DNA from: Phaeobacter porticola
GTDB lineage: Bacteria > Pseudomonadota > Alphaproteobacteria > Rhodobacterales > Rhodobacteraceae
Assembly (NCBI RefSeq): GCF_001888185.1
Contig: NZ_CP016369.1
Span: 1-52,819, forward strand
Reading direction: 5' to 3'
Length of the DNA stretch: 52,819 bases
Shown here piece after piece: positions 1 through 52,819 of the stretch. Made by a program: the position numbers and the translations under genes. The notes beneath the pieces were generated by a model. It did not search any database. It was not told where the DNA came from and saw only the letters and a program-made list of their open reading frames with translations. The number at the start of each line of letters is the position of its first letter. Position 1 is the first letter of the stretch.

Positions 1-1299
1 CTAGCCGTTAAAGGCCTCTGGTTCCAACTCCTGCCAGAAGGCGATAATGGCCGCCGCGTTCAGTGCTGAGCGCCAGCCGTGCTGGCGGAAATGCTCGCGG
101 TCCAGATCGCTGTCCAGACCCGACAGGAACAGCCGCTTGTCGGCATCGCGCTGGGTCGGGTTTCGCCGCGAAACCAATGTTTCGACGATATCCAGATGCC
201 GGGCGCGATCACGGCGGGCTGCGGCGCGCGCGTCAAAGGCGGCGGCCTCTGCTGCGGCGTCGGCGTCGCGGCGCGCCTGCGCCTCACGAATGCGGGCCTC
301 GTCCTCAGCTGAAACCGGCGGCGCGGCTGGCCCGTCCGGCGACAGGCTGTAATCGCCGTCAATCGCAGCGCGCAAATAGCCCAGCGGTGATTTCACCGCC
401 CCCTGCCCCGCCACATAGTCCAGCTTCTGCTGCACATAGTCGGCCCCGTGTTCGGTGATCCATTGTCGAGCCAGCCGGTCAGAGACCCCCTGCCCGCGCA
501 GTGCCTTATAGACCGGTTGCTGGCGCAGCCCATCGCTGTCGTCGATCTGGAACATCGCCATCTGGGGGTTTTCGCGGATCAAAAAGCGGATCTCGCTGAC
601 CGCACGGCCCTTCTTGCGGGTCTGCGGTTCGATGATGATGTCGGAGGATTTATTGACCTCGGCCACCGCCGGTTTGATGATCTTGGCATTGAGATGTTTG
701 AAACTCTCGTAATATGCGGAGCCATCCACCCCCATCAGCTTGCGAAAGATGTCCAGCCCCCACCAGCCGGTGGAGCCAGTGCGCACAAACCGGTAGCAAT
801 TCTCATAGAGCGCCAGCCCGTGGCCGGAACTGAAGTTGCGCTGAATCTTGACGTTGATCAGGGCAAAGATTTTCGGGTCATGCAGTTTCTTGGCCAGCTC
901 CGGCGAATAGGCGTATTCGCAAACACCGTTCTTCAGCTTGGCAAAGCTGAGCAGCGAGGAGACGCCCCATTCCTGATGGCCCTGCTCATCCAGCATATCC
1001 CATTCCGCGACCGTCTCCGCCAGTGCCCGCAAGCTGGCCCGCAGGCTGTCGATATCGTTGGAATTATATCCCACCATCATCGCCAGGGTGCGTGCGTCGA
1101 TGGTATGGCTGCGCGCGGAGGTCAGCGTGTCATAGGCGTTGAGCAGCAGCACATTTGACAGCTTGCGCTGCAGCAGCGTCAGCTTGCCACTGATATGGAT
1201 TGCAGCCACGTTTTTCTTCACCGTTTCGCGGGTCAACGCGCCGGTCAGCCGCTCTTCGTCGAAGCTGGGTTCTGCCATGGAATCACTGCCTGTCATCAT
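1..1299 (-). CDS. Plasmid replication initiator, Rep_3 (RepB-like) family
   Basis: This protein should bind the iterons at 1700-1809 and open the adjacent AT-rich DNA to start replication. The N-terminal two thirds (about residues 30-250) look like the paired winged-helix Rep_3 fold, with segments such as KLTLLQRKLSNVLLLNAYD, a conserved ALRALAETVAEW stretch and FRKLMGV. The C-terminal third is Ala/Arg-rich and probably helical. I chose the ATG at 1299, giving 432 residues, because AAGAGAG precedes it at a normal distance. An ATG at 1317 and a TTG at 1347 are also in frame, but the TTG lies inside the putative operator. The stop codon is the first three bases of the window, so the gene looks complete. 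A parS-like palindrome lies in its 3' part. The family call is firm; the exact compatibility subgroup is not assigned. Confidence 0.85.
   Translation of the reverse strand: MMTGSDSMAEPSFDEERLTGALTRETVKKNVAAIHISGKLTLLQRKLSNVLLLNAYDTLTSARSHTIDARTLAMMVGYNSNDIDSLRASLRALAETVAEWDMLDEQGHQEWGVSSLLSFAKLKNGVCEYAYSPELAKKLHDPKIFALINVKIQRNFSSGHGLALYENCYRFVRTGSTGWWGLDIFRKLMGVDGSAYYESFKHLNAKIIKPAVAEVNKSSDIIIEPQTRKKGRAVSEIRFLIRENPQMAMFQIDDSDGLRQQPVYKALRGQGVSDRLARQWITEHGADYVQQKLDYVAGQGAVKSPLGYLRAAIDGDYSLSPDGPAAPPVSAEDEARIREAQARRDADAAAEAAAFDARAAARRDRARHLDIVETLVSRRNPTQRDADKRLFLSGLDSDLDREHFRQHGWRSALNAAAIIAFWQELEPEAFNG
170..184. promoter_or_regulatory. parS-like palindrome, variant copy, inside rep
   Basis: GTTTCGCCGCGAAAC: the same 6-bp arms as the three identical sites at 1914, 2768 and 3520, with one changed base in the 3-bp centre. 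It lies within the 3' coding region of the initiator gene. It is probably a ParB-binding or incompatibility site; binding is inferred from symmetry and placement only. Confidence 0.5.
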
Positions 1300-1327
1300 C
1301 GCTCTCTTTTGCGCCATACCCTGCCAC

Positions 1328-1366
1328 AAAAGGAACCCGTGCGACAACCGCGCATGGGTTCCTTTT
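1328..1366. promoter_or_regulatory. Rep promoter operator: inverted iteron-like repeat
   Basis: The arms AAAAGGAACCCGTGCG (1328-1343) and CGCATGGGTTCCTTTT (1351-1366) pair at 15 of 16 positions across a 7-bp spacer. Each arm contains GGGTTCCTTTT, which resembles the GGGTCCCTTT core of the iterons at 1722-1809. It sits just upstream of the rep start. In iteron plasmids such an inverted repeat usually lets Rep dimers repress their own gene; that role is inferred here. Confidence 0.7.
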
Positions 1367-1699
1367 GCTGACAGCCCAGCTCAGCATCAGCGCCACCCTC
1401 GGAGTTGGCCCCTGTGGCGGGTGTCGTCTAAAAGGTACCCGTTCACGGGACGCCCGCTGATTGAGGCGGCCAGCTTGCGAATCGCGGCACTGGCCTAGCA
1501 TCGCATGATTCCGCCGGGTGTTGCGCCGCAGGGGCACAGAGCGCGCGCCCTGTGCGCACCACATATTTTGCCCGATCAGTGTCAAAAATAGCGTATCAGG
1601 CTCTGTATCACGGCCCTATGGCGGTCTATCATGGAGCGTCATCAGAGTGGTTTGCGCGGCAGGACAGGCCCGACCGGCACAGATCGCCATCCTGAGAAT

Positions 1700-1809
1700 C
1701 GGCGCCTTTTGCCCCGCGTTCAGGCCCCTTTAATCCTGCTGATGGGTCCCTTTGATCCTGCATCCGGGTCCCTTTGAACCCGGAACCGGGTCCCCTAACT
1801 TGGGTAAGT
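1700..1809 (+). repeat. Origin iterons, 22-bp period
   Basis: Direct repeats begin at 1722, 1744, 1766 and 1788, exactly 22 bp apart. The core is GGGTCCCTTTGATCC: copies 2 and 3 share GGGTCCCTTTGA, copy 1 reads AGGCCCCTTTAATCC and copy 4 reads GGGTCCCCTAACT. A poorer unit at 1700 keeps GCCTTTTG. The exact spacing, two helical turns, is what a Rep_3 initiator array is expected to show. Confidence 0.8.
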
Positions 1810-1880
1810 AACTGTAATCAGGTGGAAAATACATGCCAAAGACTCTAAAGATTCTAAAAAATATAAACGTTTAGCTGTGA
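1700..1880. other. Probable replication origin (oriV)
   Basis: The iteron array is followed at about 1810-1875 by an AT-rich stretch containing GATTCTAAAAAATATAAAC, in sharp contrast to the GC-rich surroundings. Iterons next to an AT-rich melting zone, lying between a Rep gene and divergent parAB, form a standard iteron origin. I saw no clear DnaA box. The remaining non-coding DNA between 1367 and 1699 holds another sequence resembling an inverted iteron core (AAAAGGTACCC, near 1432) and no gene that I can support. Confidence 0.7.
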
Positions 1881-1913
1881 TCTATTTTTGAGTTTTTGAG
1901 GGAAAACAGGAAC

Positions 1914-1928
1914 GTTTCGCGACGAAAC
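1914..1928. promoter_or_regulatory. parS-like palindrome upstream of parA
   Basis: GTTTCGCGACGAAAC, a 6-bp inverted repeat around CGA, lies about 160 bp upstream of parA. The identical sequence, in one orientation or the other, recurs at 2768-2782 in parA and 3520-3534 in parB. A centromere-like ParB site is the simplest reading; autoregulation of parAB is also possible. Confidence 0.65.
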
Positions 1929-2086
1929 CTCCCTTTGTGCTGATAAGGCACCCGGAAAAATTCGCACTTTGGGTCCATCCCACCTATGCAGCGCAGAAGA
2001 TGTTCCCTATTCTCAGGCATATAAGCGAAAACAGAAAACACGCGCATAGACCCAGCATAAATTATGCACAGAGATCGAGCAGCTTC

Positions 2087-3457
2087 ATGACCTCTCCCAC
2101 CTTGCCCCCGTATTTCAATCTGGACCCGGAACAGGCCGCCGCCAAGCTGCCGGATCCGATCCAGACCACCCGTTTTGCCAAGGCGGCTGCCATGTGCAGC
2201 AAGGGCCGCGAAGATCTGGCCCGGCGTGGCTATGCGCCAGACGGCGAAAAGCGGCTGCGCAAGTTCTCGACCTGGGAGATCACCCGGTACCTGATCCCGG
2301 TGGCACCGCAGCACCTGCGCCGCGTGTTGAAGAACCACCCCGACCTGCCCCAAGGCGAGGGTGAAGGCGGCTCCAAATGGTTCACGCTGGAGGAGGTTCT
2401 GGCGCTGCGACAGCATTTCGCCTCCGAAGGGATCTCAACCAAGGAATACTTGCCCTACCGCCCCAAGGGCGTGCCGGCGAAGGTGACGGCGGTTGCCAAT
2501 TTCAAAGGCGGCGTTGGCAAAACCTCCACCGCTGCGCATCTGGCGATGTCGGCGGCCCTTGATGGTTACAAGGTGCTGGTAATTGATCTGGATTCCCAAG
2601 GCTCAATGACCTCCATCCTTGGCGGCACGGTGGAGGACGAATGGTCCACCGTCTTTCCGCTGATTGCCAAGGACTACGCCAAATCGGTGGTGGCGGAAAA
2701 CGCTGTGCGCGCCGCCGCCGGAGAGCCGGAGCTGCCGCTGGATGAGACATTGAATGAGGCGCTGCGGGTTTCGTCGCGAAACGTCATTCAGAAAACCCAT
2801 TGGTCCAACATTGATCTCATTGGCGCGCAGCTCAATCTTTACTGGGCAGAATTTCAGATCCCGGTCTGGCGGATGGGGCTGCGCAGCTGGCCGCTGTGGG
2901 ATGCGCTGAGCAACTTTTTGGAGCAGGAGGGTATTCTGGACGACTACGATATCGTCTTTCTCGACACGCCCCCGGCGCTTGGCTATCTGACCATCAATGC
3001 GCTGGCGGCAGCAGATATCCTGCTGGTGCCGCTGGGGGCGTCGTTTCTGGAGTTTGACTCGACGGGGCGGTTTTTCGACATGCTTTATTCCACCTTCGCC
3101 TCCATCGAGGAGGGCGAGAATATGGCGCAACGCGCGGCGGGTTTGCCGGAAATTAAATTTGAATGGGATGTAGTAAGGGCGCTGATCACGCGCTTTGACG
3201 CCAGTCAGCAGACGGACATGGCGAATGTGATCCAAGCTTATTTCGGAGATTTCATGAACGCCTACCGTCAGGATGTCACCGCCCTTGTTGGGCAGGCGGG
3301 AGAGCAAGTGAATGGGATCTACGAAGCAGACTATCGCGACTTCAACCGCGATACCTATGTACGCGGTCGCGAAACCTTTGATCGGACCTATGCGGAGTTC
3401 AAAGAGCTGCTTATCGGCAGCTGGTGGCGCGACACCCAGATGGAAGAGGCGGAGTAA
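2087..3457 (+). CDS. parA: Plasmid partition ATPase ParA
   Basis: ParA segregates the replicon by ATP-dependent binding to the nucleoid and interaction with ParB on parS. A deviant Walker A motif, FKGGVGKTSTAAHL, carries its lysine at about residue 145. DLDSQGS follows, and VFLDTPPALG matches the Walker A' and B region. The 110-residue N-terminal extension includes an HTH-like segment (FSTWEITRYLIPVAPQHLRRVL), which places it with large type Ia ParA proteins that also repress their own operon. The ATG at 2087 gives 456 residues, normal for this group. A GTG at 1937 is in frame but lies farther upstream and adds no recognisable domain. parB begins 2 bases after the stop. A parS-like palindrome is embedded at 2768-2782. 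Confidence 0.93.
   Translation: MTSPTLPPYFNLDPEQAAAKLPDPIQTTRFAKAAAMCSKGREDLARRGYAPDGEKRLRKFSTWEITRYLIPVAPQHLRRVLKNHPDLPQGEGEGGSKWFTLEEVLALRQHFASEGISTKEYLPYRPKGVPAKVTAVANFKGGVGKTSTAAHLAMSAALDGYKVLVIDLDSQGSMTSILGGTVEDEWSTVFPLIAKDYAKSVVAENAVRAAAGEPELPLDETLNEALRVSSRNVIQKTHWSNIDLIGAQLNLYWAEFQIPVWRMGLRSWPLWDALSNFLEQEGILDDYDIVFLDTPPALGYLTINALAAADILLVPLGASFLEFDSTGRFFDMLYSTFASIEEGENMAQRAAGLPEIKFEWDVVRALITRFDASQQTDMANVIQAYFGDFMNAYRQDVTALVGQAGEQVNGIYEADYRDFNRDTYVRGRETFDRTYAEFKELLIGSWWRDTQMEEAE
2768..2782. promoter_or_regulatory. parS-like palindrome inside parA
   Basis: GTTTCGTCGCGAAAC is the exact reverse complement of the sites at 1914 and 3520. It lies within the parA coding sequence, and the match across all 15 bases makes chance unlikely. 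Confidence 0.6.
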
Positions 3458-3458
3458 C

Positions 3459-4541
3459 ATGGCAAAACGCAGACGGCTGAGCGCCCCCGACGCATCCGAG
3501 ATCGAAGCCATCGAGGAGGGTTTCGCGACGAAACCTGGCGTCAATCCTTTTGATCCGGCGCCCGGTGGTGTCGCGGCCAGCGCCCCGCCGATTGCTAAAG
3601 TCTCGGCCGAGGCGGCGCAGTTGCACGGCATGGCATCGGTTGCGGACCGGGTGGAAATGGCCCGCGACAAGGCAGACGCCGAACGCTGGCGCGCCGCCGA
3701 GGATGCGGGCGAAACCGTACTGCGCATCCCGCTGGCAGAGATTGACCGCGACTATCTGCGCCGGGACCGGATGCAGATCGACGAGGACGAGCTGGACGAG
3801 CTGACCGCGTCGATCCGCACCCATGGCTTGCGCAGCCCGGTTGAGGTGATCGCGCTGGAGGAGGGCTACGGTCTGGTCTCCGGCTTCCGCCGTCTGGAGG
3901 CCTATGCGCGGCTGAACCGGAGCGAAGACGGCTTTGCCGCTATCCCGGCCTTTCTGCGGCGCGGGGCTGACAGTGCTGGCGCCTATGTGGCGATGATCGA
4001 AGAAAACGAGCTGCGCGCCAATCTGACGCCCTATGAACGCGGGCGTATTGCAGTGCTGGTGGCGGGGCAGGGGGTGTTTGCCTCGGTCGAGGCGGCGGTG
4101 GATGCGCTGTTTGGCGCGGCCTCTAAGGCGAAACGCTCCAAGGTGCGCAGCTTTGCCGCCGTGCATGAGGGGCTGGGCGATCTGCTCCGCTATCCTAATG
4201 CGCTGTCGGAGAAGGCCGGGCTGAAACTGGCGGCGGCGCTGCGGTCGGGCGGGCAGGGGGCCTTGCGCTCCGCTCTGGCCGGGGTGGATCCTGCGGATGA
4301 GCGGGCCGAGTGGCGATTGCTGGAGGCGGTACTGGCAGATGCGGGGCCGACACCTGAGGTCAAACCCCGTGGCGGTCGCCCGCGTCAGGTCACCCGACTG
4401 GCGGCGCGGCGGTTGTCCTCAGGCGGGGATTTGTCGGCAGAAGTCGCGCCGACAGCGATGCGGATTGATCTGAAGGGCCGCAGCCTTGACCCCGATCAGG
4501 TGGAGGCTTTGCTGGGGCTGATCGAAGATCGGCTGGGTTAA
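3459..4541 (+). CDS. parB: Plasmid partition protein ParB
   Basis: The centromere-binding partner of ParA, 360 residues. A ParB/Srx nuclease-like fold begins near residue 85 (ETVLRIPLAEIDRDYLRRD) and includes LTASIRTHGLRSPVEVI, followed by a YGLVSGFRRLEAYARL motif that matches the CTP-binding ENLQR and GERR-type region. An HTH segment follows after MIEENELRANLTPYERGRIAVL. The start at 3459 has GGCGGAG just upstream, and the gene almost touches parA, so the two are co-transcribed. The candidate recognition palindrome occurs inside its own first codons at 3520-3534. The family call is secure; the binding site is inferred. Confidence 0.92.
   Translation: MAKRRRLSAPDASEIEAIEEGFATKPGVNPFDPAPGGVAASAPPIAKVSAEAAQLHGMASVADRVEMARDKADAERWRAAEDAGETVLRIPLAEIDRDYLRRDRMQIDEDELDELTASIRTHGLRSPVEVIALEEGYGLVSGFRRLEAYARLNRSEDGFAAIPAFLRRGADSAGAYVAMIEENELRANLTPYERGRIAVLVAGQGVFASVEAAVDALFGAASKAKRSKVRSFAAVHEGLGDLLRYPNALSEKAGLKLAAALRSGGQGALRSALAGVDPADERAEWRLLEAVLADAGPTPEVKPRGGRPRQVTRLAARRLSSGGDLSAEVAPTAMRIDLKGRSLDPDQVEALLGLIEDRLG
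3520..3534. promoter_or_regulatory. parS-like palindrome inside parB
   Basis: GTTTCGCGACGAAAC, identical to the copy at 1914-1928, about 60 bp into the parB coding sequence. Confidence 0.6.
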
Positions 4542-4833
4542 CGGTTGCGATGATACACGTATAAGCATATTGACCTCTTTGGCCTGTTAAGAACCGGCCA
4601 GGGGATGCCCGCGCCCGATATAGTCGCGGCGGCGCGGATATGAGCCGCAGCCCAACGATGGAATACGGGCAGAGCAGCGGCTTTCCAATCTTTGATTTGT
4701 GAGCGATGCGGAGATGGTCGACGATCCCCGCAATAAAGAAAAATCAGAATCCACGGAACCATCTTCGATCTGGTCGAGTTATCCCACCAGTAACAGCAAA
4801 TACTGTCGCTGACAGCATAAGAGGATGAAAAAA
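4542..4833. other. Intergenic region, no gene recognised
   Basis: The 290 bp between parB and the PRC-barrel gene contain only short frames without a recognisable domain. The last 8 bp before the start, TAAGAGG, form the ribosome-binding site of the next gene. I found no convincing terminator or promoter here. Confidence 0.5.
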
Positions 4834-5682
4834 ATGAAAAATCTGCTTCTCTCTACCGCAATTGCCCTGACTCCTGCGACCGCCGTTCTGGCTGACGGTC
4901 ACGGTGACATGTTCCGTGCCGAGGCGGACCCGATGGCGATCCACGCTTCTGAATTCATTGGCATGCGCGTCTATCGTTCCGAGGACGGTAAGGGCGCGTC
5001 TGAGCATGACGGCGTTCAGAAGGAATGGGACGATATCGGCGAAATCAACGACGTCGTGCTAAATCGCGACGGCACCGTGGACTCCGTTCTGGTTGATATC
5101 GGCGGCTTTCTTGGCATGGGTGAAAATCAGGTTGCCGTGGATATGAAATCGGTGAAATTTGTCGCCGACAGCTCCACCGCCGAAGACCTGAGCGATTTCT
5201 TCCTGGTGATGGAAGCCTCGGCTGATGTGCTGAAAGAGGCCCCGACTTATGACTGGACCCGCCAGGCGGATGCCGCTACCGACGAAATGAAACAGGACGC
5301 AACTGCGGCGGCTGGCGAGATTAAAGATGACGCCGACGCAATGGCCGAGAACACGGAAGAGACTGTCAAAGACGTCTTTGCCCGTGATGGGTTCGCCAAT
5401 GTCGTGGCCACCGATCTGACCAGTGAAGAACTGACCGGTGCGCCGCTGTACGACAGCAACGACGAGTGGATCGGCGAAGTATCGCAGATCAACCTGACCG
5501 ACGACGGCAAGGTAAAGTCGATCGTGGCTGACATCGGTGGCTTTCTGGGGCTGGGTGAAAAGCCAGTTGAGCTGGAGTTGACCAAGATGGACATCATGCG
5601 TGCGGACGACGGCGACGACCTGCGGGCCTATGTGTCGATGAGCAAGGAACAGCTGGAACAGCTGCCCGACTACGAAAAATAA
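4834..5682 (+). CDS. Secreted protein with two PRC-barrel domains
   Basis: A 282-residue protein of unknown precise role, probably periplasmic. It begins with a typical signal peptide (MKNLLLSTAIALTPATAVLA, cleavage near ADG). Two related PRC-barrel domains follow: about residues 35-115 (EWDDIGEINDVVLNRDGTVD, then VDIGGFLGMGE) and about 185-265 (DEWIGEVSQINLTDDGKVKS, then ADIGGFLGLGE). The spacer between them is an Asp/Ala-rich helical segment. I chose the ATG at 4834 over the one at 4825 because AAGAGG lies directly against the earlier codon but 9 bases before the later one. PRC-barrel proteins of this type are frequent in Rhodobacterales, but their ligand is not known. A hairpin terminator candidate follows. 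Confidence 0.85.
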   Translation: MKNLLLSTAIALTPATAVLADGHGDMFRAEADPMAIHASEFIGMRVYRSEDGKGASEHDGVQKEWDDIGEINDVVLNRDGTVDSVLVDIGGFLGMGENQVAVDMKSVKFVADSSTAEDLSDFFLVMEASADVLKEAPTYDWTRQADAATDEMKQDATAAAGEIKDDADAMAENTEETVKDVFARDGFANVVATDLTSEELTGAPLYDSNDEWIGEVSQINLTDDGKVKSIVADIGGFLGLGEKPVELELTKMDIMRADDGDDLRAYVSMSKEQLEQLPDYEK

Positions 5683-5717
5683 TCTGCCAATCACTTTTGA
5701 TAGCTGATTTTACAACA

Positions 5718-5757
5718 GGGACGTGGAGCACAGCTCCGCGTCCCGCGTCGGTTTTTA
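5718..5757 (+). terminator. Probable rho-independent terminator of the PRC-barrel gene
   Basis: GGGACGTGGAGC (5718-5729) pairs with GCTCCGCGTCCC (5733-5744), including one G-T wobble, over a 3-base loop. A run of five T starts 8 bases after the stem. The gap before the T run makes it weaker than a classical terminator. Confidence 0.6.
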
Positions 5758-5850
5758 CGCAGCTTAATGTGTAAAATTGAAACGATCCCGAAGTCTTAAC
5801 CTTCGCTTTAGCCTTTTGCCGCCTAATGGTCTGCAAAGGAAAACACGGGC

Positions 5851-7872
5851 GTGGGTAACGAATTGCAGGCTCTCTACAGATTGATGATCAGGCATCTGTT
5901 TGCTTTGATCTTACTGGGTGCAGGTTCCCTTGTTGCGACGGGGGCGGGCGCGGACCCCATCCGCATGACCTACGAAGAGTTCCATCCCTATTCCTTTACC
6001 GATGCAGAAGGGCAGCCGCAGGGCGTTTCGATTGATCTGATGCGCCATATTGCCAGTGTAGCAGGGCGCGAAGTTCAGTTTCACGCGAACCAAAATCCAG
6101 CCGGGATGCTGAGCGAGCTGCGCAGCGGAGCTGCGGATGTGACCTCTCTCCTGGCATTGACGCCGAAGCGGCTGACCGCTGGTTTGGGGACGCGCGAATT
6201 AGGCGCGTTTGAGTTGCGGGCCTTCGTGCGCCGAGATGGGCCCATCACCACGCTTGGTGACTTGACCGGCACCACTGTAGGTGTGGTCAAAGGCAGCTTC
6301 GCAATAACCGGTGCGCGGTTGGTTCCGTTTTCCAAAGTTGTCGAATTCGACACCACGGATGATCTGATCCTGCCGCTGCTGACCGGAGAGATCGACGCTG
6401 TTGTCTCGTCACAAAACAGTTTTCTCAGACGGCTGCGCATGGCCCATGTCGAAGATAGTATTGTGTCGCTGCTGCCATCACTTGTTATCAGCCCGTATGG
6501 GTTTGTTGTGGCCCCGGATCAGGAGTCGCTTAGGACGGCATTGAACGCTGCAATCGACAGCAGTGTGACCGCCAACTTGTTGGCTACGGTCGAGAAGAAA
6601 TGGTTTGGCCGTTCTCGCACCCTTTGGGACAATAAACTGGTGCGCTGGGGCCTGTTGCTTTCCACCGCGATGTTGGCGGCGATCCTGACCCTGGGCTACT
6701 GGTTTTTCCACTATCGCCAACAATCCGCACAATTGCTGCGGGACCGGGCCGGTGATCAGCTGCTGATCCGTGCTTTGGATGAGGTGGCCGCCGCAATTGT
6801 CATCTATGACACTGAACTAAAGGCGGTACATTGGAACCACGGGTTTGAGCTGATCTTTCCCAGCGTGGTGCCTGCGCTGAAAAAAGGCGCGACAATGCGC
6901 CAGATGATCGTTCAATCCTATGTTGATGGCACCATCGAAAATGATCTGAGCGATATTCAGATTGTTGATATGGTCGACCAGTTTGTCGAAGACTTGCGTC
7001 GCGGCAAGTCAGAGCTGCGGATTGTGAGAACGAGGGACGGCCGGGTGTTTCAGGCACGGGACGTCAAACTGGGATCCCGGCATTATGCCTCGTTGCGGGT
7101 GGATATAACACAGTTGCAGCAACAGCAGGACATCATCACCGAACAGGCGGTGTCGCTGGAGGCTGCGAATGAAGAGTTGCGCACCTTCTCCTCGATTGCG
7201 GCACATGACCTAAAGGCACCGCTGTTCAGTCTGCTCAACCTGATTGATTTTATGGCCGAGGATATGCAGGAGGCCGGGATCACGCTGCCGCAGGACATTC
7301 AGGTCAATTGGCAGGAAATTGAATCGCTGTCGCAGCGCATGATGCGGTTGGTGCAGGATTTGCTGGTCTATGCCACTACCCAAAGCGAATGCCACCAGTC
7401 AGAGGTGATACAGCCGTCGCATCGCCTGCGAGAGGTGTTGGATCTGGTAGGCCCACGCGAGGGGTTTGATGTGACCATTGCGGCAGATATGCCAGATCTT
7501 CGGGTCAATCCCATCGCTTTTGACATGGTGATGCGCAATCTGATTGCCAATGCGCTACAGCACCACGATCAGGAGCGCGGATATGTTGTGCTGGAGGCGA
7601 CAACCAGCGGCGATGCCGTGACGATCTCTGTGCGCGACGATGGGCCGGGCATTCCTGAGCAACACTGGGACGAGATATTTGCGCCGTTTCATCGGCTTTC
7701 GACATCGACAGAGGGCAGCGGATTGGGGCTGGCGTTCATTAAGAAAACGGTCGAGAGCTGGGGTGGGACTGTACAGGTGAAGGCGGCCGAGCCACGCGGT
7801 GCGGTGTTTGAGGTGAGTTTTCCCAGATCCACCACCGCTGAGACGGCTCTGCAACAAGTGGTCGCGGTCTGA
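5851..7872 (+). CDS. Membrane sensor histidine kinase with periplasmic SBP-3 domain and PAS domain
   Basis: A 673-residue hybrid sensor. A signal-anchor segment is followed by a solute-binding family 3 domain (about residues 35-255, from DPIRMTYEEFHPYSF to KKWFG), a transmembrane helix (about 268-288), a PAS-like domain (about 305-410, including IVIYDTELKAVHWNHGFEL), a short coiled coil rich in Gln, and a HisKA domain whose phospho-acceptor is His452 in AAHDLKAPLFS. The ATPase domain shows an N box (NLIANALQHH) and DDGPGIPE with GSGLGLAFIKK. The GTG start at 5851 has AAAGGA 10 bases upstream; an ATG at 5884 also fits the signal peptide. It should sense a small amino-acid-like ligand in the periplasm. 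No response regulator lies beside it, so it is an orphan kinase here. Confidence 0.9.
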   Translation: MGNELQALYRLMIRHLFALILLGAGSLVATGAGADPIRMTYEEFHPYSFTDAEGQPQGVSIDLMRHIASVAGREVQFHANQNPAGMLSELRSGAADVTSLLALTPKRLTAGLGTRELGAFELRAFVRRDGPITTLGDLTGTTVGVVKGSFAITGARLVPFSKVVEFDTTDDLILPLLTGEIDAVVSSQNSFLRRLRMAHVEDSIVSLLPSLVISPYGFVVAPDQESLRTALNAAIDSSVTANLLATVEKKWFGRSRTLWDNKLVRWGLLLSTAMLAAILTLGYWFFHYRQQSAQLLRDRAGDQLLIRALDEVAAAIVIYDTELKAVHWNHGFELIFPSVVPALKKGATMRQMIVQSYVDGTIENDLSDIQIVDMVDQFVEDLRRGKSELRIVRTRDGRVFQARDVKLGSRHYASLRVDITQLQQQQDIITEQAVSLEAANEELRTFSSIAAHDLKAPLFSLLNLIDFMAEDMQEAGITLPQDIQVNWQEIESLSQRMMRLVQDLLVYATTQSECHQSEVIQPSHRLREVLDLVGPREGFDVTIAADMPDLRVNPIAFDMVMRNLIANALQHHDQERGYVVLEATTSGDAVTISVRDDGPGIPEQHWDEIFAPFHRLSTSTEGSGLGLAFIKKTVESWGGTVQVKAAEPRGAVFEVSFPRSTTAETALQQVVAV

Positions 7873-7880
7873 GGCGTATT

Positions 7881-8200
7881 TTAGGTCGCGGCTGATTTGT
7901 TGTCCTGCATGTGCTGCGACAATTGATTGGGCTTGGCAACCAATCTTTGCAGCGTTTCTATGTCCAACCCGGTCGAGGCAATTACGCATTCGGTGATTGG
8001 CCCGGTCGTCTTGCGTAGGGGCGGATCCGGCTTCGGTCAGGTGAATATGCACCTGCCGTTCATCCGTGCTGCTGCGCTGGCGGGTGACCAGGCCCATCGC
8101 CTCAAGCCGTTTTAACAACGGCGTCAGGGTGCTGGTTTTCAACGACAATTGCCGAGCCAATGCGCCGACACCCTGCGCGTCCTGCTGCCAAAGCAAGGTT
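7881..8200 (-). pseudogene. MarR-family regulator remnant, truncated and frameshifted
   Basis: The minus strand encodes a MarR/OhrR-type winged helix: GVGALARQLSLKTSTLTPLL, then KRLEAMGLVTR and VHIHLTEAG. The normal continuation, with ITECVIASTGLDIETLQRLV and a stop at 7881-7883, lies in another frame. One extra C in the C4 run (GGGG at 8018-8021 on the plus strand) explains the shift. The N-terminal third is missing because the IS remnant at 8201-8380 abuts the coding sequence. Two independent lesions mean the regulator is very probably dead. The convergent histidine kinase gene ends 8 bases away. Confidence 0.8.
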
Positions 8201-8380
8201 GGTATTGCCAAGTTGTTCAGGCTGATTGACTCAGCTATGTCGCGCTAATGAACTTTCCAACGATCATGCCACGCTCGTTCTGATGCGTTCAACCTCTGGG
8301 ACGATTACACCGCCGAAATGGCGGCCTGAACCTTCTTTTGCCAATACCTCACAAGCTCACGCCAACAACTTGGCAATACC
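8201..8380 (+). mobile_element. 180-bp MITE-like deletion derivative of an IS6-like element (copy a)
   Basis: Both ends carry the terminal inverted repeat GGTATTGCCAAGTTGTT; the right-hand copy is slightly degenerate. The left 70 bp match the 5' end of copy c and the right 105 bp match the transposase 3' end and tail of copies c and d. The central part is gone, and the junction lies at CACGC (8270-8274), a sequence present at both parental positions. It interrupts the MarR gene. No target duplication is visible. Confidence 0.85.
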
Positions 8381-8714
8381 GTTCAAAGCCTTCCTCGCTG
8401 CGCGGGTGCCGGACCCCAGTACAGGCGCGCCCGAGCGGCTATCCGTTGCGCCATCCGTGGAGAACTGTCTGGGCAATATTGCGGATGAGCTGAGGGTTGC
8501 CGATCCTTTGGGGCGTGGCCGGTTGGTCACGCTCCTTGCATTGACTCTCCTCAAGCGAGCTGGCTACACAAAGGACAAAATCGCGACAAAACAAAGACAA
8601 ATACTGCTGCCATTGTGCGGTGGCATGCCATCTTTGATGGCGGATGGGGCACGTTGCGCCGAGGACGCCGTTTCGGTGCCGCATCGCACAAGGTCGTTCC
8701 AAGATGGAGTTGAC
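8381..8714. other. Unassigned region after IS remnant, possible gene fragment
   Basis: An open plus-strand frame runs through this 334-bp stretch and into the next gene (for example ADPLGRGRLVTLLALTLLKR), but I recognise no domain and no start with a ribosome-binding site before 8715. It may be leftover coding DNA from a gene cut by the IS element. The last bases hold GGAG at 8706-8709, the likely ribosome-binding site of the gene at 8715. Confidence 0.35.
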
Positions 8715-9638
8715 ATGACAGAACCGCAAAGCATCTCTACCGCGCCCGACACCGGGGCAGGGGGGCTGTCTATTGCGCTGCATATCGGGGCGCCGTTTAC
8801 TGATGAGGAACAGCTGACATGGTCGCTGCGCCGGGACACTGCACGGTTGCTAAAGGACGGTGTGCTCGTTCGCCGACCAGGCACGTATATCAAAGAGCTG
8901 ACCGAACTGAAGGGCAGAGCTGCCAAAGACGATATCACTGAGTCCGAATGTGCGGCGTTTCTGGATGGGGTTCTGCGTGATGCCGATGTTTCGCGGTTGA
9001 TTTTGTCGATGCCCAGCATTCTGGGGGTGCCTGCCTGGATGTTGAACGGTGGGCGTCTATACAAAAATGCTGGTGCCAATACGGCGGCGCTGCGCGCGGT
9101 GTTCCCGGATCACGCGTGTGAATTTTTCCTGGGGATGTGTAACCCGGCGACACTGGTGCCCACGGGGTTTTCAGCGCAGTCGCAAAAGGATTGGTACGGG
9201 TTTTCGGGCGATACTGATCTGATGGATCTGTGCTGGTCGGATGTGGTTGCGGATATTCTGACCGCGAATCCGGGTTGCGGTGTGACCGTCTGGTGCAATG
9301 AGGAAACGCCCGTGTTCTGGCCGCAGGTGCTGGGGCATGTCACCGGTATGGGGGCCGCATACCGGTTTGAAGGGGAAACAGATATCCTGCGCAAGGCGAT
9401 GACAGAGGAGGGCACCAAACGGCTGGAGGCCTATCTGGCCGAGCGCCCGCAGCTGTCGGACCAGCAGCGCGATCAAGTGCGCGAGCTGTTTCTGTCCTAT
9501 TTTCATTCCGAGGATGTCGTGGAAGAGGAAATTGATCTTCCCGGTTGGTCGCAGGGCTTTGTCGACGTCATGACCGAGCGCTATTTCAACGATGTTGAGC
9601 TGATCCGCCAGATGCCCGGTGTCACCGTCATCGGGTGA
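8715..9638 (+). CDS. Conserved hypothetical protein, 307 residues
   Basis: I do not recognise a family with confidence. The protein is soluble, without signal peptide or membrane segments, rich in acidic residues and aromatic motifs (WYGFSGDTDLMDLCWSDVV; TVWCNEETPVFWPQVL). The pattern CNPATLVPTGF followed by conserved-looking Trp and Asp residues suggests a globular enzyme or sulfotransferase-like fold, but this is only an impression. I chose the ATG at 8715 because GGAG lies 6 bases upstream and the frame before it is IS-derived. Codon use matches neighbouring intact genes, so it is probably expressed. It stands alone between the IS remnant and the convergent SRPBCC gene. Confidence 0.7.
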   Translation: MTEPQSISTAPDTGAGGLSIALHIGAPFTDEEQLTWSLRRDTARLLKDGVLVRRPGTYIKELTELKGRAAKDDITESECAAFLDGVLRDADVSRLILSMPSILGVPAWMLNGGRLYKNAGANTAALRAVFPDHACEFFLGMCNPATLVPTGFSAQSQKDWYGFSGDTDLMDLCWSDVVADILTANPGCGVTVWCNEETPVFWPQVLGHVTGMGAAYRFEGETDILRKAMTEEGTKRLEAYLAERPQLSDQQRDQVRELFLSYFHSEDVVEEEIDLPGWSQGFVDVMTERYFNDVELIRQMPGVTVIG

Positions 9639-9730
9639 ACCCCGCCGCAGAGCCATCCCCATGGCTGTTGCCTTCCGGCACGGTCAGGCCACGGGGATCG
9701 CGCGTTGTTTCATAGGGAGTGGGCGCAGAT

Positions 9731-10147
9731 TTAACCCGCTTCATGCGCCGAGGCGCGCATCCGTCCCAGGTGTTCATCCCAGCCTTTGTCCAGCGACAGC
9801 AACAGATCAAACGCCTCGACCCCCTGTGGCAGGCCCTCGTGGCGCAGCAATAGATTGGTGCCGCCGGGTACTTCGTCCAATGTCCAGGTGACGGTACTGC
9901 TGCGATCACCCATCGGCGCGATGGTAAAGCTGTATTCGAGACGGGCATACGGCTTGGCAACCAGTACCTCGCCCCACATCAGACGCTTGCCGCTTTCGGT
10001 GCCAAACATTTCGTAGGGGCCTTCAACCAACGGGGTTTGGGGTTTGTGAAACCAGATCGCCAGCTTGTCTGGGTCGGTGAGATAGGCCCAGACCTGGGCC
10101 GGGGTGGCCCGCAGATAGATGGATTTTTGCAGGATCGTATCGGTCAT
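9731..10147 (-). CDS. SRPBCC (AHSA1-like) domain protein
   Basis: A 138-residue single-domain protein of the START/Bet v 1-like superfamily. The pattern LRATPAQVWAYLTDPDKLAIWF at the N-terminus and VTWTLDEVPGGTNLLLRHEG in the centre are typical of the activator of Hsp90 ATPase homologue 1-like group, which forms a cavity for small hydrophobic ligands. It overlaps the upstream ArsR-type regulator by 4 bases (ATGA), so the two are translationally coupled. This ArsR-SRPBCC pairing is widespread and generally of unknown physiological role. Confidence 0.85.
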   Translation of the reverse strand: MTDTILQKSIYLRATPAQVWAYLTDPDKLAIWFHKPQTPLVEGPYEMFGTESGKRLMWGEVLVAKPYARLEYSFTIAPMGDRSSTVTWTLDEVPGGTNLLLRHEGLPQGVEAFDLLLSLDKGWDEHLGRMRASAHEAG

Positions 10148-10488
10148 TGGATGTCCTTTTCGATTTCGGATTTGAGCAAAGCAAGGCGGCTGTCCCAGAA
10201 GGCATCAAAGAATCCGAACCAGTCGAACACCTGTTTCAATCCGTCAGGGTTCAGGCTGTTCAGGCGCGCGCGCCCCTCTACCCGGACCGATATCAAATTG
10301 CCCTGGTCCAGAATGGTGAGGTGTTTTTTCACCGCGGCACGGGTCATCTGAAAATTTTCCGCAACCTCGGCAATGGTCATATTGTCCTGGGCCAGCAGTT
10401 GCAGGATCTGGCGGCGGGTTGGATCGGCGAGGGCGCGAAAGGCCATCTGTTCCGAGTGGCGTGGTGCCGGCATTTCTGGATCGGTCAT
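10144..10488 (-). CDS. ArsR-family winged-helix repressor
   Basis: A 114-residue regulator with the ArsR/SmtB fold: FRALADPTRRQILQLL at the start of the winged helix, MTIAEVAENFQMTRAAVKKHL as the recognition HTH and a wing at LISVRVEGRARLNSL. The cysteine motifs of metal-sensing ArsR proteins are absent, so it probably responds to another signal, perhaps through the SRPBCC partner. Two GATACC/GGTATC-type inverted repeats lie just upstream and are good candidates for its own operators. First gene of a two-gene minus-strand operon. Confidence 0.9.
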   Translation of the reverse strand: MTDPEMPAPRHSEQMAFRALADPTRRQILQLLAQDNMTIAEVAENFQMTRAAVKKHLTILDQGNLISVRVEGRARLNSLNPDGLKQVFDWFGFFDAFWDSRLALLKSEIEKDIQ

Positions 10489-10509
10489 GGCGGGGCGGCT
10501 TTCTAAAGT

Positions 10510-10551
10510 GATACCGTTTGGTATCTCATAATTATGAAACCATTAGGTATC
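10510..10551. promoter_or_regulatory. Twin operators of the ArsR-SRPBCC operon
   Basis: GATACCGTTTGGTATC (10510-10525) is a perfect 6-bp inverted repeat with a 4-bp centre. A second copy with one changed base, GAAACCATTAGGTATC, lies at 10536-10551; the centres are 26 bp apart. Both sit within 65 bp upstream of the ArsR start codon, the usual place for autoregulation. Confidence 0.7.
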
Positions 10552-10781
10552 ATGTCAAGCGATATCTGCGATCCTGTTGGTTGCCACCGACCAAAACTGT
10601 GATGAGGCGTCCTGTCCTATTGGGACGGGCAGGGCTGGGCGTCCTTTCCGGCCTGGTTGGACGACAACAGGGCTGGACCGCGGATAGGGATGGAATGTGT
10701 CAGCGACTGGCTGTCCAAACACATATCACGGCCCTTCACCGACACATGTTCGTCCGACGTTTACCAAAGAGAGACCCAGCG

Positions 10782-11348
10782 ATGCTCAGCTTTCCGTTCC
10801 AACCCCGCCATCTTACCCCGGCGTTGCGCAGGTACCGGCGCAATGTATCGCTGGTGCCTGTCATGTTCTGCATCGCACTTGGGTTTACCATTGGGGCCTC
10901 GCCTGCGACCTCGGCCGGGGCAGGGTCTGAAGATATCCAGCCCCAAGACGGGCATTGGCTGGCGCTGATGCAGTTCCGCTCTGTTTCTGGCTGCTCGGCC
11001 CAGGTCCGCCGCGAGATTGAGGCCGACGCCGAGGATGAGGTGCTGTATTCCAAACCGCTGACGTTTACCCAGCCGCTTGATCTCAACCATCTGAACGAGG
11101 CCTGGGAGGTGGATATTGATTGGACCCGCACCAGCCCTAACCGGTGGGAGGGCGCGATGACAGAGGTCGAGCGCACCTTGTTTGGCAAGATCACCACCGT
11201 GACCGAATTGCAGACGCGGGTGATTTCGGAAGGGTTGATCGACCAAAAAGCCGTCGCCACCATCAGTTTCCCACCGCGCATGATCCGTCAGATCGGCTCT
11301 GCCGACCCTTGTGTGATCCATGCCGATATCACCCACCGGCTGCGTTAG
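10782..11348 (+). CDS. Exported hypothetical protein
   Basis: A 188-residue protein of unknown function. A hydrophobic segment VPVMFCIALGFTIGA preceded by an Arg-rich stretch (RRYRRN) and followed by SPATSAGAG looks like a signal peptide with cleavage near residue 48. The mature part has two cysteines, CSAQVRREIEAD and DPCVIHADI, which could form a disulfide, and resembles a small beta-rich periplasmic domain. The ATG at 10782 has AGAGAG 9 bases upstream; the frame is open much farther upstream, but that part reads as non-coding. The 220 bp before it contain no other gene I can support. It precedes the MipA-RND genes but a hairpin separates them. Confidence 0.65.
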   Translation: MLSFPFQPRHLTPALRRYRRNVSLVPVMFCIALGFTIGASPATSAGAGSEDIQPQDGHWLALMQFRSVSGCSAQVRREIEADAEDEVLYSKPLTFTQPLDLNHLNEAWEVDIDWTRTSPNRWEGAMTEVERTLFGKITTVTELQTRVISEGLIDQKAVATISFPPRMIRQIGSADPCVIHADITHRLR

Positions 11349-11360
11349 GGGCCGGATGAT

Positions 11361-11386
11361 CTGTCCGTCTGTGCGCGGACGGACAG
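11361..11386 (+). terminator. Stem-loop after the exported protein gene
   Basis: CTGTCCGTC (11361-11369) and GACGGACAG (11378-11386) form a perfect 9-bp stem with an 8-base loop, 12 bp after the stop codon. There is no T run, so termination is uncertain. Confidence 0.45.
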
Positions 11387-11541
11387 TCCGAACCGCCCAC
11401 GCCTAGCGGATGAGACGACAACCGGCAGGCAAATTGGCAAGGACTGCGCCAGTGAGACCTGCTGAACAGCTCCGCCATATGGCGGGCCGCATTTTTCAAC
11501 TTTCTAAAACACTCTGATCTAACACCTAAAAGGACACTACT

Positions 11542-12303
11542 ATGAAGTTTCACCGCAGCGCTGCCCTTGTGACCGCGAGTATTCTGGCAGCAGCAACTGG
11601 CGCGTCTGGCGCCCGCGCCGACGGACTGTTTTCCAACGGGCAGTTCAGCCTTGGGCTGGGCGCGTTTGCCAGCTCCAGCCTTTATAAAGGCGAAAGCACC
11701 GAGTCGGCTGCATTGCCGTTTCTGAGTTATGAGAGTGACCGGCTGAGCCTGGGGTGGGGTGGGGTGGCCTATCATTTTGTGAACAGCGAGGACATGCAGG
11801 TTTCTGTACGGGTCAGTGCGGGCGAAAAACCGGACTACCCGGAAAACAAGCCGCTGTTTGCGGGTCTCAAACGTGGTACCCCAATCGAGGCCGGCTTTGA
11901 TGCCACTTACCACTTTGATGGGTTCTATGTCGCGGGCAGTGCGATGATGGATGTCTCTTCCGAACACAAAGGGTATCATCTGGAAGCAAAATTCGGGACC
12001 GAATTTCAGGTTGGCGAGCTGGGGATCGATATCGGTGCCGGGGCGCGGATGCGCGATGGCAAGCTGAACAACTTTCTTTACGGTGTGTCCGCCAGCGAGG
12101 CCAACGCACAGCGCGCCGCCTATGATGTCGGCTCTACAACCGAGCCCTTTATCGACATGACCGTAGTCTACCCAATCAGCGACCGCGTGTCGGTGCTTGG
12201 CGTAGTGGATTATCAGCTGATCGACAAAAAGGTGCACAACAGCCCGCTGACCAATGACAAGGACAGTTATTCTGTTGGTCTTGGTCTGGTCTACAGCTTC
12301 TGA
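11542..12303 (+). CDS. MipA/OmpV-family outer membrane protein
   Basis: A 253-residue outer-membrane beta-barrel. A signal peptide (MKFHRSAALVTASILAAATG, cleavage near ARADG) is followed by alternating amphipathic strands and a C-terminal aromatic residue (GLGLVYSF), as expected for barrel assembly. The pattern LGLGAFASSSLYKGESTESAALPFLSYES is characteristic of MipA/OmpV proteins. AAAAGGA precedes the start by 8 bases. Only 3 bases separate its stop from the RND adaptor gene, so the three genes probably form an operon in which this protein could serve as an outer-membrane component or scaffold. That partnership is inferred; the usual outer-membrane partner would be TolC, which is absent here. 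Confidence 0.88.
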   Translation: MKFHRSAALVTASILAAATGASGARADGLFSNGQFSLGLGAFASSSLYKGESTESAALPFLSYESDRLSLGWGGVAYHFVNSEDMQVSVRVSAGEKPDYPENKPLFAGLKRGTPIEAGFDATYHFDGFYVAGSAMMDVSSEHKGYHLEAKFGTEFQVGELGIDIGAGARMRDGKLNNFLYGVSASEANAQRAAYDVGSTTEPFIDMTVVYPISDRVSVLGVVDYQLIDKKVHNSPLTNDKDSYSVGLGLVYSF

Positions 12304-12306
12304 TCC

Positions 12307-13707
12307 ATGGGAACCCCGCTGCGATCCGATCAGCAGGCTCAGGCAAAGGGGGCGCGGCGCGAAACCGTGCCCCCGGCCAAGTCTGCGTCCCCGGTGCCCC
12401 CGATGTCTGCTGTGCCAGAGGCGTCCCCAACGTCCCCTGCCTCTTATACGCCGCCAGTACCCCCGGCGGTTGCAGCCCCATCGGAGACACAGTCCGCTTC
12501 AGCCCCGCCGCGCCCCGGCCGCGCGGCTGAAGCGGGCGCAGAGGGGGCAGCGGGGCTGGTGTTTCACAGCGATCCCGAGGCCAAATGGCCGCCGCGACTG
12601 GCGGCGCTGATCTGTCTGCTGCTGGTGGGCTGGATGGCCTTGGGCCAGATTTTGTCTGACGCCACTGATCCTGGTGCCGACGGCGCGTCTGGTCCTGCCA
12701 CAGCGACAGGGGGTGTACCTTCGTCGGCCCCTGTGTCCGTGGCGGTACGCCTGTCGCAGGCGGCGCCGGTGACGCTGCGGTTTCGCACCGAGGGCTATAG
12801 CATGGCCGACCGCGACAGCATCTTGCGCGCTGAAATGTCGGGCCATCTGACCGCGGTTCCCGTGCAAAAAGGCGCCCAAGTGGAAGCCGGGCAGGTGCTG
12901 GCGACGTTACAATCCACGCAGCGGGTTGCCGCGCTGCAACGCGCCGAGGCGGGCGAGGCCCGCGCCCGGCGTGAATATGAAACCGCCGAGGCCCTGCACA
13001 AACGTGGGGCCACAACCGAAACGCGGCTGGAGCAAACGCGCGAGGCCTTGGCTGCGGCACGGGCAGAGTTGTCGCTGGCCCGGCAGGGGGTGGCGGAAAC
13101 CCGTATCACAGCGCCTTTTGCGGGCCATCTGGAAACTCTGTCCCTGATCCCCGGCGCCTATGTGCAGGAGGGCGAGGAGCTGGCCCGGATCGTGGCGACA
13201 GATCCATTGCGGCTGGTGTTCCAGGTGCCTCAGAATATGCGCGCCGCGCTGGAGCTGGACCGAATGGCGCAGGTCCAGTTTCTGGAGGGCAGCCAGCGTC
13301 AGGGGCGTTTGGCGTTTCTGGGCCGTCGGGCCGATCCTTCTACCCGCAGCTTTGCCGCAGAGCTGTTGATCGACAACCCTGGCGGTACGATCCCTGCCGG
13401 GATCAGCGCCCGGATCGAGGTGCCGCTGCAAGAGGTGGACGCGCATTTTCTGTCACCTGCGCTGCTCTCGCTGGATATGGACGGAGTGCTGGGTGTCAAA
13501 TCCGTTGATGACGCCGACCGCGTTGTCTTTACCCCGGTCGAGATCGTGCGGTCACAGCCACAGGGGGTCTGGGTCACGGGTCTGCCTGATCAACTGCGTC
13601 TGATTACCGTTGGGCAAGGGTTTGTCACAACTGGCGAACCTGTCCGGGTCAGTGACACAGGGCCCGTCGGCGCAGATGTGAAACCCAGCGCGGAGCTTCG
13701 GCCATGA
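12307..13707 (+). CDS. RND efflux periplasmic adaptor (membrane fusion protein)
   Basis: Links an inner-membrane RND pump to the outer membrane. Unlike ordinary adaptors with a signal peptide, it has a Pro/Ala-rich cytoplasmic N-terminus of about 95 residues, then one transmembrane helix (about 97-115, LAALICLLLVGWMALGQIL). The periplasmic part has a lipoyl/barrel-sandwich half (LTAVPVQKGAQVEAGQVLATLQS), an alpha-hairpin (about 205-260) and the second half with ITAPFAGHLETLSLIPGAYV. Length is 466 residues, somewhat long because of the N-terminal tail. The ATG at 12307 has no clear ribosome-binding site, so translation may depend on coupling to the upstream gene. It overlaps the pump gene by 4 bases. 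Confidence 0.9.
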   Translation: MGTPLRSDQQAQAKGARRETVPPAKSASPVPPMSAVPEASPTSPASYTPPVPPAVAAPSETQSASAPPRPGRAAEAGAEGAAGLVFHSDPEAKWPPRLAALICLLLVGWMALGQILSDATDPGADGASGPATATGGVPSSAPVSVAVRLSQAAPVTLRFRTEGYSMADRDSILRAEMSGHLTAVPVQKGAQVEAGQVLATLQSTQRVAALQRAEAGEARARREYETAEALHKRGATTETRLEQTREALAAARAELSLARQGVAETRITAPFAGHLETLSLIPGAYVQEGEELARIVATDPLRLVFQVPQNMRAALELDRMAQVQFLEGSQRQGRLAFLGRRADPSTRSFAAELLIDNPGGTIPAGISARIEVPLQEVDAHFLSPALLSLDMDGVLGVKSVDDADRVVFTPVEIVRSQPQGVWVTGLPDQLRLITVGQGFVTTGEPVRVSDTGPVGADVKPSAELRP

Positions 13708-16700
13708 GCGGTTTTCTCAGTGTGATCTTTGCGCGCAGTCGGGCGGTGATCCTGATCTTCTCCGGGCTATTGCTTGGCGGGGCGTATGCCTATGTCAGCA
13801 TCCCCAAGGAAAGCAGCCCCGAAATTCCAATCCCATATGTTTATGTCAGCACCACCCTGTCCGGCATCTCGCCGCAGGACAGCGAGCGTCTGCTGGTGAA
13901 ACCGCTGGAGGCGGGTCTGGCGGGTCTTGCCGATCTCAAGGTGCTGAATGCCAACGCCTATGAGGGCTATGCCAATGTGACGCTGGAATTTGACGCGGGT
14001 GCCGATGTGACAGAGGCGCTGGATGCGGTGCGGGTGGCGGTGGATCAGGTCCGGCCTGACCTGCCCGAGGCCGCCACCGAACCGGTGGTGATGGAAATCA
14101 ACACCGCGCTGTTTCCGGTGCTGACGACGGTATTGTCGGGGCCAGTGCCCGAACGCAGCCTGAACCGGCTGGCCCGGCAACTGAAGGACCGGCTGGAGGC
14201 GGTATCGGGGATTCTGGAAGTGGATATCGGCGGCGGACGTTCCGACCTGCTGGAGGTGCTGATCGACCCGGTTGCCTTTGTCACCTATGGGCTGTCGTTT
14301 GAGACGCTGGTGGGTCAGATCAACCGCAACAATGCGATGATCGCTGCGGGGGCCATTGATGGTGCGGCGGGGCGTTTTGTGCTGAAGGTACCGGGGTTGA
14401 TCAGCGGGCCCGGTGATCTGATGCGGATGCCGGTCAAGGTGCAGGATGGCACCGTGGTGACGCTGGGGGATATCGCGGTGGTGCGCCGCCGGTTTGAGGA
14501 TCCGCGCAGCTTTGCCCGGATTAACGGCCAACCGGCGCTGACACTGGATATCACCAAACGCAGTGGCGCCAATATCATCGAAACCGTGGCCGCCGCCAAA
14601 GCAGTGATCGCCGCCGCGCAACAGCAGTGGCCGCAGAGCGTGAAGGTGGATTACCTGCTGGATGAGAGCCGCGAGGTGAAAACAATGCTGGGCGATCTGG
14701 AGGCCAATGTCATTGCCGCGATTGTGCTGGTGATGCTGGTGGTGATCTATGCGTTGGGGCTGCGGCCGGCGCTGCTGGTCGGGCTGTCGATACCGGGGGC
14801 GTTTCTGACAGGCGTGGCCGTACTTTGGGGGATGGGGATCACGATGAACATCGTGGTGCTGTTCTCCTTGATCCTTGTCGTGGGGATGCTGGTGGACGGG
14901 GCGATCGTCACCACCGAATTGGCTGATCGTCATTTGCAGGATGGTGCCAGTGCCGCGCAGGCCTATCGCGCCGCCGCGCAACGTATGGCGGGGCCGCTGG
15001 TGTCGTCGACTGCCACCACGCTCAGCGTGTTTGTGCCGCTATTGTTCTGGACGGGGACCACCGGTGAGTTCATGAAATTCCTGCCCATTACCGTGATTGT
15101 GACGCTGGCGGCCTCTTTGGTGATGGCCCTGGTGTTCATTCCGGTGCTGGGGGGCATGATCGCGCGGCGCTCACCACAGAGCGCCCGCGCCAAACGCGCG
15201 CTGCACGCGGCCGAACATGGGGATCCGCGCTTGGGTGGCGGTATGGCCGGGGTTTACGCGCGTGGCTTGCAGCGCGCCTTGCTGTTCCCCGGCACCACGG
15301 TTTTGCTGAGCCTTGCGCTGTTGCTGGGGACGTTTGGCCTATATGGGTCATTCGGGGCAGGTCTGACGTTTTTCCCCAAGGTAGAGCCTGAATTCATGCA
15401 GGTGCAGCTGCGCGCCCGCGACAATTTCTCGATCTATGAACGCGACGCATTGGTGCGGCGGGTCGAAGATAGATTGCTAGAAACGTCGGGGATTTCCAGT
15501 GTCTATGTGGTAACCACGCTGGGGGGCGGTGACGATCTGGATCTGATCGGCACCATCCAGATCGAGCTGGACCCATGGGACCAACGCCCGCCTGCCGCTG
15601 AAATTGGCGCTGGCATCCGGGCAAATGTCGCGGATCTTCCTGGCGTCGAAGTGCGGGTGGAAATAGACGATGACGGGCCAAGCGGCGACAAGCCGCTGGA
15701 TCTGCACATCATGGCGCGTGACCCGGCCGCATCCGAGGCGGCGGTGGTGCAGATCCGCGAGATCATCAATCGGATGGGCGGGTTCACCGATATTGCGGAC
15801 AGCCGCGCCCTGCCGGGGGTCGAATGGCGGATCGAGATCGACCGTGCCGAAGCCGCACGCTATGGCGCTGATCTGAATTTGCTGGGGCAGGCGGTACAGT
15901 TGCTGACACATGGGGTGACGGTGACGACCTATCGCCCGGATGATGTGGCTGGTTCCGTGGATGTGCGGGTCCGCTTTCCTGCGCCTGATCGCAGCTTTGA
16001 CGGATTGCTGGCGTTGCGCGTTCCCACCAGCGCCGGGTTGGTGCCCATCTCAAACTTTACCCGTTTTGCGCCGGTGCCCCGTTCTGGCGCGATCCAACGG
16101 CGTGACCAAAGCCGTGTTCTGACCCTGACGGGCAATGTGGCACCGGGGCTGTTGGCGGATGCGCAGTTGGCCAACCTGCGTCGCGCGCTGGACGAGACAC
16201 CGCTGCCCGATGGCGTGACCTGGACCTTCAAGGGGGAGGCCGAGGAGCAGGACGATGCGATGCGTTTTCTGAGCCTGGCCTTTGCAACGGCGGTGATGCT
16301 GATGGCGGTGATCCTGATCGCGCAGTTCAACAGTTTTTATCAGGCGGCGGTGGTGATGTCGGCGATCATCTTCTCGATTGCGGGGGTGTTGTTGGGGCTG
16401 ATGTTGGCCGGGCGGCCGTTTGGCGTGGTCATGGGCGGCATCGGGGTGATTGCGCTGGCGGGTATCGTGGTTAACACCAATATTGTGCTGATCGACACTT
16501 ATAATGCGCAGCGCCGTGCCGGGCAATCTCCGCGAGAGGCGGCGCTCCGCTCGGGCGCGCTACGGCTGCGGCCGGTGGTGCTGACCGCGCTGACGACGGT
16601 GCTGGGGCTGATGCCGATGGTTCTGGGTATGAAGCTGGATTTGCTGGCGGGCAGCATGGTGTTCGGTGCCCCCTCTAGCCAGTGGTGGACTGAACTGTCC

Positions 16701-16817
16701 ACCACCATCGCCGGCGGACTTGTGGCGGCGACGCTGCTGACGCTGCTGGTCACCCCGGCGATGCTGGTGCTGGGGGACCGGCGCCGCGCGGATGGGGCTG
16801 ATGGCGCGCGGTGCTAA
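13704..16817 (+). CDS. RND-family efflux pump permease
   Basis: A 1037-residue inner-membrane proton/drug antiporter of the AcrB/HAE1 superfamily. It has the usual layout of one helix (residues 12-32), a large periplasmic loop, helices 2-6, a second loop and helices 7-12. The motif VVGMLVDGAIVTTEL in helix 4 carries one of the two Asp residues used for proton transfer in AcrB, with Gly in place of the second. Helix 10 shows LAGIVVNTNIVLIDTYNAQR, in which the position of the AcrB lysine appears changed, as in several RND subgroups. ATGA overlap with the adaptor gene shows coupling. Substrates cannot be read from sequence; the nearby AraC regulator could control it. Confidence 0.92.
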   Translation: MSGFLSVIFARSRAVILIFSGLLLGGAYAYVSIPKESSPEIPIPYVYVSTTLSGISPQDSERLLVKPLEAGLAGLADLKVLNANAYEGYANVTLEFDAGADVTEALDAVRVAVDQVRPDLPEAATEPVVMEINTALFPVLTTVLSGPVPERSLNRLARQLKDRLEAVSGILEVDIGGGRSDLLEVLIDPVAFVTYGLSFETLVGQINRNNAMIAAGAIDGAAGRFVLKVPGLISGPGDLMRMPVKVQDGTVVTLGDIAVVRRRFEDPRSFARINGQPALTLDITKRSGANIIETVAAAKAVIAAAQQQWPQSVKVDYLLDESREVKTMLGDLEANVIAAIVLVMLVVIYALGLRPALLVGLSIPGAFLTGVAVLWGMGITMNIVVLFSLILVVGMLVDGAIVTTELADRHLQDGASAAQAYRAAAQRMAGPLVSSTATTLSVFVPLLFWTGTTGEFMKFLPITVIVTLAASLVMALVFIPVLGGMIARRSPQSARAKRALHAAEHGDPRLGGGMAGVYARGLQRALLFPGTTVLLSLALLLGTFGLYGSFGAGLTFFPKVEPEFMQVQLRARDNFSIYERDALVRRVEDRLLETSGISSVYVVTTLGGGDDLDLIGTIQIELDPWDQRPPAAEIGAGIRANVADLPGVEVRVEIDDDGPSGDKPLDLHIMARDPAASEAAVVQIREIINRMGGFTDIADSRALPGVEWRIEIDRAEAARYGADLNLLGQAVQLLTHGVTVTTYRPDDVAGSVDVRVRFPAPDRSFDGLLALRVPTSAGLVPISNFTRFAPVPRSGAIQRRDQSRVLTLTGNVAPGLLADAQLANLRRALDETPLPDGVTWTFKGEAEEQDDAMRFLSLAFATAVMLMAVILIAQFNSFYQAAVVMSAIIFSIAGVLLGLMLAGRPFGVVMGGIGVIALAGIVVNTNIVLIDTYNAQRRAGQSPREAALRSGALRLRPVVLTALTTVLGLMPMVLGMKLDLLAGSMVFGAPSSQWWTELSTTIAGGLVAATLLTLLVTPAMLVLGDRRRADGADGARC

Positions 16818-16858
16818 CATGCTTTGCCGATGTTGTCGTGATCTGACCGCGCTTAGGT

Positions 16859-18046
16859 CTAGGGAGCGGGCCGAGCGGCCCGTAGGGCTGATGGGGTGGT
16901 ATTCATTTCACGTTTGAAGGCGTTGTAGAAAGACGAGCGTGAATTGAACCCGACATCATGGGCGATCACCAGAATGGTCTCATCCGTATCATGCAGCTGC
17001 TTTACAGCATCCTGAATGCGCCATTTGTTCACATAGTCGAAGAAATTCGATTGCAGCGTCATATTCAGCGTCTGCGACACGTAGTTCGAAGTGACGCTGA
17101 TATGTTTGGCCAGATCCCAGAGCGACAGGTTCGAGTCGCGGTAGAGCAGATCCTTGGTCATGGCACGTTCAATCTTGGTCGCGATGCGGGTGGCGTGATC
17201 ATCGGTGAGGGCGGAGCGTTCGTATTTTGCGGCGACCAGTTCCTGTTCGGCGGCGGCGGGGGCGCTATGGGTTTTGGGCATCAGTCCCGGTTGCTGGCGC
17301 ACGCCCCAGATGCCGATCACCCAGGTGATGGCCAGGCTGGACAGGCCGCTGGTCAGGTCGGAGGCGTCGCTGAACAGCTGGAACATCTCAATGCCGAAGA
17401 GGTCAGCGAGGATCTCGGCGACGCTGAGCAGGAGATAGGCCGATATGGTGGTGGTGATCCACCAGACCCAGGTCAGCTCGCGGTCTTCGGTGGTGGCAAA
17501 CAGATCCTTCAGCCGCGCGCGATATCGCGACAGCATTTTCATGATCAAGACCAGATAGAGGGTCACCTGAATGTAGAACAATACCTCGACCAGCTGGAAG
17601 TAGATCAGGATCGCCTGGATGTATTGGCTGAGGTCGGCGAACTCCAGATCGTTCTGGGCGAACAGGGATTTCGGGATGGTCCAGAACAGCACCACCATGC
17701 TGATCGCCAGCAGGATGGGCACCGCATGCCAGAGTCTTTGGCGGATTGGCGGGCCGTTATCCTCCGACGTGAGGGCGCGGACATAAAGCCACAGCAGTAG
17801 TGGTTGGGCAAAGACGGCTGGCACATGCAGGCTGTTGAAGCGTGAGACGACATAGTCGTAGGACTCATCCACGACCACCAGATCCAGAATGCTGAGCATT
17901 TCGGTAACGGACTGGGTCACGAAGAATAGCGCCAGCGGCACGTAGACACGCTGGTGGCGTTGATGCAGCAGCAGTTGATTGGTGCAGAACAGCGCCATGC
18001 CAAGGTGAAAGGCCGATAAGGCCAGTAGATATTTATCGTCCACCAT
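16859..18046 (-). CDS. Membrane-anchored AraC-family regulator
   Basis: A 395-residue protein with a multi-spanning N-terminal domain (about residues 1-255, seven hydrophobic segments such as ILLAISMVVLFWTI and YLLLSVAEILADLFG) and a C-terminal AraC HTH domain (about 295-390, LSLWDLAKHISVTSNYVSQT and VIAHDVGFNSRSSFYNAFKR). This architecture suggests direct sensing in or at the membrane. The ATG at 18046 is preceded by a GGGTCGGG-like sequence; an in-frame GTG lies one codon upstream. It converges on the RND pump gene, so joint regulation is possible but not shown. Confidence 0.88.
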   Translation of the reverse strand: MVDDKYLLALSAFHLGMALFCTNQLLLHQRHQRVYVPLALFFVTQSVTEMLSILDLVVVDESYDYVVSRFNSLHVPAVFAQPLLLWLYVRALTSEDNGPPIRQRLWHAVPILLAISMVVLFWTIPKSLFAQNDLEFADLSQYIQAILIYFQLVEVLFYIQVTLYLVLIMKMLSRYRARLKDLFATTEDRELTWVWWITTTISAYLLLSVAEILADLFGIEMFQLFSDASDLTSGLSSLAITWVIGIWGVRQQPGLMPKTHSAPAAAEQELVAAKYERSALTDDHATRIATKIERAMTKDLLYRDSNLSLWDLAKHISVTSNYVSQTLNMTLQSNFFDYVNKWRIQDAVKQLHDTDETILVIAHDVGFNSRSSFYNAFKREMNTTPSALRAARPAP

Positions 18047-18180
18047 CACGCGCCCGACCCTGAATTCCGGTAATCAGCCTGTAGCAGGCTACAGTGCATA
18101 GTTACAAGTTTGCAGGGGGGGCGCACTGTCCTTACCGACAGGGAAGAACCATGGACGGGGGTTTGATTGGGGATCAGATC

Positions 18181-19021
18181 GGCCTTGTTGCACAAATCGG
18201 CTTGGGGATTCACTGCGTGAATTCAGTGTGATAGCTGGTTGGTATGAGCAGTTGGGCCCCTACGAAATACAAGACCAGGAACTGGCCTTCGTAAAACACA
18301 GCACTAAAGCGGCGCGGATCGCTTTCGATCTGGTTTGATCCCGAGATGGTCTGGGTGCCGCTGCCGACCGGCAAGCGGGCCCGACAACAGCAATTCAGCG
18401 ACGCTGCGATCCAGACCTGCCTGACCTTGAAGATGTTGTTCGGCATGCCGCTGCGACAGACGACCGGATTTGGCGTAAGATACACATGGGGATCGACAAA
18501 GTAACGCTGGAAGTTCGGGCGGCCGAGGTCACCACCAGTAATGTTGGTGATGCGCCGATGCTGCCGGAACTGCTCGCGCAAATGCCGTCTGATCAGGACA
18601 GCGGATCAGTGACCGCCGACGGAGCCTATGACACGCGCAAATGCCCCGACGCGATTGCTGCCCGTGGTGCCGGCGCCGTCATTCCGCCCCGCAAGAACGC
18701 CAAACTCTGAAAGCCCACAAGCGCCGGGGCCGCTGCCCGGAACGAAGCGGTCAACGCGTCGCGATACTTGGGTCGCGCCCTGTGGCGGCGATGGAGCGGA
18801 TACCACCGCAGAAGCCGTGTCGAGAGCAAGATGAACTGTGTGAAACTTCTTGGCCAGTCACTCATGGCACGCGACTTTGACAGACAAGTCGCGGAAGTCC
18901 AAATCCGCGGCGCCGCGCTCAATCGCTACACCGCTCCGGGCATACCAGTCACAGAGCCCGTAAGACAAGCCCGTCCGGGAAAGGGTAAGCCTGCCCATCA
19001 ACGGATTTGCGCAACAAAGCC
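18181..19021 (+). mobile_element. IS5-family (IS903/IS427-type) insertion sequence remnant
   Basis: The left end GGCCTTGTTGCACAAATC and the right end, read in reverse as GGCTTTGTTGCGCAAATC, match the typical terminal repeats of this IS5 subgroup. The element is 841 bp and its transposase gene is broken. No direct target repeat is visible at the borders (CAGATC / GCAGTG), so the flanks have been rearranged or the insertion is old. Confidence 0.85.
18244..18962 (+). pseudogene. IS5-family transposase, nonsense mutations and internal deletion
   Basis: The start region (MSSWAPTKYKTRNWPS) is followed by an in-frame TAA at about 18292. The frame continues with RRGSLSIWFDPEM and CLTLKMLFGMPLRQTTGF, then jumps near 18475 to IWRKIHMGIDKVTLEVR. 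The roughly 50 residues that normally lie between, including the first catalytic Asp (STGIK region), are missing. The C-terminal half is recognisable (VTADGAYDTRKC, VIPPRKNAKL) but has a TGA at about 18708 where the family usually has PWK. EAVNASRYLGRALW and LLGQSLMARDFDRQVAE follow in frame. The transposase cannot be functional. Confidence 0.85.
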
Positions 19022-19177
19022 GCAGTGCGCAGCAAATGGCACTGACTTTTGCAGGTTCCTATATTGTTCTGATTTTTGGCCGCTTTTACACGTTCGGCCC
19101 TCTCAGGCCTATCTGGCTCATAGCGACAGGCTAGGGCGGCGGGTGCGCCCAAGACGGCAACTTGGATTGGTATTGCG

Positions 19178-19419
19178 ATGAAAAAACCGACCTCTGTGAC
19201 ATGGCTGGATCATTGCCTGCCTGGCACTCGCGCAGCGCTGACGGACGCGGGCAAAGCCGATACTATAGTAAGGACGAGATGGTGCACCAGATCAGGGATC
19301 TGGCGACCGAGTTGTTTTTTATTCAGTCGGGAACGGTGCGGTTCGGCGCAGTCGACCATGAAGGCAAAGAGCTGATCGCACGGGATTTGGACAGCGACCA
19401 TTGGTTCATGTTCCGCTGA
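19178..19419 (+). pseudogene. Crp/Fnr-family regulator remnant
   Basis: The first 25 codons read VTWLDHCLPGTRAALTDAG, a normal start of a Crp-like cyclic-nucleotide-binding domain. The continuation (RYYSKDEMVHQI, then ELFFIQSGTVRFGAVDHEGK) lies in another frame, with a shift near 19245-19258. The sequence stops after LDSDHWFMFR, so the rest of the effector domain and the whole HTH domain are missing. It lies directly after the IS5 remnant and just upstream of a Crp-like palindrome at 19668-19684. Confidence 0.75.
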
Positions 19420-19797
19420 AGGAAGTGGAGGCAAGGCGATGACGCTATTTAGAGGCTTGTTCACAAGGTGGTGTCTGATTTGATTGCTCACGGCCATCAT
19501 ATTGTATCGAACCTGTTTGTAGGTGTGTTCCGGGAAATTGTGCAGTTGCGGCATCTGGTCGCCTTGTCCTGTACGCGATGAGATGCCGGCCTTGTTTCAA
19601 CAGGCGGACCATTCTGAAAATGGTGATTTCCGTCTGCTTCGGCAGCGGAAAATTGCTCATCTTAGCGTTGTGTAAATTTCACAAAACTGCCGCTTGACGG
19701 ATGTTAACTATCCTGTAAGTTGCATGAAAACACGTGAAGGGCGAAGGAAACTTCACAACTAAACCTATTGAAATACTGCCAAAGGCTCCGTCACGTC
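19420..19797. other. Upstream region of the ATP-grasp cluster
   Basis: No gene is recognisable in these 378 bp. The stretch contains the palindrome at 19668-19684, a TTGACG at 19694-19699 that could be a -35 box, and a weak ribosome-binding site AAAGG near 19780. The first ATG of the cluster is at 19798. Confidence 0.5.
19668..19684. promoter_or_regulatory. Crp-like palindrome before the ATP-grasp cluster
   Basis: TTGTGTAAATTTCACAA is a perfect 5-bp inverted repeat with a 7-bp centre, similar to Crp/Fnr-family sites. It ends 9 bp before a TTGACG hexamer and 113 bp before the first gene. A factor bound here could control the cluster. The adjacent Crp/Fnr gene is broken, so another regulator would have to act. 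Confidence 0.55.
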
Positions 19798-21042
19798 ATG
19801 AAAATAATTCTGTTCGCACCGCCAAAAATCATTCTACAGCATAGTGTTACTGAATGGGTTGATGCAATCGGCCCGAACAGTGTGATCTTGACCTGTGCCA
19901 GTGCCAAGGACGCGCTGATGCGCCGCTTCTCTGATGGGCTGGATATTCGCTTCTTTCAAAATTTCAATGACAGCCCTGAGGTTGAGTTGGCAGCGATTGA
20001 TATCGCGCAGTCGCTGTCACAGCCCTTGTGTGTGGCGCTCGCGGAGATTGATGTGCTGCGGGCGGCGCGGGTGAATGACTACCTTGGACTGTCTGCAAAT
20101 GCTGCGGTGCAGCTAGAAATGTACCGCGACAAATACGCAATGAAGGCACGGGCCCAAGAGGCGGGGCTGCCGGTTAGCGAGATGGCGGTGGTCCGCAGCG
20201 CGATGGACATTCGCCGCTTTATCGACAGGTTGGGATATCCTGTGGTGTTAAAGCCGCGGGACGGGCGCGGCTCCAACGGTGTCTGTGTGATCCGGGGTGA
20301 TGCGGATTTGGCGGCCTGGCTGAAGACGCAGGACAGTTCCACCTTTTACAACACCATGATCGAACGGTTCGTTGCCGGAGATCATTATATCGTCAACGGG
20401 CTCTATGTGGCGGGACGGCCAATTATGATCTCGCCAGTTCGGGTGCTGACCTCTGCACTGGATTTTCTCGGCGGACGGTCACATGATCTGCATATGCTGG
20501 AGCCGACAACGCCTTTGCGTGACCGGCTGGTGGCCTACTCCCGCCGTCTGGTCGAGGAGGTGATGCCGTCGCCGCCAACCTTGCTGTTTCACCTTGAGGT
20601 GTTTGTTAGCCCGGATGGAACCATCATTCTGGGAGAGATCGCCTCGCGGCTGGGGGGCGTGTTCTTCAATCAGGAAATGACCGAGGCCTGGGGGATCGAT
20701 CCGCGCATGACCTTCCTGCGGGCGATGCAGGACCCAGAGTTTGAGCGAGCACCGGAGCCACAGATGATGGTGGAGCCGGTGCGGCTGGTTGGTCAGCTTT
20801 GTGTGCCGCCCCGCGAGGGCGTTTTGCAGAGCGTGCCAGAGAGTTGCCCGTTTGACTTTGTGCGGGCCTATCGGATGAGCGGCGTGGCCGGGAGACAGTA
20901 TGGTCAGATGGCTTTTACCAATGCGGAAATCCTGAACGCCATTGTGGAAGGGCATAGCGAGGCTGAATTGCGCGCCCGTCTGCGCCAGCTGGAGGATTGG
21001 TTCCACACCGCCTGCCAATGGGAAACCAGCGCCGCGGCCTGA
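19798..21042 (+). CDS. ATP-grasp ligase (first of two)
   Basis: A 414-residue carboxylate-amine/thiol ligase that would activate an acid as acyl phosphate and join it to an amine. The N-terminal Rossmann-like part begins MKIILFAPPK. The ATP-grasp fold shows the glycine loop VVLKPRDGRGSNGVCVI and metal-binding acidic residues in FHLEVFVSPDGTIILGEIASRLGG. No biotin-carboxylase or D-Ala ligase signatures beyond the fold are visible, so the substrate is open. The ATG at 19798 has AAAGG about 13 bases upstream. It opens a seven-gene plus-strand cluster; the next gene starts 47 bases after its stop. Likely role in the cluster is formation of an amide or peptide bond. Confidence 0.88.
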   Translation: MKIILFAPPKIILQHSVTEWVDAIGPNSVILTCASAKDALMRRFSDGLDIRFFQNFNDSPEVELAAIDIAQSLSQPLCVALAEIDVLRAARVNDYLGLSANAAVQLEMYRDKYAMKARAQEAGLPVSEMAVVRSAMDIRRFIDRLGYPVVLKPRDGRGSNGVCVIRGDADLAAWLKTQDSSTFYNTMIERFVAGDHYIVNGLYVAGRPIMISPVRVLTSALDFLGGRSHDLHMLEPTTPLRDRLVAYSRRLVEEVMPSPPTLLFHLEVFVSPDGTIILGEIASRLGGVFFNQEMTEAWGIDPRMTFLRAMQDPEFERAPEPQMMVEPVRLVGQLCVPPREGVLQSVPESCPFDFVRAYRMSGVAGRQYGQMAFTNAEILNAIVEGHSEAELRARLRQLEDWFHTACQWETSAAA

Positions 21043-21089
21043 CCGGTGGACCCATAAGAAAACCCAAGGCTCCAATAAGGATGTACTCC

Positions 21090-22511
21090 ATGAAGATCGC
21101 AGTTCTTGGCGCGGGCTATGCCGGTGTCTCTGTCCTGGAAAATCTGGTCGCCACTCTGCCTGATCTGTCGGTGCTCTCGGTGGATGTTTTTGACAAGAGC
21201 CGTAGCTTCGGGCCCGGCGTGGCCTATCAGGAAGATGCGGAGACCAATCTTCTCAACCGGCCTCTGAAGCTGATGTATCTGTCGCGCCGCAATGATTTCC
21301 GCGACTGGCTGGTGCAGATTGGCGCACGGGAGGCCGCAGCGGATGAGGACGGATTCTTGCAGCGCGCGCTGTTTGGGCGGTTCCTGCAAAACCGGTTTGA
21401 TGAACTGTGCGGCGCCGTGCGCGCTGCGGGTGGGCGGATCCGTATCATCGGGACCGAGGTGGAGGCGATCGCCCCCAGTCGCCGTCCCGACGCGCTTTAT
21501 CAGCTGTCCTGGGATAGCAGCGGATCTGATTATGACATGGTCTACCTGTGCCTTGGCACCAATCTGGAAGCCGATCCCTACGGGTTGAACGGCACGCCGG
21601 GCTATTTCCGTTCGCCTTATCCGGCGGCACGCCTTCAGGCATTGCAGCACCTGCGGGTGGGCATTCTGGGCTGTCGTCTAACCGCCTATGATGTGGCGCT
21701 TGGGGTGAATGGGCGTCAGATGCTGATGACCTCGCGCCGGGCGGGACTGCCCAAGGCGGTTACCGCCTATCGTCCGGTGACACTGCGCCACCTGACGGCG
21801 GACGGGTTGACGGCCTTGCGGGATGGCTGCGAGGACGGGCGTGTGTCGCTCTCGGCGGTGATGGATCTGTTTGAATCCGAGATGCAGCATCAGGGGGTTG
21901 ATGTCAGTTTTGCTGAGTTGCTGCGCGGCGTCGACAGTGCCGACAACGATCTGGTGTCGAGCATTCTGGCCGAGACAAACATGCTGATCCCGCAGCTTTG
22001 GGCCAGTCTGAGTGACCGCGCGAAGGCGACGTTCCTGCGCCATTTTCATCGGCTCTGGTCGAATATGCGGGTGCCGATCTCGCGCACCAATGCGGACCGG
22101 ATTGCGGATTTGCAGGCCAGCGGCGCGCTGAGCCACCGCAGTGGTCTGCGCGATGTCACCTTCCGCAATGGCTGTTATCGCATGGCATTTGCCGATGGCA
22201 CCGTCGAGGTGGACGCAGTGATCAATGCAACAGGGCTGCAACGGGGGCTGGACGAGGCGAATCCGCTGATCCGAAGCCTGCTGGAGCAAGGGTTTGCCGA
22301 ACGGGATGCAACCGGCGGCATCAAGGTGCAGTTGAAGGACTGTCGGGTCACCACCCGCGACGGGCGTCCGTCGCCTGGATTGTTTGCACTGGGCCAATTG
22401 ACCTGCGGAACCTTCTACATGGTCAACAATATTGACGTGATCCACCATCAGGCTCGGATTGCCACCCGCTCTGCGCTGTCCCCGGCTGTACCCTTACGGA
22501 GCGTGGGCTGA
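21090..22511 (+). CDS. FAD/NAD(P)-binding oxidoreductase (NAD_binding_9-like)
   Basis: A 473-residue flavoprotein-like enzyme. The N-terminal dinucleotide motif is GAGYAGVSVLENL, with FDKSRSFGPGVAYQEDAETNLLNRP next, typical of the FAD-NAD(P)-binding group that includes HcgC-like and hydroxylase-like proteins. A second nucleotide-binding loop, VGILGCRLTAYDVALG, and the closing motif VINATGLQRG support it. The ATG at 21090 is preferred because TAAGGA lies 8 bases upstream; the ATG at 21081 overlaps that sequence. It overlaps the next gene by one base. In the cluster it may oxidise an amine, hydroxyl or amino-acid side chain; the reaction is not predictable from sequence. Confidence 0.85.
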   Translation: MKIAVLGAGYAGVSVLENLVATLPDLSVLSVDVFDKSRSFGPGVAYQEDAETNLLNRPLKLMYLSRRNDFRDWLVQIGAREAAADEDGFLQRALFGRFLQNRFDELCGAVRAAGGRIRIIGTEVEAIAPSRRPDALYQLSWDSSGSDYDMVYLCLGTNLEADPYGLNGTPGYFRSPYPAARLQALQHLRVGILGCRLTAYDVALGVNGRQMLMTSRRAGLPKAVTAYRPVTLRHLTADGLTALRDGCEDGRVSLSAVMDLFESEMQHQGVDVSFAELLRGVDSADNDLVSSILAETNMLIPQLWASLSDRAKATFLRHFHRLWSNMRVPISRTNADRIADLQASGALSHRSGLRDVTFRNGCYRMAFADGTVEVDAVINATGLQRGLDEANPLIRSLLEQGFAERDATGGIKVQLKDCRVTTRDGRPSPGLFALGQLTCGTFYMVNNIDVIHHQARIATRSALSPAVPLRSVG

Positions 22512-23593
22512 TGCTTCGGAATTTTACGATCACTTTGCTGCTGGCCTGTGCCGGGTCAATCCTCGGCTATCTAAGCGGACTGCCATTGGGGCAGCTCCTT
22601 GGGGCGGCGGCGTTGGTACTGATTGCCTGTCGAATGGGCTTGGCGCTGGCCACACCGCCTGCGGCGATCGTAGTGATCCAGCTTATTCTGGGGGCCAGCG
22701 TCGGGGCGTTGCTTAATGCTGAGATGCTGCATGGGATGGCAGATCTGACGATCCTTGCGGGCTTGCTGATCTGCATGTCTGCGCAGCTGGTTGCCGGTTT
22801 TACATGGCTTTACCGGGTGGAGAAATGGACCCGCGCCGAGAGCCTCTTGGGGGCGGTGCCTGGCGCCATGGCGGCGGTGATGACCCTGACCGGCGAGGAA
22901 GGTAAGACATCGGCCAAGATGGTCTTTGCCCATATGGTGCGGATGATTGCACTGCTGGTTGCGGTGTTCCTGATTGCCGGTCCACAGGAGAGTTCGCAGG
23001 AAGTTGCCGCGCTGCCCGATGGGCCGGACGGCCGCGCCCTATGGGTTGGATATGTCGCCTTCCTACTGCTGGCGACCGGGGCCTATGTCGCGGGGCGCGT
23101 GCTGGAGAGGTTTGCCATGCCGGCACCCTATATGGTGACTGGGTTGATCCTCGCGGCGGGGGTGAACCTCTGGCTGGGCAGTGATCCGATTGTGGTGCCA
23201 GAGCCGCTGGTGCTGTTTGCCATGGCGCTGCTTGGCGGGCTGATCGGCATCCGGCTGAAGGATATCACCCGTCAGGATATCGCGAGCTACTTGCGGGCGG
23301 CGCTGATTGTTACCTCGATCACCTTTGGCATCACCGTGGTCATGGCGTTTGGCTTCAGCCTGCTGACCGGCCAACCGTTTCTGGTGCTGTTCATGTCCTG
23401 GGTGCCCGGCGGGGTAGAGGTCATGGTGGCAACCGCGCTGGCACTGGGGCTGGAACCTGCTTTTGTGATGCTGAACCATGTGTTGCGGATGTCGGTGCTG
23501 CATATCGCGCCGATGTTTATGAGCCGCGACTTCTTCCGGCCCGAACCACAGGATACTCAAACAACCAAACATGAGGGGGGCCGTCATGTCTGA
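22511..23593 (+). CDS. AbrB-family membrane protein (putative transporter)
   Basis: A 360-residue integral membrane protein with about 9-10 hydrophobic segments in two similar halves, the arrangement of the AbrB duplication family once annotated as putative ammonia monooxygenase. The conserved half-repeat features are visible: LLGAVPGAMAAVMTL in the first half and SWVPGGVEVMVATALALG in the second. The start overlaps the previous stop (TGATG) and the end overlaps the next gene by 8 bases, so it is embedded in the operon. Within a biosynthetic cluster the natural inference is export of, or resistance to, the product. Biochemical function of the family is poorly known. Confidence 0.85.
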   Translation: MLRNFTITLLLACAGSILGYLSGLPLGQLLGAAALVLIACRMGLALATPPAAIVVIQLILGASVGALLNAEMLHGMADLTILAGLLICMSAQLVAGFTWLYRVEKWTRAESLLGAVPGAMAAVMTLTGEEGKTSAKMVFAHMVRMIALLVAVFLIAGPQESSQEVAALPDGPDGRALWVGYVAFLLLATGAYVAGRVLERFAMPAPYMVTGLILAAGVNLWLGSDPIVVPEPLVLFAMALLGGLIGIRLKDITRQDIASYLRAALIVTSITFGITVVMAFGFSLLTGQPFLVLFMSWVPGGVEVMVATALALGLEPAFVMLNHVLRMSVLHIAPMFMSRDFFRPEPQDTQTTKHEGGRHV

Positions 23594-24773
23594 GCCTAAG
23601 CGCAATATCCTGATGATTGGCGGGCGTGACCACACCTTTGTCCGCATCGGTGACATGGGGCTGCGGTACAGCGCGCTTCAGATCCGCGCCCATCTGACCG
23701 ATCACCTGCTGGATCATGCCGAAACCGTCGTGGTGACGGATTATGAGGATATCGACAGCAGCGTGGCGCTGGCGCAGGCCCTGCATCGCAAGACGCCGTT
23801 TGATGCAGTGTTTTCCTTTGCCGAATATGGTTTTCTGACCGCCGCGCATATCGCTGAGGTGCTGAATCTGCCCAGCAATTGTCAGGTATCGACGGTGCAG
23901 CTGACCCGCAACAAGCGGCTGATGCGAGAGGCGCTACGCGCAAGCGGTATTAAGGATGTGCCCTTCGCCCGGGTGCGCTCTGCGGCGGAGATTGCCGATT
24001 TCGTGGCCCACCACGGCGAGTGTATTATCAAACCGGCAGAGGGCGGCGGCAGTGAGGGCGTCTATCTCGTCGATGCCACCACGGATATCAGCAGGGCGCT
24101 TGCCCATGCCGTGCAGGTGGGCCGCGACGAGCTGATCGCCGAGGCCTTCATACCCGGCCCGGAGTATAGCGTCGAAACCATGTCGGTCGAGGGTGCGCAC
24201 CGCATTCTGGCCGTCACCGAAAAAACCACAAGCGGAGCGCCATACTTCATTGAAAGCGGCCACGTCCAGCCGGCTGCCTTGAGTGCGGATGACGCCGCTC
24301 GCATTGGGGAGCGGGTCCGCGTATTGCTGGATGCTGTCGGCTACCGGACCGGGCCCGCCCATACGGAGGTCAAGCTGAACGACGGGGCGGTCCATGTGAT
24401 CGAGACCCAGACCCGCAATGGCGGCGACCAGATCTGGGAGCTAACCCTGGAGACCACCGGCGCGGATGTTTTTAAGGAAACTTTTGCCGCAGTTCTCGGG
24501 CTGGACTACAGCGCGCCACCCCCCGCCGCGCGGGCGATGGCGATCCGCTATATGTTGGCGCAGGACCGGGTGCTGGACGCCATCACCGGGCTGGATTGCG
24601 CTGCCCGCGCCGAGGGCGTGGCGCGTGTACAGTCGTCGGCCAAACCGGGCACGCGGTATGACGCGGTGCTGTCGGCCGCGTCGCGGGTGGCCTATGTTCT
24701 GGCACGCGGCGACAGCCGGGAACAGGCGCTGGCCCATGCCGAAGCAGCCGTTGCCCAGATTGAACTGAGGTGA
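23586..24773 (+). CDS. ATP-grasp ligase (second of two)
   Basis: A 395-residue ATP-grasp enzyme, closer to the ATP-grasp_4 group of dipeptide and amide ligases than the first one. It has the glycine-rich loop CIIKPAEGGGSEGVYLV, the lid region LIAEAFIPGPEYSVETMS and the metal site GPAHTEVKLNDGAVHVIETQTRNGGD. These motifs are all complete, so it should be active. The ATG at 23586 follows GAGGGGGG and overlaps the AbrB gene. Two different ligases in one cluster suggest two successive acyl activations, or one peptide bond and one conjugation with an unknown acid. Confidence 0.9.
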   Translation: MSEPKRNILMIGGRDHTFVRIGDMGLRYSALQIRAHLTDHLLDHAETVVVTDYEDIDSSVALAQALHRKTPFDAVFSFAEYGFLTAAHIAEVLNLPSNCQVSTVQLTRNKRLMREALRASGIKDVPFARVRSAAEIADFVAHHGECIIKPAEGGGSEGVYLVDATTDISRALAHAVQVGRDELIAEAFIPGPEYSVETMSVEGAHRILAVTEKTTSGAPYFIESGHVQPAALSADDAARIGERVRVLLDAVGYRTGPAHTEVKLNDGAVHVIETQTRNGGDQIWELTLETTGADVFKETFAAVLGLDYSAPPPAARAMAIRYMLAQDRVLDAITGLDCAARAEGVARVQSSAKPGTRYDAVLSAASRVAYVLARGDSREQALAHAEAAVAQIELR

Positions 24774-24846
24774 TCCGGCAGCATCGCGCAGCACGCCCCC
24801 TTCTAATTTCATCCCTTATCCCTGATCCATGACAAGGAGCCAGACC

Positions 24847-25887
24847 ATGGCCATTGCCATTCACGACCCGACTCTGCGCGACGGTAACCACGCCATTGCC
24901 CACACGCTCAGTCTTGATGATATCGCTGCCTATTGCCGGACCGTTGATGACTGCGGGCTGGATGTGGTTGAGGTTGGACATGGCAACGGACTGGGGGCGT
25001 CCTCCCTGCAGCTGGGGATGGCGCGCCATGCGGATCACGAGATGCTAGAGACCGCCCGCGCGAATCTGACCCACACTAAACTGGGTATTCACGCGATTCC
25101 GGGTTTTGCCAAGATCTCTGACATCAAGGCCGCAATTGATATTGGTGTCGATGTGTTTCGCATTGCCTCACATTGCACTGAGGGCGATCTGACTCAAAGC
25201 TATATCGAATACGCCCGCAGTCAGGACAAATGTGTGCAGGGCGTGCTGATGATGACCCATATGGCGCCGGCGGAGGTGCTGCTAGCGCAGGCGCAGCGGC
25301 AGGTCTCCTATGGCGCAAACGCCATTGTCCTGATGGATTCCGCAGGCAATTACGACCCGCGCGACACAAGCGAGAAGATTGGCCTGCTGGCCGCTGAACT
25401 GGAGGTGCCGGTTGGGTTCCATGCCCACAACAATCTGGGCCTTGCGATTGCCAATTCCGTTGCTGCCGCCGAAGCGGGCGCAACCATATTGGATGGCACC
25501 ATGCGTGGGTTTGGGGCCGGTGCCGGCAATACCCAGCTGGAGGTGCTCTGCGCGGTGTTGGAACGCTACGGGTTTGAGATCAGCACCGATGTTTTTGCGC
25601 TCTGTGAGGCGGTGGAGGCACTGCTGGAGCTGCCGCCGGTGCAGCGACGCACGATTGTGGGAACCTCCAATCTGATCAGCGGCATCTATGGCGTCTGCGC
25701 CGGGTTTGAGAAACATGTGACCCGCGCCGCACAGGATTTTGGTGTCGCGCCCCGTTTCATCTACGAGGAATTGTCGCGCTGCAACGCCGTTGCGGGGCAA
25801 GAGGATCTGATCATCTCGACTGCGGCGCGCCTGTCCAAATCTACGCCGCAACCATCGACGCAACCGCGTGAAGGAGTGACGACATGA
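24847..25887 (+). CDS. 4-hydroxy-2-oxovalerate aldolase-like enzyme (HMGL/DRE-TIM family)
   Basis: A 346-residue class II aldolase similar to MhpE/BphI. The catalytic signature IHDPTLRDGNHAI at the N-terminus holds Arg11, Asp12 and His15. Metal ligands HAH occur at about residues 192-194 (GFHAHNNLGLAIANS), and VLMDSAGNY precedes them. The family cleaves 4-hydroxy-2-oxo acids to pyruvate and an aldehyde, and can run in the synthetic direction. AAGGAG precedes the ATG by 7 bases. The next gene overlaps by 4 bases and encodes the usual channel partner dehydrogenase. No meta-cleavage pathway genes (hydratase, hydrolase, dioxygenase) are nearby, so a biosynthetic role is more likely than aromatic degradation. 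Confidence 0.92.
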   Translation: MAIAIHDPTLRDGNHAIAHTLSLDDIAAYCRTVDDCGLDVVEVGHGNGLGASSLQLGMARHADHEMLETARANLTHTKLGIHAIPGFAKISDIKAAIDIGVDVFRIASHCTEGDLTQSYIEYARSQDKCVQGVLMMTHMAPAEVLLAQAQRQVSYGANAIVLMDSAGNYDPRDTSEKIGLLAAELEVPVGFHAHNNLGLAIANSVAAAEAGATILDGTMRGFGAGAGNTQLEVLCAVLERYGFEISTDVFALCEAVEALLELPPVQRRTIVGTSNLISGIYGVCAGFEKHVTRAAQDFGVAPRFIYEELSRCNAVAGQEDLIISTAARLSKSTPQPSTQPREGVTT

Positions 25888-26795
25888 CCCTGAGAACCGC
25901 CATTATCGGCAGCGGAAATATCGGCTGTGACGTGTTGTGCAAGGTGCAGCGCTCAGCTCTGCTGGATTGCACATTGTTTGCAGGGCGCAATGCGGCCTCG
26001 CCGGGGTTGGCATTGGCCCGCACACGGGGCGTTCCGGTGACGGATCGCGGCGCCGAGGGGCTGTTTGCTGCGCTCGACACCTTTGATCTGGTGTTTGACG
26101 CTACATCCTCGGCCGCGCATCAGGCTCATGCGCCGATGCTGGAAGCGGCGGGCAAGGTGGTGGTCAATCTGACCCCGGCCCCCAATGGCGCGCTCTGCGT
26201 GCCGTCGCTGAATGGCGATGATCTGCTGACGGCCCGCAATATCAACATGATCACATGCGGCGGTCAGGCCTCAATCCCGATCGCGCAGGCGATGACAGAG
26301 GCCAACCCGGATATCCATTACGTTGAGGTGGTCTCGTCAATCAGCGCTGAAAGCGCGGGACCGGCAACACGGTTGAACCTCAATCACTATATCGAAACCA
26401 CTGAAAGCGCGCTGAGGCAGTTCACCGGCTGCTCCAACGTCAAAGCGATCTTGAATATCAACCCGGCCAAGCCGAACGTGTATATGCAAACCGCGATATC
26501 GGCGCTGGCGGCGCAGCATGATCTGGCAGCGACTGAGGCAGCCATCGCCAAAGCGGTGACACAGCTGCGGGCGGCTGTGCCAGGCTATGACGTGATTGTC
26601 GAGCCGCATGTCACCGGCGACCGGCTGTTCACGATGGTGCGGGTGACCGGCGCCGGTGATTACCTGGATCCGTCAGCTGGTAATCTGGACATTATCACAG
26701 CTGCGGCCACAAGGATGGCCGAAGCGATCGCCCGTGGTCGGGGCAAGCGAAAGGCTCCTCCGGCGGAGGCATTGCCGATGGAGAGTGTGGCGTGA
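25884..26795 (+). CDS. Acylating acetaldehyde dehydrogenase-like enzyme (MhpF/BphJ family)
   Basis: A 303-residue NAD-dependent enzyme that interconverts acyl-CoA and aldehyde, normally in a channelled complex with the aldolase. The dinucleotide loop AIIGSGNIGCDVL and the catalytic Cys125 in NMITCGGQASIPIAQAM are intact. ETTESALRQFTGC and LNINPAKPNVYMQTAI match the family core. Length is normal. The 4-base overlap with the aldolase gene fits the tight coupling of this pair. In a biosynthetic setting it would reduce an acyl-CoA and hand the aldehyde to the aldolase; the chain length of the acyl group is unknown. Confidence 0.92.
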   Translation: MTLRTAIIGSGNIGCDVLCKVQRSALLDCTLFAGRNAASPGLALARTRGVPVTDRGAEGLFAALDTFDLVFDATSSAAHQAHAPMLEAAGKVVVNLTPAPNGALCVPSLNGDDLLTARNINMITCGGQASIPIAQAMTEANPDIHYVEVVSSISAESAGPATRLNLNHYIETTESALRQFTGCSNVKAILNINPAKPNVYMQTAISALAAQHDLAATEAAIAKAVTQLRAAVPGYDVIVEPHVTGDRLFTMVRVTGAGDYLDPSAGNLDIITAAATRMAEAIARGRGKRKAPPAEALPMESVA

Positions 26796-26852
26796 TGTAT
26801 TACCTGGAGAGCCGCCCGGATGTTCCCGTCCGCATGGTTGAGGGAGGGCGTG

Positions 26853-28112
26853 ATGCCTGACCTCGCCACGGCACATCGCAACACTCCGTTCTGTCCTATC
26901 TTGGAGCTGGCGGGCCGCATCCAGTCGCGGGACAAGCCGGTAGTGGATTTCTCTATCGGGGTGCCAAATTTCACGCCGCCGCAGCGGGTCTATGACGCCG
27001 CCATTGCTGCTATCCATGCGGATCAGTGCCGCTATGGTCCCAGCCGCGGGGAGGCGGGGCTGATCGCCGCCTATCTGCACTATTTGGCGCAGTTGGGACA
27101 GGATCACTTTGGCCCGGTGAACATTGCCGTGGGGCAGGGGGGCAAACATCTGCTCTATTCGCTGTTTCAGGTGCTATTTGAACCCGGTGATACCGTGGTC
27201 ATTCCCGCGCCCTGCTGGCCGACCTATTTTGACATCGCAAGACTGAGCGGGGTTGCAGTGCGCACCCCTTACTGTGGGTTGCATCAGGGTTACAAACTGG
27301 ACCCGGCGACGCTGGAGGCGGCGCTGAGGGGGCGGGTTGTGGCGCTCGTGTTGAACAACCCATCTAACCCCACTGGTGCGCTCTATAGCCAGGCGGAGCT
27401 GGCGGCCCTGGCCGATGTACTGCGCCGCCACGATGTCTGGATCATCAGCGACGATGTTTACCAGCGGTTTGTCTACACGGATGAGCCCTGTCCGCATCTG
27501 CTGGATGTTGCCCCGGATCTGGCTTCCCGGATCATCAAGGTGGACAGCATTTCAAAGCTTTACGGGATGCCGGGGTGGCGTGCCGGGTTGTTGGCTGCGC
27601 CGCCTGAGGTGGCAGAGGCTGTAACGGTGCTGAACAGCAATTCAATTTCCAACATGCCGCCCATGGTTGCCGCCGCGGCAGCCGCGGCACTTGGCGGCGA
27701 TCAGGGCTTTTCGCAGCAGATGACGCACGGCTATCAGGCCCGGCGGGACATCCTGTTGACCGCCTTTGACAGTGCGCCGCAGATCCGCTGCGCCCGCCCC
27801 GGCGGTGCGTTTTACCTGTTTCCTGACATTTCACGGGTGTTCGGGTCCATGCACGGCAAGCAAATGATCAGCACGGATGAGGATCTTTGCAATCTGCTGC
27901 TGGAAGATTACGGCGTCGCGGCTGTGCCTGGGCGTCACTTCGGAGCGCCGGACAATATCCGCCTGTCCTATGCGATTGATGCGGATCAAGTCAAAACGGG
28001 CGCGCGTCAGATTTTGCGGTGTCTGGCAGAGCTGGAAGAAAAGCCAAGAACCACACGGCAGACCCAACCTGGATCAGAGGCACGGGTGCCAGTGATGGAG
28101 GTGGTTTCCTGA
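26853..28112 (+). CDS. PLP-dependent aminotransferase, class I/II
   Basis: A 419-residue fold-type I aminotransferase. The PLP lysine is about Lys235 in DSISKLYGMPGWRAG. Other signatures are VGQGGKHLLYSLFQ, LNNPSNPTGALYS, IISDDVYQRFVY and the closing arginine in NIRLSYAID. GGAGGG lies 8 bases before the ATG at 26853. It ends the cluster, 57 bases after the dehydrogenase gene, and a large hairpin follows. The expected role is to convert the 4-hydroxy-2-oxo acid made by the aldolase into a gamma-hydroxy alpha-amino acid. Sequence alone does not fix the substrate. Confidence 0.92.
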   Translation: MPDLATAHRNTPFCPILELAGRIQSRDKPVVDFSIGVPNFTPPQRVYDAAIAAIHADQCRYGPSRGEAGLIAAYLHYLAQLGQDHFGPVNIAVGQGGKHLLYSLFQVLFEPGDTVVIPAPCWPTYFDIARLSGVAVRTPYCGLHQGYKLDPATLEAALRGRVVALVLNNPSNPTGALYSQAELAALADVLRRHDVWIISDDVYQRFVYTDEPCPHLLDVAPDLASRIIKVDSISKLYGMPGWRAGLLAAPPEVAEAVTVLNSNSISNMPPMVAAAAAAALGGDQGFSQQMTHGYQARRDILLTAFDSAPQIRCARPGGAFYLFPDISRVFGSMHGKQMISTDEDLCNLLLEDYGVAAVPGRHFGAPDNIRLSYAIDADQVKTGARQILRCLAELEEKPRTTRQTQPGSEARVPVMEVVS

Positions 28113-28114
28113 CA

Positions 28115-28153
28115 GATCTGCGATGGGCAGGCTTCCTGCCCGTCGCCCAGATC
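28115..28153 (+). terminator. Large stem-loop at the end of the biosynthetic cluster
   Basis: GGGCAGG (28125-28131) pairs with CCTGCCC (28135-28141) over a CTT loop, and GATCTG (28115-28120) pairs with CAGATC (28148-28153) outside it. It starts 2 bases after the aminotransferase stop. There is no T run, so it may end transcription weakly or protect the 3' end. Confidence 0.55.
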
Positions 28154-28529
28154 GGTTGTCCTATTCTAGTCACGTTAGGCCAGTTGTGTCGGTCCTGAAG
28201 CAGCCGGGCGTTGGTACTATGGACCCAGCTCAAGACACGGTGATCGCCTGCCAGACCAATAGCGACCATCTCGGCTTCGAACACCTGAATTGGGCGCTCT
28301 CGGGTGCTGCCTTCGAATTTACAGTAATATAGCGGCGCACGGCGTTTCTGGATCAGATCCTGGATGTCAGGAGGCGCGGTTTATGTGCGTTCCGCAGTCG
28401 CTTAGCCAGCCACCAACAGCGGTCTGAATGTTGGCCGCCGCCGTGTGGGCCGCTGCACGCACCACACCGGCTTCTATACTCCGCGCTGCCTCCGGTTGGA
28501 GACCTGAGGCCTCTTCCCACTGACGCCAG
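28154..28529. other. Intergenic region with a possible gene fragment
   Basis: A minus-strand open stretch at about 28145-28345 reads in part APLYYCKFEGSTRERP and EAEMVAIGLAGDHRVL, which looks more protein-like than neighbouring frames, but it has no start and no family I recognise. It may be the remnant of a deleted gene at the boundary between the biosynthetic cluster and the glycine module. No RNA gene or IS end is visible. Confidence 0.35.
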
Positions 28530-29573
28530 CTACATCGCTCGGGTTTCGACTTGGGTGGTTTCCGACTGACGGAACCGGCGAGGGCGCATGGTTTCCGGGG
28601 CAACCCCGCGAAAGGCGCTGCGGCGAATGACATCCGGCGAATGGCCATAGGTCTCGCGGATATGCTGGCTAAGGCTCTGATAGCTGCCAAATCCGGTGGC
28701 GACCGCGACTTGACGTATCGGAATATCGGTCTGGGTCAGCAGCTGATGGGCGCGCTCCACCCGTAGCGCGCGATAAACACTGAGCGGTGAGCGGTCGAAA
28801 TGGCGGGTAAAGCGGCGTTGCAGGCAGCGGGTGGAGACATTGAGCGCTGCGGCCAGTTCGGCAACCGACAGGGGCACTTCGATATGATCCTGCATCACCG
28901 CCAGCGATTGCGAAATCAGCTGATCACCAGCGGATTTCTGTTCCAGATTGAGCGCAATGCGGCTCTTGATGGGGCGTTTGCCGGTATCAAGGCCAAGGTA
29001 ATGCGCCATTCCGTCGGCGGCAAGACGTCCGCAATCAGTAGCGATGATGTCCAGTAACATCCGTGGAATCGCAAATCCGCTGATCGCGGAATGAACTGAA
29101 CCGGAGATGGCGGTCGCCGCACCATTTTTATCCTGTCGCAGGCTGCATTCGCCCGCTGAGGCCAGGAAATTCGGATGGATCGCCAGATCATGATCCTGAC
29201 CACGCGCCAGCGCATCTAGCAAAAACACAGCCCCCCCAACAAAGGCGCTGCGATCGGCAAGCCGCATCACCTGATTGACGCGGGCGCGTTCTTTGGCATC
29301 CAGCTGCCAGCGGGTGTGAATGTCGCCGAGAAAAATGACCAATCTACGGGGCCGGGCAACCGCAGAGTCGCAGGACAACATGTCCAGCCCGCAGACGCGC
29401 ACTCTATACTGCACCTCATCCAAAAGATCGTTTGCGGCCTGAAACAGGTCGGTGACAATCTGTGCGCTTGACCGGGGTGCGCCTTCGGGCAGGATCACGT
29501 CGATATGGCGCAGCTGGCGGCCTTGGGCGAGAGCAAAGCCGGTGTCGCTGTAGCGGGGAGAATACTGGGTCAT
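28530..29573 (-). CDS. GlxA-like AraC-family regulator
   Basis: A 347-residue regulator with an N-terminal DJ-1/PfpI-like amidotransferase fold (about residues 18-190, from RHIDVILPEGAPRSSAQIV to AISGFAIPRMLLDIIAT) and a C-terminal AraC HTH domain (about 230-325, LSVAELAAALNVSTRCLQRRF and VAVATGFGSYQSLSQHIRE). GlxA-type regulators often control metabolism of glycine betaine derivatives, carnitine or amino acids. It follows gcvP by 92 bases on the same strand and could regulate or be part of the glycine module. The ATG at 29573 has GAGAGGCAG just upstream; a longer reading from 29648 lacks such a site. Confidence 0.88.
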   Translation of the reverse strand: MTQYSPRYSDTGFALAQGRQLRHIDVILPEGAPRSSAQIVTDLFQAANDLLDEVQYRVRVCGLDMLSCDSAVARPRRLVIFLGDIHTRWQLDAKERARVNQVMRLADRSAFVGGAVFLLDALARGQDHDLAIHPNFLASAGECSLRQDKNGAATAISGSVHSAISGFAIPRMLLDIIATDCGRLAADGMAHYLGLDTGKRPIKSRIALNLEQKSAGDQLISQSLAVMQDHIEVPLSVAELAAALNVSTRCLQRRFTRHFDRSPLSVYRALRVERAHQLLTQTDIPIRQVAVATGFGSYQSLSQHIRETYGHSPDVIRRSAFRGVAPETMRPRRFRQSETTQVETRAM

Positions 29574-29665
29574 CTGTCTGCCTCTCGTACGGTGGTGACG
29601 TGGATGGGTCCGGGCAGGGGCGCCGCCGACGGATCGGCGACGCCTCATGTTTTAGGGAGCAGGGG

Positions 29666-32521
29666 TTATTCTGCGTCCTCTGCGTAATCCTCCATCGGAG
29701 GGCAGGTGCAGATCAGGTTGCGATCGCCATAGGCGTTGTCGACGCGGTTCACCGCCGGCCAGTATTTATCAACACCAAGGTTACCCGGAGGGAAGCAGGC
29801 CTGCTCGCGCGAATAGGGGCGATCCCACTCACCGACCAGATCGCGCACAGTGTGCGGTGCGTGCTTCAGCGGGTTGTTTTCGGCATCAATCTTACCGTCG
29901 ATGATATCCTGTGCTTCCGAACGGATGGACAGCATAGCCTCGCAGAAGCGGTCCAGCTCGTCCTTGGGTTCGGATTCCGTCGGCTCCACCATCAGGGTGC
30001 CTGCGACCGGCCAGGACATGGTCGGTGCGTGGAACCCGCTGTCGATCAGACGCTTGGCCACATCGTCCACGCTGACTCCGGCCTCGGTGTCGAGGGGGCG
30101 GGTGTCCAGAATGCACTCATGCGCAACCCGGCCTGTGGTCGAGGTGTAGAGGATCGGATAAGCATCCTTCAGGCGCGCTGCGATATAGTTGGCGTTGAGA
30201 ATTGCCACCTTGGTTGCCTGAGTCAGGCCTCCGCCACCCATCAGCAGGATATAAGCCCAGCTGACCGGTAGGATCGAGGGCGAACCGAACGGCGCCGCCG
30301 ACACCGGACCCACGGCGGTGCCGTATTCCGGGTGACCTGGCAGGTGCTCTATCAGATGCGCCTTGACGCCAATCGGACCCATGCCGGGGCCACCACCACC
30401 ATGCGGAATGCAGAAGGTCTTGTGCAGGTTCAGGTGGCTGACGTCACCGCCAATGTCACCCGGACGAGACAGACCCACCATTGCGTTCATGTTGGCGCCG
30501 TCGATGTACACCTGACCGCCGTGATCATGGGTGATCTGGCAGACCTCTTGCACGGTTTCTTCAAACACGCCGTGGGTAGAGGGGTAGGTGATCATGCAGC
30601 CCGCAAGATGGTCAGAATGCTTCTCTGCCTTTTCGCGGAAATCTGCGACATCAATGTTGCCATCTTCGTCAGCTTTGATCGGAACCACTTTCCAGCCAAC
30701 CATCTGTGCGGAGGCAGGATTGGTGCCGTGGGCCGACGTGGGGATCAGGCAGACATTGCGATGCGCCTGGCCACGCGATGCGTGGTAGCCGCGAATGGTC
30801 AAAAGGCCTGCGTATTCACCCTGCGCACCAGAGTTCGGCTGCTGGGAAATCGCGTCATAGCCGGTGATCTGGCACAGCTTGTCGTTCAGATCGTCGATCA
30901 TCTGGTGGTAACCCTGCGCCTGATCTTCGGGAACGAAGGGGTGCAGGTTACTGAATTCCGGCCAGGTGACCGGGATCATTTCGATGGTCGCGTTCAGCTT
31001 CATGGTGCAGGAGCCAAGCGGGATCATCGCGCGGTCCAGCGCCAGATCGCGGTCGGCCAGACGGCGCATGTAGCGGGTGATCTCTGCTTCGGCCCGGTTC
31101 TTGTGGAAGATCGGGTGCGTGAGATACGCGCTGTCGCGCAGCATGGCTTCGGGCAGACGGTACTGCTTGTTGGAGCTGTCGTCCTTGCGTTCGATGCCAA
31201 AAGCACCCCAGACGGCCTCGATGGTTTCGGGGCGGGTCTGTTCGTCCAGCGAGATACCAACCTTGGTTTCGCCGACGCGGCGCAGGTTGATGCCCCGCTG
31301 CACAGCGGCTTCCATGACGGTTTTTTGCAGGTGACCAACTTCGACGGTGATGGTGTCAAAAAAGACTTCCGGCTCAACCTTGAACCCGGCCTCTTCCAGA
31401 CCAGCCGCCAGACGCGCAGTCTTGCGGTGGACGGACTGGGCAATCGCCTTGATGCCATCGGGGCCGTGGTAGACGGCATACATCGATGCGATCACCGCCA
31501 GCAGCGCCTGTGCAGTACAGACGTTGGAGTTGGCTTTTTCGCGGCGGATGTGCTGTTCGCGTGTTTGCAACGACAGGCGATAGGCCTTGTTGCCACGCGC
31601 GTCGATGGACACACCAATGATCCGGCCGGGCATGGAGCGTTTCAGCTTGTCGCTGGTCGCCATATAAGCCGCGTGCGGGCCGCCGTAGCCCATGGGAACG
31701 CCAAATCGCTGGGTGGAGCCGATGGCGATATCTGCGCCCATTTCACCGGGGGGTTTCAGCAGCGCCAGCGACAGGATGTCGGCGGCCACAACTGCGATGC
31801 CCTTGTGTTCGTGCAGGGCGGCGATCTGGTCGCTGAAGTCGGTGACGTGACCATGGGTGCCGGGATACTGGAAGATCGCGCCAAAGACGGCGCCCGCGTC
31901 CAGCTCTGCCGGTTCGGCAACCACAACATCGATGCCCAGAGGCTCGGCGCGGGTCTTGATCACGGCGACGGTTTGCGGGTGGCAGTTCTTGTCCACGAAG
32001 AAGGCCGCGTTATTCGCCTTGGAGCGCGACCCACGATGGGCCATCGCCATGGCTTCGGCGGCGGCAGTGGCTTCGTCGAGCAGCGAGGCATTGGCCACCG
32101 GCAGGCCGGTCAGATCGCTGACCATGGTCTGGAAGTTCAACAGCGCCTCAAGACGGCCCTGCGAAATCTCGGGCTGGTAGGGCGTGTAAGCCGTGTACCA
32201 GGCGGGGTTTTCCAGAATATTGCGCAGGATCGGCGCGGGCGTGGTGGTGCCGTGGTAGCCCTGGCCGATCAGGGAGGTCAGGACCTTGTTCTTGCCCGCG
32301 ATCTCTTTCATGTGGAAGAGCGCATCGCGTTCGGTCATCGCCGAACCCCAGTCCAGCGCCTCTTTCTGGCGGATGGCAGGCGGCACGGTGGCGTCGATCA
32401 GCTCATCGAGGGTGTTGAAGCCGATCACCTTCAGCATATCAGCCATTTCACGCGGGCTTGGCCCGATGTGGCGGCGATTGGCAAAGTCGTAGGCTTCGTA
32501 ATCAGTCAGTTTGAAGGCCAT
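29666..32521 (-). CDS. gcvP: Glycine dehydrogenase (decarboxylating), P protein
   Basis: A 951-residue, single-chain P protein of the glycine cleavage system. It decarboxylates glycine on PLP and passes the aminomethyl group to the lipoyl arm of H protein. The start [20 protein letters not shown] is typical. The PLP lysine lies in [20 protein letters not shown], and both halves of the ancestral duplication are complete ([37 protein letters not shown]). It is the last gcv gene of the minus-strand run lpdA-lipA-symporter-gcvT-gcvH-gcvP. The spacer to gcvH contains two stem-loops. Confidence 0.97.
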
Positions 32522-32545
32522 GGGAATGTCCTAATTCGTGGTGGT

Positions 32546-32567
32546 CCCGCCGGACCATACCGGCGGG
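32546..32567 (-). other. Stem-loop in the gcvH-gcvP spacer
   Basis: CCCGCCGG (32546-32553) pairs with CCGGCGGG (32560-32567) around ACCATA. A second GC-rich dyad (CGGGCC...GGCCCG) lies at about 32584-32611. Neither is followed by T residues. They may adjust the relative amounts of H and P protein messages by processing or partial termination. Confidence 0.5.
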
Positions 32568-32621
32568 TAATCAAGGGAGGGATCGGGCCAGCACGACAGC
32601 CGGCCCGGCCCATCAGCAGGA

Positions 32622-32987
32622 TCAGCCGATCAGGGCCTTGTAGCCGTCCAGATCCATCAGATCTTCCAGCTGGGCGCTGTCGGAGAGCTTGATCTTGTAG
32701 ATCCAGGCCGCGCCTTCGGGGTCTTCGTTCAGGGCGCTGGGGTTGTCGGCCAGATCTTCGTTCACGGCGGTGATTTCACCATCCAGAGGCGCGTAGATTT
32801 CCGACGCCGCTTTCACCGATTCAATGACGCCGATCTCGCCGCCTTTTTCGAATTCTTCACCGCTGTCCTGCTGCTCGACAAAGACAACTTCGCCCAGCTG
32901 ATCAGCCGCGTGTTTGGTGATGCCGAGCGTGGCGGTGTCGCCCTCGACGGTGATCCATTCGTGATCTTCGGAATAATAGGTGGTCAT
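32622..32987 (-). CDS. gcvH: Glycine cleavage system H protein
   Basis: A 121-residue lipoyl carrier. The lipoylated lysine is Lys59 in GVIESVKAASEIYAPLDG, and the N-terminal YYSEDHEWITVEGDTATLGI is diagnostic. It carries the aminomethyl group between P and T proteins and is reoxidised by dihydrolipoyl dehydrogenase. It starts 18 bases after the gcvT stop, so the two are co-transcribed. A dedicated lipA gene for lipoyl insertion lies in the same run of genes. Confidence 0.97.
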   Translation of the reverse strand: MTTYYSEDHEWITVEGDTATLGITKHAADQLGEVVFVEQQDSGEEFEKGGEIGVIESVKAASEIYAPLDGEITAVNEDLADNPSALNEDPEGAAWIYKIKLSDSAQLEDLMDLDGYKALIG

Positions 32988-33005
32988 CTCGGGTACTCCT
33001 GGAGC

Positions 33006-34103
33006 TTAGCGTTTGTAGTTCTGGGTGACGAATGGCAGGGCGACGATTTCTGCGTCATGGGCCTTGCCACGAATGATCAGTTTGACCTGTTCGCCGGTTT
33101 TGCCGTGCGGGGCAGCGACATAGCCCATGGCGACCGGGCCGCCGACGGTGGGTCCAAAACAACCGGAGGTGATTTCACCAATGGTGTTGCCTTCGGCGCA
33201 TTGGATCTCAACGTGCTGACGGGCAGGGGCGCGACCGGAGGGTTTGATCCCGACCAGTTTCTTGGCGGCACCGTCGGCCAGCTCTTTCTGGATACGGTCA
33301 GCACCGGGGAAACCGCCCTCTTCCTTGCGGCGTTTCTGGATCGCCCAGGCCAGCGAGGCCTCAATCGGAGAGGTGGACTGGTCAATGTCGTTACCATAGA
33401 GGCAGAGACCCGCTTCCAGACGCAGGGAGTCACGCGCGCCCAGACCAGCCGGCTCGCAGTCATCATGCGCGAGGAACAGTTTGGTGATGCGTTCGGCGTC
33501 TGCATCGGGGATGGAAATCTCATAGCCGTCTTCGCCGGTGTAGCCGAGGCGCGACAGGCGGCATTCCACACCGTCGATATCGGCGACGATGGTTTCCATG
33601 AATTTCATCTCACGGGCAGCGGGGCACAGATCGCCCACTACATTTTCAGCGGCGGGGCCCTGAACAGCCACCAGCGCGCGGTCGAAGATCTCGGTCACTT
33701 CAACGCCGTCGAGATGCGCCTTCATGTGGGGGATGTCCTGATGACGCAGGGCCGCGTTCACCACCACGAAATAATGGTCGCCCGCGTTGGAGACGATGAG
33801 GTCATCCATGATGCCGCCGTCTTCATTGGTAAAGAAACCATAGCGCGCCTTGCCTTCCTTGAGGGTGGCATAGGCCTGCGGGCAGATCGCTTCCAGTTTC
33901 TCGCCGACGTTGTCGCCGCGCAGGATCACCTGACCCATGTGGCTGACATCGAACAGCGCAGCTTTCTCGCGGCACTGCTTGTGCTCTCCCATGATGCCCA
34001 TGGGATATTGAACCGGCATTTCCCAGCCGGCAAAGTCGACCATCTTGCCGCCGAGGGCGACATGCAGGTCATAGAGCGGAGTACGTTTCGGCGCGTCGGT
34101 CAT
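33006..34103 (-). CDS. gcvT: Aminomethyltransferase, glycine cleavage T protein
   Basis: A 365-residue folate enzyme that releases ammonia from the H-protein-bound aminomethyl group and forms methylene-tetrahydrofolate. The N-terminal TPLYDLHVALGGKMVDFAGWEMPVQ, the DVSHMGQ motif and GYTGEDGYEISIP are as in the family. Length is normal. AAGGGCAAG precedes the start. A GC-rich hairpin separates it from the symporter gene upstream. Confidence 0.97.
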   Translation of the reverse strand: MTDAPKRTPLYDLHVALGGKMVDFAGWEMPVQYPMGIMGEHKQCREKAALFDVSHMGQVILRGDNVGEKLEAICPQAYATLKEGKARYGFFTNEDGGIMDDLIVSNAGDHYFVVVNAALRHQDIPHMKAHLDGVEVTEIFDRALVAVQGPAAENVVGDLCPAAREMKFMETIVADIDGVECRLSRLGYTGEDGYEISIPDADAERITKLFLAHDDCEPAGLGARDSLRLEAGLCLYGNDIDQSTSPIEASLAWAIQKRRKEEGGFPGADRIQKELADGAAKKLVGIKPSGRAPARQHVEIQCAEGNTIGEITSGCFGPTVGGPVAMGYVAAPHGKTGEQVKLIIRGKAHDAEIVALPFVTQNYKR

Positions 34104-34139
34104 AGCGTCTTGCCCTTGAATTGGAGTGTGAAAGGAACC

Positions 34140-34163
34140 GGGGCGCGACGCCTGCCGCGCCCC
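34140..34163 (-). terminator. GC-rich hairpin between symporter gene and gcvT
   Basis: GGGGCGCG (34140-34147) and CGCGCCCC (34156-34163) form a perfect 8-bp stem, 18 bp past the symporter stop. On the minus strand only short T runs follow, so read-through into gcvT is likely. Confidence 0.5.
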
Positions 34164-34181
34164 GATGTAGATTGATTTTGG

Positions 34182-35558
34182 TTATTCTGCCGCGCCTTTG
34201 CTCGGCTCTTCAGTCTGCCCGTTGGAGGCAAAAAACTCCTTGGTCACCTTGAAGACAACCGGGCTCAGCAGGGCGAGAGCGATCAGGTTCGGGATCGCCA
34301 TCATGGCGTTCAGCGTGTCTGCCAGCAGCCAGATGAAGCCAAGATCAGCGGTCGCACCGAAGTAGATCGCCACGATCCACAACACACGGTAGCCGATCAG
34401 CACCTTGGCGCCCAGCAGGTAGCCGACGCATTTCTCGCCATAGTAGGACCAGCCCAGAATGGTGGTAAAGGCAAAGATCGACAGCGCGATGGCAATCACA
34501 TAGCCGCCAAAGCCGGGCAGGGAGGTTTCAAACGCCAGCGAGGTCAGCGCAGCACCACTTTCGCCCGATGTCCAGGCGCCGGAGGCGATGATGGCCAGAC
34601 CGGTGATGGAGCAGACGATGATGGTGTCGATGAACGTGCCCAGCATCGCGATCAGACCCTGGTTTACCGGACCTTTGGTCTCAGCTGCGGCATGCGCAAT
34701 CGGAGCGGAGCCCAGACCAGCTTCGTTCGAGAACACGCCACGCGCCACACCAAAGCGGATCGCGGCCCAGACAGCGGCACCGGCAAAGCCACCTTCAGCA
34801 GCGGAAGGGGTGAAGGCATAGGTGAAAACCAGACCCAAGGCGTTGCCCAGTTGGTCGGCGTTGATGATCAGCACCAGCAGACCGATGGTGATATAGCTGA
34901 CGGCCATGAAAGGCACCAGCTTACCGGCCACCGCACCAATGCGGGTGATGCCGCCGAGGATGACGGCACCGGTCAGCGCCATCAGCACGATACCGGTGAT
35001 GGACGGGTTGAAACCAAAGTTGGTTTCCAGCACCTGCGCCACACCGTTGGCCTGCACACCGTTGCCGATCCCAAAGGCGGCAATTGCACCGAACAGGGCA
35101 AAGGCAAAGCCCAGCCAAGCCCATTTCTGGCCAAGACCATTTTTGATGTAATACATCGGGCCGCCGACATAGTTGCCCTGACCGTCCTGCTCGCGGTATT
35201 TCACCGCCAGCACGGCCTCAGAATATTTGGTGGCCATGCCCACGAGTGCGGTCATCCACATCCAGAACAGCGCGCCGGGACCGCCGAGGAACACGGCGGT
35301 TGCAACGCCGGCGATGTTGCCAGTGCCGATGGTGGCGGACAGCGCGGTCATCAGCGCGTTAAACGGGGTGATCTGACCGTCGCCATCGCCAGCTTCACGG
35401 CCTTTGAACAGCAGCGCAAAGCCGGTGCCAATGCGCAGGATCGGCATCAGCTTCAGCCCGATCTGCAAGAACAGACCGACGCCGAGAATGAGGACCAGCA
35501 TCAGCGGGCCCCAGACGATCCCGTTGATATAGCCCACAATTGAATTCAGAACTTCCAT
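34182..35558 (-). CDS. Sodium:alanine/glycine symporter (AGCS family)
   Basis: A 458-residue inner-membrane symporter with about 11 hydrophobic segments. The conserved features include ATIGTGNIAGVATAVFLGGPGALFWMW near the N-terminus and RGVFSNEAGLGSAPIAHAAA, typical of the AlsT/DagA/GlyP group. It should import alanine or glycine with Na+. GGGAGG precedes the start. Its position between lipA and gcvT suggests it feeds glycine to the cleavage system. Distinguishing glycine from alanine preference is not possible from sequence alone. Confidence 0.92.
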   Translation of the reverse strand: MEVLNSIVGYINGIVWGPLMLVLILGVGLFLQIGLKLMPILRIGTGFALLFKGREAGDGDGQITPFNALMTALSATIGTGNIAGVATAVFLGGPGALFWMWMTALVGMATKYSEAVLAVKYREQDGQGNYVGGPMYYIKNGLGQKWAWLGFAFALFGAIAAFGIGNGVQANGVAQVLETNFGFNPSITGIVLMALTGAVILGGITRIGAVAGKLVPFMAVSYITIGLLVLIINADQLGNALGLVFTYAFTPSAAEGGFAGAAVWAAIRFGVARGVFSNEAGLGSAPIAHAAAETKGPVNQGLIAMLGTFIDTIIVCSITGLAIIASGAWTSGESGAALTSLAFETSLPGFGGYVIAIALSIFAFTTILGWSYYGEKCVGYLLGAKVLIGYRVLWIVAIYFGATADLGFIWLLADTLNAMMAIPNLIALALLSPVVFKVTKEFFASNGQTEEPSKGAAE

Positions 35559-35707
35559 ATTTTTCCTCCCTTTAGGTGGTATTCTCTGGCCTTAGATTGC
35601 CTGTCCCAGCCTTTGCTGCGGTTCGCGACCGGTGACAAGTCGTTTTCTGGGTTCCGCCCCTCCTGCCGCGACCGACCAGCCGCGGGGCAGACCCCAAATG
35701 CGGGGAT

Positions 35708-36676
35708 TTACGCTGTGCCGTCTCCCCCTGCATTGACGCTGGCGAGCTGCCGGTTCCGGGCTTCTTTCAGCGCTGCAAAATCTTCATCCGCGTGGAAGGA
35801 TGAGCGGGTCAGAGGTGTCGCCGAGACACCAAGGAACCCTTTGCTTCGGGCCATCCGCTCAATCTGCTCGAACTCCTCAGGGGTGACGAAGCGATCAATC
35901 GGATGGTGTTTCGGGGTGGGCTGCAGATATTGACCCACGGTCAGGAAATCGACGTCGGCTGCGCGCAGATCATCCATCACCTGACGCAGATCTTCCAGTG
36001 TTTCGCCCATGCCAACCATCAGGCCGGATTTGGTGAACACCTGCGGATTGGCGCGTTTGGCATCATCCAGCAAGCGCAGCGAGCTGTAATAGCGCGCGCC
36101 GGGGCGAACACGGGGGTAGAGGTGCGGTACGGTTTCCAGATTGTGGTTGAACACATCCGGCGCGGCCTCAAACACGATCTCTGCGGCGTTGCCCTTGCCG
36201 AGGAAATCCGGGGTCAGCACCTCAATCGTGGTGCCGGGGGTCTGGTGGCGTACGGCGCGGATGGTCTGGGCGATATGTTCGGCGCCGCCGTCCTCCAGAT
36301 CGTCGCGGTCAACGCTGGTGATCACCACATGGCGCAGCGCCAGTTTCTTCACGGCCTGTGCCACGCGGCCGGGTTCAAAGGCATCCAGCGCATCGGGGCG
36401 GCCGGTGGAGACATTGCAGAAGGAACAGCCGCGGGTGCAGACCTCGCCCATGATCATCATGGTGGCGTGGCGTTTGGACCAGCATTCGCCAATATTGGGG
36501 CAGGCGGCCTCTTCGCAGACGGTGGTCAGATTGTGGTCCCGCATCAGGCGGCGTGTTTCGAAATATTCCGCGCTCTCGATTTTCTTGCGGCGAATCCACT
36601 TCGGCTTGCGCGGGATCTCGCTATCGGCCTTTTTCGACTTTTCCGGGTGGCGGAGCCGCGGCATCGGGACGTTCAT
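35708..36676 (-). CDS. lipA: Lipoyl synthase
   Basis: A 322-residue radical-SAM enzyme that inserts two sulfur atoms into octanoyl groups on carrier proteins such as GcvH. Both iron-sulfur clusters are visible: the auxiliary cluster motif [12 protein letters not shown] (Cys54, 59, 65) and the radical-SAM CTRGCSFC (Cys80, 84, 87). The RSSF motif near the C-terminus fits the serine ligand of the auxiliary cluster. The ATG at 36676 has GGAGGT 8 bases upstream. Its place in the glycine module, rather than beside lipB, is unusual; a second chromosomal copy is probable. Confidence 0.95.
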
Positions 36677-36713
36677 CTGGGGTACCTCCTCAGGGCGAGA
36701 GATCGGACAGCGA

Positions 36714-38096
36714 TCAGGCGTGAATGGCCCGACCCATGGCATCAAGGCAGGCTTCCTTCACCGCTTCGGCCATCGCCGGATGCGCGTGGCAGGTGGCGGC
36801 TACTTCACCAACGGTGGCGCCTTTGGTCATCGCCAGCACCAGTTCGGCGATCAGATCACCGCCATGTGCGCCGCAGATATGGGCACCCAGGATCTGGCCC
36901 TCGGGCGTTGCCAGAACTTTGACCGCGCCGTCAGTTTCGCCCTGCGCACGGGCGCGGGAATTGGCCATGAAGGTGAACTTGCCGACGATGTAATCCGTTC
37001 CCGCGTCTTTCAGCGCCTCTTCGGTCTTGCCTACCGATGCCACCTCGGGATCCGTATAGACGATGCCGGGAACGGTGTTGTAATCCACATGTCCCGCCTG
37101 ACCGGCAAGCATCTCGACACAGGCCACGCCGTCCTCCTCGGCCTTATGCGCCAGCATCGGGCCGGGCACACAATCACCAATCGCGTAAATGCCTTCGACA
37201 GATGTGGAGAAACGTTCATCCACCTCGACAAAGCCGCGCGCATTGACGGAAACACCCAGCGCCTCCAGCCCCAGACCTCGGATCACCGGGCGGCGCCCGA
37301 TGGCGATCAGCACCTTATCGGCGACCAGCTGTTCTTCTTTGTCTTTGCCGACGCGGTCCAGCGTCAGGGTCAGGCCCTCGTCGCTGCGGTCGATGAACTT
37401 CAGCGCGCGGCCCAGCTGGAACTTCAGCCCCCGTTTGGACAGGGCGCGCTGTGCCAGTTTGGCGATTTCGCCGTCGATGCCCGGCAGGATCCGGTCGAGA
37501 TATTCGACCACGGTGACCTTCGCACCAAGCCGCGACCAGACCTGACCCAGCTCCAGCCCGATGACACCGGCGCCGACCACCACCAGATGCTTGGGCACCT
37601 CTGGCAGGGTCAGCGCGCCGGTGCTGGAGACCACGTCGCCCTCGTCGATGTCGACACCCGGCAGCGGGGTGGGTTCGGAACCAGTGGCAATCAGGATATT
37701 CTTGGTCTCGTGGATCTCGTCACCGACCTTCACCTTGCCAACAGCAGGGATGCTGGCCCAGCCTTCGATCAGATCAACGCCGTTCTTCTTGAACAGGAAG
37801 GCGATGCCCTTGGTGAGATCGCCGACAATCTTGTCCTTGCGCGCCATCATCGCGTCCAGATCCAGCCGGGCGCCATCAATAGCAATCCCGTGACCGGCCA
37901 AATGCGACAGGCTTTCGTATTTACCGGAGGAGGAGAGCATCGCCTTGGAGGGGATGCAGCCCACATTAAGACAGGTGCCGCCCAGGGTTCCACGCCCTTC
38001 GACACAGGCAACCTTCAGACCAAGCTGAGCCGCGCGAATGGCTGCGACATAGCCGCCGGGGCCACCACCAATAACGATCAGGTCATATAGGCTCAT
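36714..38096 (-). CDS. lpdA: Dihydrolipoyl dehydrogenase (L protein)
   Basis: A 460-residue FAD disulfide oxidoreductase that reoxidises dihydrolipoyl groups. The FAD loop [18 protein letters not shown], the redox disulfide [13 protein letters not shown] (Cys42 and Cys47), the NAD loop [13 protein letters not shown] and the C-terminal [16 protein letters not shown] catalytic His are all intact. GGAGGG precedes the start at 38096. It leads the minus-strand run and lies opposite the XRE-cupin gene, so the operators at 38151-38204 probably control it. In this setting it serves the glycine cleavage system. Confidence 0.95.
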
Positions 38097-38150
38097 AATC
38101 TGCCCTCCAGTTTGTCTGTCAGGGAACATATGTCCCTAACTCTCCCGCGA

Positions 38151-38204
38151 GTTTCCTTTAAGAAACTTTTCCACCATAAGCAACTATTGGTTTCACATAG
38201 AAAC
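38151..38204. promoter_or_regulatory. Tandem inverted repeats in the lpdA / XRE-cupin divergent promoter
   Basis: GTTTCCTTTAAGAAAC (38151-38166) and GTTTCACATAGAAAC (38190-38204) share GTTTC/GAAAC arms with 6- and 5-bp centres. They are the most symmetric sequences between the divergent start codons. An additional dyad around CATATG lies at 38121-38137. A regulator of the XRE-cupin type encoded next door is the natural candidate to bind here. Confidence 0.65.
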
Positions 38205-38261
38205 TTTGACCTAAGTTTGAGAGGGAGTTAAACATTGGGAAACTCAGGAGATTGCCCGCCA

Positions 38262-38873
38262 ATGGAACCCATCAATCCGGAAGACGGCACCCCCGTGGCA
38301 GAGGTGGCCGAGGCCCCGGACGGCAATGCCCTGGGGAAAATGATTCGAGATTCACGTAAGGAAAAAGGCCTGACTCTGGAGGAGGCAGCCAAGGCTGCCA
38401 ATATCGGCCGCTCCACCCTGTCGAAGATCGAGAACAATCAAACCCGCCCCAGTTTCGAGATCATCCGCCGCCTGATGCAGACGCTGGATCTGCAGACGCC
38501 GCAGCTCTTTGTGCAATCCGCCAAGAGCGATATCTCCGGTCGGCGCGACTACACCCGCAAGGGCAAAGGCGAGCATCAGGAAACCGAGACCTACGACCAT
38601 GAGCTGCTCTGTACCGAGCTGACCAGCAAACGGATGCTGCCCTATTTCAGCCGGATCAAGGCGCGGGATGTGTCGGAGTTCGAAACCTGGATCCGCCACA
38701 GCGGCGAGGAATTCATGTTGGTGATCAGCGGGGAGCTGATCCTTTATACCGAACATTATCGCCCGCTGCCGATGAAGGCCGGCGATACGGTCTATTATGA
38801 CAGCGGCATGGGCCACTGCTGTGTCTCGACCAGCGAAGACGATGCGCATGTCTTGTGGGTCTCGCTGGACTGA
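38262..38873 (+). CDS. XRE-family regulator with C-terminal cupin domain
   Basis: A 203-residue regulator: HTH_3 domain at about residues 24-80 (LGKMIRDSRKEKGLTLEEAA, IGRSTLSKIENNQTRPSFEI) and a cupin at about 120-200 (SGEEFMLVISGELILYTEHY, LPMKAGDTVYYDSGMGHCC). This architecture is common in regulators of amino-acid and polyamine catabolism, with the cupin sensing a small metabolite. It is divergent from lpdA and probably controls the glycine module and itself. I chose the ATG at 38262, with AGGAG 11 bases upstream; a TTG at 38235 with GAGGGAG nearby is an alternative that adds 9 residues. Confidence 0.9.
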   Translation: MEPINPEDGTPVAEVAEAPDGNALGKMIRDSRKEKGLTLEEAAKAANIGRSTLSKIENNQTRPSFEIIRRLMQTLDLQTPQLFVQSAKSDISGRRDYTRKGKGEHQETETYDHELLCTELTSKRMLPYFSRIKARDVSEFETWIRHSGEEFMLVISGELILYTEHYRPLPMKAGDTVYYDSGMGHCCVSTSEDDAHVLWVSLD

Positions 38874-39114
38874 CCTCGACCTGTTGCCACTGGATTTGGC
38901 CAATAGGGAGGGATTTTTGCGGGCGAATGTGGAATCCTACGCCAAGTATAAAGCTGCCGTTTATGATTTGCGCAGCCAATTGCGGCAAAGAGCCCATTGA
39001 GTACCATGGAACTTTGCACTGCATGTGCTCGCAGCGCGTATCTCACTGCAGCCGCGAAATTATTGAGGCTGCAACGCGGCTGGAAATCCGGTCATTGGGG
39101 ACGACTGCAGAATT

Positions 39115-39523
39115 TGGTATTGCCAAGTTGTTGAGGTGAGCTTGTGAGGTATTGGCAGGTTCAGGTCGCCATTTGCGGCGATCGCGCGCCACAGCCAGTG
39201 CTTACTGCCACGGATCAGGATCACCGTCTGGTCCATGTGCCACTTGTCGTTCGGCGGCGGTCGATCACGGCGAATGCAATCTCCAAAGTGCTGACCGAAG
39301 TGATTTACCCACAGCCGAACTGCTTCGCGGATGACGATCACGCCCCTCGCAGCCAACAGATCTTCGACGTCAGCTGTGCTCAACGCAAAGCGATGGTAAG
39401 CCCAAACCGCGTAAGCGTTGATCTCGCGAGGACAGCAAAAACCCTTCAGGCGTGGCATGATCGTTGGGATGGTCACTAGCGCGACATAGCCGGATCACTC
39501 AGCCTGAACAACTTGGCAATACC
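39115..39523 (-). mobile_element. IS6-like element, deletion derivative (copy b)
   Basis: A 409-bp element in minus orientation. Both ends carry GGTATTGCCAAGTTGTT or its slightly altered form. It keeps the 5' half of the transposase gene and the terminal 3' tail; the junction is at TCGCCATTT (39165-39173), AAATGGCGA on the coding strand, which occurs at both parental positions. No target duplication is visible. The 240 bp between the XRE-cupin gene and this element hold only short frames of unclear origin. Confidence 0.88.
39174..39476 (-). pseudogene. IS6-family transposase, N-terminal half
   Basis: The reading begins with LKGFCCPREINAYAVWAYHRF and continues through LSTADVEDLLAARGVIVIRE to DKWHMDQTVILIRGSKHWLWRAIAANGD, where the deletion junction follows. 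The N-terminal HTH and the first catalytic Asp region remain, but the second and third acidic residues are gone. A fused tail derived from the end of the element has no meaning. Confidence 0.82.
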
Positions 39524-39718
39524 GGTCAAACATGTGCCTGAGACCGCATAGAGAGCTGTCCTCTTCAATGGCCAACGGGGCGTTAGGTGCATGACCAAAG
39601 AAAAAGATGTTTGTGCCTATCTTTTTACGATGAGTTGTCGAAAAAATTAACCTCGACTACTGGAGTCTTGAATACCATGGTCAATTAGTTCCCTCCATAA
39701 TGGCTGCCGAGATTTATA

Positions 39719-42700
39719 ATGATTGATATTCAAGTCTTTGTTTTTGACCCTTCCGTAGAACAGTACCAGACATTGCTGCAAGACTTGCCCGAGCAAGCGA
39801 AAATTGTCCTGCTGGACAGCGATAAACCCGGTCTGGCCCAAATCGCGGATGCTCTACGCGATATGAGTGGCCTGTCTGCCCTGCATGTTGTCTCACATGG
39901 TGACGAGGGCAAACTGTTTATTGGGAATGAGGTTGTCACAAAAAGCGTCATTACAGATAATCCCGAGGTGATGGAGGTGCTGGGCGAAGCGCTCTATCCA
40001 ACTGGCGACATCCTTCTCTATGGCTGCAAGGTCGCTGCGACAGCGCAGGGCGAGGCCTTTGTCACCGCTCTGGCAAAGGCGACCGGCGCCAATGTGGCCG
40101 CGTCGCAGACGTTGACGGGGGCGGCGGAACTGGGCGGCGACTGGACGCTTGGCCTGCAACGAGGTGCCGTGACGACACCAGTTGGTGTGTCGGCGACAGC
40201 GCAGGCCCAGTTTTCCGGGGTTCTGTCCACAGTTATTGACTATAGCGCCTACTCTAACGGTGGGGACAACAAGGCAGATTGGGCCGACGGCAGCGATGGT
40301 ATAGCGGATTTTCCCGGCATCACGGTGACCCTGGACTATGGAGATGGGACCGAAGGGGCAAATACCTTCACCAATTTGAATATTCGCGGCGCGATGAACA
40401 TGGCGGTAGGTGCCGTGCTCGGTGGCAATGTTGGTAATACAGACGGCACCTTCTTCAACAATGATAGCAATGGTTTCCAATTGTCTGGAGACGGCGACTT
40501 CAGCTTTGAGGGTTTTACGGTAATAGGCCGTGCTAACAGCCTCAGCGGTGACACGTTTACGATCCGCGGGTTCAACAGTTCCGGAACTGAGGTTGTCACA
40601 GACAGTCTCGATTGGGGAGCCAGCGGAGCGAATGTCACGGCAACTTACAATATCGGGTCCGGAAGCTGGGATAGCGATGCTGCATGGGCATCCGTCCGAA
40701 CCGTGGTCGTTGACTATTCCAATGACCCCGATTTTCAGGAATTTGCAGTTGTGAGCATCACTGTCGATGCCGCCACGCCATCGAATGTTGTGCCTGCACT
40801 CGGCGGGACACCGGCAGATGATACAGCGACCGAGGATGTCGCAACGGCGATTGATCTCTCTGCCTATAATGTATCGGACGCGGATGGCGATATCATTACT
40901 CTGACCCTGGCTGTAGATCGCGGTACGATTGCCTCTACCGATGGCAATGGGGTCACTGGGGGCGTGACGGTTGCAAATTCCGGCACCGGTTCGATGACCC
41001 TTCAGGGCAGCGCCGCGACCCTGAACACCTATCTGAATGACACGACCAAAATTGAATTCACCACCAGCAGCAACGACACGACCACCGCGACGTTGACTGT
41101 TACGCCCAGTGATGGAAGCGCTACCGGCACTGCAGACACCATCAGCATCAATGTGACTTCGGTCAATGACGCACCGACACTGGTCGCAACCGGCGATAAC
41201 CCCACATATGTAGAAGGCGCTACAGCGTCCGGTCTGTTCAACACGGTGACCGCCAGCACTGTCGAGATTGGCGAAGTGTTCACCGGATTGACCCTCACCG
41301 TTACCAACGTCAGCGATGGCGCGGCTGAGGTGCTGAATTTCGACGGCTCTCAGGTGACACTGACGCATGGGTTCTCTGCCACCACCGCGACCAATGGGTT
41401 GAGCGTGACAGTCTCTCTCAGCGGCACCACCGCGACTGTCAGCTTCTCTGGCGCGTCTCTTTCAGCGGCGGGTTTGCAGACATTGGTGGATGGCCTCTCC
41501 TATGAGAATACCTCTGACGATCCGACGACTAGCGCCAACCGAGTTGTCACGCTCACCGAGACGACAGACAGCGGCGGCACCGCAAATGGCGGCGACGATT
41601 CTGCGACGCTGTCCTTAACAAGCACAGTTTCCATCACCGCTGTAAACGACGCGCCGGGTCTGAGCAATCTGAGCGGTGACAATGCCACGCTGCTACCGGG
41701 CACCGTCGAAGATATCGACGCAGGCGGGAATACAACCCTGACGAATGCGGACTCAGGTGATTATGACGGTGGCTTCCTGCTGATCACCGATAACGGGGGC
41801 AACAATACAGCCAGCGGCGATTTCTCTGTGGATGGTACAACTGTTACATCGGACGCGGACGCCACAATTGCAGCCGGTGAAATCATCGCGGTCAACGGCG
41901 TGAGCATTGGTACGGTTCACGCGACTGACGACGGCCAAGGCGGCAATGATCTCAGGATAGATTTTGGGGCCAATGCCACCAACGCCACCATCCAGTCCTT
42001 GATCCAGAACCTGAGTTGGGGCGCTGCCGCGGGATCCGGTCAGCAGACCTTTACCATAACATTGAACGACAACGACGGCACCGCCAATGGCGGCGATCAG
42101 GATGTCTCCGTCGACTTTTCAATGTCCATTGGCAACAAACCTGTGATCGCCAATCTTTCTGGTGACACTGTTGCATTCGTTGAAAACGGTGGCAATGTTG
42201 CCTTGGATACAAACGCAGACATCACTGTCAGTGATGCAGATGGCGGCAATTTCAACAGCGGTTCGTTGACCGTCGCGTTTCAGAGCGGGCAAACCGCCCA
42301 TGATCGCATTGTCATTGACACCAGCGCAAATGTTGCGCTGTCTGCCGGACAGACTGCTGGTTCAACGGTGACGGTGCAGGGGGTGATGATCGGAACGCTC
42401 GTTGCAGGGTCAACAGGTGGCGCGAGTGAAAACCTTGTGGTCGACCTTAACGCCAACGCGACCCCAGTACGGGTACAGGCCCTCATAACCGAGCTGTCAT
42501 ATAGCAACACCAGCGATGAACCAAATACAGCAAACCGAACGCTGGGTGTCACAATCGTGGATGATGTTGGCATCACTTCAGATACGGCGACCGTGACCGT
42601 AACCGTCGCCGCGACGGATGATGCACCCACGTTGACCGCAACCGGCACCGATCCGAATTTTATCGAAGGCGGCGCTGCTATGGATCTGTTCCAGACAGTC

Positions 42701-44896
42701 AGCGCCGATACGATAGAGACCGGGCAAACCTTTACCGAGCTGCGTTTGACCATCACCAACTTGGCCGATGGCAGCGCGGAAATCCTGAACATTGATGGCA
42801 GTGCGCTTGCGTTGACCGATGCCAACACGCTCACCACTGCAACAAATAGCCTATCAGCCACAGTTTCGGTCACTGGCACAACCGCCACCGTCACGCTGAC
42901 AAGCGGCACGATGAGCTCGGCAGCCGTTCAAACCTTGGTGGACGCTATCACCTATGAGAACACGTCAGAGGATCCGACCAATGCCCCTAACCGTGTGGTC
43001 ACAATCACAGGCTTGACCGACAGTGGCAGTGCAACGGGCAGCAATGAGAACAGTGCCACGCTGTCACTGGCGTCGACTGTAACGGTGAGCCCGGTGAATG
43101 ACGCACCCGTGGTGGACGCGGTGTTTGCCGAGGCCGCCAGCCAGATTGTTCTCGGGACGGGTTTTGCAGACCTCAGCGGGCTCAATGATGCCGCGGTCTC
43201 GAACCTCGATTCGGATGACTACCAAGGGGGTTCTCTGACCATCCAACAGACCTCGGGAACTGCAAATGGGTCCTGGGGCGTGGATGGTACGCTTGTCACA
43301 TCAGATGGGGATGCAGTCATTGCCGCAGGGCAGACTGTGCAGGTCAATGGGGTGACGGTTGGGACCATTGACTCCACCGATGTCGGTGCCAATGGTGGAA
43401 CGCTCACAATTAATTTCACAACCGGAAGTGCGACCAGCGCCAACGTGCAAACGCTTCTGCAGAATCTCACCTATTCTGCACCCTCCGCAAGCGGAACGCG
43501 GACCTTTGGTCTGACATTAAATGATAATGATGGTATCACAAACGGCGGCGATCAGGATGTTTCTGGCACGTTCGATATCCTTGTTGTCAGCAGTCCTCCG
43601 GTCATCGGAAACTTGGACGGCGACAGTTTTACGTTTACCGAAGGCGATAATGCGACCCCCATTGATGTGGGTGGTAATCTGACCGTCAGCGACCCGGACG
43701 ATGCAAATTTTGATCAGGGGACCGTGACGATTTCCTACGAAAACGGCATGCAGCCCGAAGACCGTATCTCGGTGGATGTCAGCGGCGTCGTTTCCCTATC
43801 CGCAGGTCTGGGCAATGGGTCTGTCGTATCGGTAAGCGGCGTAACCATCGGAACTGTTTCGGCCACCGGAACTGGCGGCGCGGGAGAGGATCTGGTGATC
43901 AACCTTACCGCAGGCGCAACCCATGCGGCGATGCAAAGCTTTCTCAGTACCGTTCAATATGACAACACATCTGGCGGCGCACCGACAGATGGAAACCGGG
44001 AGATCGGTGTCAGGATCGTTGGCGGTGATGGTGCAATATCTGATTTGGCCGTGATTACGATCAATGTAGATCCCGCGTCCTCAGGTGGTGGATCGTCAGG
44101 CGGAACGCCAGCTCCTGTTGAAACACCGATGGATGTGTCGGCAGGTGATGACAATGACACCTTCAGTGGCACCAACTACAATGACACCATCAACGGCGGC
44201 GGTGGAAATGACCGCATTACCGGGGATCGAGGCGAAGATCTCCTCCATGGTGGCAAGGGCGTTGATACATTGCGCGGTGGTGACGGTGACGATCGGCTGT
44301 TCCTCGGTTTAGGCAACGACCGCGGTGTTGCGGGCGCGGGGAATGATCAGCTGAACGGTGGCGGCGGGAATGACATGCTGCATGGCGGGCAAGGCGATGA
44401 TACGCTGCGCGGTGGCCAAGGCGCGGACCGTGTCTATGGCGGCCAGGGCTCCGATAGTGTCCGTGCCGGGCAGGGTAACGATACGGTCTTTGCCGGTTCT
44501 GGTGCCGATCGTGTCCGCGGTGACCTCGGGAACGACCAGATCTCCCTCGGTACCGATGATGACAGGGCCTTCGGCGGCAGCGGCGATGATAGCCTCGCTG
44601 GTGGCAACGGCGCGGACACATTGAACGGCGGCATGGGCGATGATCTGTTACGCGGAGGCGCGGGTCGTGATACGTTTATTTTTGCCGGCGGGCGCGGCAA
44701 CGACCGAATTGCAGATTTCAATGTGCAAGATGATCAGCTTAATCTCAGGGATTTCGGCTTCACTGACCGTGAGCAGGCGCTTGCCTTTGGCATGCAATCA
44801 GACGGCGATTTCATCTTCAGTTTTGAGGATGGCAGCACGCTAACCCTCCACAATATATCGCTGGCGGATCTGAATGAGGCTGTGTTCCTATTTTAG
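39719..44896 (+). CDS. Giant RTX adhesin with DUF4347 and cadherin-like repeats
   Basis: A 1725-residue extracellular protein, probably secreted by a type I system and used in attachment or biofilm. There is no signal peptide. Residues about 1-150 match DUF4347 (LSALHVVSHGDEGKLFIGN, GDILLYGCKVAATAQGEAFV). A region of unknown fold follows (150-355), then a cadherin-like domain (about 357-482), and two copies of a three-domain block (483-966 and 967-1451) with NDAP-type linkers. The C-terminus carries about a dozen GGxGxDxhx calcium-binding nonapeptides (about 1475-1655) and a hydrophobic end, NEAVFLF, as in type I substrates. The ATG at 39719 has only a weak ribosome-binding site. The gene lies between oppositely oriented IS6-like remnants. 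No type I secretion genes are in the window. Confidence 0.9.
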   Translation: MIDIQVFVFDPSVEQYQTLLQDLPEQAKIVLLDSDKPGLAQIADALRDMSGLSALHVVSHGDEGKLFIGNEVVTKSVITDNPEVMEVLGEALYPTGDILLYGCKVAATAQGEAFVTALAKATGANVAASQTLTGAAELGGDWTLGLQRGAVTTPVGVSATAQAQFSGVLSTVIDYSAYSNGGDNKADWADGSDGIADFPGITVTLDYGDGTEGANTFTNLNIRGAMNMAVGAVLGGNVGNTDGTFFNNDSNGFQLSGDGDFSFEGFTVIGRANSLSGDTFTIRGFNSSGTEVVTDSLDWGASGANVTATYNIGSGSWDSDAAWASVRTVVVDYSNDPDFQEFAVVSITVDAATPSNVVPALGGTPADDTATEDVATAIDLSAYNVSDADGDIITLTLAVDRGTIASTDGNGVTGGVTVANSGTGSMTLQGSAATLNTYLNDTTKIEFTTSSNDTTTATLTVTPSDGSATGTADTISINVTSVNDAPTLVATGDNPTYVEGATASGLFNTVTASTVEIGEVFTGLTLTVTNVSDGAAEVLNFDGSQVTLTHGFSATTATNGLSVTVSLSGTTATVSFSGASLSAAGLQTLVDGLSYENTSDDPTTSANRVVTLTETTDSGGTANGGDDSATLSLTSTVSITAVNDAPGLSNLSGDNATLLPGTVEDIDAGGNTTLTNADSGDYDGGFLLITDNGGNNTASGDFSVDGTTVTSDADATIAAGEIIAVNGVSIGTVHATDDGQGGNDLRIDFGANATNATIQSLIQNLSWGAAAGSGQQTFTITLNDNDGTANGGDQDVSVDFSMSIGNKPVIANLSGDTVAFVENGGNVALDTNADITVSDADGGNFNSGSLTVAFQSGQTAHDRIVIDTSANVALSAGQTAGSTVTVQGVMIGTLVAGSTGGASENLVVDLNANATPVRVQALITELSYSNTSDEPNTANRTLGVTIVDDVGITSDTATVTVTVAATDDAPTLTATGTDPNFIEGGAAMDLFQTVSADTIETGQTFTELRLTITNLADGSAEILNIDGSALALTDANTLTTATNSLSATVSVTGTTATVTLTSGTMSSAAVQTLVDAITYENTSEDPTNAPNRVVTITGLTDSGSATGSNENSATLSLASTVTVSPVNDAPVVDAVFAEAASQIVLGTGFADLSGLNDAAVSNLDSDDYQGGSLTIQQTSGTANGSWGVDGTLVTSDGDAVIAAGQTVQVNGVTVGTIDSTDVGANGGTLTINFTTGSATSANVQTLLQNLTYSAPSASGTRTFGLTLNDNDGITNGGDQDVSGTFDILVVSSPPVIGNLDGDSFTFTEGDNATPIDVGGNLTVSDPDDANFDQGTVTISYENGMQPEDRISVDVSGVVSLSAGLGNGSVVSVSGVTIGTVSATGTGGAGEDLVINLTAGATHAAMQSFLSTVQYDNTSGGAPTDGNREIGVRIVGGDGAISDLAVITINVDPASSGGGSSGGTPAPVETPMDVSAGDDNDTFSGTNYNDTINGGGGNDRITGDRGEDLLHGGKGVDTLRGGDGDDRLFLGLGNDRGVAGAGNDQLNGGGGNDMLHGGQGDDTLRGGQGADRVYGGQGSDSVRAGQGNDTVFAGSGADRVRGDLGNDQISLGTDDDRAFGGSGDDSLAGGNGADTLNGGMGDDLLRGGAGRDTFIFAGGRGNDRIADFNVQDDQLNLRDFGFTDREQALAFGMQSDGDFIFSFEDGSTLTLHNISLADLNEAVFLF
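41165..44074 (+). repeat. Two-copy 1452-bp coding duplication in the adhesin
   Basis: Three successive domains of about 160 residues (A from 41165, B from 41645, C from 42134) recur as A' (42617), B' (43097) and C' (about 43592). A to A' and B to B' are both exactly 1452 bp apart; C to C' is 1458 bp. Matching phrases include NDAPTL/DDAPTL, VTSDADATIAAGE/VTSDGDAVIAAGQ and SYENTSDDP/TYENTSEDP. Protein-level similarity is clear while the DNA has diverged, so the duplication is old. Confidence 0.85.
44141..44690 (+). repeat. RTX nonapeptide repeat array
   Basis: Successive GGxGxDxhx-type units such as GGGGNDRIT, GGKGVDTLR, GGQGDDTLR and GGMGDDLLR form calcium-binding parallel beta rolls. Several units have changed glycines (LGLGNDRGV, LGTDDDRAF). 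The array ends just before RDTFIFAGGRGNDRIADF. Confidence 0.88.
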
Positions 44897-44938
44897 GATC
44901 CGGGCTCATTGAGTTTCAGAGCCATTAGTTGACCGTTG

Positions 44939-45440
44939 GGTATTGCCAAGTTGTTCAGGCTGAGTGATCCGGCTATGTCGCGCTAGTGACCATCCCGACG
45001 ATCATGTCACGCCTGAAGGGTTTTTGCTGTCCTCGCGAGATCATCGCTTACGCGGTTTGGGCTTACCATCGCTTTGCGTTGAGCACAGCTGACGTCGAAG
45101 ATCTGTTGGCTGCGAGGGGCGTGATTGTCATCCGCGAAGCAGTTCGGCTGTGGGTAAATCACTTCGGTCAGCACTTTGGAGATTGCATTCGCCGTGATCG
45201 ACCGCCGCCGAACGACAAGTGGCACATGGACCAGGCGGTGATCATGATCCGTGGCAGTAAGCACTAGCTGTGGCGCGCGATCGCCGCAAATGGCGATGTG
45301 CTCGACATTTTCGTGCAAACGCGTCCCGCCACGCCCATTCTGATGCGTTCAACCTTTGGGACGATTATACCGCCGAAATGGCGACCTGAACCTGCCTTTG
45401 CCAATACCTCACAAGCTCACCTCAACAACTTGGCAATACC
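44939..45440 (+). mobile_element. IS6-like element, deletion derivative (copy c)
   Basis: A 502-bp element in plus orientation, with GGTATTGCCAAGTTGTT at 44939 and its inverted form ending at 45440. The transposase gene is present up to the middle and then joined to its last codons; the junction is at TGCAAACGCG (45314-45323), a sequence found in copy d before the 3' end and expected at the 5' parental position. It lies inverted relative to copy b (across the adhesin gene) and to copy d (across the AraC gene). Confidence 0.88.
45007..45389 (+). pseudogene. IS6-family transposase with stop codon and internal deletion
   Basis: The frame LKGFCCPREIIAYAVWAYHRF runs to DKWHMDQAVIMIRGSKH and then meets TAG at 45265-45267, where copy b has Trp (KHWLWRA). 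The frame resumes as LWRAIAANGDVLDIFVQTR, after which the deletion joins the 3' part in a wrong frame. Two lesions make it inactive. Confidence 0.82.
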
Positions 45441-45573
45441 GGTATGGGTCATTCGCGCTCCTCTTGGCGAAATTGTTTTTATATGCCATATACTGTCTTA
45501 TTCTTTGGGCATTCACGCCCCTTTCAGACAATATCCTTTCTATAAGTGACAAAATTCTAGTAGGAAACCTGTC

Positions 45574-46593
45574 ATGAAAACGCCCGATCTGACCGGCCTT
45601 GCGACCGTATCCTCGGAATTTATTGAGGATTGGCTGACGGCATTGCGCGGGCATTGCCGGGATGCACAAATGGCATCCTTTCTGGATCGTTCGGGCATGA
45701 CCGCCCACGCGGGAAACCCGGCTCAGCGGGTGACGCTGGATCAGATTTTTCGGCTCTATCAGATTGCCGCAGTTGAAACAGAGGACGAGATGATGGGGCT
45801 GTGGAGCAGGCCTATTCGCGCCAGAGCGCTGCAACATCTGCTGACAACCGTGCGCGAGGCCAGTTCGCTCCCTTCGGCACTGTACCGGTTTTCCACCTTT
45901 TGGAATCTGCTGCTGGATGACCACCAGTTTGCTTTGCGCGAATTTGGCGACGATGTTGTGCTAAGCCTTGTGCCGCAAGGTGATCCAGAGGTTCAGCGCT
46001 TTGGTCACATGCTCATCTTGAAACTGGCCCATGGTCTGCTGTCCTGGCTCGCCGGATATGAGGTGCCGGTACGGGCGGTTCAATTCGCGTTTGAATGCCC
46101 GGAGTTCGCAGAGGATTATTCAACCATTTTCCCGGTGCAGGTCAGTTTTGGCGCGCGTCATTCGTCGATATCCTTTGAGCGTTCGAAACTGGGACCGCCC
46201 CAGGCGCGCAGTACCCATGAACTGATCACCTTTCTCAATCGTGCGCCACGGGACTGGATTTTTACCAGCTGCTGGGAGCACACGCAGTCACTGCGCATCC
46301 GCGAGTTTCTGTATCAGGCGAATTGGGTGGATTGCCATCTGGTGGATGCTGCAAAGGCATTGCGGATCACGCCACGGACGTTGATCCGGCGGCTGGACGC
46401 AGACGGCACATCCTTTCAGGCGATCAAGGACGGGCTACGCCGTGACATTGCCATTCGCGATTTGCAGGACGGGCGGAAAACAACCGAGGAAATCTCGCAG
46501 GATGTCGGGTTTTCCTCGGCAGCCAATTTTCATCGGGCATTCCGGCGATGGACAGGTGTCACGCCAAGTTCATATCGGCGCGCAAATAGCTGA
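45574..46593 (+). CDS. AraC-family regulator (Arabinose_bd/OruR-like N-terminal domain)
   Basis: A 339-residue cytoplasmic regulator. The N-terminal 220 residues resemble the ligand-binding domain found in OruR/ArgR-like AraC proteins (VTLDQIFRLYQIAAVETEDE, YRFSTFWNLLLDDHQFAL, FPVQVSFGARHSSISFERS). The HTH domain occupies about 240-337 (VDAAKALRITPRTLIRRLDADGTSFQAI, EISQDVGFSSAANFHRAFRR). The ATG at 45574 has TAGGAAAC just upstream. It stands alone between IS copies c and d with no obvious target gene next to it, so it probably acts on a distant gene or is a cargo gene. Confidence 0.88.
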   Translation: MKTPDLTGLATVSSEFIEDWLTALRGHCRDAQMASFLDRSGMTAHAGNPAQRVTLDQIFRLYQIAAVETEDEMMGLWSRPIRARALQHLLTTVREASSLPSALYRFSTFWNLLLDDHQFALREFGDDVVLSLVPQGDPEVQRFGHMLILKLAHGLLSWLAGYEVPVRAVQFAFECPEFAEDYSTIFPVQVSFGARHSSISFERSKLGPPQARSTHELITFLNRAPRDWIFTSCWEHTQSLRIREFLYQANWVDCHLVDAAKALRITPRTLIRRLDADGTSFQAIKDGLRRDIAIRDLQDGRKTTEEISQDVGFSSAANFHRAFRRWTGVTPSSYRRANS

Positions 46594-46650
46594 CTGTGGG
46601 ATTCCGGGTTTGCCATAGATATTTACCATAACCCTGATTACAGTCGCAGT

Positions 46651-47047
46651 TCACGTATCGCTCACATCAGCTGTCAGGACGTAGTGGATGTTGTTGAAAT
46701 TGGCATCATACCATGCGGCATGAAAAAATCTTGTGTCCCAGATTTCGGGTGCTACTCGCCAGCCAGTACAGCAAGCGCTGATACCTTTGCCAGTGCTTGC
46801 CCCTGCCCGTCGAGGGATCTGCTCATCACGCCCGGCGCGAACTGGTTCTTCTGACGAACTACAGCGCGTCCGGTGTTTGGAAAATCATCTGACCGCACAC
46901 GGTTCATCACTATGCTGCCGATTGCGATCATCCCATCCCGGCTTGAGCGGTTAGACTCAAAGTACATGGCCCGTGCCATGCAATTGACATCCGATGCAGA
47001 TGCGTGGGCCCTGCCTAATCGTGTTTGACGCGTGCAGCTGGTTAGAC
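46651..47047 (-). pseudogene. SleB-like cell wall hydrolase remnant
   Basis: The minus strand encodes the core of a SleB/CwlJ-type hydrolase_2 domain: DVNCMARAMYFESNRSSRDG, IAIGSIVMNRVRSDDFPNTG and VRQKNQFAPGVMSR. The frame then meets TAG after LAVLAGE. The expected C-terminal part, WDTRFFHAAWYDANFN and HYVLTADVSDT, follows in a different frame and ends with TGA at 46651-46653, so one base has also been lost. The N-terminus is removed by IS copy d, which starts at 47048. The gene is dead by three lesions. Confidence 0.8.
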
Positions 47048-47670
47048 GGTATTGCCAAGTTGTTGAGGTGAGTTTGTGAGGTATTGGCAAAGGCAGGTTC
47101 AGGTCGCCATTTCGGCGGTATAATTGTCCCAAAGGTTGAACGCATCAGAATGGGCGTGGCGGGACGCGTTTGCAGTGAGTTGATATCGGCGGGGACGGAA
47201 GATCAGGTTGATCTGGTCATGCGCTGACAGAAATCTCTGAGCCTGCCGGTGAGACTTGAACCGGCTCATTATTTTCTCTCGTTTGCGGGTCGCTCGGTGC
47301 GACACTTCGATTGCGTTGTTTAGACCTTTGTGAGCGCGATGATCCGCGTCCGGTGCCCGTGTTTTGATTGACTTGATGGAGCTGCGCAATTTGTCAGTCA
47401 CGACGGCCCTGGGTTCGCCAAGTTTGGCAACCAGTCTTTTAAAGAAGCGATTTACCCACAGCCGAACTGCTTCGCGGATGACGATCACGCCCCTCGTAGC
47501 CAACAGATCTTCGACGTCAGCTGTGCTCAACGCAAAGCGATGGTAAGCCCAAACAGCGTAAGCGATGATCTCGCGAGGACAGCAAAAACCCTTCGGGCGT
47601 GACATGATCGTTGGGATGGTCACTAGCGCGACATAGCCGGATCACTCAGCCTGAACAACTTGGCAATACC
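47048..47670 (-). mobile_element. IS6-like element, deletion derivative (copy d)
   Basis: The longest of the four copies, 623 bp, in minus orientation, with GGTATTGCCAAGTTGTT at both ends. It keeps the whole 3' part of the transposase but lacks the middle-N region; the junction is at GAAGCG (47444-47449; CGCTTC on the coding strand). It truncates the SleB-like gene and lies next to the katG terminator. Confidence 0.88.
47099..47623 (-). pseudogene. IS6-family transposase lacking the first catalytic region
   Basis: The frame is open for 174 residues but the family has about 230. It runs from LKGFCCPREIIAYAVWAYHR (called SRPKGFCC here) to LWVNRF and then jumps to FKRLVAKLGEPRAVVTDKLR. The segment with the first catalytic Asp (KWHMDQ in copies b and c) is missing, while the second Asp (VTDKLRS) and the C-terminal REKIMSRFKSHRQAQRFLS remain. 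An in-frame deletion explains the open frame; the enzyme should be inactive. Confidence 0.82.
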
Positions 47671-47687
47671 CACCCTTGTCCTGAGCC

Positions 47688-47720
47688 AAAAAAACCCGCC
47701 CGGCATCACTGCCGGACGGG
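47688..47720 (-). terminator. Rho-independent terminator of katG
   Basis: On the minus strand CCCGTCCGGCA pairs with TGCCGGGCGGG over a GTGA loop, followed directly by seven T. It lies 22 bp after the katG stop and is the clearest terminator in the window. Confidence 0.92.
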
Positions 47721-47742
47721 GTTATGCAACTCTCAGATCCGA

Positions 47743-50051
<2,309 letters not shown>

Positions 50052-50172
50052 AGCTATCACCAAATCCCCCTCCCCTGCTGTCGTCCACCCTAGCACATGC
50101 CACCTGAGTCGGGGCGAGAACCTTACCGGCACCGCTTGCCTGCCTTCGTAAAAACGGATTAAAAACGGCAAC

Positions 50173-51117
50173 ATGATAGACGCACCCTATAATACCAACC
50201 TCACCCTCCGGCAGCTGCGCTTCCTTGTGGCCGTCGCAGATGAGCTGAATTTTTCCCGCGCAGCAGAGAGATGCTATGTCAGCCAGCCCACTCTCAGCGT
50301 CGGCCTGCGGGAGCTGGAGGAGCGGCTGGGCGTCACCCTGGCAGAGCGCACCAAACGCTCGGTCATCCTCACTCCGGTTGGCGCTCAGATCGCCGAACGC
50401 GCGCGCAAGCTCTTGCAGGACAGCCGCGAGATTGAGGAACTGGCCGCCGCACAGGCCAGCCCGGAGGGCGGCACCCTGCGCATGGGCGCAATCCCAACCA
50501 TCGGCCCCTTCCTGATCCCCCGCGCCATGCCTGCGTTGAAATCCAGCTTCCCCGATCTGCAACTTTACCTGCGCGAGGAAATGACCGGCCAGCTGCTGGA
50601 GGGCGTCCACAGCGGGCGGCTGGATCTGGTGATCTATGCCGAACCCTATGCGCCTGCCGGGCTGGACACGCTGCATCTGTTTGACGATGGCTATCATCTG
50701 GCCGCCCCACCTGCGGTCAGCCCACTCTCTCCGTGTCCCAGCCAGCCAGATTTGGGCCTGCGCGGCGCGGATCTGGACGGGCGGCAGCTGATGCTGCTGG
50801 AGCAGGGCCACTGCCTGCACCGCCACGCACTCAGCGCCTTTCCCGAGCGGGATATCCAGCAGGACGAAAGCTTTGCCGCCACCTCGCTCTCCACCCTGAT
50901 TTCCATGGTGAGCGAGGGGCTGGGGATCACCCTCCTGCCCGATCTGGCGATTGATGCCGGGGTGGCGGCGGGTCAGGATGTGGTGATGACGCCCTTGGCC
51001 GATGCCTGCCCCCGGCGCATCACCCTGGCCTGGCGGCCCACCAGCGTGCGCGCCGATCTCTTCCGCAAAATCGGGGAGGTTCTGCGTGATGCCCGCGGCT
51101 CACTGGTGGCCCCTTAG
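50173..51117 (+). CDS. oxyR: OxyR-like LysR-family peroxide regulator, resolving Cys absent
   Basis: A 314-residue LysR regulator: HTH at about residues 10-68 (LTLRQLRFLVAVADELNFSR, QPTLSVGLRELEERLG) and a ligand domain to the end. The OxyR signature is present: LLEQGHCLHRHALSAF, with Cys214 at the place of E. coli Cys199. The second redox cysteine, expected 9 residues later (GFC in E. coli), is Phe223. The later segment FAATSLSTLISMVSEGLGITLLP is classic OxyR. It is divergent from katG, as often seen, so control of katG is likely. Sensing may use single-cysteine oxidation or a different partner thiol such as the Cys in SPLSPCPSQ. Confidence 0.88.
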   Translation: MIDAPYNTNLTLRQLRFLVAVADELNFSRAAERCYVSQPTLSVGLRELEERLGVTLAERTKRSVILTPVGAQIAERARKLLQDSREIEELAAAQASPEGGTLRMGAIPTIGPFLIPRAMPALKSSFPDLQLYLREEMTGQLLEGVHSGRLDLVIYAEPYAPAGLDTLHLFDDGYHLAAPPAVSPLSPCPSQPDLGLRGADLDGRQLMLLEQGHCLHRHALSAFPERDIQQDESFAATSLSTLISMVSEGLGITLLPDLAIDAGVAAGQDVVMTPLADACPRRITLAWRPTSVRADLFRKIGEVLRDARGSLVAP

Positions 51118-51248
51118 AAACCGGGGTATTCCGTCGCAGACTGCGCGCCGGATCTTACCCCCGCCGGGCAAAGCCGCTAGCCTGCGCCTGACAGCCACGG
51201 CAGCCAAGCCCCTGCCCCGCCAACACCCGAGCAACACCCGGTGATCTC

Positions 51249-52700
51249 ATGACCTCAGCCCGTCGTTCCCCGCGTCTAAACCGTCGCCGCGCCCTGCAAC
51301 TGGGCACCGCCGCCGGGGTGCTAGCCCCGCTTGGCCTCGCTGGGCCGCAGATCACCGGCTCGGCGCGCGCCAGCACCGAGCCCACGACCGCCCCCCTGCC
51401 CCTGCGCATTCAGACCGCCCGCTACACCATCGCCGATCAGCCCACTGATGATCTGGTTTCCACCCGCCCTGACGGGCCGCCGCCGGTTATTCGCCTTAAG
51501 AAAGGCCAGCCCTTTGCCGCGCGGGTCACCAATACCCTGCCCGATTACACCGCAATGCACTGGCACGGCATCCGGCTCGACAATGCCATGGACGGGGTGC
51601 CCTATCTGACCCAGTTCCCCATCGGCGAGGGGGAGAGTTTCGACTACCACTTCACCCCGATGGACGCGGGCACCTATTGGTATCACCCGCACTGCATGAC
51701 GATGAATCAAATGGCCATGGGGCTGACCGGCGTGCTGGTGGTGGAAGAGGCGGAAGACCCCGGATTTGACGCCGATATCGCCCTGAACCTGCGGGATTTC
51801 CGACTGCGCCCCAGTGGCGAATGGCTGAAGCTCTGGACCGCGCGCGGGGCGGCGCGCTCCGGCACCTTTGGCACCGTGATCACCGCCAATTGGGACAGTG
51901 ACCCGATCTATGAGGCGCCCACCGGCGGGTTAGTGCGACTACGGCTTGCGGCCACCGATACCGCGCGGATTTACAAACCCTATGTTGCAGGCGCCCCCGG
52001 TCAGGTGATCGCCGCTGATGGCCACCCGCTGCGCGAGGCCATCGACTGGCCCACCGATAAGGCCCCTGCCCTGCTGTCACCCGGCCAACGTCTGGATATC
52101 GCGGTGCAGATGCCCCGCGTCGAAGGCGCTTATGTTGATGTCATGACTGCCTTTCCCGGCGGCCCCCGCCGTCTGGCCCGGATCCGCGCCACCGGGACAA
52201 ACCTTGGTCGCGATCTGGCTGAGCAGCCCCCCCTGCCCGCCAATAACGTGCCAGAACCCGATCTGACCAATGCGCGGGTGGAGGATCTGGTGTTTGGCTG
52301 GACGCCCGAAGGCGGCGCACCGCAAAACGGCTATTGCGGCTCGCTGGGCTATACGTTCTGGTCGATCAACCGCAAACCCTGGCCCGGTGACGCTGCCGAT
52401 CCCGACACCCCCGGCGCCGGCCCGCTTGCGGTGCTGAACCGCGGCGAAAGCGTGATCTTGCGGCTGCGCAATGAAAGCCCGAACGCCCATCCGATCCACC
52501 TGCATGGTCTGGTGTTCCGCCCCCTGCGCTCCAACAAGCGCAGGCTGCCGTCGAACTGGACCGACACCGCGCTGCTGTTAAAGGACGAGATTATCGAGGT
52601 CGCGCTGGTCGCCGACAATCCGGGCGACTGGGCGTTTCATTGCCATGTGATCGAACATCAGAAAACCGGGCTGGCGGGCTATATTCGGGTGTTGGCCTGA
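51249..52700 (+). CDS. Tat-exported multicopper oxidase
   Basis: A 483-residue periplasmic laccase-like oxidase. The Tat signal is NRRRALQLGTAAGVLAPLG. The copper ligands are complete: HWHG (His104, His106), YHPH (His146, His148), HPIHLHG (His414, His417, His419) and HCHVIEHQ (His464, Cys465, His466, His470). The axial position of type 1 copper, five residues after the last His, is Leu475 rather than Met, which usually means higher redox potential. It follows oxyR on the same strand with 131 bp between, so a separate promoter is possible. Likely roles are Cu(I), Mn or phenol oxidation. The ribosome-binding site is weak (GGTGAT). The 119 bp after it show no feature. Confidence 0.92.
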   Translation: MTSARRSPRLNRRRALQLGTAAGVLAPLGLAGPQITGSARASTEPTTAPLPLRIQTARYTIADQPTDDLVSTRPDGPPPVIRLKKGQPFAARVTNTLPDYTAMHWHGIRLDNAMDGVPYLTQFPIGEGESFDYHFTPMDAGTYWYHPHCMTMNQMAMGLTGVLVVEEAEDPGFDADIALNLRDFRLRPSGEWLKLWTARGAARSGTFGTVITANWDSDPIYEAPTGGLVRLRLAATDTARIYKPYVAGAPGQVIAADGHPLREAIDWPTDKAPALLSPGQRLDIAVQMPRVEGAYVDVMTAFPGGPRRLARIRATGTNLGRDLAEQPPLPANNVPEPDLTNARVEDLVFGWTPEGGAPQNGYCGSLGYTFWSINRKPWPGDAADPDTPGAGPLAVLNRGESVILRLRNESPNAHPIHLHGLVFRPLRSNKRRLPSNWTDTALLLKDEIIEVALVADNPGDWAFHCHVIEHQKTGLAGYIRVLA

Positions 52701-52819
52701 CCTCCCCCGTCAAACACGATCCAAATAGCGCGTCAGCAGCGCTCACACTCAGCGCTAAAGCCAAAACCACAAATCAACCGACAAGGGTTGGACCAGAACA
52801 TCCTGTAGTGGCTCCGCAG

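What the first reader, a model, noticed from the sequence alone, without database searches (positions are those of the whole stretch)
19798..28112. Seven-gene candidate pathway to an unknown gamma-hydroxy-amino-acid amide
The sequence shows two complete ATP-grasp ligases, an FAD/NAD-binding oxidoreductase, an AbrB-type membrane protein, a DRE-TIM aldolase, its partner acylating aldehyde dehydrogenase and a PLP aminotransferase, on one strand with overlaps or short spacers. In aromatic degradation the aldolase-dehydrogenase pair sits with meta-cleavage genes, which are absent. Established knowledge: nikkomycin biosynthesis uses an acylating dehydrogenase and a related aldolase to build a 4-hydroxy-2-oxo acid, then an aminotransferase, and an ATP-grasp enzyme joins the peptide bond. 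The inference is that this cluster makes a small peptide-like metabolite containing a 2-amino-4-hydroxy acid.
Basis: partly seen in the sequence, partly recalled or inferred. Interest (0 to 1): 0.88.

Follow-up and report, generated by a model that had tools for sequence, protein, structure and literature searches.

The report
Plasmid cassette for γ-hydroxy-amino-acid peptide
Seven neighbouring genes on a plasmid of the marine bacterium Phaeobacter look like a transferable assembly line that builds an unusual amino acid and couples it into a small compound, using an aldolase that differs from its pollutant-degrading cousins at the residue known to set stereochemistry; the product itself has not been seen.

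Summary
The seven genes are real, intact and at the stated coordinates. The window is a whole 52,819-base contig with plasmid genes, from a Phaeobacter-genus genome. The same cassette lies on four Leisingera and five P. piscinae plasmids and in another genome of the genus; five copies read in detail show three different gene contexts, and all seven genes are under purifying selection. This clade lacks the aldolase tyrosine (BphI Tyr290) that enforces 4S stereochemistry; our copy has Leu87 changed too, the two positions changed in laboratory variants switched to 4R. Ligase 1 is NikS-like; in Photobacterium its relative sits beside a transporter and an FAD relative. Best reading: a biosynthetic cassette for a small, probably N-oxygenated, di- or tripeptide-like metabolite with a 2-amino-4-hydroxy acid. 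Product unknown; nikkomycin enzymes could not be compared directly.

The parts
19537..28210 (+). Conserved unit: upstream region plus seven genes (outer limits of the shared block)
   Evidence: One continuous match to Leisingera sp. M527 (8,688 columns, 87.3%), NJS201 (8,606, 86.9%), P. piscinae P14 (8,619, 83.9%) and G075 (8,434, 81.7%; starts at 19645); three different contexts among these five copies
19668..19683 (+). Candidate operator: dyad TTGTG-N7-CACAA just upstream of a TTGACG -35-like box, kept with small changes in four copies
   Evidence: Alignment of upstream regions; 1 match in the window, 0.08 expected; only zero-mismatch match in the genome, though matches with up to 2 mismatches (5) are few and close to the control (3). 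Role inferred; the generic promoter scan did not list a promoter here
19798..21042 (+). LIG1: NikS/RizA-like ATP-grasp amino-acid ligase (RizA name recalled)
   Evidence: PF13535/PF02222; nearest solved chain 4wd3 L-amino acid ligase, E 3e-10; 12 of 40 listed plasmid hits annotated NikS protein, of 94 records matched
21081..22511 (+). FAD: PF13454 class-B-type flavoprotein, predicted amine N-oxygenase
   Evidence: PF13454 E 1e-23; profile best PDB match 8cp2, L-aspartate N-hydroxylase, E 3e-18, two segments
22511..23593 (+). ABRB: AbrB-duplication membrane protein, predicted transporter (export inferred)
   Evidence: PF05145 E 1e-48; TIGR03082 over cut-off; the Photobacterium locus with LIG1 and FAD relatives has an MFS transporter between them
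23571..24773 (+). LIG2: L-amino-acid ligase (LAL) ATP-grasp with LAL_C2 domain
   Evidence: PF13535, PF18603, PF18130 over cut-offs; nearest solved chain 3vot BL00235, E 3e-28
24829..25887 (+). ALD: DmpG-type pyruvate aldolase of the clade outside the degradation-type pairs; Tyr291 (DmpG) replaced by Cys, Leu88 by His
   Evidence: TIGR03217; residue tables; tree
25884..26795 (+). ADH: acylating aldehyde dehydrogenase partner of ALD
   Evidence: TIGR03215; GSGNIG and TCGGQA (Cys) motifs in four copies
26820..28112 (+). AT: class I/II PLP aminotransferase (start may be 26853, matching the annotated starts in L006 and L008)
   Evidence: PF00155 E 8e-63; SISK and RLSYA motifs in three copies; nearest chromosomal paralogue 36%

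Best explanation
A plasmid-borne, transferable biosynthetic cassette. Inferred order: ADH runs in reverse and reduces a short acyl-CoA (acetyl- or propionyl-CoA) to its aldehyde; ALD adds pyruvate (or 2-oxobutyrate) to give a 4-hydroxy-2-oxo acid, with relaxed or inverted (4R) stereochemistry compared with degradative enzymes; AT aminates it to a 2-amino-4-hydroxy acid (for example 4-hydroxynorvaline); FAD N-oxygenates an amino group of this or of a partner amino acid; LIG1 and LIG2 make one or two amide bonds; ABRB moves the product across the membrane. Shown here: gene content, conservation as a unit, purifying selection, the clade of ALD/ADH, the active-site changes, the family of FAD and of the ligases. 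Inferred: direction, substrates, stereochemistry, N-oxygenation, export, product.
For: Seven genes kept as a unit in three different contexts and under purifying selection. ALD/ADH lie with Streptomyces-type, Paraburkholderia and Rhizobium pairs, apart from 34 degradation-type pairs, 100/100; neighbours in that clade include KAS III, ACP, NRPS, aminotransferase and carbamoyltransferase genes. Tyr291 is Y in 35 of 35 degradation-type rows (DmpG counted) and in 0 of 15 of the other clade; BphI variants at the two matching positions lose or invert stereospecificity (PMC3962088, passages). The FAD profile matches the L-aspartate N-hydroxylase best in PDB. LIG1, MFS and FAD relatives are adjacent in Photobacterium sp. 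GJ3. Relatives of LIG1 and of LIG2 lie in one gene run in seven other loci (L035, L036, L038, L040, L120, L121, L122; the two types cross-match, so this sorting is by best match). LIG2's best match outside the cassette lies in a Streptomyces hirsutus cluster with a SidA-family monooxygenase.
Against: No product or expression data. ALD and ADH still pass the cut-offs of the equivalog models named for the degradative enzymes, and both reactions are reversible (recalled). Six of the ten clade-mates keep an FAH-family gene related to DmpE/DmpH, and L072 has no plain biosynthetic neighbours. AT matches aspartate-transaminase models best but below cut-off, and also GntC, a PLP cyclodehydratase, so its reaction is open. 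FAD has Ala for the Asp-binding Arg13 and Arg where the NAD(P)H motif normally has Gly; single-sequence PDB search is weak (E 0.002); its tree is poorly resolved and 8cp2 is not near it; FAD relatives occur in varied settings, and none of the FAD relatives found in 398 phylum genomes has another cassette gene in the flank looked at. The ligases' relatives also occur without aldolases.
Confidence: 0.55

Rival explanations
1. Nikkomycin-like dipeptide route without N-oxygenation: ALD/ADH/AT make the 2-amino-4-hydroxy acid, LIG1/LIG2 join it to other amino acids, and FAD is a dehydrogenase or C-oxidase (for example 4-hydroxy to 4-oxo).
For: NikS-named relatives of LIG1; FAD's NAD(P)H motif is altered and its nearest relatives are not clearly N-oxygenases.
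Against: The best PDB profile match is an amino-acid N-hydroxylase; the other 16 PDB sequences at E 0.01 are monooxygenases and, at the weak end, three thioredoxin- or ferredoxin-NADP-type reductases.
Confidence: 0.25
2. Catabolic module: AT deaminates an imported 4-hydroxy amino acid, ALD cleaves the keto acid and ADH converts the aldehyde to acyl-CoA; ABRB imports; the ligases are incidental or act on an intermediate.
For: Reversible enzymes; an AraC regulator whose best NCBIfam match is GbdR (choline metabolism, far below cut-off) and glycine-cleavage genes lie next door in this window.
Against: Those neighbours are not part of the conserved unit. ALD is outside the degradation-type clade and lacks its tyrosine. 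Two conserved ATP-grasp ligases have no evident place in catabolism.
Confidence: 0.08
3. Ordinary meta-cleavage tail (4-hydroxy-2-oxovalerate aldolase and acetaldehyde dehydrogenase of aromatic degradation) beside unrelated genes.
For: Equivalog HMM cut-offs for both enzymes are passed.
Against: No meta-pathway neighbours recognised in the window; gene order ALD-ADH, while all 34 degradation-type pairs are ADH-ALD (but so are nine of the ten clade-mates); separate clade; cassette conserved as seven genes.
Confidence: 0.03

Closest known systems
Nikkomycin pathway (NikA/NikB/aminotransferase/NikS; roles recalled, not read here)
   Same: Acylating dehydrogenase plus pyruvate-type aldolase plus aminotransferase make a 4-hydroxy amino acid; an ATP-grasp ligase makes the amide bond
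   Different: No nucleoside gene or acyl-CoA ligase recognised among the 26 window ORFs scanned; a second LAL-type ligase, a PF13454 flavoprotein and an AbrB protein are added; marine Alphaproteobacteria; NikA/NikB sequences not compared
DmpFG/BphIJ bifunctional aldolase-dehydrogenase
   Same: Both subunits; Arg17, Asp18, His21, His200 and His202 (DmpG numbering; metal and catalytic roles partly recalled); dehydrogenase Cys
   Different: Own clade; Tyr291 to Cys, Leu88 to His, and 20 further clade-marking columns; gene order ALD-ADH; no meta-pathway genes
Rhizobium lusitanum p_1 locus L073 (no annotation in the record; described here)
   Same: ALD-ADH in the same order (50%, 49%) with MFS and PLP aminotransferase genes
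   Different: Carbamoyltransferase, FemAB-like, HpcH, OCD and SDR genes; no match to the ligases or FAD at E 1e-8; its aminotransferase is not a close relative
L-aspartate N-hydroxylase FzmM/CreE family (8cp2)
   Same: Profile-level homology over the FAD domain and a C-terminal segment; Asn62 kept
   Different: Remote; shorter (476 against 601 aa), Arg13 absent, no nitrosuccinate lyase recognised among the ORFs scanned
L-amino acid ligases BL00235 (3vot) and 4wd3
   Same: ATP-grasp family, LAL_C2 domain in LIG2
   Different: Remote; substrates unknown

Membership tests
Degradative 4-hydroxy-2-oxovalerate aldolase (DmpG/BphI) | TIGR03217 over cut-off and residues R17, D18, H21, H200, H202 | tested here: met
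   334 against 286 bits; residues
Degradative 4-hydroxy-2-oxovalerate aldolase (DmpG/BphI) | Stereo-controlling Tyr (BphI 290, DmpG 291) and membership of the degradation-type clade | tested here: not met
   Cys in 5 of 5 cluster copies, Y in 35 of 35 degradation-type rows; clade split 100/100
Meta-cleavage pathway | Hydratase, decarboxylase, semialdehyde dehydrogenase, hydrolase or tautomerase neighbours | tested here: not met
   No match of five NAH7 proteins in the window at E 1e-6; 23 of 29 alphaproteobacterial loci do show DmpE/DmpH relatives
Acylating acetaldehyde dehydrogenase (DmpF type) | TIGR03215 over cut-off, NAD motif and catalytic Cys | tested here: met
   319 against 282 bits; motifs
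L-amino-acid ligase (LIG2) | ATP-grasp_4, ATPgrasp_N and LAL_C2 domains | tested here: met
   All over gathering score
NikS-type ligase (LIG1) | Closest relatives are NikS-type proteins | tested here: inconclusive
   12 of 40 listed hits carry the name NikS, at 28-31% identity; no characterised NikS compared
L-aspartate N-hydroxylase (FzmM/CreE) | Homology over FAD and C-terminal domains | tested here: met
   Profile E 3e-18, two segments
L-aspartate N-hydroxylase (FzmM/CreE) | Arg cluster that binds Asp (Arg13 tested) | tested here: not met
   Ala at that place; the other Arg lie outside the aligned segments and were not tested
L-aspartate N-hydroxylase (FzmM/CreE) | N-hydroxylating activity | not testable with these tools
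   Needs enzyme assay
Nikkomycin-type pathway | Aldolase-dehydrogenase-aminotransferase-ligase set | tested here: met
   that this set defines the pathway is recalled
Nikkomycin-type pathway | Orthology to NikA/NikB and nucleoside genes | not tested
   Nik sequences could not be fetched; no nucleoside gene recognised among 26 window ORFs scanned

The most novel reading that the evidence does not exclude
The cassette makes a new class of marine small-peptide metabolite that carries an N-oxygenated amine and a (4R)-2-amino-4-hydroxy acid, built by a naturally stereo-switched pyruvate aldolase: evolution changed in this copy the same two positions (BphI 87 and 290) that protein engineers changed to invert BphI, and a whole clade of aldolase-dehydrogenase pairs has left aromatic degradation to supply chiral building blocks to biosynthetic clusters.
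Probability: 0.28. Interest if true: 0.78.

Novelty: new variant of a known kind. Interest (0 to 1): 0.6.

Why it matters
If true, Phaeobacter and Leisingera share a mobile antibiotic-like or signalling pathway besides those already known, with no carrier-protein or NRPS gene inside the conserved unit, so core-enzyme rules of genome-mining tools may miss it. It also predicts that a clade of aldolase-dehydrogenase pairs annotated as degradative is in fact biosynthetic, with one diagnostic residue (Tyr290 lost) that can be used to re-annotate them, and it gives enzymes of possible use for 4R-hydroxy acids.

Tried and rejected
Structure of FAD: AlphaFold2 from the single sequence gave mean pLDDT 33, useless, so no fold search was made; a viral-contig scan for relatives found none. 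A genome-contig scan with LIG2 gave two distant ligases only, not followed. FAD relatives: 19 of 398 phylum genomes, own included; none of the loci tested shows another cassette gene (short flanks, about 9 kb each side for four of them, L080-L083); Pfam was run for L080 (beside PAPS-reductase and CysN/C-type genes) and L081 (beside CoA-transferase and similar genes) only. LIG1 relatives: 18 of 398 phylum genomes, own included; five regions were fetched and ten ORFs of three of them scanned; L119 is a 6.7-kb contig with an aldo/keto reductase and a 2OG oxygenase. Anti-phage defence: 0 of 7 proteins matched PADLOC. Aspartate N-hydroxylase with nitrous-acid release: rejected as a membership claim, because Arg13 is not kept and no lyase was recognised. 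Literature: six searches were aimed at the cassette or its kind; the listings (1, 1, 0, 15 of 17, 20 of 75 and 15 of 37 papers, titles and starts of abstracts seen) and passages of PMC11595833 showed no description of it; other listed papers were not opened and most subscription journals are not held. Searches were for single points. Nikkomycin genes: no route to an Actinomycetota genome was found.
Full report
What is there. Seven + strand genes fill 19798-28112 as described. I call them LIG1, FAD, ABRB, LIG2, ALD, ADH and AT. Family models: LIG1 ATP-grasp; FAD PF13454; ABRB PF05145/TIGR03082; LIG2 ATP-grasp with LAL_C2; ALD TIGR03217 and ADH TIGR03215, both over their cut-offs; AT PF00155. 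Motifs expected for activity are present: KPxxGxGS and an acidic site in both ligases, Cys in ADH, SISK and RLSYA in AT (their meaning is recalled).

Where it lies. The window is the whole of contig C6, 52,819 bases, of a 4.2-Mb, six-contig genome; it carries a Rep3 initiator and ParA/ParB-type proteins. G298 of the same genus has LIG1 at the coordinates of P. piscinae P14 plasmid pP14_c, so I take the genus to be Phaeobacter. LIG1 is found in 3 of 7 genomes of the genus, own included, and FAD in 2 of 295 genomes drawn from the family at E 1e-30, own included.

A transferable unit. Of 72,556 plasmid records, nine carry it: four Leisingera and five P. piscinae (the tool may leave out records very near the window's own). 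Eight match the block in one piece; the ninth, NZ_CP080278, is cut by the record's start. Gene order was read in three records and by tblastn in G075. Contexts: the two Leisingera records read share their downstream flank (92.9% over 11.7 kb) but not the upstream one; P. piscinae P14 and G075 share flanks on both sides; the window's immediate flanks match neither. So the five copies show three contexts, not five. Upstream genes are a sterol desaturase (M527), an RbbA/HlyD set (NJS201) or hmpA (P14). The shared block spans window 19537 to 28210 at most. The window's copy is nearer to Leisingera (87.3% and 86.9%) than to P14 (83.9%) and G075 (81.7%) of its own genus, while the katG-multicopper-oxidase part of the plasmid is 90.9% and 87.8% identical to P14 and G075; this points to exchange of the cassette between genera. 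dN/dS (NG86) lay between 0.05 and 0.14 in all 18 comparisons: window against M527 and P14 for all seven genes, and against G075 for LIG1, FAD, LIG2 and ADH; G075's ABRB, ALD and AT and all of NJS201 (whose FAD and ABRB are split) were not used. A dyad, TTGTG-N7-CACAA, lies upstream of a -35-like box in four copies.

Degradative or biosynthetic? I took ALD and ADH from five cluster copies, ten pairs that I chose among the 18 best listed non-orthologous plasmid hits (H150-H167; the other eight were not read), five plasmid pairs chosen as degradation-type references (NAH7, pWW53, Rhodococcus, Geobacillus, Pontibrevibacter) and the 29 loci given by the alphaproteobacterial search. One search found 39 of 385 genomes, own included, with a match at E 1e-60; matches without a locus were not used. 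In the tree of 49 rows the cluster and the ten pairs form one side of a branch with 100/100 support and the 34 others the other side. The program warns of long branches (L072, L073, L090, L076), so the exact sisters (L072/L073, 100/98) are less sure than the split. In 23 of the 29 alphaproteobacterial loci a DmpE/DmpH relative lies within the short flank; in six it does not, so 'degradation-type' is partly inferred for those. Of the ten clade-mates, L074 and L075 lie beside KAS III, ACP, NRPS and aminotransferase genes, L077-L079 beside KAS III, ACP, CoA-ester lyase, MaoC and GNAT genes, L076 and L093 beside part of that set; six of the ten (L076-L079, L092, L093) keep an FAH-family relative of DmpE/DmpH; L092 has no annotation and was not studied further; the Paraburkholderia locus L072 lies beside an SDR, a carboxymuconolactone-decarboxylase-family and a TPP enzyme. 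L073 in Rhizobium lusitanum reads FemAB-like, MFS, ALD, ADH, carbamoyltransferase, PLP aminotransferase, HpcH, then OCD and SDR, a partial independent parallel for the aldolase-dehydrogenase-aminotransferase module. Gene order is ALD-ADH in the five cluster copies and L073, ADH-ALD in the other 43.

Active site of ALD. Twenty-one columns separate the two clades. The sharpest is DmpG Tyr291 (BphI Tyr290): Y in 35 of 35 degradation-type rows (DmpG included), F in ten and C in five of the other clade. DmpG Leu88 (BphI Leu87) is His in all five cluster copies and in L072/L073, Phe in seven Streptomyces-type rows and Leu in L076. A review (PMC3962088, passages seen) reports that BphI Y290F/Y290S lose stereochemical control and that L87N/Y290F and L87W/Y290F use only the 4R form; L89A admits longer aldehydes. 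In our ALD position 89 is Ile, which argues for a short aldehyde. His and Cys are not the residues tested there, so a relaxed or 4R-selective aldolase with acetyl- or propionyl-CoA as source is my inference. Phe139 to Val (15 of 15) might widen the donor pocket for 2-oxobutyrate; that is a guess.

The FAD protein. A single-sequence PDB search is weak (8cp2, E 0.002); a profile of seven rows (four cluster copies and three relatives) gives 8cp2 at 3e-18 as best hit, then flavin-containing monooxygenases, in two segments. 8cp2 is the L-aspartate N-hydroxylase of Streptomyces sp. V2 that makes nitrosuccinate (PMC10404684: outline with abstract, passages and the structure section seen). Our protein keeps the Asn aligned with Asn62 but has Ala for Arg13, so aspartate is unlikely to be the substrate. 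In the NAD(P)H motif it and the Photobacterium and Thioclava relatives have Arg where the other rows aligned have Gly or Ser. The tree is poorly resolved: ours sits with L124, L125, L039, L126, L016 and L015 apart from the other PF13454 rows (82/84), and the partial 8cp2 row is distant from all. N-oxygenation is therefore the leading, not the proven, role.

Ligases and company. LIG1's nearest solved chain is an L-amino acid ligase (4wd3); twelve of forty listed plasmid hits are named NikS. In three Streptomyces plasmids read, a LIG1-type gene lies in one run with two LIG2-type ligases, a serine acetyltransferase and a cysteine-synthase-like gene. In Photobacterium sp. GJ3 the LIG1 relative (29%), an MFS transporter and a PF13454 protein (26%) are adjacent: ligase, transporter and flavoprotein, as in our LIG1-FAD-ABRB. 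This is why I read ABRB as a transporter of the product. The best plasmid match of LIG2 outside the cassette, 36%, lies in a Streptomyces hirsutus cluster with a SidA-family monooxygenase and a class I tRNA-ligase-like gene.

AT. Best NCBIfam model is an aspartate transaminase (286 bits, cut-off 617); GntC, a PLP enzyme acting on a gamma-hydroxy amino acid, also matches (199 bits, cut-off 415). A transaminase is likeliest; a PLP cyclisation of a 4-hydroxy amino acid is possible.

Verdict. Biosynthetic cassette: about 0.85. A 2-amino-4-hydroxy acid from ALD/ADH/AT: about 0.65. Amide bond(s) by LIG1/LIG2: about 0.65. N-oxygenation by FAD: about 0.45. 4R or relaxed aldolase: about 0.45. The product is unknown.

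Noticed in passing
window 28530-38129: AraC regulator whose best NCBIfam model is GbdR (below cut-off), then gcvP, gcvT, a sodium:alanine symporter and a lipoamide-dehydrogenase-like gene on the minus strand: plasmid-borne glycine-cleavage genes; the AraC-gcvP part is about 83% identical to the P. inhibens plasmids listed.
   Followed up: partly
window 47687-52741: katG and multicopper-oxidase region shared with P. piscinae pP14_c at 90.9%, in a different place relative to the cassette.
   Followed up: partly
window 39719-44896: 1,725-aa protein with DUF4347 and nine RTX-type calcium-binding stretches.
   Followed up: no
window 12307-16817: HlyD-like adaptor and AcrB-type RND efflux pump upstream of the cassette, outside the conserved unit.
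   Followed up: no
L080:9413-11884: FAD relative with about 340 extra C-terminal residues without a Pfam match, next to PAPS-reductase and CysN/C-type genes.
   Followed up: partly
L073:7357-18568: Unannotated Rhizobium lusitanum cluster: FemAB-like, MFS, aldolase, dehydrogenase, carbamoyltransferase, aminotransferase, HpcH, OCD, SDR.
   Followed up: partly
   Followed up: no
L007:13557-16058: FAD and ABRB genes are each split in Leisingera sp. NJS201; whether by real frameshift or sequencing error is open.
   Followed up: no
window 19668-19683: Dyad TTGTGTAAATTTCACA upstream of the cassette, kept with small changes in four copies; only zero-mismatch match in the genome.
   Followed up: partly
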